42,973 bases of DNA from Thermodesulfovibrio sp. (GTDB lineage: Bacteria; Nitrospirota; Thermodesulfovibrionia; UBA6902), in NCBI GenBank assembly GCA_026982355.1, contig JALSHG010000105.1, positions 1-42,973 on the forward strand, read 5' to 3'. Shown piece by piece: positions 1 through 42,973 of this stretch. The notes beneath the pieces are model-generated. The model saw only the letters and a program-made list of their open reading frames with translations, searched no databases and was not told the origin of the DNA. How positions within the stretch are numbered: the stretch's first letter is position 1; each line of letters starts with the position of its first letter. Both the position numbers and the translations under genes were made by a program.

Positions 1-89
1 TATGTCTTTATTGCAGGAGGTAACGGAGAGTGAAATTCCAGAGGATGTCGATAAGCCGTGCGGAATACTCTCCAAGGTATCGCGGATAA
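1..89 (+). other. left-edge gene remnants
   Basis: An open frame enters from the window edge and stops with TGA at 31-33 (visible tail YVFIAGGNGE). A GTG at 30-32 overlaps that stop and follows AGGAGG at 15-20, so a second gene could begin here, but its frame closes after 19 codons at 87-89, just before repeat A1. This looks like the end of one gene and the stub of another cut short near a repeat. Neither is recognised. A third frame, from ATG at 2 to TAA at 140, is also open but runs into the repeat. Confidence 0.2.
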
Positions 90-102
90 AGCTTTTCCGC
101 CT

Positions 103-147
103 GACTCCCCTGCCCGCGGGCGGCATTCTTATGCCACTGTAAGGTTA
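103..147 (+). repeat. Family A repeat copy A1 (right half)
   Basis: GACTCCCCTGCC, a GC-rich middle, then TTATGCCACTGTAAGGTTAA match the right half of the complete family A copy at 33423-33515 (TTATGCAACTGCAAGGT). No left half is seen. It lies just upstream of mntA. Confidence 0.6.
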
Positions 148-165
148 AGTGAGGTGCATAGGGAA

Positions 166-540
166 ATGGCTGAAATCATAATAAATCATGTAAAAAATTT
201 CCTTCTGAAAAAAGAGCAACAGGAAAGCTCTCTCAAGCAAAAAGAAAAAAGAGAAGTTATTCTGGAGCTTGAAGCATTAAAAGATATCTGGACGAAATAT
301 GCCCTCGAAAGAGTTTACTTATACGGGTCATTCGCCGATACAACTTTTAATAAGTATTCTGATGTTGATATAGCCATTGAACCGGAGATTCCTTTTGAAG
401 ATCTGTTGAAACTCTATTCTGAAGTTAACAGGAAGACTGAAAGGGAGGTTGATGTAAGAGCACTTAAAGAACTGAGTTTTGCCGAAAGGATAAAAAAGAC
501 AGGGGTCTTGATATATGAAAGAAAAAATAGCCATTCTTAA
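166..540 (+). CDS. mntA: MntA-type nucleotidyltransferase antitoxin
   Basis: A 124-residue minimal nucleotidyltransferase. The signature GSX10DXD is complete: G54-S55, ten residues, then D66-V-D68, which bind the nucleotide and metal. In the HepT/MntA system the antitoxin neutralises HepT by transferring AMP groups to a tyrosine beside the HEPN catalytic site. A Lys/Glu-rich helix precedes the catalytic fold. I chose ATG 166 because the longer frame from 58 runs through repeat A1 and adds sequence foreign to the family. The gene overlaps hepT by 26 nt, which is typical for this pair. The local sequence is more AT-rich than the genes that follow, consistent with a mobile toxin-antitoxin module. 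The antitoxin role is inferred from the pairing. Confidence 0.85.
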   Translation: MAEIIINHVKNFLLKKEQQESSLKQKEKREVILELEALKDIWTKYALERVYLYGSFADTTFNKYSDVDIAIEPEIPFEDLLKLYSEVNRKTEREVDVRALKELSFAERIKKTGVLIYERKNSHS

Positions 541-988
541 AAGCGAGATAGAAAACGACTATCAAAGGATAAGGAGACTTTTTGATAAGTTTGAAAATTC
601 ATATAATGAATTTTCAGGATCGGGCGAGTATTCCAAATTGGTGGAGTCTGCTTTTTATGTAAGCCAGTTACATACGGGATTTGAGAATATATTTAAAAAT
701 GTAGCAAGAACATTTGAAAACAATATCGGGCAGGATTACTGGCACAAGTCACTGCTGGAAAGGATGATTCTGAATATTCAGGATATCAGGCCGGCAGTTA
801 TTTCTGAAGAAAGCTATACCTGTTTAAACGAATTGAGGGCCTTCAGACACTTCTTCCGCCATGCCTACAACACTGATATAGATAAGGAAAAGTTTAAAAT
901 TGTTGCAGACAGGGTGTTCAAGATCAGAGGTTTGATCAGGAAAGATCTGGATAAATTTCTGCATTTCCTGGACAGGTTAATTGCTTAA
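515..988 (+). CDS. hepT: HepT-type HEPN ribonuclease toxin
   Basis: A 157-residue, mostly helical HEPN protein. Residues 111-118 (RHFFRHAY) give the exact RX4HXY motif: R111 and H116 are the expected RNase residues and Y118 is the tyrosine that MntA AMPylates in the characterised Shewanella pair. The start lies inside the 3' end of mntA, so the two are translationally coupled, with the antitoxin first. Family knowledge makes it an RNase that arrests growth when not modified. The motif is intact, so the toxin is probably functional; which RNA it cuts cannot be read from the sequence. Confidence 0.85.
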   Translation: MKEKIAILKSEIENDYQRIRRLFDKFENSYNEFSGSGEYSKLVESAFYVSQLHTGFENIFKNVARTFENNIGQDYWHKSLLERMILNIQDIRPAVISEESYTCLNELRAFRHFFRHAYNTDIDKEKFKIVADRVFKIRGLIRKDLDKFLHFLDRLIA

Positions 989-1025
989 TCTTTCCTGAGA
1001 GTTATTCTTATTCAAGGAGTTATAA

Positions 1026-1772
1026 TTGCTCCCTATCTCTATTGTCATTGTAACAAAAAACGAAGAGATCAACATCGAAGATGCCCTGAAGAGCGTTGCC
1101 GGCGCAAAAGAGATTGTTGTCGTCGATTCGTTCAGCTCGGACAGGACCGTTGAGATATGCAGACACTTCACGGATAGAGTCTATCAGCATGAATGGCGGG
1201 GATTTGCCCGGCAGAAACAGACGGCGGTTGATTATGCGGAGGGGCCGTGGGTGCTGATACTCGATGCGGATGAGAGGCTTACCCCCGCGCTGAAGACGGA
1301 GATTACGGAGAATATTTCAAACACTGACTGCAGCGGTTTTTATGTGCCCAGGGAGAATTATTTTATCGGAAAGCGGATAAGACACGGCGGCTGGCGGCCG
1401 GACCATACGCTCCGGCTTTTCAGAAAGGACAGGGGGCGCCTGGAGGTCCGCAGCGTGCATGAAAAGGTGGTCGTGGACGGCAGGACCGGATATTTGAAGA
1501 ATCCCCTGAGACATTATACTTACAGGAGCGTTTCGGATTTTGTGGAGAGGATGGAACGTTATTCCACGCTCGCCGCCGGGGAAAAAATGAAAAACGCCCG
1601 AAAAGCCGGCCTGCTTTCCCTCGCGGCAAGGCCCCTTGCCACTTTTATGAAGATGTACTTCCTCAGGCTGGGATTCCTCGACGGCGCCCGGGGACTGGTA
1701 CTTGCCGTGCTTTACAGCTACTACACATTCCTTAAGTATGCAAAGATATGGGAGAAGCGGGAAACGGAATAA
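1026..1772 (+). CDS. Family 2 glycosyltransferase, WaaE/KdtX-like
   Basis: A 248-residue GT-A glycosyltransferase. The N-terminus has the strand ISIVIVTKNEE, followed by VVDSFSSDRT (nucleotide-sugar binding) and LILDADE near residue 80 (DXD-type metal site). The arrangement resembles the WaaE/KdtX beta-glucosyltransferases of lipopolysaccharide core, so an envelope-sugar role on the cytoplasmic face is inferred. A hydrophobic stretch near residues 205-235 could associate with the membrane. The start is TTG, supported by AAGGAG at 1014-1019 six bases upstream and by the conserved N-terminus. The stop codon is fused to the left end of repeat A2. No other LPS genes flank it, so the acceptor is unknown. 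Confidence 0.8.
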   Translation: MLPISIVIVTKNEEINIEDALKSVAGAKEIVVVDSFSSDRTVEICRHFTDRVYQHEWRGFARQKQTAVDYAEGPWVLILDADERLTPALKTEITENISNTDCSGFYVPRENYFIGKRIRHGGWRPDHTLRLFRKDRGRLEVRSVHEKVVVDGRTGYLKNPLRHYTYRSVSDFVERMERYSTLAAGEKMKNARKAGLLSLAARPLATFMKMYFLRLGFLDGARGLVLAVLYSYYTFLKYAKIWEKRETE

Positions 1773-1812
1773 ACCTTAATGTTGCATAAGCCGGCAGGGG
1801 AGTCCGGCGCAA
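1772..1812 (+). repeat. Family A repeat copy A2 (left half)
   Basis: AACCTTAATGTTGCATAAG followed by CCGGCAGGGGAGTCCGGCG is the reference left half of family A. The TAA stop of the glycosyltransferase overlaps its first base. A possible displaced right end, GTGCAAGGTGAG, lies near 2001-2012, beyond repeat B1. Confidence 0.75.
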
Positions 1813-1828
1813 CATCTTTTAATAAAGC

Positions 1829-1960
1829 GAGGCTCCTGCAAAAGTCCTCCGTCCGTCAACCGCAGCGGAGAGAGAGGCCTTATACCTCATCGATACCGAA
1901 AGATTTCTCCCTCCGGTCGAAATGCACATGCAGACATTTTCACACTTTTGCAAGGGTCTC
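1829..1960 (+). repeat. Family B repeat copy B1 (132 bp)
   Basis: It begins GAGGCTCCTGCAAAAGT and ends ACTTTTGCAAGGGTCTC, an imperfect terminal inverted repeat of about 17 bp. The interior (CGGAGAGAGAGG, then AAAGATTTCTCCCTCCGGTCGAAATG) is shared with B2 and B3. Like MITEs it has inverted ends and no coding capacity. It lies between two convergent genes. Confidence 0.8.
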
Positions 1961-2039
1961 CCGTGACAGAGAGATGCTGTCATCGGGAATAGTCCCCCTG
2001 AGTGCAAGGTGAGGTAATGGAAGGACAGGCACGGGGCCG

Positions 2040-2897
2040 TCAGACGAACTTGAAACTCAATACCTTGTAAATCAATTTAGCCGCGAGGAAGTCCGGGGCC
2101 GGGTTGCCTTTCAGGGGACAGAGCTCAACAACATCGAAACCGACTATGTTTATCTTTTCCGAGACATGTCTCAGCAGGTCAAGCGTCTCGTACCAGAGCA
2201 GCCCTCCCGGCTCGGGGGTGCCTGTTGAGGGCATTATGGACGGGTCGAGCACGTCCAGGTCGATTGTAATGTAGACATTTCCGGAAAGCCTCTCCGTGAC
2301 CCTTTCAATCCAGTCGCGCGATCTGCGGATGTCATCTGCATAAAAGATGTTTTCCTTCCTGATGGTTCCAAGCTCGCAGGAGGCCATGCTTCTTATGCCT
2401 ACGGAAATGATGTTTTCCGCGAACTCTTTCGCCCTTGCCATGACACAGGCGTGACTGTATTTATTGCCTTCGTAGGAATCCCTCATGTCGGAATGGGCGT
2501 CAAGGTGGAGGATGCTCATGTTGCTGAAATGACCGGCATGGGCGGTCATGGAACCTAATGAGACGGTATGCTCGCCGCCCAGGACGACGACGAATTTGCC
2601 GTCGTTTAACAGGTTAGCGACCTTTTTCCTGACCTTTCCGATCATCTGCCTGGAGGAGCCTGCAAGTATTTCGTCGGAGGTGTGGATGCCTTTTTTATAA
2701 ACTTCGGAATCCGTCTCGATATCATAGAGTTCCATGTTCGTCGAGGCCCTTATTATTGCTTCCGGCCCTCCGGCCGAGCCCCTGATCCATGAACTGGTCC
2801 TGTCAAACGGAACGGGAAGGATGACTGTTTTCGATTTCTTATAATCTGAATGCTCCGCGGGCAGGCCGCCGAAATTATGGATGTGCTTGCTTTTCAA
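2040..2897 (-). CDS. speB: Agmatinase (ureohydrolase family)
   Basis: A 285-residue ureohydrolase that would hydrolyse agmatine to putrescine and urea using two Mn ions. Visible metal ligands are GGEH at 107-110, DAHSD with D133/H135/D137, and D213/D215 in IDLDVLDP, followed by the family signature PSTGTPEPGG. The length is normal. Agmatinase rather than arginase is inferred from the gene directly upstream, which makes agmatine from arginine. The start is TTG and it abuts the TAA stop of that gene with no spacer, so translation probably depends on terminating ribosomes. No biosynthetic spermidine synthase is seen nearby. Confidence 0.88.
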   Translation of the reverse strand: MKSKHIHNFGGLPAEHSDYKKSKTVILPVPFDRTSSWIRGSAGGPEAIIRASTNMELYDIETDSEVYKKGIHTSDEILAGSSRQMIGKVRKKVANLLNDGKFVVVLGGEHTVSLGSMTAHAGHFSNMSILHLDAHSDMRDSYEGNKYSHACVMARAKEFAENIISVGIRSMASCELGTIRKENIFYADDIRRSRDWIERVTERLSGNVYITIDLDVLDPSIMPSTGTPEPGGLLWYETLDLLRHVSEKINIVGFDVVELCPLKGNPAPDFLAAKLIYKVLSFKFV

Positions 2898-3446
2898 TTA
2901 TAACAGCATCACTGCAGCGGCAATGACGGTTGTCCATTTTCCATGCTTGTTGCCCTCTGCAGACTGGCATATGTTGGTGGATTTGAAGATATAGTTTGTT
3001 GCATTATAGACCTGTTTTCTCGAATCCCATGCCTCGTCCGGGTCAAAGGCGATGCCCAGTGTCGTGGCCAGCATTGTTGCGGCAAGGTCCTCCGCATAAT
3101 CACCGGCCTTCCGGGCCGTCTTGCCGAAGGAGTGGTATTCGGAGATATAACCGTAATGCCCCCTGTCCTTGGGCACAGCGAGGCCCACCGCGGAGGCGAT
3201 CAGCCTGTTCGGCTCATTGGTTTCATTCCTTGCCATGACACAGAAGGTTATCTGTCCGGGCTTGATTAATTTCACCCCTTTGGCCTTGGGGATAATCACG
3301 CAGTTCGGGGGGAAAATGCTTGAGACGTATACGAGATTGCACTTCTCTATTCCCGCCTTGCGCAGGGCGAGCTCAAAGGATGCGAGCTTGTCCTTGTGTA
3401 TCCCTACGCCTTTTGTGAAAAATATCTGTTTGGGAATCAGTTCCAT
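2898..3446 (-). CDS. pdaD: Pyruvoyl-dependent arginine decarboxylase
   Basis: A 182-residue PvlArgDC-family protein that decarboxylates arginine to agmatine. These enzymes are made as a proenzyme that cuts itself before a serine, which becomes the pyruvoyl cofactor. The expected site is VSSIFPP at 41-47, with cleavage between S42 and S43. The following strand and the segment with [11 protein letters not shown] fit the family, as does the total length. It is first in a two-gene polyamine operon with agmatinase. A promoter-like sequence at 3495-3524 lies at a suitable distance upstream. Substrate preference over aspartate or histidine is taken from the family and the agmatinase neighbour. Confidence 0.88.
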
Positions 3447-3494
3447 GGTTTAAACCGCGGTACGGTGCCTTTCGGGCTGTTTTTTTCCGCGTGA

Positions 3495-3524
3495 AATATA
3501 ACGCAAATTCACCTGTTTTTTCAA
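3495..3524 (-). promoter_or_regulatory. Candidate sigma-70 promoter for pdaD-speB
   Basis: Read on the minus strand there is TTGAAA, 18 nt, then TATATT, ending about 49 nt before the pdaD start. The rest of the 279-bp divergent gap to hisH shows only GC-rich purine/pyrimidine runs and no feature that I can name. Confidence 0.45.
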
Positions 3525-3725
3525 GTTGTAATATTTCACTCCCCCGCCAAGCCTCCCCATCGGGATGGATGGGAAAGAAAAATGATTTTACATCAAAGGG
3601 TTGGAGACTGCCGGATTCCACCTGAAATCCTCCCCCGCGGCGGAGTGGAGGGAGTGGATGAGGCAAACCTGTTGCGACGTTCCGGAATTCTGGAAGTCTG
3701 CGGCTGAATAGTTTAATATAGGTAC

Positions 3726-4340
3726 ATGATCGCAATCATTGACTATGGAATGGGAAATCTCAGGAGCGTTGAAAAGGGATTCAGAAAGGTCGGTGTCGAT
3801 GTCTGCGTGACGGACAGGCCCGGGGTCGTTGAAAAGGCTGATGCCGTCGTCCTGCCCGGCGTGGGTGCATTCAGGGACTGCATGGAGGGGCTGAAAAGAC
3901 TCGATGTGGTGGATGCGGTTATAAGGGCCGTCAAAGACGGCAGGCCGTATCTCGGCATATGTCTCGGCCTGCAGGTGCTGTTCACTGAGTCGGAGGAGTT
4001 CGGAAGATGCCGGGGGCTTGATATTTTCAGGGGCAGGGTGGTCAGGTTCGGGAACAGCGATCTGAAAATTCCGCACATGGGGTGGAATCAGGTGAATTTG
4101 AAGCAGGATAATCCTCTGTTTGCGGGTATCGGCGACGGGAGTTATTTCTATTTCGTACATTCCTATTATGTTGTTCCCGAAGACGGCTCGATAGTGGCGG
4201 CAACGACGGATTACGGCGCTGAATTCACCTCAGCCGTCTGCAGGGACAATATATTCGCCGTTCAGTTCCACCCGGAAAAAAGCCAGAAAACCGGGCTGAA
4301 ACTTCTTGAGAATTTCGGAAAAATTGTTTACGGGAGATAA
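3726..4340 (+). CDS. hisH: Imidazole glycerol phosphate synthase, glutaminase subunit
   Basis: A 204-residue class I glutamine amidotransferase. It supplies ammonia to HisF for imidazole ring closure in histidine synthesis, also yielding AICAR. The triad is visible: nucleophile C79 in GICLGLQ, and H182/E184 in QFHPEKS. The oxyanion segment LPGVGAF at 43-49 and the N-terminal DYGMGNLRSV are typical of HisH. The partner hisF and other his genes are not in the window, so this is a detached subunit gene. Start ATG 3726 has no clear Shine-Dalgarno, and an AT-rich TTTAATATA lies only about 8 nt upstream, so a short or absent 5' leader is possible. Confidence 0.92.
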   Translation: MIAIIDYGMGNLRSVEKGFRKVGVDVCVTDRPGVVEKADAVVLPGVGAFRDCMEGLKRLDVVDAVIRAVKDGRPYLGICLGLQVLFTESEEFGRCRGLDIFRGRVVRFGNSDLKIPHMGWNQVNLKQDNPLFAGIGDGSYFYFVHSYYVVPEDGSIVAATTDYGAEFTSAVCRDNIFAVQFHPEKSQKTGLKLLENFGKIVYGR

Positions 4341-4366
4341 TCTCTGTCGATAGCGCCTCTCATTTG

Positions 4367-4413
4367 ACCTTGATCTTGCGTAAGCGGGCGGTGTTTTAAT
4401 GCCGCTGTAAGGC
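4367..4413 (+). repeat. Family A repeat copy A3 (short complete element)
   Basis: ACCTTGATCTTGCGTAAG, a short GC-rich centre, then TTAATGCCGCTGTAAGGC form both ends of family A with most of the interior missing (47 bp). It is immediately upstream of the trkA promoter. Confidence 0.6.
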
Positions 4414-4427
4414 TGATTTTTGCTGTA

Positions 4428-4436
4428 TGATATAAT
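4428..4436 (+). promoter_or_regulatory. Extended -10 promoter of trkAH, nearly leaderless
   Basis: TGATATAAT is a perfect extended -10 (TGnTATAAT). Transcription would start near 4443, only two or three bases before the trkA ATG at 4446. No -35 match is seen at the usual distance, as expected for extended -10 promoters, and no Shine-Dalgarno fits in the gap. Confidence 0.55.
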
Positions 4437-4445
4437 GGTTGGATT

Positions 4446-5780
4446 ATGCGGGTAATTATAGTCGGCGCCGGCGAAGTCGGTTTTCAGTTGGCAAAGTTCC
4501 TGTCTGCTGAAAATATCGATGTTGTGGTGGTTGACAGGAACAAGGAGAAGCTGAACAGGATCTCCGAGGAACTGGATGTCGCGCTCGTTGAAGGGGAGGG
4601 CGGTTCGCCCTCGGTGCTCAAGGAGGCGGGCGCCGACGAGGCGGACATACTCCTTGCGGTTACCGACATGGACGAAACGAACATGATCGCCTGCCTGGTT
4701 GCCAAGGCGATGTTCCAGATACCGAGAAACGTGGCCCGCATCAGAAACCTTGAGTACTTCTCCAATGATATCCTCCTTGACAGCCTCGGGATCAATCCTG
4801 CGATAAGTCCTGAAATAGAGGCGGCAAAGGCCGTCATACGCCTGATAGAGGTGCCTTTCGCCGCTGATGTTGAAGACTTTGAGGACGGCAGGGTCAAGGT
4901 CATAGGCTTCAGGGTGCCGCCGGATTCGAAACTGATCGGCAAGGTGTTTAAAAATCTCAACCTCGTAAAGCCAAAGGTTCTCATCGGGGCGATTCAGCGC
5001 GGAGACAATATCATAATTCCCACGGGTGACGACACGCTCAGGAAAAATGACATCATCTTCCTGCCGGTCAAGCGGGAGAATATCGATTCCGTGTGCAACA
5101 GTGTCGGCGGTGTCGTAATGCCCGTCAGGAGGATCATGATCGTGGGCGGCGGCAGGATAGGATTCTATGTGGCGAAGACCATGGAAGAGAGAAACCTCAG
5201 CGTGAAGATCATAGAGAAGGATGCCGGCAGATGCAAGTTTCTGATTAAATCCCTCCAGAAAAGTGTCGTGCTCCGTGGAGACGGTTCGGACCAGAAACTG
5301 CTCGTGGAGGAAAACATCAATGATATGGACGTATTCGCCGCCATATCAAACAACGAAGAGCTTAATATAATGGCATCCCTGCTCGCCAAGAGCCTTGGTG
5401 TGAAAAAGGTCATAACCATTGTCAACAAGACCGATTACCTGCCCCTTGCCAATAATCTCGGCATAGAGGCCGTCCTGAGCCCGCGCCTGATCACGGCGGG
5501 CACCATTCTGAAGTACGTCAGGAGGGGCAATATTCTTTCGCTTACCACCATTGCCGAAGGGAAGGCCGAGATAATGGAGGCTGAGGCGAAGGACGGTTCC
5601 GCGCTCATCGGCAGGACCCTGCGGGAAGTCGAGCTTCCGAAGAAGACGCTGATAGGGGCCGTCATAAGGAATGACAATGTCATAATCCCTTCCGGGGACG
5701 ACAGGATCGCCGGCAATGACAAGCTGATTATCTTTACACTGTGGGAATCCGTTAAGCAGGTGGAAAAGCTTCTTCTATGA
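4446..5780 (+). CDS. trkA: Trk potassium uptake regulatory protein TrkA
   Basis: A 444-residue peripheral membrane regulator with the two-fold TrkA layout. RCK_N domain 1 starts at residue 1 with the Rossmann motif IVGAGEVG and an acidic strand end (VVVDRN). A first TrkA_C domain covers roughly residues 145-220. RCK_N domain 2 starts near 228 with IVGGGRIG, and a second TrkA_C domain ends the protein. It would bind NAD(H) or ATP/ADP and gate the TrkH channel. Its stop overlaps the trkH start (ATGA), indicating a translationally coupled pair. It is likely expressed from the extended -10 promoter just upstream as a leaderless or near-leaderless mRNA. Confidence 0.93.
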   Translation: MRVIIVGAGEVGFQLAKFLSAENIDVVVVDRNKEKLNRISEELDVALVEGEGGSPSVLKEAGADEADILLAVTDMDETNMIACLVAKAMFQIPRNVARIRNLEYFSNDILLDSLGINPAISPEIEAAKAVIRLIEVPFAADVEDFEDGRVKVIGFRVPPDSKLIGKVFKNLNLVKPKVLIGAIQRGDNIIIPTGDDTLRKNDIIFLPVKRENIDSVCNSVGGVVMPVRRIMIVGGGRIGFYVAKTMEERNLSVKIIEKDAGRCKFLIKSLQKSVVLRGDGSDQKLLVEENINDMDVFAAISNNEELNIMASLLAKSLGVKKVITIVNKTDYLPLANNLGIEAVLSPRLITAGTILKYVRRGNILSLTTIAEGKAEIMEAEAKDGSALIGRTLREVELPKKTLIGAVIRNDNVIIPSGDDRIAGNDKLIIFTLWESVKQVEKLLL

Positions 5781-7225
5781 ACATTGCCGTTGTCTTCAAC
5801 CTTGCAGGGGTGGTTCTCCTGTTCTCCTCCGCATTCATGCTCGTCCCGTTACTGGTCTCGCTTCTTTACAGGGGAAGTGATCTCAAGGCATTCGCCACAT
5901 CTTTTCTGGTAACCTTCCTGTCGGGCCTCCTGATGTATTTTCTTACAAAGAGCCGGAAAAAAATAGAGCTGAAGCACAGGGACGGTTTCGCCGTCGTAAC
6001 CGTGAGCTGGCTCGTCATGTCGTTTTTCGCCTCCCTGCCGTACATGCTGGCAGGCGTGACAACGTCCTTTACGGACGCCTACTTTGAGTCCATGGCGGGC
6101 TTTACGACCACCGGAGCATCCGTCCTGAGCAACCTTGAGAGCCTGCCGGAAGGCATTCTGCTGTGGAGAAGCCTTACGCAGTGGATGGGGGGAATGGGAA
6201 TAATAGTTTTCTCTCTTGCGATACTCCCGATCCTGGGCGCGGGAGGGATGCAGTTGTTCAGGGCCGAGGTGCCGGAGATAGGGGTTGAAAAGCTCAAACC
6301 GAGAATTATTGATATGGCGAAATCCCTCTGGTACATATATGCGGGGCTTACCGCTGTGCTGGCGCTGCTGCTGTGGGTCTGCGGAATGGATCTCTTCGAC
6401 GCGGTGTGCCACTCGTTTGCAACAATGGCCACCGGCGGGTTTTCGACAAAGAGCGCGAGCATAGCGCATTTCGGCAGCGCTTATACGGACGTCATCATAA
6501 CTGTTTTCATGTTTCTGGCCGGAATGAACTTTTCACTGCATTTTTATGCGCTGCGGGGCAATTTATCCCGGTTTGCCAAAAGCAGCGAGTTCAAGTTTTA
6601 CTGTTCGGTTGTTTTGGTCTCGATCGCGGTGGTTACTGCAAGCACGATGCAGTCGGAGTATTCCTCGATATTGAAGGCATTGCGCTACGCCTCTTTCCAG
6701 GTCGTCTCGATTATGACGACAACCGGCTTTACAACCGCCGATTACGGGAAATGGCCCGTGTTTTCGCAGATGTTCCTGCTCTGCCTCATGTTTATCGGCG
6801 GGATGGTCGGCTCAACCGGCGGGGGTATGAAACAGGTCAGGATACTGCTTATGTTCAAGCAGGCGCATCGCGAGCTCTATCACCTGATTCACCCGCATGC
6901 TGTGACGTCGCTTAAACTGGATGAGAAGCATGTGCCCAAGGAGACCCTCGGCGGGATATGGGGCTTTCTGTTTCTTTTTATACTGATCGCTGTTGTCGCC
7001 ACGCTGTTCATGACGGCGCTCGGCCTGGATATAGTCACTTCGGGCAGCGCGGTCGTCTCCGCAATGTCCAATGTGGGGCCTGCGCTCGGCGAGGCGGGGC
7101 CGGCTTATAACTACTTTGCAATACCGGCTGCGGGGAAGTGGACGCTTGTTCTGTGCATGCTGATAGGAAGGCTTGAGATTTATACGGTTATCTTGCTGTT
7201 TATGCCGATTTTCTGGAGAAAGTGA
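5777..7225 (+). CDS. trkH: Trk potassium uptake channel subunit TrkH
   Basis: A 482-residue integral membrane protein of the TrkH/KtrB family with about ten hydrophobic segments. Four selectivity-filter-like loops can be picked out: MAGFTTTGAS, FATMATGGFS, MTTTGFTT and SAMSNVGPAL, each with the conserved filter glycine. The segment FIGGMVGSTGGGMK is characteristic of TrkH. It conducts K+ into the cell under control of TrkA, which is encoded just upstream with a 4-nt overlap. No terminator is evident after it; the operon runs into a 626-bp non-coding stretch holding repeat B2. Confidence 0.93.
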   Translation: MNIAVVFNLAGVVLLFSSAFMLVPLLVSLLYRGSDLKAFATSFLVTFLSGLLMYFLTKSRKKIELKHRDGFAVVTVSWLVMSFFASLPYMLAGVTTSFTDAYFESMAGFTTTGASVLSNLESLPEGILLWRSLTQWMGGMGIIVFSLAILPILGAGGMQLFRAEVPEIGVEKLKPRIIDMAKSLWYIYAGLTAVLALLLWVCGMDLFDAVCHSFATMATGGFSTKSASIAHFGSAYTDVIITVFMFLAGMNFSLHFYALRGNLSRFAKSSEFKFYCSVVLVSIAVVTASTMQSEYSSILKALRYASFQVVSIMTTTGFTTADYGKWPVFSQMFLLCLMFIGGMVGSTGGGMKQVRILLMFKQAHRELYHLIHPHAVTSLKLDEKHVPKETLGGIWGFLFLFILIAVVATLFMTALGLDIVTSGSAVVSAMSNVGPALGEAGPAYNYFAIPAAGKWTLVLCMLIGRLEIYTVILLFMPIFWRK

Positions 7226-7296
7226 GCGCCGGGCACGGGGAAAACTCCGGTTAAGCCCTGACGGAAAGCGGAAATCAGCTTAATTTCAGGACAGAA

Positions 7297-7430
7297 AAGG
7301 CTCTTGCAAAAGTCCTTTGTCCGTCACCTCCAGCGGAGAGGGAGGTCTTATAACTCATTGATACCAAAAGATTTCCCGCTCCGGTCGAAATGACATATGC
7401 AGGCATTTTCACACTTTTGCAAGAGGCTCT
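7297..7430 (+). repeat. Family B repeat copy B2 (134 bp)
   Basis: It begins AAGGCTCTTGCAAAAGTC and ends CACTTTTGCAAGAGGCTCT. The interior (GGAGAGGGAGGTCTTATAAC and the segment GGTCGAAATGACATATGCAG) closely matches B1 and B3. Confidence 0.85.
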
Positions 7431-7851
7431 GGGAACAAGTGTTTTTTGTTTTTTATCCATAAAAATATAAAATTTATTGAAGAAAAAAAGATTTTCTTGA
7501 CAATTATGTATATATTTGTTTACTTATTTTGTGTATAATAGAAAACTACCGGTAAAAAATAAACGTTTTTTCGAGACATGTTGGTTTCCTGATTCAGGAT
7601 AATGCAGAGGGGGGATAAGCAAACATCAGGATGCGGAATTAAAGTGAGGGCTGAACTTTGCCGAATAAAAACCAACATATAGCATATACTCAGGAAGTTA
7701 TAAACAAAAATTTCCAAGAGGGACAGGTTGCCTGAGAAAAAGACGTTGAAACCACAAGTCATTCCGGGTCATGGCAAAGATATGGCTGACGGTGTCATGA
7801 GCCTGTCATCTTCCAGTAAAACAACAATAATCTCAAAACAGTCATTAACTG
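7431..7851 (+). promoter_or_regulatory. Long AT-rich promoter and leader region before pilM
   Basis: The stretch 7440-7560 is strongly AT-rich and holds a perfect TTGACA at 7497-7502 and a perfect TATAAT at 7534-7539. They are 31 nt apart, so they are not one promoter; each may belong to a separate weaker one. About 310 nt of leader follow before pilM, including an inverted-repeat-closed segment at 7578-7678. I found no coding frame with a plausible start in this stretch, and no clear Shine-Dalgarno before pilM. Confidence 0.45.
7578..7678 (+). ncRNA. Possible structured leader RNA upstream of pilM
   Basis: A perfect 10-bp stem, ATGTTGGTTT (7578-7587) with AAACCAACAT (7669-7678), would close a segment of about 100 nt. 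Inside it, CCTGAT (7588-7593) can pair with ATCAGG (7625-7630), stacking directly on the closing stem. This is the shape of a cis-regulatory RNA. I do not recognise a GEMM or other known riboswitch consensus in it. A protein-binding operator or chance pairing remains possible. Confidence 0.3.
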
Positions 7852-8904
7852 ATGTTATTCGGTAAAAAAGACATAATCGGTCTGGACATCGGCTCCAAGC
7901 ACATTAAGGTTGTCCAGCTCAAGGAAACAAAGGGCAGTTACCAGCTCCAGAGGCTGGGCATCACAACACTCCCCCCGGAGCTGATCGTGGACGGCTCAAT
8001 CCTTGACTCCTCGAGAGTCGTGGAGGCTATAAAGGAGCTTATTGTGAATACCGACATCAGGACAAAGGATACGACGCTGTCCGTCTCCGGTCATTCCTCC
8101 GTAATTATCAAAAGAGTTACATTGCCGCAGATGTCCGAGGATGATCTGGCTGAATCGATCAAATTCGAGGCCGAACAGTATATCCCCTTTGATATTGAGG
8201 ACGTAAACCTTGATTTCCAGATACTCGGCCTGGCGGAAGAGGACAACATGATGGATGTCCTCATAGTGGCGGTCAAGAGGGATAAGATAAACGAATACGT
8301 ATCAGTGGTGACAGAGGCGGGGCTCAACCCCGTGATTGTCGACGTGGATGCGTTCGCCCTTGAGAACGTGTATGAAATTAATTACGAGATAAAGGAAGAT
8401 GAAAATGTCGCCCTCGTAAATGTCGGGGCCAGCATGATCAACATGAACATCCTGAAGGGGGGCGTGTCGGTGTTTACAAGGGACAGCTCGGTCGGCGGGA
8501 ACCTGCATACCGAGGCGTTGCAGAAAGAATTTACCGTTTCCTATGCCGATGCAGAGAGAATAAAACGCGAGGGAGCTATTGAGGGAATCTCCCAGGAAGA
8601 CGTGACGGCAGCCCTGATTTCCGCCTCCGAAGATATCATAGCGGAGATTTCCAGATCGTTTGACTATTTCAGGGATACAACGAACATAATGAACATTGAT
8701 CATATAATTCTCAGCGGAGGCGGAGGATTAACCAAAGACTTCACCCTTTTATTGTCGGAAAGGCTTGGAATAGATGTCAGTATTTCAGAACCGTTCAGGA
8801 ACATTCAGATACCTGAGAATTTCGACAGGGAATATCTGAAAAAGATCGAGCCTCTTGTAGCAGTAGCCGTAGGTCTGGCTTTAAGGAGAGTGGGAGACAA
8901 ATGA
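7852..8904 (+). CDS. pilM: Type IV pilus assembly ATPase-like protein PilM
   Basis: A 350-residue actin-like cytoplasmic protein of the pilus alignment complex. It starts with the family's MLFGKK and the phosphate-binding strand IIGLDIGSKHIKVVQL. A second glycine-rich nucleotide-site motif is HIILSGGGGLTKDF near residue 285. PilM binds ATP and the N-terminal INLLP peptide of PilN, which is present in the next gene. Its stop overlaps the pilN start (ATGA). Start ATG 7852 matches the family N-terminus although no Shine-Dalgarno is evident. It is the first gene of pilMNOPQ, whose expression is probably set by the long leader upstream. Confidence 0.93.
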   Translation: MLFGKKDIIGLDIGSKHIKVVQLKETKGSYQLQRLGITTLPPELIVDGSILDSSRVVEAIKELIVNTDIRTKDTTLSVSGHSSVIIKRVTLPQMSEDDLAESIKFEAEQYIPFDIEDVNLDFQILGLAEEDNMMDVLIVAVKRDKINEYVSVVTEAGLNPVIVDVDAFALENVYEINYEIKEDENVALVNVGASMINMNILKGGVSVFTRDSSVGGNLHTEALQKEFTVSYADAERIKREGAIEGISQEDVTAALISASEDIIAEISRSFDYFRDTTNIMNIDHIILSGGGGLTKDFTLLLSERLGIDVSISEPFRNIQIPENFDREYLKKIEPLVAVAVGLALRRVGDK

Positions 8905-9434
8905 TCAGGATTAATCTTCTTCCTGGCAAGAAAAAGCCGTTGATACTGCCGCCGGTGCTGATCTACGGCTCCATTGCGACGGTTTTGCTGATAATCGGAC
9001 TGGTTTTTTTCACTCTTTACCTGAACGGGAAGGTCTCGGATATGCAGACGGAAATGTTCAATAAAGAGAAAAAACTGAACGAACTGAAGGCGCAGCTCAA
9101 AGAGGTTCAGAATTATGAAAGGGACAACAAGGAGTTCAGGAAAAAAGCCAAGATAATTGAACAGTTGAAGAAGAACCAGATTGTTCCTTTGAGACTGCTT
9201 GATGAAGTAAGCGAAATGCTTCCCAAGGGTGTGTGGCTGACTGCGCTGTCGGACAAGAGCGGTTATATAAGCATAGAGGGGTATGCCCATACAAATTACG
9301 ACCTTGTCGGCTATGTCCAGAATCTGAAAGGCTCCAGGTATCTCACCGACGTCATGCTGGTGGAATCCCGGCAGGCGGAGATCGAAGGCGTATCAGTATA
9401 TAAATTCAAACTTACGTTCAAGGTTAAGGTGTAA
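8901..9434 (+). CDS. pilN: Type IV pilus inner-membrane protein PilN
   Basis: A 177-residue bitopic membrane protein. The cytoplasmic N-terminus MIRINLLPGKKK carries the INLLP motif bound by PilM. One transmembrane helix follows at about 20-43, then a coiled-coil stretch at about 45-95 and a ferredoxin-like periplasmic domain. It forms a heterodimer with PilO, encoded 6 nt downstream, linking cytoplasmic PilM to periplasmic PilP and the secretin. Length and layout are normal for the family. Confidence 0.92.
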   Translation: MIRINLLPGKKKPLILPPVLIYGSIATVLLIIGLVFFTLYLNGKVSDMQTEMFNKEKKLNELKAQLKEVQNYERDNKEFRKKAKIIEQLKKNQIVPLRLLDEVSEMLPKGVWLTALSDKSGYISIEGYAHTNYDLVGYVQNLKGSRYLTDVMLVESRQAEIEGVSVYKFKLTFKVKV

Positions 9435-9440
9435 TGCGGT

Positions 9441-10067
9441 ATGGATATTAATGTCAATATCAACAAATTCAAAAACCTGCCACCTCATCTGAGAATCATC
9501 ATAACCGCGCTCCCTTCGGCAATACTGATAGCATTATTCGTCTTTCTCATTTATATACCCAGGAATGAGGAGATTGACATACTGAGCGCCAAGATCGCCA
9601 AGCTGGACAAGGAAATCATCAGCGCTGAGTCGAAAATCCGCAAGCTCGACGCCCTCAGAAAGGAAAACAAGTTGCTCAAAAGGAGGCTTGCAAGGCTGAA
9701 GGAACAGCTCCCCGAGGAAAAAGAGGTCTCCGAGCTTCTGAAACAGATATCCGAACTGGGGCTTAAATCCGGGCTCAAGATACTTCTCTGGAAGCCGGGT
9801 GCCAGGAAGACGGAACCGGCGGGCCTTTATGTGGAGATTCCCGTGAGCGTGGAGGTGCTTGCCGAATATCATAAACTCGGGGTATTCTTCAGTCATATCA
9901 GCCGTCTGCCGAGGCTTGTCAACATATCCGACATGAAGTTGACCGCACAGACGGGAAACAGGCAGCAACGGGGTATAATAAAGGCCAAGTTCACGGCGCG
10001 CACATTCGCTTCGGTAGAAGAGGCGGTGAAGTCTAAAGCGGCGAAAAGCGCAAATAAGAAAAAGTAA
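9441..10067 (+). CDS. pilO: Type IV pilus inner-membrane protein PilO
   Basis: A 208-residue bitopic protein with a short cytoplasmic N-terminus (MDINVNINKFKNLPP), one transmembrane helix at about 18-38, a Lys/Glu-rich coiled coil at about 45-90 and a C-terminal ferredoxin-like domain. These match PilO, the PilN partner in the alignment complex. The C-terminus ends in a basic, alanine-rich tail. It sits between pilN and pilP in the canonical order. Confidence 0.9.
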   Translation: MDINVNINKFKNLPPHLRIIITALPSAILIALFVFLIYIPRNEEIDILSAKIAKLDKEIISAESKIRKLDALRKENKLLKRRLARLKEQLPEEKEVSELLKQISELGLKSGLKILLWKPGARKTEPAGLYVEIPVSVEVLAEYHKLGVFFSHISRLPRLVNISDMKLTAQTGNRQQRGIIKAKFTARTFASVEEAVKSKAAKSANKKK

Positions 10068-10096
10068 AACGGGCGCGGGCAAATAACAAATAACAG

Positions 10097-10651
10097 ATGA
10101 TGAAAGAGAAAGCAATGAAAATTACATTGAGTTTTCTTATCGTTTTAACACTTGTAAGCTTTCTTTACGGGTGCGGGGAAAAAGAAAAGGCATTGTCTGT
10201 GGCGCGGAAAAAGCCTGCTGTAAAACCGGTTGCTCAAAAAGCCCAAAAAGAGGTTGATAAATTGCAGGCCGAGGAAGAGGCGATCCGGGCTGCCTTAAAG
10301 CAGGAGGGATATGTATATCAGCGCAGGGGCCGGCGTGATCCGTTTACGCCGCTTATCGTGCCGTTGAAAAAACAGAAAAAGGATAAGAGCAAAATCGGTA
10401 CGATCGAGGGTTATGACCTGAATGAATTCGCCCTCACGGCTATTGCCAAAAAGGGAGATGAATACTATGCCCTCCTTGTTACGCCTGACAACAGATCGTT
10501 TACGGTCAAAGAGGGAGACATTATCGGCATGAACAACGGCAGGGTCAAGGAAATAACAAGCGATAAAATACGCATGGTGGAATATATAAGGAATTACAAA
10601 GGAGAATTAAGGCCCAGGCAAATAATCTTGGAGTTTCATAAAGGAGAGTAA
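10097..10651 (+). CDS. pilP: Type IV pilus lipoprotein PilP
   Basis: A 184-residue lipoprotein. After the signal sequence comes a lipobox ending LYGC, so the mature protein would be anchored through that cysteine. A Lys/Ala/Glu-rich linker follows, then RRGRRDPFTPLIVP, the hallmark of PilP, and a small beta domain that docks PilN/O to the secretin PilQ. The start at 10097 begins MMKEKAM; ATG 10115 is an alternative that gives a cleaner signal peptide (MKITLSFLIVLTL). It is 4 nt before pilQ. Confidence 0.9.
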   Translation: MMKEKAMKITLSFLIVLTLVSFLYGCGEKEKALSVARKKPAVKPVAQKAQKEVDKLQAEEEAIRAALKQEGYVYQRRGRRDPFTPLIVPLKKQKKDKSKIGTIEGYDLNEFALTAIAKKGDEYYALLVTPDNRSFTVKEGDIIGMNNGRVKEITSDKIRMVEYIRNYKGELRPRQIILEFHKGE

Positions 10652-10655
10652 CATA

Positions 10656-12416
10656 ATGAGAATCAGAAAATATTTTTTATTGTTTTTGGTTTTATTGATA
10701 TACAATGTCCCGGCGCTTGATGCTCAACCTGAAGAACCTTCGGCATTAAAGTCCGAGATTACCGGCATAGAGGTAACGGATATCGACGGCACCACCGAGA
10801 TCAGAATAGACAGCACGTCCTCCTTTAAATATACGATATACAAACAATCCGACCCGTATCAGATCGTGGTTGATCTTCAGGATACCAGCCTTGGTAAGTT
10901 CACAGAGAAGATGATAATTGATGATGCCGGTGTTCGGGAAATCGTGCCTTCGCGTGATGAGGAAAGACCCAATATTGCAAGGTTGAAAATAGCCCTTACT
11001 GTACCGGCCGATGTCGAGCCGGTATACCGCGGGAATTCGCTCGTTCTTGCCTTTGACAATCCCAATTACGATGAGGCGGCGTTTGAAGAGGCGGCTCCCG
11101 GGACAATATACACGGATGAAGAAAGCGACGCAGATGAGGCGGCGACGGCAATTTCCGGGCTCGCAGGCGGGCACCTTTTGCCGCCCAGGAAGTACACGGG
11201 CGAAAAAATATCCATTGATTTTCAGGATGCCGAACTCCTGCACGTCTTCCGGCTTATCGCGGATATAAGCGGTTACAACATCGTGGTCAGCCCGGATGTC
11301 AAGGGTAAGTTTTCCATGAGGCTGATAGATGTTCCATGGGACCAGGCGCTTGACGTGATTCTGAGAAACTACGGCCTGTCAAAAAGCGTTGAAGGCAATA
11401 TTATCAGGATAGCCCCCACGTCCGTGCTTGCCAGGGAAGAGGAGGAAATCGCCAAGGCAAAAGAATCCCAGGAGAAATCCGGCGACCTCGTGACAAAGGT
11501 TTATCCGGTCAATTATGCGGACGTCAATGAGATAAAGAATGCAATAGAAAAGGCCAAAATACTCACCAAGAGGGGTTTCATAAGCGTTGATGAGAGGACG
11601 ACATCCGTGATCATAAAAGATGTTGAAAAAAAGCACCAGGAATATGAAAATCTTATCAGGACGCTTGATGTGGCGACACCACAGGTGAGCATAGATGCAA
11701 GGATCGTCGAGGTGACCACAAAATTCACCCAGGAGCTTGGTATCCAGTGGGGGGGGCTGTTGAGGCCCACTCTGCAGACAAGGATCGCCGGCACAAGCCT
11801 TACCGTGGACAACGGCTTTTTTTCGTCCGAGCCGTTGCTGGTGAACCTTCCGGCCACTGTTGCCAAGGGCTCCGGAGGCTCGATAGGAATCGGCTATATC
11901 AGCTCCGGCGCGCTCAGGGCGCTGGACCTGCAGCTTTCGGCGATGGAGACGGCGGGGAAGGGCAGGATAGTCTCCAACCCCCGCATCATCACTATGGACA
12001 ACCAGAAGGCGCGCATACTGCAGGGCAAGAAGATTCCGTACGAGACCGTCTCCGACCAGGGAACGACGACGGCGTTTGTCGATGCCGCCCTGGAACTGGT
12101 GGTGACACCGCATATAACCCCTGAAGGCACCATCCTGATGAACATAGATGCAAAGAAGAACGAGGCCAACTTCTCTCAGACATCTTTCAACAATGTGCCC
12201 ACGATTGATACAAATGAAATATCGACACAGGTCCTGGTGAAAAACGGTGATACACTGGCGCTCGGCGGAATTTTCAAGACCGCCTCGAGCAAGGATGTAT
12301 CATCCGTCCCGCTTCTCGGAAAAGTGCCGTACCTTGAGTGGCTCTTCAAGAACAGGAAGACCGTTGATGATACGACGGAGCTTATAATCTTTATAACGCC
12401 GAGGATAGTTAAGTAG
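10656..12416 (+). CDS. pilQ: Type IV pilus secretin PilQ
   Basis: A 586-residue outer-membrane secretin through which the pilus exits. In order: signal peptide (about 1-23, ending ALDAQ), an AMIN peptidoglycan-binding domain (about 35-135), an acidic linker (about 136-165), an STN/N0 domain (about 180-250, FQDAELLHVFRLIADISGYN), a NolW/N1 domain (about 270-345) and the secretin core (about 345-586), which contains VPLLGKVPYLEWLFK near the end and the closing ELIIFITPRIVK. Only one AMIN domain is seen, where many PilQ proteins have two or more. It closes the pilMNOPQ operon; the retraction and extension ATPases are elsewhere. Confidence 0.94.
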   Translation: MRIRKYFLLFLVLLIYNVPALDAQPEEPSALKSEITGIEVTDIDGTTEIRIDSTSSFKYTIYKQSDPYQIVVDLQDTSLGKFTEKMIIDDAGVREIVPSRDEERPNIARLKIALTVPADVEPVYRGNSLVLAFDNPNYDEAAFEEAAPGTIYTDEESDADEAATAISGLAGGHLLPPRKYTGEKISIDFQDAELLHVFRLIADISGYNIVVSPDVKGKFSMRLIDVPWDQALDVILRNYGLSKSVEGNIIRIAPTSVLAREEEEIAKAKESQEKSGDLVTKVYPVNYADVNEIKNAIEKAKILTKRGFISVDERTTSVIIKDVEKKHQEYENLIRTLDVATPQVSIDARIVEVTTKFTQELGIQWGGLLRPTLQTRIAGTSLTVDNGFFSSEPLLVNLPATVAKGSGGSIGIGYISSGALRALDLQLSAMETAGKGRIVSNPRIITMDNQKARILQGKKIPYETVSDQGTTTAFVDAALELVVTPHITPEGTILMNIDAKKNEANFSQTSFNNVPTIDTNEISTQVLVKNGDTLALGGIFKTASSKDVSSVPLLGKVPYLEWLFKNRKTVDDTTELIIFITPRIVK

Positions 12417-12539
12417 CGGCTGAATAAAGGAAAAAAGAATGTCCAGTTAAAGTTTCCATCGGGTTGTGACGATGTAATATGAGTGCTGATTAAAACCCGG
12501 CATAAAAAATACTATTATTGTGGTACCGGAGGAAAATAA

Positions 12540-13010
12540 ATGGTAAAGAAATTTTTTATTGTTCTATCGTTATTGGGAGTTGTTTTCATAACGCAGGGTT
12601 GCGGTGGTTACGGGTCGCTTTTCAGCGACGGTTATACTTCTCCTCCCGAGGACGCCACCATCACCGTTAGTCCGCCAAGCACCAAGATAACCGATGGAGG
12701 CGGCACTGTAGAGACCGACGAGGAACAGTTTCTGGTTGTGGTCAAGGATGCAAACGGCATTCCGCTGAATAACGTGGAAGTGGTGGTTTCCTACCCGTGG
12801 GCGGTGCCGAGCCCGGCAGGGTTTGTTCAACTATATGACGGCAGCACTCCCGTGGATTCGCCCATGACCGTTATAACCGACCCGAACGGCGCCTACATTG
12901 TGAAATTCGCTTATAAAAGAGGCGGCGGTGTTGCATATAAAGGTGATTTCCAGTTTATAGCGGGCTCTCTTTCCACAACAGCCACATTTGAGGTTGACAC
13001 GGGCTCGTAG
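12540..13010 (+). CDS. Lipoprotein with Ig-like (Big_1-type) domain
   Basis: A 156-residue predicted lipoprotein. The signal peptide ends in the lipobox TQGC (Cys21) and is followed by a Gly/Ser-rich spacer. Residues of about 40-150 form a beta-rich domain with the pattern seen in bacterial Ig-like (Big_1/invasin-type) folds: FLVVVKDANGIPLNNVEVVV and TDPNGAYIVKF. Start ATG 12540 is supported by GGAGG at 12528-12532. It lies 123 nt after pilQ on the same strand; a link to pilus function is possible but not shown. No specific function is recognised. Confidence 0.7.
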   Translation: MVKKFFIVLSLLGVVFITQGCGGYGSLFSDGYTSPPEDATITVSPPSTKITDGGGTVETDEEQFLVVVKDANGIPLNNVEVVVSYPWAVPSPAGFVQLYDGSTPVDSPMTVITDPNGAYIVKFAYKRGGGVAYKGDFQFIAGSLSTTATFEVDTGS

Positions 13011-13064
13011 CCAGCTCGATTATGTCCCTCCATGGTGTTCCCACAAACTTCGGAATGACTCTTT

Positions 13065-13157
13065 ACCTTAATGCTGCACAAGCCGGCAGGGGAGTCCGGC
13101 GTAAAACCTCCCGGCTTTCTCCTGCCAGCAGACTGTATTTTATATCACTGCATGGTT
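13065..13157 (+). repeat. Family A repeat copy A4 (full length, 93 bp)
   Basis: It starts ACCTTAATGCTGCACAAG, continues CCGGCAGGGGAGTCCGGCG, and ends in a degraded right arm, TTATATCACTGCATGGTT. Its length is the same as that of complete copy A8. It lies between convergent genes (the lipoprotein and ilvE). Confidence 0.7.
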
Positions 13158-13185
13158 TAGACGCGGTGCGTAGCGGGCAACCCGT

Positions 13186-14100
13186 TCAGATATAAGTCAG
13201 CCAGGACTTGTATCCCCGTGCCTCTCCTTTTACGATCTTAAAAAACATGCCCTGCAGTTTCCTGGTGACGGGGCCGGGCCTGCCGTTTCCGATGAGGCGT
13301 CCGTCAACCTCCCTTATCGGCGTCACCTCAGCCGCTGTTCCAGTGAAAAAGGCCTCATCAGCTATATAAAGCTCGTCCCTTGTGAAATTGACCTCGCAGA
13401 CCCTGATCTTCTCTTTTTGCGCCATTTCAATTATGCTTTTTCTCGTAATACCTTCAAGAACGGAAGGAAGCGGGGGGGTCATCAGGACGCCGTCTCTTAC
13501 TATAAATATATTCTGCCCCGTTCCTTCCGACACAAAACCGTTCGTATCCAGCATCAGCGCTTCGTCAAAACCTCCTGCAACGGCTTCGCTTTTTGCCAGC
13601 GTTGAATTGACGTAGTCCCCGCAGGTCTTGCTTTTCGTCATTGTGACATTCACGTGAAGCCTGGCAAAGGAAGAGACCTTGACCCGTATCCCGTTTTTAA
13701 TGCCGTCTTCACCAAGATACGCCCCCCACGGCCACGCTGCAACCGCAACCCTGACGGGATTGTCTTTCGGATACAGCCCCATTGCACCGTAACCTATATA
13801 AACGATGGGGCGTATGTAGCACTCCTTAAGTTTGTTGATTTTAACGGTGCCGGTGATCGCCTTCCCTATCTCTCCGGGAGAATACGGCGGCTTTATATTC
13901 AGTATGTGGCACGAATCAAAGAGCCTGTCCACGTGCTCCCGCAGCCTGAACACGGCCGATCCCTTTTTTGTGCTGTAACACCGGATGCCCTCGAAAGCGC
14001 CTGTGCCGTAATGCAGGGTATGAGTCAGAATGTGAACATTTGCATCAGCCCAGTTGACAAACTTGCCGTCCATCCATATCTTTTTTGATTCGGTAATCAT
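13186..14100 (-). CDS. ilvE: Branched-chain amino acid aminotransferase
   Basis: A 304-residue fold-type IV PLP enzyme catalysing the last step of leucine, isoleucine and valine synthesis with glutamate as amino donor. Features: the N-terminus [34 protein letters not shown] (30-42), the probable Schiff-base lysine K158 in KTCGDYVNS, and [14 protein letters not shown] (phosphate cup). Length is normal. It is transcribed leftwards, apart from other ilv or leu genes. A D-amino-acid or aminodeoxychorismate role is less likely given the FEGIRCY and GYGAMGLYP segments. Confidence 0.9.
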
Positions 14101-14144
14101 CTTTCCTCCCGGAATTTGAATTAGCTATCTGATCAGCAGATCTC

Positions 14145-14196
14145 ACCTTGCAGTTGCGTAAAAACATCGCCTGCCGGCTTATGCAGCATCAAGGTT
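14145..14196 (-). repeat. Family A repeat copy A5 (short complete, inverted)
   Basis: On the plus strand it reads ACCTTGCAGTTGCGTAA, then CGCCTGCCGG, then CTTATGCAGCATCAAGGTT. Both arms are present with a shortened middle (52 bp). Its outer arm forms the end of pcm, including the TGA stop. Confidence 0.75.
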
Positions 14197-14839
14197 CATT
14201 CTCTTTCCATCCGCTTTCCCCGACAAGCGGAACAAAAACACATGCAGTGGAAACGTTTTTTTCTATTCCCGACGGGGACTTCCTGATCCGGTAAAGCGCC
14301 TGGGAATACCTGCTGCCCACGGGAATCACGAGTCTTCCGCCCGGATTCAGTTGATCCAGATACTCCTGCGGCACCTCCGGCGCCCCGGCCGTCACGATAA
14401 TGGCGTCAAAGGGCGCGTGTTCGGGCAACCCTACGGTTCCGTCGGAGACGGTAACATGAACATTGTTGTAATTGAGCTCCTTCAGCAGCTTCTCCGCCCT
14501 TGAAGCAAGCAGCGGTATCCTTTCCACACTGAAAACTTCCGAGGCCAGCAGCGACAGCACCGCGCTCTGGTACCCGGAGCCGGTTCCTATCTCAAGCACC
14601 TTTTCATCTCCCTTTAATTCAAGCAGCTCCGTCATAAGCGCAACCATGTAGGGCTGGGAGATGGTCTGTCCCTCGGCGATCGGAAGGGCGCAGTCGGCAT
14701 ACGCCTTATCCCGCAGGTGTTCATCGACAAACAGGTGCCTCTCCACTGTCTCCATCGCATGGAGAACCCGCTCATCCCTGATACCACGGGCTTTTAACTG
14801 GTCGTTTACCATCAGGCGGCGCTGGTACTCGTATGCCAT
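14189..14839 (-). CDS. pcm: Protein-L-isoaspartate O-methyltransferase
   Basis: A 216-residue class I SAM methyltransferase that repairs isomerised aspartyl residues in aged proteins. Motif I is [16 protein letters not shown] near residue 80; the post-I strand and the segment [15 protein letters not shown] near 145 are PCMT-specific, as is [10 protein letters not shown]. The substrate loop [17 protein letters not shown], near residue 50, is intact. The last two codons and the stop (EP-stop) lie inside repeat A5, so the repeat defines the C-terminus. The gene is on the minus strand upstream of ilvE. Confidence 0.92.
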
Positions 14840-14904
14840 AATCCACTTATCAGTCTAATTCGCCGTTGCGAATTCGTCAAGTATCGGGCATCCGGCGTTC
14901 TTAT

Positions 14905-15036
14905 GAGCCTCTTGCAAAAGTCTGAAAACACAGCAAAATGTCATTCTGAGCCTGTTTCAGAATCTAATAAAAACAATAAGTTAAGAGACCCTGAAACAAG
15001 CTCAGGGTGATAAATAAAGACTTTTGCAAAGGCCTC
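14905..15036 (-). repeat. Family B repeat copy B4 (132 bp, divergent interior)
   Basis: It has terminal inverted repeats GAGCCTCTTGCAAAAGTC and GACTTTTGCAAAGGCCTC, the same as in B1-B3. Read on the minus strand, its right end (GAATGACA to TTTTCAGACTTTTGCAAG) aligns with those of B1-B3, but the middle differs: it carries CATTCTGAGCCTGTTTCAGA and CCCTGAAACAAGCTCAGGGT. It directly follows a piece resembling a family A right half (CCGGCGTTCTTATG, about 14891-14904). Confidence 0.75.
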
Positions 15037-15041
15037 TTATT

Positions 15042-16424
15042 TTAAACCCTTTTCAATATTGCACGGGCCGCGATAATACCTGAAGCCGATGCATGTATCA
15101 GCCCCCTGCTTACACCCGCCCCGTCACCGATCGCAAAGAGATTTTCCATCTCGGTTTCAAGATGACTGTCGAGCTTGAGCTGTCTTGAATAGAACTTGAC
15201 TTCTATTCCGTAGAGAAGCGTGTGCCTGCTGTTGACCCCGGGTGCAATCCTGTCCATTGTCTTGAGCATTTCGAGAATGTCGGTGATATACCGGTGCGGG
15301 AGGGCAAAGCTCAGGTCGCCGGGCACGGCTTCCGCAAGCGTAGGTTTCACGCGTCCCCTTGCGATTCTTGCAGGAGTTGACCTGCGGCCCGCCTGAAGGT
15401 CGCCGAGCCTTTGCAGGAGAACGCCTTTCCCCAGGAGGTTGGCGAGCCTTGCAATATATCTTCCGTACAGATGCGGTTCATCAAAGGGCTCCGTGAAATG
15501 AGTGCCTACGAGCAGTGCGAAATTGGTGTTGCCGGTTTTCATGTTCGAGTAGCTGTGTCCGTTTACGGTCCATATGCCCTTTACATATTCCTTTACTACT
15601 TCTCCATACGGATTCACGCAGAATGTCCTGATCCTGTCATTGAATTTTTTTGTATAAAAGACCAGCTTGGGTTCATATGTGACTTTCGTGAGAGGTTCAA
15701 GTACGGGCGCGGGCAGTTCAACCCTTACACCGATGTCCACCGGGTTTTTCAACAGGGAAAGCCCCATTGCTTTCGCCTGTTTTTCGAGCCAGAGGGCGCC
15801 TTCCCTTCCCGGTGCTGCAATCACGAAACCGGCATGAAACATGTCGCCGTTTCCCGTCTCTATGCCCACGGCCTTTCCGTTTTCGACCAGTATGTTTTTG
15901 ACATTCCCGGAAAACAGAATGTCAACCTTTGAATTGAGTTCGGCTTTTATCTTTTTAAGAAGCGCCGGGCACCTGTCTGTCCCGATATGCCTTATTCTTG
16001 AAGGGATAAGGGTGAGGCCGGCTTTTTCCGCTTTTTCTTTCAGGGCATCGATACTCCCCGTATCGCCGCCGTAAACGCGGGAAGGCGCGCCGTATTTGAC
16101 ATACAGCCCGTCCGTGTATTCAATAAGCTCCTGAAGGCTTTCATCGTCGATATATTGCGAGAGATTTCCGCCGATTTCACCTGATAAATTGAGTTTGCCG
16201 TCACTGAACGCCCCCGCCCCGCCCCATCCGCATAAAAGACCGCACTCCGGACATGTCCTGCAGGAGGATTTCCTTTCAGCGGACGGACAGGTTCTTTCTT
16301 CGATATCCAGGCCCTTTTCAATAATCAGGAGCCTGAGCCCTTTACCCGAAGATACAAACTCAAGCGCAGCGAAGATGCCGGCCGGTCCTGCGCCGATTAT
16401 AATTACATCATAATAGTGTTTCAT
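15042..16424 (-). CDS. FAD-dependent dehydrogenase of COG2509 type
   Basis: A 460-residue flavoprotein. The N-terminal dinucleotide-binding motif is VIIIGAGPAGIFAALEF (about 7-23), followed by LLIIEKG. A cysteine-rich insert (CPSAERKSSCRTCPECGLLC) leads into WGGAGAFSDGKLNLS, which is characteristic of this uncharacterised family. The C-terminus has LFAIGDGAGVSRGLIHASASG, the FAD ribityl-binding motif. The reaction is unknown. I chose the second ATG (16424), which gives MKHYYDVIII and has GGGAG five bases upstream; the first ATG (16436) adds only MGVR, encoded within repeat A6. It lies divergently to the glycosyltransferase at 16624. Confidence 0.82.
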   Translation of the reverse strand: MKHYYDVIIIGAGPAGIFAALEFVSSGKGLRLLIIEKGLDIEERTCPSAERKSSCRTCPECGLLCGWGGAGAFSDGKLNLSGEIGGNLSQYIDDESLQELIEYTDGLYVKYGAPSRVYGGDTGSIDALKEKAEKAGLTLIPSRIRHIGTDRCPALLKKIKAELNSKVDILFSGNVKNILVENGKAVGIETGNGDMFHAGFVIAAPGREGALWLEKQAKAMGLSLLKNPVDIGVRVELPAPVLEPLTKVTYEPKLVFYTKKFNDRIRTFCVNPYGEVVKEYVKGIWTVNGHSYSNMKTGNTNFALLVGTHFTEPFDEPHLYGRYIARLANLLGKGVLLQRLGDLQAGRRSTPARIARGRVKPTLAEAVPGDLSFALPHRYITDILEMLKTMDRIAPGVNSRHTLLYGIEVKFYSRQLKLDSHLETEMENLFAIGDGAGVSRGLIHASASGIIAARAILKRV

Positions 16425-16426
16425 AC

Positions 16427-16455
16427 GGACTCCCATGCCGGCTTATGCAACAAGG
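16427..16455 (-). repeat. Family A repeat copy A6 (left half)
   Basis: On the minus strand it reads CCTTGTTGCATAAGCCGGCA then TGGGAGTCC, the left half of family A with an A-to-T-like change that creates an ATG. Its conserved GGGAG acts as the likely ribosome-binding site of the flavoprotein gene. Confidence 0.65.
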
Positions 16456-16623
16456 ATTATTTCAGAGAAATACTCCGCATTACATCCTGACAGCCGTTTG
16501 CAGACGGTGAACCATGTCCTTATTTTAACAAAGTAGGTTATAATTTGTGTTCACCGGTTTATATTTCAACAACACCTGCTCCTGCAGAGTATTTTGACTG
16601 CAGGCTGTTTCTTCGAATTTGAT

Positions 16624-17310
16624 ATGAATTCAAAAATCTCCATAATAATGCCCGTGCTTAATGAGGCCGGGAACCTTCGCAACACCCTCGGCAGTCTTGA
16701 GTTGTCGTCCAATGAAGAGCTGATAATAGTCGACGGCGGGAGCACCGATGAAACCATGGACATAGCGCGTGAATTTACCGGGAAGGTTTATAAAACAAAG
16801 ACGGGCCGGGCAAGCGTCATGAATTACGGCGCGCGCAGGGCCACGGGGGATATACTGCTTTTTTTTCATTCCGACTGTATGCTGCCCCCCCGGGGGTTTG
16901 AGATAATCCGGGAGACGCTCAGAGACGGCAGTGTTGCCGCAGGGGCGTTTTTTCTCGGCATCAATCACCCGGGGTTTTGTTTCAGGCTGATAGAATTCGG
17001 AGCGAATCTCAGGTCGCGGTTTACCTCGCTTCTCTACGGAGACCAGGGAATGTTCCTGAGAAAGGAAGTTTTCGAGAAGGTGGGGGGATTCGCGGAGATA
17101 CCGCTGATGGAAGATATCGAGATTTCGGGCAGACTGAAAAAGTTGGGCAGGATTGTCTTTGTCATGCCTCCGGTCAAGGCCTCCCCGAGGCGGTGGCTTA
17201 AGGAAGGCGCCCTTTATACAACACTCAGGGACTGGTCACTTGCGCTTTCATACACAATATTAAAGATATCTCCGGAAACACTGATCAAGTATTACAGGGA
17301 AGTAAGGTAG
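16624..17310 (+). CDS. Family 2 glycosyltransferase, TIGR04283-like
   Basis: A protein of about 228 residues with a GT-A fold. The start is ISIIMPVLNEAGNLRNTL, followed by LIIVDGGSTDET and LLFFHSDC (DXD-like metal site) and LYGDQGMFLRKEVFEKVGGF, typical of the transferase-2 family often found with radical SAM or selenium-domain proteins. ATG 16624 begins the family N-terminus; a TTG at 16594 would add ten unsupported residues. The next gene, 11 nt downstream, is its usual partner. The pair probably builds a modified sugar or small glycosylated product; no radical SAM partner such as ArsS is in the window. Confidence 0.82.
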   Translation: MNSKISIIMPVLNEAGNLRNTLGSLELSSNEELIIVDGGSTDETMDIAREFTGKVYKTKTGRASVMNYGARRATGDILLFFHSDCMLPPRGFEIIRETLRDGSVAAGAFFLGINHPGFCFRLIEFGANLRSRFTSLLYGDQGMFLRKEVFEKVGGFAEIPLMEDIEISGRLKKLGRIVFVMPPVKASPRRWLKEGALYTTLRDWSLALSYTILKISPETLIKYYREVR

Positions 17311-17321
17311 GAAAATGCGTT

Positions 17322-17936
17322 ATGGGCCATAATGCCCTCATAGTCATTGCAAAGTATCCTGAAAAAGAGAGTGTTAAGACGCGCCTTAAGGGTCTGATAC
17401 CTGATGATAAAAGGGTTGAGCTTTATGTATCCCTGCTGAATCAGACCATGCGGAAGCTCGGAAAGATTCCCGGAGTTGATACATTCATAGCATTTGCACC
17501 CGAAAGTACCGGAGATTATTTTTCGCGGTTTAATGTCAGGCTGATTCCCCTGCAGGACGGCGACCTTGGCACAGGGATGTTTCATGCATTCCGGGAGGTA
17601 TTCAATGCAGGCTATGAAAAAGCAGCGCTTGTAGGCGCGGACATACCGGATATTTCGCCACGGATAATCCTGGAAGCATTTAATGCATTATCCGGCAGTG
17701 ACCTCGTCTACGGCCCTGCAAAAGACGGAGGCTACTACCTTGTCGGCATGAGAAAGTTAATCAGGGAAGTTTTCGAGGAAGTTACCTGGTCATCCGAAAA
17801 GACTCTCGAGGAAAGCCTTTATCAGGCGCGGCGCCATGGATACAGTGTTGCTCTTACAGAAACGCTGAATGATATTGACACCATTGATGATGCGATAAGG
17901 GCCGGGCTGCTGGATGTGGAGGGAGACCGCTGCTGA
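17322..17936 (+). CDS. DUF2064/TIGR04282-type nucleotidyl- or glycosyltransferase
   Basis: A 204-residue protein of the DUF2064 (transferase 1, rSAM/selenodomain-associated) family, with a fold like MobA/CofC nucleotidyltransferases. Motifs: LIVIAKYPEKESVKTRLKG at the N-terminus (phosphate-binding K/R residues), QDGDLGTGMFHAF, LVGADIPDIS near residue 105 (metal-binding aspartate) and YGPAKDGGYYLVGM. It is encoded directly after its usual partner glycosyltransferase. The substrate is unknown. The stop overlaps nothing; 313 bp of non-coding DNA follow before the T6SS locus. Confidence 0.82.
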   Translation: MGHNALIVIAKYPEKESVKTRLKGLIPDDKRVELYVSLLNQTMRKLGKIPGVDTFIAFAPESTGDYFSRFNVRLIPLQDGDLGTGMFHAFREVFNAGYEKAALVGADIPDISPRIILEAFNALSGSDLVYGPAKDGGYYLVGMRKLIREVFEEVTWSSEKTLEESLYQARRHGYSVALTETLNDIDTIDDAIRAGLLDVEGDRC

Positions 17937-18011
17937 ACCGCTTTTTTGATCCGGCCATTCTCATGTTCGATAAGGTGAAATACATATCCGCCCGGCGCTG
18001 GATTGAAAGTT

Positions 18012-18048
18012 AGCCTTAATGTTGCATAAGCCGGCAGGGGGGGTCCGA
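18012..18048 (+). repeat. Family A repeat copy A7 (left half)
   Basis: It reads AGCCTTAATGTTGCATAAG then CCGGCAGGGGGGGTCCG and then diverges. It is the left-hand neighbour of the T6SS locus. Confidence 0.7.
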
Positions 18049-18113
18049 ACAAAGGGCCGTCAGAAAAGAGACGGCGGACGGACTGAAGGCGTGATTTCAA
18101 TCCCCGAATCCTG

Positions 18114-18249
18114 TTGACATAGATATGTAAAAATGATAACTTATTGCAGTATAAAAATAATACGTGCCGGAGCTTGCGGTTGCACGGTTATGATCTTGCC
18201 GGTTTAATACCCGATCGGATAACATTATTTAAATTAAGGTTCAGCTTAA
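18114..18249 (+). promoter_or_regulatory. Candidate promoter region of the T6SS locus
   Basis: A perfect TTGACA lies at 18114-18119 in an AT-rich stretch. The best -10 at normal spacing (TAACTT at 18137-18142) is weak, while TATAAA at 18150 is too far away. The remaining leader of about 90 nt to the first gene has no other recognised site. I looked for a sigma-54 pair here; GCACG and TTGC occur but with the wrong spacing. Confidence 0.4.
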
Positions 18250-20154
18250 TTGCAAATTGATTCGTGTTTCTGCATTAAAGGCTTTCATTTCTCGGTCTCC
18301 CTGGTATCAGAGGACAGCACGGTCCTGGAAAAAACGGCCTTCCCCTTTTCAGTAGTCACCGACACAGACCCCCTGGCCGGACTCCTTGAGGCCGGGATTG
18401 TAACCGGCGCGGGCAGCGAGGTGGAGAAGCTCTTCCTGCTCGTCCAGAGAGACAGGTACCTCCTGACGGAAGATGAACTGCGGCCCGTCACCAACAGGGA
18501 TATCGAAGAATCGTGGCGGAATGCCTTTTCTTTTTATAATGCCGAAGACCGCGGCCTTATACTGCTGCCCGGACAGACAGACGGAGAAGGAAGGCTTATG
18601 CCGTTTCCTCCGCAGTTTTTCTGCAAGGCGCGGAGGATATTCTTTCATCCGCCCTGTCCGAAGTGCGGGCTTCCACTGCAACAGTGTGAAGACGACGGCC
18701 TCCTCGATGCTTCGGGCCTCCAGCCTTATTCGGGATCCTTAAGGCGTTACCTTTACTGCGCGCAGTGCACCCCGGCAGGCAGATCCGGGTTCTATGCGTA
18801 TGATGAGGAGCCGGCGACGGCGGTCAGGGACCGCAGGGCACTGATCAGGAAATTCAGGCTCCTGGCCGAAGGCGGTAACCATGCGGAACAATTTCCGTGC
18901 CCGGAATGTCCGGAGCACAGGGAATGCTACGGCACGGACCAGCGCGCTGTTTCAAGGATCGCGCCCTTCTCTTTTTATCCGTTCTACATGTTTGCCTTTA
19001 AGGCCATGTCACTGAACGCCCCGGATTTCCTGTCCCTCGTCTCCGGCGCGGAATTCGGCGATGTCGAATCCGTGCTGGGGAAAAAACAGGAGGCCGGGAG
19101 GATCAAGCGCCTGAAAGACATCAGGCAGAGGGGGAACCTGACAAAGGCCCCGTTTCTGTTCGGTTCGGACGACCGGTTTTTTCTGGAGGTGCTGTACCTG
19201 AAGCTCTGTTTCCTGGGAGAAGCGCTCCGGTTCCTTTGCCGCGGCGATGACCTCCTGATGCATCCGGGGCTGAGGCCGTCTGTCGAGCGGATATGGGTCA
19301 GCCTCCCCCCGCACGGCGGCCTGCTTCCGTTTCTGTGGAACTTCAGGGTGAATCTCGTCGGCATATTCACCCCGCCGGCCGGCGGCGGATCATTCCATGA
19401 ACCCGCGGGCACGGAGAGCCTGTTTTATACAGGGCTCCTCTGGTTCAACACCCTGCTGGCCAACAGCCGGCAGGATGTCTCAAGGGTCAATGCATCCCTG
19501 AGGGGTATTGTGGATCACTGCCGGAAAGGCGGTGATTTTTCATTTCAGGATGAGATGAAAGACCCCGACCCGGTGTTTTCCCCTGTCAATGTTTTCTGGA
19601 ATCCGGAGGGAAAGACGGTCGGCGAAGAATTCATTACCCTGTGGCACAAGGCCCTTGACCTGTCATTGTCCCTGCTGAGGGCCGGTTCCGCGTCCGTGCC
19701 GTCATTCTCCATGGAGAATTTCAGACAGCGGTCTGAAGGCCTGATGAAAGAGATCAGTGGCCTCATGTTTACTGAAGCGCCGGCGGGAACGGCGGCCCCC
19801 GCGCCGGAAGACGCGGCGATCCACGGGATTCTCAGGAGTATCTACAATAAATGGAGCTCCGGTGCGGTAACTGAGGAGAAGGAATCAACCGAAACGGTCA
19901 TACTCTCTTCACAGGTGCGGAAAGAAGAAACCACGCCTGCAGCACCCCCGAAACAGGAAGACAGCGGGGTTATCGAAGAAACCGTTATCATATCACGACA
20001 GGATGCAGGGCGCCCCTCGGCGCCTGAAGAGCCTGCCGGAGAAGAAAAAAAGGGCGACAGGCCGGAGGACAGCGGGGACTCCCTGGAAGAGACGGTTATC
20101 ATCAGGCCCGCCGAACGCTGCGGCGACGAGGGTAAAAAGGATGGAACAAAATAG
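18250..20154 (+). CDS. T6SS-locus protein with Cys clusters and phosphothreonine-like tail
   Basis: A 634-residue protein I do not recognise. Residues 136-173 hold paired cysteines (CPKC at 136-139, C146, CAQC at 170-173), which look like a zinc ribbon, with another cluster at C217/C220/C226. The middle is globular, and no transmembrane helix is obvious. The last 90 residues are an acidic, Pro/Glu-rich linker carrying three copies of a short motif: ETVIL at T549, EETVII at T578 and EETVII at T615. Each has Thr followed at +3 by Ile or Leu, the pattern that FHA domains bind when phosphorylated. The start is TTG with AAGG at 18236-18239. It overlaps the next gene by 14 nt and opens the T6SS locus, so a regulatory or scaffold role is inferred. 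Confidence 0.6.
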   Translation: MQIDSCFCIKGFHFSVSLVSEDSTVLEKTAFPFSVVTDTDPLAGLLEAGIVTGAGSEVEKLFLLVQRDRYLLTEDELRPVTNRDIEESWRNAFSFYNAEDRGLILLPGQTDGEGRLMPFPPQFFCKARRIFFHPPCPKCGLPLQQCEDDGLLDASGLQPYSGSLRRYLYCAQCTPAGRSGFYAYDEEPATAVRDRRALIRKFRLLAEGGNHAEQFPCPECPEHRECYGTDQRAVSRIAPFSFYPFYMFAFKAMSLNAPDFLSLVSGAEFGDVESVLGKKQEAGRIKRLKDIRQRGNLTKAPFLFGSDDRFFLEVLYLKLCFLGEALRFLCRGDDLLMHPGLRPSVERIWVSLPPHGGLLPFLWNFRVNLVGIFTPPAGGGSFHEPAGTESLFYTGLLWFNTLLANSRQDVSRVNASLRGIVDHCRKGGDFSFQDEMKDPDPVFSPVNVFWNPEGKTVGEEFITLWHKALDLSLSLLRAGSASVPSFSMENFRQRSEGLMKEISGLMFTEAPAGTAAPAPEDAAIHGILRSIYNKWSSGAVTEEKESTETVILSSQVRKEETTPAAPPKQEDSGVIEETVIISRQDAGRPSAPEEPAGEEKKGDRPEDSGDSLEETVIIRPAERCGDEGKKDGTK

Positions 20155-20893
20155 CGGTACTGATACGGGCGCCCTTGCCGATGAGATCAGGGCGATCTAC
20201 AGGTCGGACAGCTCACGGGCCGGGCAATTGATCGAGAGACTTCTTGAGCAGAGACTGAAAGGCCTGTCCCCGGTGGAGAGACTGGCAGCGGTGGACAGGC
20301 TTGCCGGCAGGTTCGGGGCAACAAGAGGCGCCGGGACGCTCAGCCTTGAGCAGGAAGAGGTCTCGAGGATGCTTTCCCTCCTCCTGGGGAGAGATATCCC
20401 GGTGGAGAACCTTCCGGCGGGGGAACTGCCGGAGAAACTATCCGTTGCCCTGAACACGGTCTTCGATACGCTTAACAGGATCATAGGGGTTATTAATTCA
20501 ACCCTCCTCGGCGAAAAGGTGGAGCTTGCGACGATCAGGCATATAATAGGCTCGGGCCTTGAGCGTGAAGGCACGCCCGAGCACCTGCAGGCATACCTTG
20601 ACCGGATACGGGATGCCTTCATGGTTGCGCACCGCGCCTTTCAGGAGGCGGCAAGGATCACCGTGGGCCGGATTCTGGATGAACTGGACCCCGACGGCAT
20701 ATCCGCCGCTGCCGGAGGCGGAGGTCTCAAGTTCGGCCCGCTCCGCAAGGCCGGCAGCTTTGAGGTGTACCGGGAAAAGTTCCAGGCATGCAGAGGCTGG
20801 TTCGAATCAGAGCGGTTCACGGAGGATATACTGAGGGAATTTGAAAAAATCTGCCGGAAATTATATAAAAGTAATGCGAGAGGTGTCCTATGA
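20141..20893 (+). CDS. Probable T6SS FHA-protein C-terminal-domain homologue (FHA absent)
   Basis: A 250-residue soluble protein. The C-terminal half, from about residue 145, resembles the C-terminal domain of T6SS FHA proteins (TIGR03354, Fha/TagH/ImpI): an AHRAFQEAARITVGRILDELDP helix pair split across about 157-180, then LKFGPLRKAGSFEVYREKF and LREFEKICRKLY. The N-terminal half is helical and shows none of the FHA landmarks (GR, SXXH, NG). So it may be an FHA-less relative, next to a protein whose tail looks like an FHA ligand. ATG 20141 is chosen because the frame further upstream lies within the preceding gene. It overlaps tssJ by 4 nt. The homology is by eye only. Confidence 0.5.
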   Translation: MEQNSGTDTGALADEIRAIYRSDSSRAGQLIERLLEQRLKGLSPVERLAAVDRLAGRFGATRGAGTLSLEQEEVSRMLSLLLGRDIPVENLPAGELPEKLSVALNTVFDTLNRIIGVINSTLLGEKVELATIRHIIGSGLEREGTPEHLQAYLDRIRDAFMVAHRAFQEAARITVGRILDELDPDGISAAAGGGGLKFGPLRKAGSFEVYREKFQACRGWFESERFTEDILREFEKICRKLYKSNARGVL

Positions 20894-21384
20894 GAACAAA
20901 TATCAGGATGTTGTTTGCGGCCGGTCTTGCGTTTTTCTTCATTGCATGCGCTACGACCGTTCAGGCCCCGTACAAACAGGATGCAATCACCCTGCATTTG
21001 AAAAGCTCGAATGAGCTGAACCTCTACAACGGCAAGGCGCACACGCTCCTGCTGTGCGTTTATCAACTGAAGGATCCCAATGCCTTCAACCAACTGCTTG
21101 ACGAAAGGGACGGGCTGTCCAGGCTGCTTGAGTGCAGGCGCTTTGACCCGTCCGTCACCGGCTCCAGGCGGCTGATAATAAATCCGGGCCGGGAGATAAC
21201 CAGGAGCCTCGACAGGGCCGAGGGAACAAAATACGTGGGTGTTGCGGCAGGCTATTACGAGATGGAGCCTGAGAGCATGGTCCGCCTTTACCGGATCCCC
21301 GTGAACATGTTTACGAAGACACTCAGGGAACTGAAGATCGGGCTCTTCCTGGGGCCGCATGAGATACAGGGGTTGGAAGAATAA
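20890..21384 (+). CDS. tssJ: T6SS outer-membrane lipoprotein TssJ
   Basis: A 164-residue lipoprotein. The signal peptide ends in the lipobox FIAC, and the mature part is a beta-sandwich typical of TssJ/VasD, with LHLKSSNELNLYNGKAHTL as the first strands and LLLCVYQLKDPNAFNQL. TssJ anchors the TssL-TssM complex to the outer membrane by binding the periplasmic end of TssM. It overlaps the preceding gene (ATGA) and the tssK start (one base), so it is translationally coupled on both sides. Confidence 0.85.
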   Translation: MRTNIRMLFAAGLAFFFIACATTVQAPYKQDAITLHLKSSNELNLYNGKAHTLLLCVYQLKDPNAFNQLLDERDGLSRLLECRRFDPSVTGSRRLIINPGREITRSLDRAEGTKYVGVAAGYYEMEPESMVRLYRIPVNMFTKTLRELKIGLFLGPHEIQGLEE

Positions 21385-22772
21385 TGGATATACAGAAACC
21401 GCTTTTCTGGCACCAGGGTCTTTTCCTGCAGCCGCAGCACTTTCAACTGCTCGACCTGTCCTTCAGATCACTGCTGGCGCCGTTTCATGATTTCATGCAG
21501 CCCGAGTTCTGGGGCACGGGGGGGATCGAGATCGAAAAGGCCGCCCTCGGCACCGGCACATTCAGCCTCCTTAACGGCGGCTTCCTTTTCCGGGACGGTA
21601 CGTATGCGGTCCTGCACGGCAATGCCGTTGCCGGCTCCCGCACGTTTGATGCGGCGCTTATAGAAGGGGGCAAACCCCTGGGCGTGTTCGTGGGACTCAG
21701 GAAATGGAATACGGCGGGGGAGAATGTCACTGTCCTTGAAAAAACGGATACGCTCTCTGATGTGACCACGCGTTTTGTCACCGCCGCGGAGCCCGAGGAA
21801 GTCAGGGACCTGCATTCGGACGGGCCGTCCGGCCGGGTCAAACGGCTCAGTTACGTACTGAAAATATTCTGGGAGACCGAGACGGAACTGCTGGGCGATT
21901 ACGACCTCATCCCGGTTGCCCGGCTGGAAAGGGAGGGTGAGGATGTGGTCCTTTCACCCGGCTTTGTACCGCCGTGTCTCACTGTCGCGGGCTCGGACGT
22001 CCTCCTTAAACTCGTCAGGGAGATAAGGGACCAGACAGCCGCGCGCAGCCGGCAGCTTGAAGAGTACAAGAGACAGCGGGGGATACAGAGCGCCGAGTTC
22101 GGCTCGAGGGACATGGTCTACCTCCTGGCCCTCAGGTCCCTTAACCGGTACGTGCCCCTGCTCTTTCATTACACGGAAACAGGGCGGGTACATCCGTGGA
22201 CCGTCTACGGAACCGTGAGACAGCTTATCGGCGAGCTTTCATCTTTTTCAGAAAACGTGAATGTCATGGGGGAATCCGGCGACGGAGGCCCCGCACTGCC
22301 TAATTATGACCACGGCAGGCTGTGGGAATGCTTTTCAGCGGCCGGCAGAACACTCACCCGCCTGATGGACGAGATCACGGCAGGGCCGGAATATATAATA
22401 AAACTGGTTTATGACGGCACTTATTATGCCGCGGACCTGAAACCCGCCGTGTTTGAGGGACGCAACCGCTTCTTCCTCGTATGCAGGACGGCGGAAGACC
22501 ACAGGGCGGCGCTTAAGTCGCTGACATCACTGGCCAAGTTGAGCTCGCGCGAGCATCTGCCGATTTTGATAGCCCGGGCGCTTCCGGGCATCGTGCTGGA
22601 GAACCTCCCGGTCCCTCCGCAGGAACTGCCGCGCAGGGCCGACTGCCTGTATTTTGCGGTGGACCGGCACAGCGAACAGTGGGGTTTCGTGGAAAAAGGC
22701 AACAATATAGCCCTTTACTGGGACAATGCCCCTGAGGACCTCGAGGTCGAGCTCATGGTTGTGGGAAAATAA
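21384..22772 (+). CDS. tssK: T6SS baseplate protein TssK
   Basis: A 462-residue TssK/ImpJ protein. The N-terminus PLFWHQGLFLQPQHFQ is the family signature, followed by the shoulder domain and a C-terminal domain ending LYFAVDRHSEQWGFVEKGNN. TssK trimers connect the baseplate (TssEFG) to the membrane complex through TssL and TssM. The gene order J-K-L-M is the common one. Length is normal. Confidence 0.93.
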   Translation: MDIQKPLFWHQGLFLQPQHFQLLDLSFRSLLAPFHDFMQPEFWGTGGIEIEKAALGTGTFSLLNGGFLFRDGTYAVLHGNAVAGSRTFDAALIEGGKPLGVFVGLRKWNTAGENVTVLEKTDTLSDVTTRFVTAAEPEEVRDLHSDGPSGRVKRLSYVLKIFWETETELLGDYDLIPVARLEREGEDVVLSPGFVPPCLTVAGSDVLLKLVREIRDQTAARSRQLEEYKRQRGIQSAEFGSRDMVYLLALRSLNRYVPLLFHYTETGRVHPWTVYGTVRQLIGELSSFSENVNVMGESGDGGPALPNYDHGRLWECFSAAGRTLTRLMDEITAGPEYIIKLVYDGTYYAADLKPAVFEGRNRFFLVCRTAEDHRAALKSLTSLAKLSSREHLPILIARALPGIVLENLPVPPQELPRRADCLYFAVDRHSEQWGFVEKGNNIALYWDNAPEDLEVELMVVGK

Positions 22773-22796
22773 CAGACCGGGGGAACGGAGTTTATC

Positions 22797-23477
22797 ATGC
22801 ATCTGACCGATTGTTTCATGGAGCTCATAGCGTACGTGTCTTACTTCCGGAAAACGCTGAATAAAAGGCAGCCGGCCTTCGAACAGGTCAGGGCCGATAT
22901 CATGCGCCTGATGACACAGAGCGAAGACTGCCTGAAAAAGGGCCTTTTCACCCGCGACGACTATGACACCGCGCGGTTCGCGGTCTGCGCATGGGTGGAT
23001 GAGGCGATCCTGGGCTCTTCGTGGCAGCACAAGGAACAGTGGCAGAGGGAGCTGCTGCAGCGCATCTTTTATAACACGGCTGCCGCCGGCGAGGAGTTTT
23101 TCGAGCGGCTGAACGCACTCGGCCCCCATCAGAGGGATGTAAGGGAGGTTTACTACCTCTGCCTGGCGCTGGGTTTCATGGGGCGCTATTGCCGCAAGGA
23201 AGACGAATACCTGCTCGAACAGTTGAAGACTTCCAATCTCAAGCTGCTTGCGGGAAGTTCCCTGGGTGTTCCCTCCCTTGAAATGATGGAACTCTTCCCC
23301 GAGGCCCGTCCCTCAGGGCAGGTGGAGACGGCCGTGCAGAAGCCGAAATTCCGTTTCTCGCTCTTTACGGCCGTAACCCTTGCAGCGCCGGTCCTGCTTT
23401 TCGGGCTGCTGTTCCTGATTTACACATTCTCCCTCAGGGGGATAGGTGAAAGTTTCTTGAGCTCATTACCGAAATGA
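22797..23477 (+). CDS. tssL: T6SS inner-membrane protein TssL (DotU family)
   Basis: A 226-residue protein with a cytoplasmic helical DotU domain (start HLTDCFMELIAYVSYFRK; conserved FAVCAWVDEAIL; YLCLALGFMGRY) and one C-terminal transmembrane helix at about 190-213. The periplasmic tail is very short: no OmpA/peptidoglycan-binding domain is attached, and no TagL-like gene is seen, so how the complex is anchored to the cell wall is not evident here. Its stop overlaps the tssM start by 4 nt. Confidence 0.92.
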   Translation: MHLTDCFMELIAYVSYFRKTLNKRQPAFEQVRADIMRLMTQSEDCLKKGLFTRDDYDTARFAVCAWVDEAILGSSWQHKEQWQRELLQRIFYNTAAAGEEFFERLNALGPHQRDVREVYYLCLALGFMGRYCRKEDEYLLEQLKTSNLKLLAGSSLGVPSLEMMELFPEARPSGQVETAVQKPKFRFSLFTAVTLAAPVLLFGLLFLIYTFSLRGIGESFLSSLPK

Positions 23478-26400
23478 AAGACAAGTTATTAAAGTTTCTC
23501 AAGATATTCCTGTTTGCCGCACTGGGCGTCCTGGCCGTACTGCTTGTATTCGGGGTGGTGCTCAGCCTGGACTGGCCGTGGTGGGCGGGATTCTTCCTGC
23601 TGCTCGCCGTTGCGGGGGCGGGGATCGGGGCGGTGTTTCTCCGCAAGCTGTGGCTCAGGCGCAGGGAGCAGCGTTTTGTCCGGCAGGTCATAGAGCAGGA
23701 CGAGGCCCGCTTAAGCGCGCTCAGTGGCAGGGAAAGAGAAGAGATGAAGGAACTCCAGGCGCGGTGGAAGGAGGCCGTCGACGCCCTGAGGCGCTCGCAC
23801 CTGAGAAAGTACGGAAACCCCCTGTACGTGCTGCCGTGGTACCTCGTAATGGGAGAAAGCGGCTCGGGCAAGACCACCGCCATACAAAGCGCCCGCCTTT
23901 CCTCGCCGTTTGCCGGGGTTGCGCGGACGCCGGGCATTTCAGGGACGAAAAACTGCGACTGGTGGTTCTTTGAACAGGCGGTCGTCATCGACACAGCGGG
24001 AAGATACGCGGTTCCGGTGGATGAGGGGAGGGACAGGGACGAGTGGCAGAAATTTCTGAACCTGCTCGTTAAATACAGGAAAAAAGAGCCCCTCCACGGC
24101 CTTATCGTGACACTGGCCGCCGACAGGCTGCTGGAGAGCCCGGGCGAGGCCCTCGAGGAGGACGGGCGTAACATCCGGCGCAGGATAGATGAGCTCATGC
24201 GCGCCATGGGGGTCAAATTCCCGGTTTACGTGCTTGTCACCAAGTGCGACCTCATACAGGGAATGACCCGGTTCTGCGAACGCCTGCCCGAGGAGACCAC
24301 CGGCCAGCCCATGGGCGTTATAAACCAGGAACTGTCCACCGACATCACGGGCTTTCTTGATTCAGCGCTGAATTCCATAGGAGAACGCTTGAGGAACCTC
24401 CGCATCCTGCTCCTGCACAAATCCGGACCGGGCGAGGTTGACCCGGGGCTCCTTCTGTTTCCCGAGGAATTCGGGAACCTCAGGCAGGGTATCGAGTCCT
24501 TCATGAAGGGGGCGTTCCAGGAGAACCCCTACCAGGAGACGCCGGTCCTGCGCGGCCTGTTTTTCAGCAGCGGACGGCAGGAAGGCACCCCTTATTCCCA
24601 TTTCCTGAACACACTGGGCCTAATCAGTGAGAAGGAGGTGCTGCCCGGCACGAGCAGGGGACTTTTCCTTCATGATTTTTTCTCCAGAATCCTGCCGGGC
24701 GACAGGGGGCTGTTCACGCCCACGAGCAGGGCCGTCCAGTGGCAGAGGTTCACGAGAAACCTCGGCCTTGTCTCGTGGGTTCTCACAGGCGTGGCCCTCT
24801 GCGGCCTGTTGAGCTTCTCGTTTGTCAAGAACCTCCGGACATTAAGGGATGCCTCGCACGAGTTTGCGAAACAACCTGTTCTGCAGGGCAGGTTCATGCC
24901 CGACCTTGTGACAATGAACCTCTTCAACAATGCAATCCTGAAAGTGGAGGAGCGGAACCGCGACTGGTGGATACCACGGTTCGGCCTGTATGAAAGCGTC
25001 AATGCCGAGAAGGGACTGAAGGAGAATTTCAGCAGGCGGTTCAGGGAGGGTGTCATGGCGCCCCTGGACAGACAGATGGTGCAGAGGCTGACGGATTTCA
25101 CGCCGGCCGTCCCCGACGAGGTCGTGGGCGGCTACGTCGCACTCCTGGCAAGGCGCATCAATCTCCTGAAGGCCCGCCTCGGAGGCGAAGACGAAGAATC
25201 CATCCAGGCAAAACCGGTTCCGCCTTATGAAGCCCTGATTTCCGCGGTTGAGCCTGATGCCGGCCCCGATACGGTTAAGAAATTCGGCCGGTTGTATCTC
25301 CAATACATAATCCGGCGCACCGACACCGGGGAAATAAGCAAAGAGATAGATATCTTCCAGTCATGGCTGAAACACCTCCTGGAACTTAAGGGCCGGAACC
25401 CCCGCTGGATCGCCTCATGGGTGAACGGGAGCGGCTCTGTGCCGCCCATGACCCTGGGGGATTTCTGGGGCGGTGATTCCCCTCCTGAAGGACTGGAGAC
25501 GGCAGTTGCTCCGGCGTTTACGCTCAGGGGCCGGAAAATGATAGATTCTTTTATCAGCGAGATCGAGGACGCCCTTCCCGACCCGCTGATCTTTGCGGAC
25601 CGGAAACTGGAGTTCAAAAAATGGTACCGCGACAGCAGCTTCACGGCATGGCAGGAGTTCAGCTCCTCTTTCTCAAAGGGCCGGAAGAGGCTCGGCGGCA
25701 GGGAGCAGTGGAGAAACACCGCCGCCGCGATGGCTGGCGAGAAAGGGCCGTATTTTGCCTTTCTGCAGAGGATGACCGGGGAACTCGGGCCCCTTGCGGA
25801 AAACGGCGATGCGCCCCCGTGGCTGCTGCAGGCTTACGAGTTCAGGAAGGTGGGTAAGATAGGCTCTGCGGTGGGGGGCACCATTGCAAAGGCCGCGGAA
25901 AAGGGCAAGAAGGTCATCAGCGTCATAGAGAAAAAGCTCGGCAGGGGGGAACGGGAGGCCTCCGGCGGGGAATCCCTCTCAATAAAGGCGTACACCGAAT
26001 ACCGGAAGGCCATCAGGGACATAACGGCCGTAACCGCATCCGCCAACCAGGCGTACGAAACGGCGCTCCGTGTCTTCTCGGAAGACCCCGCCGTCGGCGA
26101 GTCGCCTTTTTATGCGGGCTACAGGGCCGCATCCGCATTAAAGACCGGCCTGGCAGAGGGGGGGAAATTGTCCCCTATCGTCTCGGACCTTGTAACAGGC
26201 CCGCTTGATTTTCTCTGGGAATACACACTCAGGGAAACAGCGTGCCGGTTGCAGGAGCGGTGGGAGTCCGACGTCCTCGCTGAAATACAGGGGGCCTCAC
26301 GCCGGCAGGCCATAGAACTGCTCCTTGGACAAAACGGTTTTGCATGGAAATTCGTCAAAGAGCCGGCGGCGCCGTTTGTAAGGTACAGGCAGGGCAGGGG

Positions 26401-26947
26401 ATACCAGGCAAGGGAGGTGTTCGGCAGGGCCGTGCCTTTCAGGACGGCCTTTTTCGCCTTCCTGAGAAAAGGGGCCGGCGCGCACGCGGATGCGCTGGCG
26501 AAACAGAACTACAATGTGCTGATCAAGGGCCTGCCCACGGACGCCAACGAGGATTCACGGCTGAAACCCCATGCCACACACGTGGAGCTGCAGTGCACGG
26601 ACGGGACGTACAGGCTGGACAACTACCAGTTTCCGGTGAGCAGGACATTCAGATGGTCCCCGCGCACATGCGGCGATGTGGTATTCAGCATCGAAGTGGG
26701 AGACATCACCCTTGCAAAGACTTACAGGGGCCCGCAGGCGTTTGTTGATTTTTTAGACGAGTTCAAAGGAGGACGCCGCACGTTTTACCCTAAAGAGTTT
26801 CCCGCAAAGAGGAGAGCCCTGACGGACCTGGGTATCAGGTACATCAGGGTCAACTATAAATTCCGGGGGGCCGGCGCCGTACTGAAGAAATTCAGGTTTT
26901 CCCCCGGTGAAATCGTAAGGAGCATTTCGCATTGCTGGGACCGGTAA
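23474..26947 (+). CDS. tssM: T6SS inner-membrane protein TssM (IcmF family)
   Basis: A 1157-residue IcmF-type protein. Two transmembrane helices lie at about 9-30 and 36-57, and a third at about 430-452. The cytoplasmic NTPase domain between them has an intact Walker A (GESGSGKT, 127-134), a Walker B-like VVIDTAGRY and a VTKCD guanine-specificity-like motif. The large periplasmic part binds TssJ. Intact Walker A is notable because many TssM proteins have lost it. It begins within the end of tssL, and tagF begins within its last codons. Confidence 0.93.
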   Translation: MKDKLLKFLKIFLFAALGVLAVLLVFGVVLSLDWPWWAGFFLLLAVAGAGIGAVFLRKLWLRRREQRFVRQVIEQDEARLSALSGREREEMKELQARWKEAVDALRRSHLRKYGNPLYVLPWYLVMGESGSGKTTAIQSARLSSPFAGVARTPGISGTKNCDWWFFEQAVVIDTAGRYAVPVDEGRDRDEWQKFLNLLVKYRKKEPLHGLIVTLAADRLLESPGEALEEDGRNIRRRIDELMRAMGVKFPVYVLVTKCDLIQGMTRFCERLPEETTGQPMGVINQELSTDITGFLDSALNSIGERLRNLRILLLHKSGPGEVDPGLLLFPEEFGNLRQGIESFMKGAFQENPYQETPVLRGLFFSSGRQEGTPYSHFLNTLGLISEKEVLPGTSRGLFLHDFFSRILPGDRGLFTPTSRAVQWQRFTRNLGLVSWVLTGVALCGLLSFSFVKNLRTLRDASHEFAKQPVLQGRFMPDLVTMNLFNNAILKVEERNRDWWIPRFGLYESVNAEKGLKENFSRRFREGVMAPLDRQMVQRLTDFTPAVPDEVVGGYVALLARRINLLKARLGGEDEESIQAKPVPPYEALISAVEPDAGPDTVKKFGRLYLQYIIRRTDTGEISKEIDIFQSWLKHLLELKGRNPRWIASWVNGSGSVPPMTLGDFWGGDSPPEGLETAVAPAFTLRGRKMIDSFISEIEDALPDPLIFADRKLEFKKWYRDSSFTAWQEFSSSFSKGRKRLGGREQWRNTAAAMAGEKGPYFAFLQRMTGELGPLAENGDAPPWLLQAYEFRKVGKIGSAVGGTIAKAAEKGKKVISVIEKKLGRGEREASGGESLSIKAYTEYRKAIRDITAVTASANQAYETALRVFSEDPAVGESPFYAGYRAASALKTGLAEGGKLSPIVSDLVTGPLDFLWEYTLRETACRLQERWESDVLAEIQGASRRQAIELLLGQNGFAWKFVKEPAAPFVRYRQGRGYQAREVFGRAVPFRTAFFAFLRKGAGAHADALAKQNYNVLIKGLPTDANEDSRLKPHATHVELQCTDGTYRLDNYQFPVSRTFRWSPRTCGDVVFSIEVGDITLAKTYRGPQAFVDFLDEFKGGRRTFYPKEFPAKRRALTDLGIRYIRVNYKFRGAGAVLKKFRFSPGEIVRSISHCWDR

Positions 26948-27750
26948 AATCCGGCGTGCAGTGGAACTGGGCGGCTTACGGCAAGCACCCCTCGGCAAAG
27001 GACTATTTCCGGATAGGCCCGGAATCGCCCCTGTCAAAGAGCTTCTCGGACTGGGTGGACCGGGGCTACAGGGATGTGGTTTCAAGGAACTACAGCGGCA
27101 GGGCGCCGGTTGCATGGCGCTTCTGGGCCAGGGGCGCGGGCAGGGAATCACTCGCATGCGGACTGCTGAAGGACAGCAGCGACAGCCTCGGCCGGCCGTA
27201 TCCCTTTCTTGTAATCGGCAGCGGCTGCCTGAAGGACTGGGAGTCTCAGTGGGACCTCCTCCCGATTGCATGCGAAAAGCCGTGGGGCGGCATGGAATAT
27301 CTTTCAAGCCGGGCGTTTGAGGACTTGAGGACACTGGAGACCGCTGTCAGGAATCTCAGGCCGCCGTTTCCGGACTGGACCGGATTCAGCAGGAAAATGG
27401 AAATCCTCATGAGAAAAAGCAACTGCTCCTCGGAAACCGGCGGCTGTCAATGGGACGCAGGGGACCCGGCGGGGGGAGAGGCGGGCATTATCCGCCTGGA
27501 CAGGGAAACATTCCATGACCGGTGCGCGCTGATCAGGATGTGGCACAGGTTGCTCAGGCGAAGGGACAACACTGCGCCGAATGCAATCTTTATGGGGGGG
27601 ACGTTTGAAAGGTCGTACATGGCCTTTTTTAAACGCCCCTTGTTGACGGGTGACTTTGTGAGGCTGTGGTCAATATCCACCGGTTCCGGGAAATGCATTG
27701 CCGGAAATGCCTTAAACCGGAGATGCGGAAAATTTGACCTGCCAATTTAA
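26932..27750 (+). CDS. tagF: T6SS-associated protein TagF
   Basis: A 272-residue TagF-family (DUF2094) protein. The N-terminal signature is WAAYGKHPSAKDYFRIG, followed by LSKSFSDWVDRGY, RFWARG and SDSLGRPYPFLV. In Pseudomonas TagF blocks assembly of the T6SS by sequestering Fha, so it is a post-translational inhibitor. It starts with TTG inside the end of tssM, supported by AAGGAG at 26917-26922. Its presence alongside an FHA-C-like protein and a tail with FHA-ligand motifs supports a phosphothreonine-type control circuit. No fused PppA phosphatase domain is seen. Confidence 0.8.
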   Translation: MLGPVKSGVQWNWAAYGKHPSAKDYFRIGPESPLSKSFSDWVDRGYRDVVSRNYSGRAPVAWRFWARGAGRESLACGLLKDSSDSLGRPYPFLVIGSGCLKDWESQWDLLPIACEKPWGGMEYLSSRAFEDLRTLETAVRNLRPPFPDWTGFSRKMEILMRKSNCSSETGGCQWDAGDPAGGEAGIIRLDRETFHDRCALIRMWHRLLRRRDNTAPNAIFMGGTFERSYMAFFKRPLLTGDFVRLWSISTGSGKCIAGNALNRRCGKFDLPI

Positions 27751-27819
27751 TTTTGTTAAGATTGCAATGAACAGCCACGCTTTAATAAAACAGTTTAGCA
27801 GGAAAAGACCGTTCCTTTA

Positions 27820-28644
27820 ATGGACTCTATTGAACTCGTCAGAGCAGGCAGGCTTTCCGACGCCCGCACGCAGTTGATCAGCGAGGTCAGGACCTCGCCC
27901 GGGGATGCAGGCAGGCGGACGCTCCTGTTCCAGGTCCGTTCCCTGTGCGGCGAATGGGACAAGGCGGAGCGCGACCTCGACATAATAGCTGCGATGGATG
28001 CGGGCAGGGAGGCGGGCGCCCTGGCATACAGAAACCTTGTCCATGCCGAAAAGGAAAGGATGGAGGTCTTCAGGAACGGCCGCCGGCCTTCTTTCCTCCC
28101 GGAGACCCCGCCCTATATTGAAACCTATTATGCCGCCCTGCGGAAGCTCGGGGAAAAAAACATCGAAGAGGCAAAACCGCTCTTTGACCGGGTGGATGCC
28201 GCGGTTCCTGCTGTAAGCGGAACCATCAACGGCCAAAAACGCTTCACGGGAATCAAGGACACGGACAGCCGCCTTGCCCGGTTTCTCGAGGCATTTGTGC
28301 ATGAGCGCTATATATGGATACCGTTTGAATCATTAAGAGAGATTTCCATCACACCGCCGAAGACCCTTTTCGATCTTATATGGGCCTCTGCATTCCTGAC
28401 CCTGCAGGGAGGGCTTACCCTGAACTGTTTTCTCCCGGTGCTGTACGCGGAATCCTTCATGCATGAGGACGAGCGCATAAAGCTCGGAAGGATGACCGAC
28501 TGGACACCGCTGGGGGGACCGTTCTCAAAGGGAGCGGGCCAGCACGTGTTCCGGATCGGCGAAGAGGAGGTCGCACTCCTGGAAATCCGGGAGATCTCGT
28601 TCAATCCCACCGCATCAGAGGCAGACAATGAAAAGAGAGATTGA
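27820..28644 (+). CDS. tagJ: T6SS accessory protein TagJ (ImpE family)
   Basis: A 274-residue ImpE-family protein. The N-terminus ELVRAGRLSDARTQLISEVR and the helical repeat LFQVRSLCGEWDKAERDLDIIAAMD are diagnostic, with a C-terminal beta domain containing IPFESLREISITPPKTLFDLIWASA. In Pseudomonas TagJ binds TssB and ClpV and so influences sheath recycling. It starts 69 nt after tagF without an obvious Shine-Dalgarno and overlaps tssA by 17 nt. Only some T6SS lineages carry it, so it helps place this locus phylogenetically. Confidence 0.85.
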   Translation: MDSIELVRAGRLSDARTQLISEVRTSPGDAGRRTLLFQVRSLCGEWDKAERDLDIIAAMDAGREAGALAYRNLVHAEKERMEVFRNGRRPSFLPETPPYIETYYAALRKLGEKNIEEAKPLFDRVDAAVPAVSGTINGQKRFTGIKDTDSRLARFLEAFVHERYIWIPFESLREISITPPKTLFDLIWASAFLTLQGGLTLNCFLPVLYAESFMHEDERIKLGRMTDWTPLGGPFSKGAGQHVFRIGEEEVALLEIREISFNPTASEADNEKRD

Positions 28645-29971
28645 CATAGAGGCCATACTGGCTCCCATCCCCGGTGAAAACCCCGCCGGCGTGGACCTCC
28701 GTTACACACCTGTTTATGACGAGATTAAAGAGGCGAGGAGGGAAGACGACCTGCATGATCCCCTGCTTTCCGAAGGCGACATCAAGAGGGCTGACTGGGA
28801 AAAGGTGATCAGTGTCTCTGTTGATGCGCTTTCCGGCAGGACCAAGGACATACAGATAGCGGCCTGGCTTACCGAGGCCCTGATAAAGACCGAAGGGTTT
28901 GGGGGTCTTGCCGCGGGGCTCGGGATAATCCATTCCCTGCTGAGAGACTACTGGGACAATCTCTATCCGCAGATAGAGGATGGAGACCTCGATTTCAGGG
29001 CCGGGCCGATTGAGTTCATGAACGACAAGCTCTCATTCAGTATACGGCAGGCGCCTCTTACGGATACCCGCTCCACCCCGGGATATTCATGGTATAAATG
29101 GCAGGAGGCCCACCAGGTGGGTTATGAGTCCGACACGCGCAACCAGTACGGCGACGTGGATGAAAACAAAAAGCAGCAGCGCGATGAGCTGATAGCAGAG
29201 GGCAAGCTGCCGCTTGAGGATTTCGATGCCGCCGTTGAGCGGTCGTCAAAGGAGTATTACAGGTCGCTGGCGGAGACGCTTGATCTCTGCCTTGAGGAAT
29301 TCACCACTCTCGACGGCATAATAGATGAGAGATTCGGCCCCAATGCGCCGAGGACGGCGGAACTGAGGGACGCCATTGAAAGCTGCAGGCAGCTTGCACT
29401 GAAACTGCTTGAAAAGAAAAAGGAAAAAGAGCCCGACCCCGAGCCGCTGCCGCAGGTGGAGGAGGAGACAGCGGCGGCCGGGGAAGAAGAGGACACAAAA
29501 GGTTCAGGGGAGGGGGAAATGCAGGCACATGCCGGGCCCGCCGCCTCGGGGCCTCTGCCGGCGGCGCGGTTTTCCGATGCTGCGTCCGTTGAAAAGGCCA
29601 TGTGGGAGGATGCAGTGAAAAAGCTGAACTCCGGGGGCATAAAACAGGCGCTTGAGCAGCTTTACAGGGCATCGTGCAGCATGCCTTCCGTAAGGGAGCA
29701 GAACCGTTACCGCCTGCTTATGGCCAAGCTCTGCCTCAGGGCCGAGAGGCCTGACCTGGCAAGGCCGATCGTGGAGCAGTTGTATGCATTGATAGAAGAG
29801 CTGCAACTCGGACGCTGGGAATCACCCATGTGGATTGCCGAGGTGTTTGAGACCCTGTATCAATGCCTGACGTCGGGGACTCCCTCGGATGATGATATGG
29901 GGAGGGCGCAGGAGCTTTTCAGAAGGATATGCACCATGGATGTAACAAAGGCCATGATGTACAGGACATGA
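28628..29971 (+). CDS. tssA: T6SS cap/priming protein TssA
   Basis: A 447-residue protein with the ImpA N-terminal domain (about 1-130: ILAPIPGENPAGVDLRYTP and the segment DWEKV...TKDIQIAAWLTEAL). A middle helical region is followed by a Pro/Glu/Lys-rich low-complexity linker at about 265-310 and a C-terminal VasJ-like helical domain (about 325-447: SGGIKQALEQLYRASCSMPS, LLMAKLCLRAERPDLARPI). TssA primes and/or caps sheath polymerisation. It overlaps tagJ. The transcription unit is interrupted after it by repeat B3. Confidence 0.88.
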   Translation: MKREIDIEAILAPIPGENPAGVDLRYTPVYDEIKEARREDDLHDPLLSEGDIKRADWEKVISVSVDALSGRTKDIQIAAWLTEALIKTEGFGGLAAGLGIIHSLLRDYWDNLYPQIEDGDLDFRAGPIEFMNDKLSFSIRQAPLTDTRSTPGYSWYKWQEAHQVGYESDTRNQYGDVDENKKQQRDELIAEGKLPLEDFDAAVERSSKEYYRSLAETLDLCLEEFTTLDGIIDERFGPNAPRTAELRDAIESCRQLALKLLEKKKEKEPDPEPLPQVEEETAAAGEEEDTKGSGEGEMQAHAGPAASGPLPAARFSDAASVEKAMWEDAVKKLNSGGIKQALEQLYRASCSMPSVREQNRYRLLMAKLCLRAERPDLARPIVEQLYALIEELQLGRWESPMWIAEVFETLYQCLTSGTPSDDDMGRAQELFRRICTMDVTKAMMYRT

Positions 29972-30053
29972 TCGACCTGTTAATACTCCTTACCGCCGGG
30001 AGGATGTTATCAGGGGGATGGGGCGCTGAATTTTCACATAATTCAGATAAAAT

Positions 30054-30186
30054 GAGGCTGTTGCAAAAGTCCTCTGTCTGTTACCTCCGGCCGAGAGGGA
30101 GGTTTTGCAAGGCGTCGATGCCAAAAGATTTCTCCCTGCGGTCGAAATGACATATGCAGGCATTTTCAGACTTTTGCAAGAGGCTC
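30054..30186 (+). repeat. Family B repeat copy B3 inside the T6SS locus (133 bp)
   Basis: It begins GAGGCTGTTGCAAAAGTCC and ends GACTTTTGCAAGAGGCTC. The interior matches B1 and B2 (GAGAGGGAGG; AAAAGATTTCTCCCTGCGG; TCGAAATGACATATGCAGGC). It fills most of the 249-bp gap between tssA and tssB and ends 20 nt before the tssB ribosome-binding site. Confidence 0.88.
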
Positions 30187-30220
30187 AAATTCAAATTCCA
30201 TTAACCAAGGAGGAGATAAA

Positions 30221-30742
30221 ATGGCCGAAAGTCTGCAACATAAACTCGACAGGGTGAGGTCTCCAAGGGTCCACATAACCTATGACGTGGAGATAGGCGA
30301 TGCAATCGAGATGAAGGAGATACCCTTTGTCGTGGGTGTGCTCGGCGATTATTCGGGCAACCCGGACGAGCCGCTTCCGAAGCTCAAGGACAGGAAGTTC
30401 GTCGAGATAGACCGTGACAATTTCGACAAGGTGCTGGCAGGCATGAAACCGAGGCTTGCCTTCAAGGTGGACAACAAGATCGCGGATGACGACTCCAGGA
30501 TAGCCGTGGAACTGCGTTTCAGGTCAATGGATGATTTCCATCCCGAGCGGGTGGCCGAGCAGATAACACCGGTGCGCAAACTCGTGGAGGCAAGGAAGAA
30601 ACTCTCCGAACTGCTCAGCAGGCTGGACGGCAACGACAGGCTTGACGAACTGCTGCAGGAAGTCGTGACAAACACCGACGCCCTGCGGAAACTCGGCGAC
30701 GAGGCCGGGGTTAAAAAAGAAGAAGAGAAGAAAGAAGATTAA
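30221..30742 (+). CDS. tssB: T6SS contractile sheath small subunit TssB (VipA)
   Basis: A 173-residue VipA/ImpB protein. It starts AESLQHKLDRVRSPRVHITYDVE and contains PFVVGVLGDYSG and FVEIDRDNFDKVL, as expected for the sheath strand-exchange core. The C-terminal helix (about 135-165) is Leu/Asp-rich and the tail is Glu/Lys-rich. With TssC it forms the sheath whose contraction drives the Hcp tube. A strong AAGGAGGAG at 30207-30215 precedes it, right after repeat B3, so its translation starts afresh rather than by coupling. Confidence 0.94.
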   Translation: MAESLQHKLDRVRSPRVHITYDVEIGDAIEMKEIPFVVGVLGDYSGNPDEPLPKLKDRKFVEIDRDNFDKVLAGMKPRLAFKVDNKIADDDSRIAVELRFRSMDDFHPERVAEQITPVRKLVEARKKLSELLSRLDGNDRLDELLQEVVTNTDALRKLGDEAGVKKEEEKKED

Positions 30743-30745
30743 AAC

Positions 30746-30756
30746 AAAGGAGGTGA
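30746..30756 (+). promoter_or_regulatory. Near-perfect Shine-Dalgarno of tssC
   Basis: AAAGGAGGTGA pairs over almost the whole anti-Shine-Dalgarno and sits 7 nt before ATG 30761. It is the strongest site in the window, fitting the high demand for sheath protein. Confidence 0.7.
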
Positions 30757-30760
30757 CCAC

Positions 30761-32257
30761 ATGGCTGATAAGGAAGAACAGACAGCAGCGGAATCTGCCC
30801 GTGCAGAAGAAGTCAAAGAAGAAAAGAGTCTCTTAGACAGGATCATTGAAGACGGCCGCATGGCCCGCGAGGAGAGCCAGAGAGAATGGGCGAAGGATGT
30901 TATCGGCGAGTTTGTCAGTCAGGTCATGGAGGGCGTCATCACCGTCTCCAAAGACACCGAGGCGATGATAAACGCCAGGATCAGCCAGATCGACCAGTTG
31001 ATATCCAGGCAGCTCAACGAGGTCCTGCACCATCCCGATTTCCAGAAGCTTGAGGCCTCATGGAGGGGGCTGCACTATCTCGTGCAGCAGAGCGAGACGG
31101 GTGAGACCCTGAAACTCAGGGTGATGAATGTCTCCAAGAAGGACCTGCTGAAGGACATGGAGAAGGCCAGCGAGTTCGACCAGTCCACGCTTTTCAAGAA
31201 GATATACGAGGAAGAGTTCGGCATGTTCGGCGGTTCGGCCTACGGCGCTCTGATCGGTGATTATGAGTTCAGCAACCATCCACAGGACCTGTCGCTGCTG
31301 GAGAAGATATCGCAGGTGGCTGCCGCCGCACATGCGCCGTTTATCTCCGCGGCATCCCCCGGGCTCTTCAACTTGGACAGTTTTACAGAGCTCGGCACCC
31401 CGCGCGACATGGCCAAGATATTCCAGAGCGTGGAGTATGCCAAGTGGAAGTCCTTCCGGGAGTCCGAGGACTCAAGGTATGTGGCGCTCGCCCTGCCCCA
31501 TATCCTCATGCGTCTTCCCTACGGGAAGGATAACGTGCCGGTTGAGGCGTTTGATTTCGAGGAAGACGTGGAAGGCACCGAACACGATAAGTACCTGTGG
31601 GGCAATGCGGCATATGCCCTCGGCGCGCGGCTGACGGATGCATTCGCCAAGTACCACTGGTGCGCGGCGATCAGGGGCGTTGAGGGCGGAGGCCTGGTGG
31701 AGGGCCTGCCGGTCCACACCTTTAAAACAGACGAGGGAGACGTGGCGCTGAAGTGCCCCACCGAGATAGCAATCACCGACAGGAGGGAGAAAGAGCTTGC
31801 AGACCTCGGCTTCATACCCCTGGTGCACTGCAAGGGCACGGACTATGCGGCCTTTTTCAGCACGCAGACGGTCAACAAGCCCAAGGTCTACGACACCCCT
31901 TCCGCAACCGCAAATGCAAGGCTGTCCTCGCAGTTGCAGTACATACTCGCGGTCTCAAGATTCGCCCACTACCTGAAGTCCATAATGAGGGATAAGGTGG
32001 GAAGCTTCATGACCCGGAAAAACGCCGAGGATTTCCTCAACAGGTGGATCAGCAATTATGTGCTCCTGGACGACAACGCCGGACAGGAGATGAAGGCAAA
32101 ATACCCGCTGAGGGAGGCAAGGGTGGATGTCAGCGAGATACCCGGCAAACCCGGCGCTTACCGTGCGGTTGCGTTTCTCAAGCCCCATTACCAACTGGAC
32201 GAGCTGACCATCTCGTTGAGGCTGGTCTCCGAGCTTCCGCCGCCGGCCAAAGGCTGA
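30761..32257 (+). CDS. tssC: T6SS contractile sheath large subunit TssC (VipB)
   Basis: A 498-residue VipB/ImpC protein. Its N-terminal helix (LLDRIIEDGRMAREESQREW) is the region recognised by ClpV during sheath disassembly. The core includes HHPDFQKLEASWRGLHYLV, FGMFGGSAYGALIGDYEF, APFISAASPGLF and the C-terminal ISNYVLLDD. Length is typical. It lies 18 nt after tssB, forming the usual B-C pair in roughly equal stoichiometry. A GC-rich palindrome follows in the gap before hcp. Confidence 0.95.
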   Translation: MADKEEQTAAESARAEEVKEEKSLLDRIIEDGRMAREESQREWAKDVIGEFVSQVMEGVITVSKDTEAMINARISQIDQLISRQLNEVLHHPDFQKLEASWRGLHYLVQQSETGETLKLRVMNVSKKDLLKDMEKASEFDQSTLFKKIYEEEFGMFGGSAYGALIGDYEFSNHPQDLSLLEKISQVAAAAHAPFISAASPGLFNLDSFTELGTPRDMAKIFQSVEYAKWKSFRESEDSRYVALALPHILMRLPYGKDNVPVEAFDFEEDVEGTEHDKYLWGNAAYALGARLTDAFAKYHWCAAIRGVEGGGLVEGLPVHTFKTDEGDVALKCPTEIAITDRREKELADLGFIPLVHCKGTDYAAFFSTQTVNKPKVYDTPSATANARLSSQLQYILAVSRFAHYLKSIMRDKVGSFMTRKNAEDFLNRWISNYVLLDDNAGQEMKAKYPLREARVDVSEIPGKPGAYRAVAFLKPHYQLDELTISLRLVSELPPPAKG

Positions 32258-32278
32258 TGTATTAAAAAAACGTGGTAG

Positions 32279-32299
32279 CGGCAAGGCGCGCCTTGCCCC
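32279..32299. repeat. GC-rich palindrome between tssC and hcp
   Basis: GGCAAGGCGCGCCTTGCC is an 18-bp perfect palindrome within the 169-bp gap. As RNA it would form a 7-bp stem with a CGCG loop. There is no T-tract, so it is not a classic terminator; it might act as an attenuator or mRNA-stabilising hairpin. The rest of the gap is AT-rich towards hcp. Confidence 0.5.
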
Positions 32300-32426
32300 T
32301 GCGGATTACAAAAAACGCGGCAGGTGGATGGGGATTTTCACCAAAAAAGCCGGCAACGGGTTATTGATTCCATAAAGGGCCCGCAAACAATTAACCAATT
32401 AATTAAAAAAGGAGGTAAAACAATCT

Positions 32427-32915
32427 ATGCCAGCAGATAACTTTTTAAAGATCGACGGGATAAAGGGAGAAAGCACGGATGACAAGCACAAGGACTGGAT
32501 AGAGGTCCTTTCCTACAACTGGGGAGTATCGCAGATGGCATCCGGTTCAGCAAGCACATCCGGCGGGGGCACGGTTGCAAGGGCCGATTTTCAGGATTTC
32601 TCCATTGTCAAGACACTGGATTCCTCATCGCCGCTCCTGGCCCTGGCCTGCGCGGAGGGAAGGCATATCAAGGAGGTCAAGTTCGAGATGTGCCGCGCCG
32701 GCGGAGACAAGCTCAAATACATGGAATATACAATGAGCAACTGCATTATCAGCTCGGTGTCCGTGGGCGGAGGCGGAGGCGGCGAAGCCACGGAATCGGT
32801 TTCATTCAACTACGGCAAGATCGAGTGGAACTACATCAAGCAGAAACGGGCGGACGGCAGCGGCGGCGGAAACGTGCCGGCGGGCTGGGACCTGGAGAAA
32901 AATAAAAAGGTATAA
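32427..32915 (+). CDS. hcp: T6SS tube protein Hcp (TssD)
   Basis: A 162-residue Hcp-family protein. It starts ADNFLKIDGIKGESTDDKHK and has WIEVLSYNWGVSQ, the family motif, followed by a Gly/Ser-rich loop, DFSIVKTLDSSSPLL and the C-terminal SFNYGKIEWNYIKQK. Hexamers stack into the tube that is shot out of the cell and can carry effectors in the ring lumen. No effector domain is fused to it. It has its own GGAGG (32411-32415), though with a rather long 11-nt spacing, and a leader of its own after the palindrome, so it may be expressed at a higher level than its neighbours. Confidence 0.94.
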   Translation: MPADNFLKIDGIKGESTDDKHKDWIEVLSYNWGVSQMASGSASTSGGGTVARADFQDFSIVKTLDSSSPLLALACAEGRHIKEVKFEMCRAGGDKLKYMEYTMSNCIISSVSVGGGGGGEATESVSFNYGKIEWNYIKQKRADGSGGGNVPAGWDLEKNKKV

Positions 32916-32928
32916 TCCTTGAGGCTGG

Positions 32929-33405
32929 ATGAAACCGGACCGGCAGGGCATACAGGCATCCGTACTGGACAGGCTTATTGATAACGAGCCGGGCGCAGCA
33001 CACGAGCCTGTCCGGCAGCGCTCGTACACTATCGGCCGGGTCAAGGCCGCGGTCGTCAGGGACCTGGAGAATCTCCTGAACACGAGACGCAGCATACTGC
33101 CTGTCCCCGCTGAATGCAGGGAAGTCGGTAATTCCCTGTTCGTATACGGCCTGCGGGACTTCACCGCCGGGAATCCGCGGAACCCGTCCGTTAAACAGCA
33201 GTTGCGCAGCGATATTGAAAAGACCATATCGCGCTTTGAGCGCAGGCTGAAAAACGTCACTGTCCGCATTGAGGCCGGGGACAGGAACGAGCGGAATATA
33301 AGGTTCAGGATAAGCGGGATGCTCGTCGCGGACCCGGTGACCGAGCCGGTTACCTTTGATACCTACTTTGACATAACCCGGGGGCAGTACTTTATTTCAG
33401 GATAA
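32929..33405 (+). CDS. tssE: T6SS baseplate protein TssE (gp25-like)
   Basis: A 158-residue gp25/lysozyme-like baseplate protein. It has SVLDRLIDNE at the start, VVRDLENLLNTRR (the conserved R/DLE-LLNTR motif) and SVKQQLRSDIEKTISRFERRL, then a C-terminal beta region. TssE initiates sheath polymerisation on the TssFG wedge. It is 13 nt after hcp. Repeat A8 separates it from tssF. Confidence 0.92.
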   Translation: MKPDRQGIQASVLDRLIDNEPGAAHEPVRQRSYTIGRVKAAVVRDLENLLNTRRSILPVPAECREVGNSLFVYGLRDFTAGNPRNPSVKQQLRSDIEKTISRFERRLKNVTVRIEAGDRNERNIRFRISGMLVADPVTEPVTFDTYFDITRGQYFISG

Positions 33406-33422
33406 AACCTCAACTTTAAAGC

Positions 33423-33515
33423 AACCCTTAATGTTGCATAAACGTGCGGAGGAGTCCGGCGGGAAACCGCCGGACTCCTCCGCTCCGCCGCCGGTGTTTT
33501 ATGCAACTGCAAGGT
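33423..33515 (+). repeat. Family A repeat copy A8 (full length, 93 bp, in T6SS locus)
   Basis: The best complete copy: left arm AACCCTTAATGTTGCATAA, right arm TTATGCAACTGCAAGGT. Nested inside is a 17-bp perfect stem (33446-33462 with 33467-33483) around the tetraloop GAAA. It occupies the 127-bp tssE-tssF gap. Confidence 0.9.
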
Positions 33516-33532
33516 AAACAGGCGGGAAATCA

Positions 33533-35341
33533 ATGGATGATCAATTACTGAACTACTATGAACAGGAACTCACATTTATCCGGGAAATGGGGGCTGAATT
33601 CGCCAGGAAGTACCCCAAGATCGCCGGCAGGCTGCTCCTGGAGCCGGACAAATGCGAAGACCCTTTTACGGAGCGCCTGATCGAGGCATTTGCATTCCTG
33701 AGCGGGCGGATACACAAAAAAATCGATGATGACTTCCCCGAGATAACCGAATCGCTCCTGAATATCATCTATCCGCATTACAACAATCCCATACCTTCCA
33801 TGTCTGTTGTGAATTTCGGGCCCATCAAACCCAATATCCCTGCGACCGGATATACGATAGACAAGGACACAATGCTTTATTCAAAACCGGTGGGCGGCAC
33901 ACCGTGCCAGTTCACCACGTGTTACCCTGTAACGATGTGGCCGGTCGAGGTAGTCTCTGCAGGGCTGCATGATCCCGGGAAGCCCGTCAAAGACGCACGC
34001 CAGGCCGTTGAGATCCGGTTGAAAACCTTCAACAACATGAACTTTTCGCAACTCGGTTGGAAGAGCCTGCGTTTCTTTCTTAACGGGCCGTACCAGCACG
34101 TATTTCATCTCTATGAGCTCCTCTTCAATAATGCCTGCCATATCGAGTGCGAGGTCAAATCCGGCAGGGGGAGGCCGGGGATCATCACCCTGTCTCCCCC
34201 GGATATAACGCCCGTGGGTTTCGAGCCTGACGAGAGCCTTCTTCCGTATTCCCCGCGTTCGTTTCCCGGGCACCTCCTGCTTTTTGAATACTTCTGTTTT
34301 CCCGAGAAGTTCCTCTTTTTCGATCTCGGGGGACTGGACAGGATCGGAAAGACTTCGCCTCCCGGGGATGTGCTCGACATAAGGATATACCTGAACAGGG
34401 CCGCCAAGCCCAATCTTGTAATAAACAAGGACACTTTCTGCCTGAATGCAACGCCCGTGGTCAACCTGTTCAAACGCATCGCTGAACCGCTCCGGGTCGA
34501 CCACCGCCGGACGAGGTATCATGTAATACCCGACCTGAGAAGGCGCCTTGCAACCGAGATATACAGCATAGACAGGGTGCTGGCGTCATCCGCCGCCGCA
34601 CCCGAAAACACGGTTGAGTACCAGCCCCTCTATTCCCTGCGCCATCACGCGGACGACGGCGGCGGCAGGGGCCGCGGGGCATACTGGCTGATGCACCGTG
34701 TTGCATCGGGCATAAAGGGTGACGGGGGCACGGAGATTTACCTTTCATTTGCGGACCTGAACTATAAGACCGTGGACCCTGATGCGGAGATACTGACTAT
34801 TCATACCACGTGCACCAACCGGGACATACCCGCCCGCCTGCCTTTCGGCGACCCGGACGGTGACTTTGAAATGGAGGCCGCCGCACCCGTTTCATGGATA
34901 AAGTGCCTCATAAAGCCCACTGCGGCCAGAAGGCCTTCAGCAAGGGGCGCGCTGCAGTGGCGGCTCATATCGCATCTGTCCCTGAATTACCTTTCCATTG
35001 TCCGTGGAGGAGAAGAGGCGCTCAAAGAGATACTCAGGCTTTATGACTTCGACAACTCACCGTCCACCAGGCAGCAGATAAACGGGATCGTCTCACTGCG
35101 CTCGGAGCATGTGACGAAAAGAATAGGCTCTTCCTTCTGCCGGGGGGTGCGGGTGACCATAGAGTTTGATGAAGACAAGTACGTGGGCGCGGGATATTAC
35201 CTGTTTGCAAGCGTGCTGGAGAGATTCCTGGGACAGTACGTCTCGATAAATTCATTTTCGCAACTGGCGGCAAGGACCATACAACAGCGGGAGGTGCTTA
35301 AAGAATGGGCCCCGAGGAGCGGCAAGCGCATACTTCTCTGA
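33533..35341 (+). CDS. tssF: T6SS baseplate protein TssF
   Basis: A 602-residue TssF/ImpG/VasA protein. The N-terminus DQLLNYYEQELTFIREMG and EFARKYPKIAGRLL are the diagnostic family motifs, followed by DPFTERLIEAFAFLSGRIH and a long beta-rich body. Two TssF and one TssG form the baseplate wedge on TssK and TssE. Length is normal. The tssG start lies 37 nt inside its 3' end. It follows repeat A8, so its translation is independent of tssE. Confidence 0.94.
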   Translation: MDDQLLNYYEQELTFIREMGAEFARKYPKIAGRLLLEPDKCEDPFTERLIEAFAFLSGRIHKKIDDDFPEITESLLNIIYPHYNNPIPSMSVVNFGPIKPNIPATGYTIDKDTMLYSKPVGGTPCQFTTCYPVTMWPVEVVSAGLHDPGKPVKDARQAVEIRLKTFNNMNFSQLGWKSLRFFLNGPYQHVFHLYELLFNNACHIECEVKSGRGRPGIITLSPPDITPVGFEPDESLLPYSPRSFPGHLLLFEYFCFPEKFLFFDLGGLDRIGKTSPPGDVLDIRIYLNRAAKPNLVINKDTFCLNATPVVNLFKRIAEPLRVDHRRTRYHVIPDLRRRLATEIYSIDRVLASSAAAPENTVEYQPLYSLRHHADDGGGRGRGAYWLMHRVASGIKGDGGTEIYLSFADLNYKTVDPDAEILTIHTTCTNRDIPARLPFGDPDGDFEMEAAAPVSWIKCLIKPTAARRPSARGALQWRLISHLSLNYLSIVRGGEEALKEILRLYDFDNSPSTRQQINGIVSLRSEHVTKRIGSSFCRGVRVTIEFDEDKYVGAGYYLFASVLERFLGQYVSINSFSQLAARTIQQREVLKEWAPRSGKRILL

Positions 35342-36324
35342 GAGACCGTCTTTTCAGGGAATTCTACAGATTCTCCTTTTTCAGGGCGGTCTGCATACTG
35401 GAGAATCTCTCCGAAGGCGGAAAACCTCTCGGCAGGACACTTGTGCCCGGTGAAGAGGCGGTGCGCTTTTCCTCAAAACCGGGGCTGGCCTTTCCCCCGT
35501 CGGACATTTCAGGAATAGAGCATGGTGACGGCGGCGGGCCTGTCGGCATGGAGGTCGCGTTCATGGGGCTGGTCGGGCCCTCCGGTGTATTGCCCCACTG
35601 TTACAGTGAACAGGTAATCGAGAGGATGATCGAGAAAGACCACGGCCTGAAGGAATTCTACGACATGTTCCATCACCGCCTTGTCTCCCTCTTCTACCTG
35701 GCGTGGAAAAAATACCGGCTTGCCGAAAATTACCTCCCGGGCGCAAATGACAGGATTTCATCCTGCATCCTCAGCCTCACGGGTCTGGGCACGCCCGGCC
35801 TGCTTGAATCAATCGGCCTGCCGGACAAGTCACTGCCGTATTACTGCAGCGGACTCTTATCAAGGGGCGTTCCGTCCGCATGCGCCGTGGAGGCGGCTGT
35901 CGGGTACCTTGCGGGCGTGCCCGTGGAGATCGAGCAGTTCATAGAGCAGTTGCTTCCGTTAAGCCCGGCGGACCTCACACGCATAGGCACGGCCAACGCA
36001 CGGTTGGGCATTGATGCGGTCTGCGGCGGTTATGTGAAAGAATGCCGGTCAAAATTCAGGGTGAACCTCGGTCCCATGGAATACGACAGATATATCCGCT
36101 TCCTGCCCGGCGGGGAGATGCTCCGTTCGGTCTTTGCCCTGGTGAAATACATGACAGGCATTGAGTATGAATTCGAGGTGCGTGTAATCCTCAGGCGCGG
36201 CGAGATCCCGCCCTGCATACCGGGCGAGGGTCACCCGCTGTTAGGCGAGACGACCTGGCTGGGCGGCGGCGGAGCGGTCCCCGAACACGATCCGTATGCA
36301 ACGTTTCAGGAGACGGACCTGTGA
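35305..36324 (+). CDS. tssG: T6SS baseplate protein TssG
   Basis: A 339-residue TssG/ImpH/VasB protein. FYRFSFFRAVCILE near residue 20 and FSSKPGLAFPPSDI are characteristic, followed by VEVAFMGLVGPSGVLPHCYSE-type sequence near 90-105 and HRLVSLFYLAWKKYR. It completes the baseplate wedge with TssF and TssK. Start ATG 35305 overlaps tssF by 37 nt; the family N-terminus begins soon after, so the true start could be slightly downstream. It is 25 nt before clpV. Confidence 0.92.
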   Translation: MGPEERQAHTSLRDRLFREFYRFSFFRAVCILENLSEGGKPLGRTLVPGEEAVRFSSKPGLAFPPSDISGIEHGDGGGPVGMEVAFMGLVGPSGVLPHCYSEQVIERMIEKDHGLKEFYDMFHHRLVSLFYLAWKKYRLAENYLPGANDRISSCILSLTGLGTPGLLESIGLPDKSLPYYCSGLLSRGVPSACAVEAAVGYLAGVPVEIEQFIEQLLPLSPADLTRIGTANARLGIDAVCGGYVKECRSKFRVNLGPMEYDRYIRFLPGGEMLRSVFALVKYMTGIEYEFEVRVILRRGEIPPCIPGEGHPLLGETTWLGGGGAVPEHDPYATFQETDL

Positions 36325-36349
36325 ATAATAAAACCTTAAGGAGACGCAT

Positions 36350-38992
36350 ATGCCCAAATCAAACATCAAGTCACTCATAGGAAAACTCAACAGCACCTGC
36401 CGCAAGGCCCTGGAGTCAGCGGCCGGGCTCTGCCTGTCTCAAACCCATTACGAGGTGGATGTTGAACACTTCCTGCTGAAGCTTCTCGAGATGCCGGATA
36501 CTGACATGCAGAAGATACTCAGGCACTTTGAGATAAACGAGAGCCGCCTGGTGGACGACCTGACGCGCGCAATGGAAGGATTCAAGACCGGCAACGCCCG
36601 GACACCGGCCCTGTCACCGCGCATACCGAGGATGGCGGAGGACGCATGGCTGGTCGCATCCATAGACTTCCAGGCGGCGGCGATACGCTCGGGCCACATT
36701 ATCCTGGCCCTTATGGCCGGTGATGAAATGTCACGGATGCTGGCGTCAAGCTCCGGCGAATTCAAAAAAATATCCGTGGAGACACTGACGCAGAGCCTGC
36801 CCGATATAGTTGCGGGCTCGCGCGAGGACGGCGAGACCGCGGCGGCGGCCCCCGCCGCCGCGGGGAAGGCGGCGCCCGGCATGATTGCCAAAGGCACGAA
36901 GGCCCTTGACCAGTACACGGTCAACCTGACTGAAAAGGCGCGCAAAGGCGGGATAGACCCTGTGCTGGGACGCGACTTCGAGATCCGGCAGATGGTCGAC
37001 ATCCTTATACGGCGCAGGCAGAACAACCCCATACTCACGGGCGAGGCCGGTGTCGGCAAGACAGCGGTCGTGGAGGGGTTCGCCCTCAGGATAGTTGAGG
37101 GCGACGTGCCGCCGCCCCTTAAGAACGTGGCGATTCACACCCTCGACCTGGGACTGCTGCAGGCCGGAGCAGGGATCAAGGGGGAATTCGAGAACCGCCT
37201 CAAATCAGTTATTGAAGAAGTCAAGGCATCCCCCGTACCCGTCATACTGTTTATCGACGAGGCCCATACACTCATAGGCGCGGGAGGGGCCGCAGGCTCG
37301 GGCGATGCGGCCAACCTGCTGAAGCCCGCGCTCGCGCGCGGCGAACTGCGCACCATAGCCGCGACCACGTGGTCGGAATACAAGAAATACTTTGAAAAGG
37401 ACGCGGCCCTGGCCCGGAGGTTCCAGGTGGTGCAGATCGAGGAGCCTGATGAAGAAAAGGCCGTGGTCATGATGCGCGCCATAGCGCCGTTTCTCGAGAA
37501 ACACCACAAGGTCATGATCACGGATGACGCCCTGCTTGATGCGGTGCGCCTCTCACACCGCTACCTCACGGCCAGGCAACTGCCGGACAAGGCGGTAAGC
37601 GTGCTGGACACGTCCTGCGCAAGGGTGGCCATAGGCCAGAACACCATCCCCCCGGCGATTGAACAGGCCACCCGGCAGATCGGCCGGATTGAAAGGGAGA
37701 TGAAGATGCTCGAGCGGGAGGTCCTGATAGGCTTTGACCACGGGGAACGCCTGAAGGCGCTTGCAAAGGAGAAAGAGGAGACACAAACGCGCCTGAAGGA
37801 GCTGAACGGAAAATGGGAAAAGGAGATGGAGATAGCCAACCGGATAAAGGATGTGCGCCGGGACATACAGGACATCCATGAGAAAGACCCTGCGGACGGC
37901 CGGTTGCCTGAAATGAAGGAAAATCTCAAGACCCTGGAGAAAGAACTCGCCGGTGTGCAGGGGGATTCGCCCCTTGTACAGACCGTCGTGGATTCCGGGA
38001 TTGTCTCCGAGGTGATCTCGGGCTGGACAGGCATCCCCACCGGCAGGATGCTTACCGACGAGATCGCCACGGTCCTGAACATGGGGAAACTGCTGGGCGA
38101 GAGGATCATCGGCCAGGATCATGCGCTTGAGGCCATAGCGCAGATGATACAGACCGCCCATGCAGGCATTGAAGACCCCTCCAAGCCCACCGCCGTGTTC
38201 ATGTTTGTAGGTCCCAGCGGCGTGGGCAAGACAGAGACGGCCCTTGCGCTTTCCGAGCTGCTTTACGGCGGCGAGGACAACCTGATTACCATAAACATGT
38301 CCGAGTACCAGGAGGCGCACACCGTTTCCGGACTCAAGGGCTCCCCCCCCGGGTATGTGGGATACGGCGAAGGCGGCGTGCTGACCGAGGCGGTGCGCAA
38401 GAGGCCGTACAGCGTCGTGCTTCTGGACGAAGTGGAGAAGGCGCATCCGGATGTAATGGAACTCTTTTACCAGGTCTTTGACAAGGGCGTGCTTGAAGAC
38501 GGCGAAGGCCGCCGCATAGACTTCAAAAACACGGTGATAATACTCACGTCCAACCTCGGGACAGACCTGATCATGAAGGCATGCGCGGATGAAGAGACGA
38601 TGCCGGACTGGCAGGGCCTGTCGGAAATGGTCCGGCCCGAGCTGCTGAAACACTTCAAGCCAGCGTTCCTGGGCCGCCTGAAGGTGGTGCCGTATTACCC
38701 GATAACCGACAGGGTCATGCGGCTTATCGTCAAGCTAAAGCTGGACCGCATCGCAAAGCGGATGATGGAAAACAGGAATGTGGCATTTAATTACACGGAC
38801 GATCTCATTGATAATATTGCAAGCCGCTGCACCGAAGTCGAAAGCGGCGCCAGGAATGTGGACCACATCCTCACCAACACCCTCCTGCCCGATATGTCGA
38901 GGGAACTGCTGACCAGGATGGCGGCCGGCGAGCAGATAAAGGAGATCAGGGTTAACCTGAGCGGGGAGGGCTTCGGGTTCGAGATCAGGTAA
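36350..38992 (+). CDS. clpV: T6SS sheath-recycling AAA+ ATPase ClpV (TssH)
   Basis: An 880-residue double AAA+ unfoldase. The N-terminal Clp_N domain (about 10-155) binds the TssC N-terminal helix. After an Ala-rich linker come NBD1 with Walker A GEAGVGKT (231-238) and Walker B LFIDEAH, a long middle coiled coil (about 440-570), then NBD2 with Walker A GPSGVGKT (621-628) and [11 protein letters not shown]. It disassembles contracted sheaths so that they can be reused. TagJ encoded upstream is a known ClpV partner. It is the last gene of the locus; the arrangement and N-domain favour ClpV over the general chaperone ClpB. Confidence 0.94.
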
Positions 38993-39015
38993 TCAAAATT
39001 AAACAAATGAGCCTC

Positions 39016-39047
39016 CTGCCCCGCCAGCGTATTTTTATGCAAGGTTG
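39016..39047 (+). repeat. Family A repeat copy A9 (right half)
   Basis: CTGCCCCGCCAGCGTATT then TTTATGCAAGGTTGA is the family A right arm, lacking six bases between two GCAA repeats. It flanks the T6SS locus on the right. Confidence 0.55.
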
Positions 39048-39087
39048 ACGGCAGAATAATGCATTGGAACAAACGGGGGGATGACTG

Positions 39088-42000
39088 TTGGAAAAGACAA
39101 ACGAGGAACAGCCTGATCAGGAAAAAGATACACGGGCGGGCGGATTTGAGCCCGGCCGGATAGTCTTCCTGAAGTCGAATCCAGCCATCCGTGGAGCGGT
39201 TGTGTCGATCATGCCGGGGGAGCCGGAGAATCGCTACAACGTGTTCATTGATGGTGAGACGCGGATATTCTATGCCTCCCAGATACAGGCTGAAGACCGG
39301 AAAGGCAGGGATTATATCGTGTTGCCCTGTCATGAGTTCCATTCCTGCCTTACCGCTCTTCTGATTCAACATCCGGGATTATCCACGCTTTATTCCCTTA
39401 ACGCGGCCCGAGTTGATTTCATCCCATACCAGTTCAGGCCGGTGATGAAATTTATCCGGTCCGACCGTCCGCGGTTGCTCATCGCCGACGGCGTCGGCGT
39501 TGGTAAGACCATTGAGGCGGGATTGATCCTGCGCGAACTGCAGGCCAGGCGCGACGTCCGCTCCGTTCTCATCGTCTGTCCCCGCCCGCTGGTGACTGAG
39601 CGTAAATGGCAAATCGAGATGAAACGTTTTGAAGAGCGTTTCGCCCATCTTGACGGCGGGACTCTTCGCTTCTGCATCAACGAGATGGACCTCGAGGGCG
39701 TCTGGCCCGAGCAGTACCGGAAAGCCATTATACCCTATTCCTTGTTTGACGAGACTCTTCTTTACGGGACACGTCCGGACGGCAGGAGAAGACGTAAGAA
39801 GGGACTGCTGGACCTGGACCCGCCGCCCCGGTTTGACCTTGTTATTGTGGACGAGGCCCATCACATCCGGAATCCGGATACGTACAGCCACAAGGCGGTT
39901 AGGTTCTTTTGCGACCACGCCGAGGCGGTCGTATTCCTGACTGCCACACCGGTACAGATGGGCAGTAACGATCTTTTCGTTTTACTCAACGTGCTTCGCC
40001 CTGATCTCATTATCGACCGGGAGAGCTTTGAGCACATGGCGGAGCCGAACCCGTTCATAAACCGCGCCGTAGACCTGGCGCGCGGTCAGGGGGAGGGGTG
40101 GGCCGGAAGAGTTGTCGAGGCGCTTGATGAGGCCGCCGCAACATCGTGGGGACGGGCCTTGCTGCGGAACAGCCCGGAATTCTCCCGGATACGCGGTCAA
40201 CTCTCCCGTGGTGACATTTCACCAGGGGAGCGCGTGCAGCTCATTACCGACATCGAGGCGTTGCATACATTCGCCGGAATAATCAACAGAACCCGCAGGA
40301 GGGATATCGGAGACTTCACGGTAAGGAAACCTGAAACAGTCGTCATTGAATTCACCCCGGCCCAGAAGAAGCTCCATGACGACCTGCTTCGGATTCAGGC
40401 GGAAATATTCAGGCGTATTCACGGAGACGACAGCGTTAAATTCATGATGACAACAATCAGGCGGCAGGCGGCGAGTTGCTTATACGGCCTTGTCCCCTTC
40501 CTCCAGGAGATACTCAACCGCCGCCTTGATGAACTGCCATTGGAGGATGCCGACAATGCGGGAGAAGTTCCCTCTGCAGCAACAGTTGAGACCATAGAGA
40601 CACAAATCGGAACAATTCTGGAAGAGGCGCGCAATCTTGATTCCGAAGACCCGAAACTTGAAGCGCTCAGGAAAATCCTCAGGGACAAACAGGAGTTGGC
40701 CAACAATAAAGTTATGATCTTCAGCAGCTTTCGGCACACCCTGGGTTACCTGTATGAGCATCTGAAGGCCGGGGGACTTCGTGTTGCCATGGTCCACGGC
40801 GACGTGCCTGATGAAGAACGCGCGGAATTACGGAACCGCTTTGAATTGGATCGTGAGAATGAGCGTGCTTTGGATGTCATGCTGTTTTCCGAGATAGGCA
40901 GCGAGGGCCTTGATTATCAATTCTGCGACTGTATAGTGAACTATGATCTGCCCTGGAACCCTATGCGTATTGAGCAGAGAATCGGGCGTATCGACCGTTG
41001 GGGGCAAAAGAGCGAGAGCATCGCGATATTCAATCTGATTACACCCGGGACGGTTGACGCGGATATTTACGAACGGTGCCTGTTGCGCATAGGAGTCTTC
41101 AATAACGCCCTGGGTGGCAGCGAAGAGATACTCGGTGGAATCAGCAGGGAAATCCGGAACATTGCCGGGAATTTCAACCTGAGTGATGCGCAGCGCCGTG
41201 AGAAGCTCCAGCAATTGGCGGATAATCAAATCCGCTTTATGCGGGAACAGGAAGAGCTCGAACAGAAGCAGGTGGAACTGTTCGGCATTCGCATGCCTGA
41301 AGAACAGTTGAAGAAAGAGATCAACGAGGCATCGAGCTTCTGGCTTTCTCCCGAAGCGATTCGTAATCTTGTTGTGAACTACCTGCATGAAACCTTTGGC
41401 GAAGAGCAGGAATTCATTCTTGGGGAAAAACCGCTCAAGACGCTTCGTCTCTCACAGGATGCGCGTAACCGGTTATTGAAGGATTTTCAGAAGCTCCCCA
41501 GGCGGAACACATCCTTGTACAGGGAATGGGAAAACTGGTTGAAGGGCGGCAATCCTCACCTGACTTTAACCTTCGACGCTGCCTGCGCGTCCCGGAATCC
41601 CGGTGCGGCGTTCATCATGCCCCTGCACCCACTGGTTAAACAGGCGGCTACGGCGTTAGACACCGGGAAACGGGTTGTCGCAACACTGAAAGTGCAGGAT
41701 CAATCCGTCCCGGCCGGGGATCACCTGTTTGCCGTTTATCAATGGCGATTTCACGGTATCAGGGAAGACTTGGTCCTGTGTCCGGTTGCGGGTTCGGAGC
41801 GGATCACCGCCCGTTTGGGAAAACTTCTGGAAAAGGCCTGGGAAAATCCAGCCGGTAAAAAAAATGTTCCTGAACCCTCCCTGTCTGCGTTGCCTGTCGG
41901 GCAGACAGGCAATGCACAGGCAGGAGCCTGGGACGAGCTTGATGTTCACCACTATAAGCTCTGGTCGGAGGCGCGCGAAAAACACCGGCGCAGGACCCTG

Positions 42001-42252
42001 GAGCTGGCACAGTATCGGCGTGAAAGTCTGACAACCAGCCACCGGGCGCGTATTGCCCTGCTGAAAGACCAGCTTGCGCAGGCCGCCGATGAAAAGATTC
42101 GACGGATGCGCCAGTCGCAGATTGATACGGCTGAAGCTGATTACGCGCGTCGCATCAAGGAATTGGATATTGCCATGGAACGGGCCGATATTACCGCCCA
42201 GCCGGTGGCGTATGGGGTTCTGCATGTTGAAAGAGGAAACGGGAATGAGTAA
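39088..42252 (+). CDS. SNF2/RapA-like superfamily 2 helicase
   Basis: A 1054-residue SF2 DNA-dependent ATPase. Walker A is GVGVGKT (135-141), the DEAH box is at 255-258, motif III is TATP (285-288) and motif VI is GRIDRWGQ (633-640) following NYDLPWNPMRIEQRI. The order and the final motif resemble the HepA/RapA branch of SNF2 proteins. The C-terminal third has no recognised domain and ends in Arg/Glu-rich coiled coil. The start is TTG after a run of six G at 39075-39080; the nearby ATG 39081 frame stops at once. It overlaps the next gene by 8 nt. DISARM's DrmD and other phage-defence helicases share this architecture, but nothing else here identifies that system. Confidence 0.82.
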   Translation: MEKTNEEQPDQEKDTRAGGFEPGRIVFLKSNPAIRGAVVSIMPGEPENRYNVFIDGETRIFYASQIQAEDRKGRDYIVLPCHEFHSCLTALLIQHPGLSTLYSLNAARVDFIPYQFRPVMKFIRSDRPRLLIADGVGVGKTIEAGLILRELQARRDVRSVLIVCPRPLVTERKWQIEMKRFEERFAHLDGGTLRFCINEMDLEGVWPEQYRKAIIPYSLFDETLLYGTRPDGRRRRKKGLLDLDPPPRFDLVIVDEAHHIRNPDTYSHKAVRFFCDHAEAVVFLTATPVQMGSNDLFVLLNVLRPDLIIDRESFEHMAEPNPFINRAVDLARGQGEGWAGRVVEALDEAAATSWGRALLRNSPEFSRIRGQLSRGDISPGERVQLITDIEALHTFAGIINRTRRRDIGDFTVRKPETVVIEFTPAQKKLHDDLLRIQAEIFRRIHGDDSVKFMMTTIRRQAASCLYGLVPFLQEILNRRLDELPLEDADNAGEVPSAATVETIETQIGTILEEARNLDSEDPKLEALRKILRDKQELANNKVMIFSSFRHTLGYLYEHLKAGGLRVAMVHGDVPDEERAELRNRFELDRENERALDVMLFSEIGSEGLDYQFCDCIVNYDLPWNPMRIEQRIGRIDRWGQKSESIAIFNLITPGTVDADIYERCLLRIGVFNNALGGSEEILGGISREIRNIAGNFNLSDAQRREKLQQLADNQIRFMREQEELEQKQVELFGIRMPEEQLKKEINEASSFWLSPEAIRNLVVNYLHETFGEEQEFILGEKPLKTLRLSQDARNRLLKDFQKLPRRNTSLYREWENWLKGGNPHLTLTFDAACASRNPGAAFIMPLHPLVKQAATALDTGKRVVATLKVQDQSVPAGDHLFAVYQWRFHGIREDLVLCPVAGSERITARLGKLLEKAWENPAGKKNVPEPSLSALPVGQTGNAQAGAWDELDVHHYKLWSEAREKHRRRTLELAQYRRESLTTSHRARIALLKDQLAQAADEKIRRMRQSQIDTAEADYARRIKELDIAMERADITAQPVAYGVLHVERGNGNE

Positions 42253-42973
42253 AGAACATATTGAAAGAATACGTAAAGATAAGTTTTGGCTTGACGAAAA
42301 AGGCCAATTAAGAGAGAAAAATCCTTTGATTGATGATTTGACCAATTCTATCGAGCGCCTTTCCGAAGGCTTATACTCTAAGGATACCCATTTTATCTTT
42401 GAATTAATTCAGAATGCGGAAGACAACACATATAATAATGCGGAACCGGCACTATCCTTTCAATTAGTAAAAGATGATCCAACCGGCACCCCAAATGCTA
42501 CAGGCGCATTAATTGTTCAAAACAACGAGGTCGGGTTTTCATCTGAGAATGTAGATGCCATTTGTGCAATAGGAAAGACAACCAAGACTAAAATACAGGG
42601 TTACATCGGCGAAAAGGGAATAGGCTTCAAGTCTGTTTTTCGGATCACAACAGTACCACATATATTTTCTAACGGTTATCAATTCTGTTTTCCTGAGAAA
42701 GATGAAAAAACCGGTTTGGGATATATCGTACCTCACTGGGTAGCAAGCGTTCCATCAGAAATTGATCCAAAACAGACTACGATTATTTTGCCGCTTGATA
42801 AGCAGGACTTTGGTTATGAAAGAATCAAAGAAATGCTTCACGATATAGAGCCCGAAACGATTCTTTTTTTATCAAAGCTTCGGGAAATTCGAATCCGAAC
42901 AGATAGTGGAGATAATCTGACAATTTTAAAAGATGACACAAAGATACCTCATATCCAGCTTCTGCTCGAGGGA
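42245..42973 (+). CDS. Sacsin-like GHKL ATPase (truncated by window end)
   Basis: 243 codons are visible and the frame is open to the last base. Start ATG 42245 lies within the 3' end of the helicase gene. A Bergerat (GHKL) ATP-binding fold is evident: N-box FIFELIQNAEDNTY (about 50-63), the equivalent of the G1 box QNNEVGF (about 93-99, Asn-Glu in place of the usual Asp-Asn), and G2 box GEKGIGFKSVF (about 121-131). This is the sacsin/DUF3883-type N-terminal ATPase found in large proteins of prokaryotic defence islands. The remainder is missing, so nuclease or DUF3883 domains cannot be checked. It is clearly more AT-rich than the T6SS genes. Confidence 0.7.
   Translation, partial: MSKEHIERIRKDKFWLDEKGQLREKNPLIDDLTNSIERLSEGLYSKDTHFIFELIQNAEDNTYNNAEPALSFQLVKDDPTGTPNATGALIVQNNEVGFSSENVDAICAIGKTTKTKIQGYIGEKGIGFKSVFRITTVPHIFSNGYQFCFPEKDEKTGLGYIVPHWVASVPSEIDPKQTTIILPLDKQDFGYERIKEMLHDIEPETILFLSKLREIRIRTDSGDNLTILKDDTKIPHIQLLLEG

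Follow-up and report, generated by a model that had tools for sequence, protein, structure and literature searches.

Threonine motifs in a protein tail encoded beside a stand-alone FHA_C domain at a type VI secretion locus of Thermodesulfovibrio sp.

The T6SS locus and the motif gene

The window (i.e., the whole stretch of 42,973 nucleotides that was analysed) contains a type VI secretion system (T6SS) locus on its forward strand, in which a gene with three threonine motifs in its tail is followed by a gene for a stand-alone T6SS_FHA_C domain, and then by tssJ, tssK and the other T6SS genes, including tagF, which the first-pass annotation had already placed in the locus:

18250..20154, + strand: motif protein ORF, 634 aa, TTG start, with a Cys-rich N-terminal region (residues ~1-510) and a C-terminal tail
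18655..18936, + strand: Cys-rich segment (CPKCGxPLQQC, CxxC, CxxC...C) within the N-terminal region of the motif protein
19816..19860, + strand: predicted helix AIHGILRSIYNKW, start of the tail, conserved in the alignment
19891..19905, + strand: motif 1, ETVIL (Thr549), seen in 6/7 homologous tails
19975..19992, + strand: motif 2, EETVII (Thr578), with an aligned copy in all six full-length homologues
20086..20103, + strand: motif 3, EETVII (Thr615), C-terminal copy, DFLxETIIxKP in relatives
20141..20893, + strand: stand-alone T6SS_FHA_C domain protein, 250 aa, 14-base overlap with the motif gene
20890..21384, + strand: TssJ lipoprotein (PF12790, E 1e-18)
21384..22772, + strand: TssK (PF05936, E 6e-104)
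22797..23477, + strand: TssL, short DotU form (PF09850, E 4e-43)
23474..26947, + strand: TssM (PF14331, E 5e-68)
26932..27750, + strand: TagF, N-terminal domain family TagF_N (PF09867, E 3e-8)
27820..38992, + strand: remaining T6SS locus (ImpE, TssA, TssB, TssC, Hcp, TssE, TssF, TssG and ClpV)

A type IV pilus cluster (PilM, PilO and secretin, window 7852-12416) lies 5' of the locus. Directly 3' of clpV is a SNF2-type helicase (window 39088-42252), whose best NCBIfam match is DISARM DrmD (E 2e-90), although its score of 304 bits falls below the cut-off of 610.

The motif protein displayed no family match in Pfam or NCBIfam and none among PDB sequences, in agreement with its first description as a protein of unknown family, and its N-terminal region appears unclassified at the sequence level. 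Profile comparison gave no sign of kinship between this protein and the fused TagH proteins. Within the N-terminal region, the eight cysteines of the 18655-18936 segment are invariant across six homologues in the alignment and may possibly form a zinc site. The AlphaFold model of this protein is poor throughout (mean pLDDT of 34, with five sequences in the input alignment); in this low-confidence model a helix spans residues 519-536 and the tail has a pLDDT of about 21-26. No secondary structure is predicted for the tail, which is rich in Pro, Glu and Lys and had been described as unstructured around the motifs from the first reading of the sequence. No homologues of the motif protein were found on plasmids.

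The threonine motifs and their conservation

The three motifs were confirmed at Thr549, Thr578 and Thr615, where they had originally been placed, and a DNA pattern for ETVI[I/L/F/M] matches the window at 19891, 19978 and 20089. Outside the window gene, the only in-frame ETVI[ILMF] matches seen with this pattern in the 2.6-Mb genome were single copies in other proteins, namely PFK-like, metallo-hydrolase-like and Trk-like membrane proteins and one doubtful ORF (identities by eye). A chance origin of the motifs was excluded, since three T[VI][IV][IL] copies were found in none of 200,000 tail shuffles and two copies in only three of them. In addition, the codons differ between the three motifs, and the only direct DNA repeat of the tail is a 14-base pair located in the linkers. 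These two observations exclude a simple DNA repeat as the motif source and, with no long repeat in the DNA of the tail, also indicate that the motifs do not result from a recent duplication.

Homologues were searched in 150 related genomes and in a phylum sample. The 150 genomes provided homologues in G001 (same genus, 81%) and in G018, G030 and G033 (same family, 47-52%), while G017 was matched by its tail only; G186, which belongs to another family of the phylum, was added from the phylum sample through its neighbouring FHA_C gene, and a wider contig scan matched only the G001 contig. Together with the genome of the window (G000), these seven genomes carry three to five motif copies each, with variants such as TETVIL, SETVII, TETVVL, AETIIL, LEKTVIL, LDKTVIL and similar. 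Motif 1 has no aligned counterpart in G186, and Thr615 is shared by all six full-length homologues and by the G017 tail. The first-pass annotation had proposed to check the conservation of the threonines; we found the motifs in every homologue, and Thr precedes 27/27 hydrophobic triplets in the seven tails, while the neighbouring hydrophobic positions vary. Note that this count is not circular, since copies were selected by their hydrophobic triplet and not by Thr (one overlapping-frame match of the same motif was left out). At +3, 26 of the 27 copies have I, L or M and the last one has P. As for substitutions, pN/pS in the same-genus pair was 0.10 for the motifs, against 0.50 for the linkers and 0.27 for the N-terminal region, with a weaker contrast in the G018/G030 pair (0.27, 0.43 and 0.27, respectively). 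Within the tail, conservation is highest in the motifs, where constraint at the protein level is stronger than in the linkers.

The G017 case separates the tail from the rest of the protein. Indeed, this genome has a 124-aa gene that holds the tail alone, begins shortly upstream of the conserved IYDKW helix, and precedes the FHA_C gene, tssJ and tssK, i.e., it occupies the locus position of the motif gene. The N-terminal region is thus dispensable in at least one lineage, with the reservation that the G017 genome is 78% complete.

The motifs fit the pattern of an FHA ligand, as had been noted at first sight, by their invariant Thr, their +3 residue and their position in a disordered tail. FHA domains need phosphothreonine (pThr) and often favour Ile, Leu or Val at +3, i.e., pTxx[I/L/V] (PMC8786283). 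As an example, the FHA domain of Bdellovibrio DgcB was solved with NLEKpTSIVASDT, for which Val at +3 sits in the pocket (PMC6733907), and G186 has a closely similar motif, LEKTVIL.

A separate FHA_C gene and the FHA, kinase and phosphatase cluster

The gene at 20141-20893, which is the most informative fact at this locus and was absent from the first-pass annotation, was initially left without classification by family searches. All six members of its protein alignment matched PF20232 (T6SS_FHA_C), with a best E-value of 4.1e-5, while the window copy alone gave 0.056 and the member scores, where shown, lie under the curated cut-off. Moreover, hhalign against 12 full-length TagH-like proteins of the phylum gave an E-value of 2.8e-6 and a probability of 88% over 229 columns, and the aligned region is the part located after the FHA domain of the fused proteins. 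The AlphaFold model of the FHA_C protein is weak (pLDDT of 59), and a fold search of this model against the PDB returned no match at E ≤ 0.001. An FHA domain is absent from the 250-aa chain and from the upstream motif gene.

In usual Fha/TagH proteins, a single chain starts with an FHA domain and ends with a T6SS_FHA_C domain. Thirteen further FHA_C proteins of the phylum are such full-length FHA-FHA_C fusions, and the fused TagH-like gene lies directly 5' of tssJ-tssK, in the position held here by the FHA_C gene. The window protein is thus like TagH/Fha by its homologous domain and its position, and unlike them by the missing FHA domain and by its divergence: the seven FHA_C-only proteins form one clade against 12 fused forms in the tree, with a long branch between both groups. 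The motif gene is found upstream in 7/7 split loci and in 0/13 fused loci. From the sequences, either the Fha of this lineage would have lost its FHA domain or the two halves would never have been joined.

No FHA_C match was found on plasmids. The closest plasmid TssK matches belong to Burkholderia T6SS-5-type loci (40-44% identity). The G186 T6SS locus (L083:8072-12852) resembles such loci in its DUF2169-pentapeptide, pentapeptide, DUF3540 and PAAR-like genes, of which the first, third and fourth have counterparts in Burkholderia savannae; in the window, none of them lies before the motif gene. In B. savannae no gene stands between DUF4150 and tssJ, whereas the motif gene and the FHA_C gene occupy that place here. 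Neither a motif gene nor an FHA_C gene was seen beside tssK in Caballeronia NK8, for which ORF calling is unreliable.

The genome of the window encodes a single FHA protein, outside the T6SS locus, of 322 aa and with two FHA domains. Its gene is divergent from a PP2C gene, and the cluster continues with a trypsin-like protein (L017:13864-14994), a 395-aa Ser/Thr kinase that also contains a PEGA domain, a thioredoxin-like TPR protein and a CsgG-like lipoprotein. A gene of similar size to that of the trypsin-like protein occupies the same place in four relatives. The kinase is PpkA-like, keeps its HRD, DFG and VALK motifs and looks intact from sequence. In the two-FHA protein, the first domain (FHA1) keeps R34, S50, H53 and N71 in 5/5 copies, while FHA2 is degenerate (Ser lost, and Arg lost in some copies). 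A second kinase-like protein of the genome is a 1856-aa open frame running from a contig end (L025:3-5573).

In the 37 genomes of the family, this two-FHA protein was found in 5/6 T6SS-positive genomes (as scored by TssF), namely G000, G001, G002, G018 and G030, and in 0/31 T6SS-negative ones (hypergeometric 1.4e-5 with kinship ignored, a value that overstates the association since these genomes are related). In genus g6, the protein occurs in both T6SS-positive genomes and is missing from G007, G023 and G027. G002 combines the FHA cluster with part of a T6SS, and no motif gene was found there, its T6SS contig being 7 kb long.

It had also been proposed that the motifs should co-occur with an FHA protein and a PpkA-like kinase. 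This is what we observed in the genome of the window, which contains the T6SS locus with TagF, the PpkA-like kinase, PP2C and the FHA protein, and it does not extend to all motif-bearing genomes, since an FHA domain was found in 5/7 of them. G186, which is 99% complete and carries the motif and FHA_C genes, displayed no FHA domain at E ≤ 0.01. Its kinase contig is broken: the kinase, TPR and lipoprotein genes follow the same order as in relatives, and the contig stops 12 bases past the truncated kinase ORF, inside the kinase N-terminus, where relatives carry the trypsin-like, PP2C and FHA genes. In G017, which is 78% complete, neither an FHA domain (E ≤ 0.01) nor a kinase was found.

A probable rearranged threonine-phosphorylation pathway and its alternatives

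Our findings are best explained by a rearranged form of the known T6SS threonine-phosphorylation pathway, in which Fha is split and a multi-site pThr tail serves as docking platform, a reading to which we give a probability of about 0.6. That Fha is divided between an FHA_C protein and a separate FHA protein, with a motif-tail gene beside FHA_C, is a stronger finding than the pThr idea itself, which is the best-supported reading of the motifs. The first-pass annotation had suggested an undescribed phosphothreonine switch; the arrangement is indeed new, but because the downstream gene encodes the C-terminal domain of Fha without FHA, the system would be a known pathway that was rearranged and not a wholly undescribed switch. 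No description of a split Fha or of these motifs was found in the literature searched (open-licence PMC papers).

The Fha of P. aeruginosa and S. marcescens is a substrate of PpkA and is dephosphorylated by PppA, while TagF opposes T6SS activity (PMC10482370); TagF was also shown to bind Fha (PMC5995506). Like this PpkA-PppA-Fha1-TagF system (Pseudomonas aeruginosa H1 and Serratia marcescens), the present one has TagF and FHA_C at the locus and a kinase, a PP2C and an FHA protein in the genome. Unlike it, FHA and FHA_C are carried by separate proteins in separate clusters, and the candidate substrate is a multi-motif tail, from a family absent from Pfam, instead of Thr362 of Fha1. The target of PpkA in A. 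tumefaciens is Thr14 of TssL, and the TssL peptide DLPpTVVEI is a ligand of Fha (PMC3953482). The motif protein would likewise be a non-Fha T6SS protein with candidate pThr in a DLPTVVEI-like context, except that Agrobacterium has a single TssL site and a fused Fha as reader, whereas three to five repeated sites are located here on a separate protein and FHA_C stands without FHA. The motifs further resemble those of GarA/OdhI and DgcB (LEKpTSIV), which are also short, lie in disordered tails and have a branched hydrophobic residue three positions after the Thr, but the latter are single motifs bound in cis, and several motifs with a candidate reader in trans are found here.

Phosphorylation, FHA binding, the order of events and the direction of control are what we infer, and the process might run as follows. 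With the FHA_C half of the split Fha kept before tssJ-tssK (20141-20893), the FHA function would be supplied in trans by the two-FHA protein encoded beside PP2C and the Ser/Thr kinase. The kinase would phosphorylate the threonines of the [E/K]T[V/I]I[I/L] motifs in the tail of the motif protein, on which FHA1 of the two-FHA protein, with its pThr-binding residues intact, would then dock. Through this docking, the FHA protein would meet FHA_C and the T6SS envelope or baseplate complex, and assembly would thereby be licensed, while PP2C would remove the phosphate mark and TagF would oppose the licensing step. Several motifs could allow the binding of several FHA molecules or a graded response. 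A more specific version, which we put forward tentatively and hold to be somewhat improbable as a whole, is that the tail would be a multivalent pThr scaffold whose three to five docking motifs bind several FHA copies in trans and replace the covalent FHA-FHA_C link, so that a graded multi-site code, and not a single site, gates assembly.

The alternative that survives best, though we regard it as unlikely, is that the motifs are indeed both kinase substrates and pThr sites but are read by another protein, either the FHA-GAF-HisKA protein or a non-FHA protein. FHA-GAF-HisKA occurs in G001, G002, G018, G030 and G033, adjoins the cluster in four relatives, and is the only FHA protein of G033, which lacks the two-FHA protein; the absence of a detected FHA domain in G186 and G017 also counts for another reader. 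Against this, the genome of the window lacks FHA-GAF-HisKA and has only the two-FHA protein, so that neither FHA protein is universal.

Slightly less favoured is a phosphorylation-independent role, in which the motifs would dock by edge-strand addition onto the FHA_C protein or a T6SS subunit. The T[VI][IV][IL] pattern is a strong beta-strand pattern, and the strictest partner of the motif gene is the overlapping FHA_C gene (7/7), stricter than any FHA protein, both of which argue for such docking. However, the motif Thr is replaced by Ser, Val or Ala in none of the 27 copies, and because Thr is so strict, FHA recognition fits better than edge-strand pairing.

It is quite improbable that the motif protein acts as an accessory of the T6SS, structural or zinc-binding, with the tail motifs as a simple flexible tether and the genome's phosphorylation pathway serving another process: the invariant cysteines and the location of the window genome's FHA/kinase cluster on another contig than the T6SS locus, among redox, TPR and CsgG-like proteins, speak for it, but the G017 tail-only gene, the restriction of the two-FHA protein to T6SS-positive family genomes, the protein of the G030 cluster contig that resembles one at the G018 T6SS locus, and the PAAR-like and DUF2169 proteins near the FHA gene of G033 all speak against it.

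Returning to the rearranged phosphorylation pathway, the way in which Fha links threonine phosphorylation with T6SS assembly is unsettled, partly since the reader and the assembly domain are usually found in one chain. This lineage appears to separate the substrate tail, the reader and the FHA_C protein, which would make each step testable alone. It would also mean that the pThr site of the pathway can move from Fha, as in Pseudomonas, or TssL, as in Agrobacterium, to a dedicated multi-site tail.
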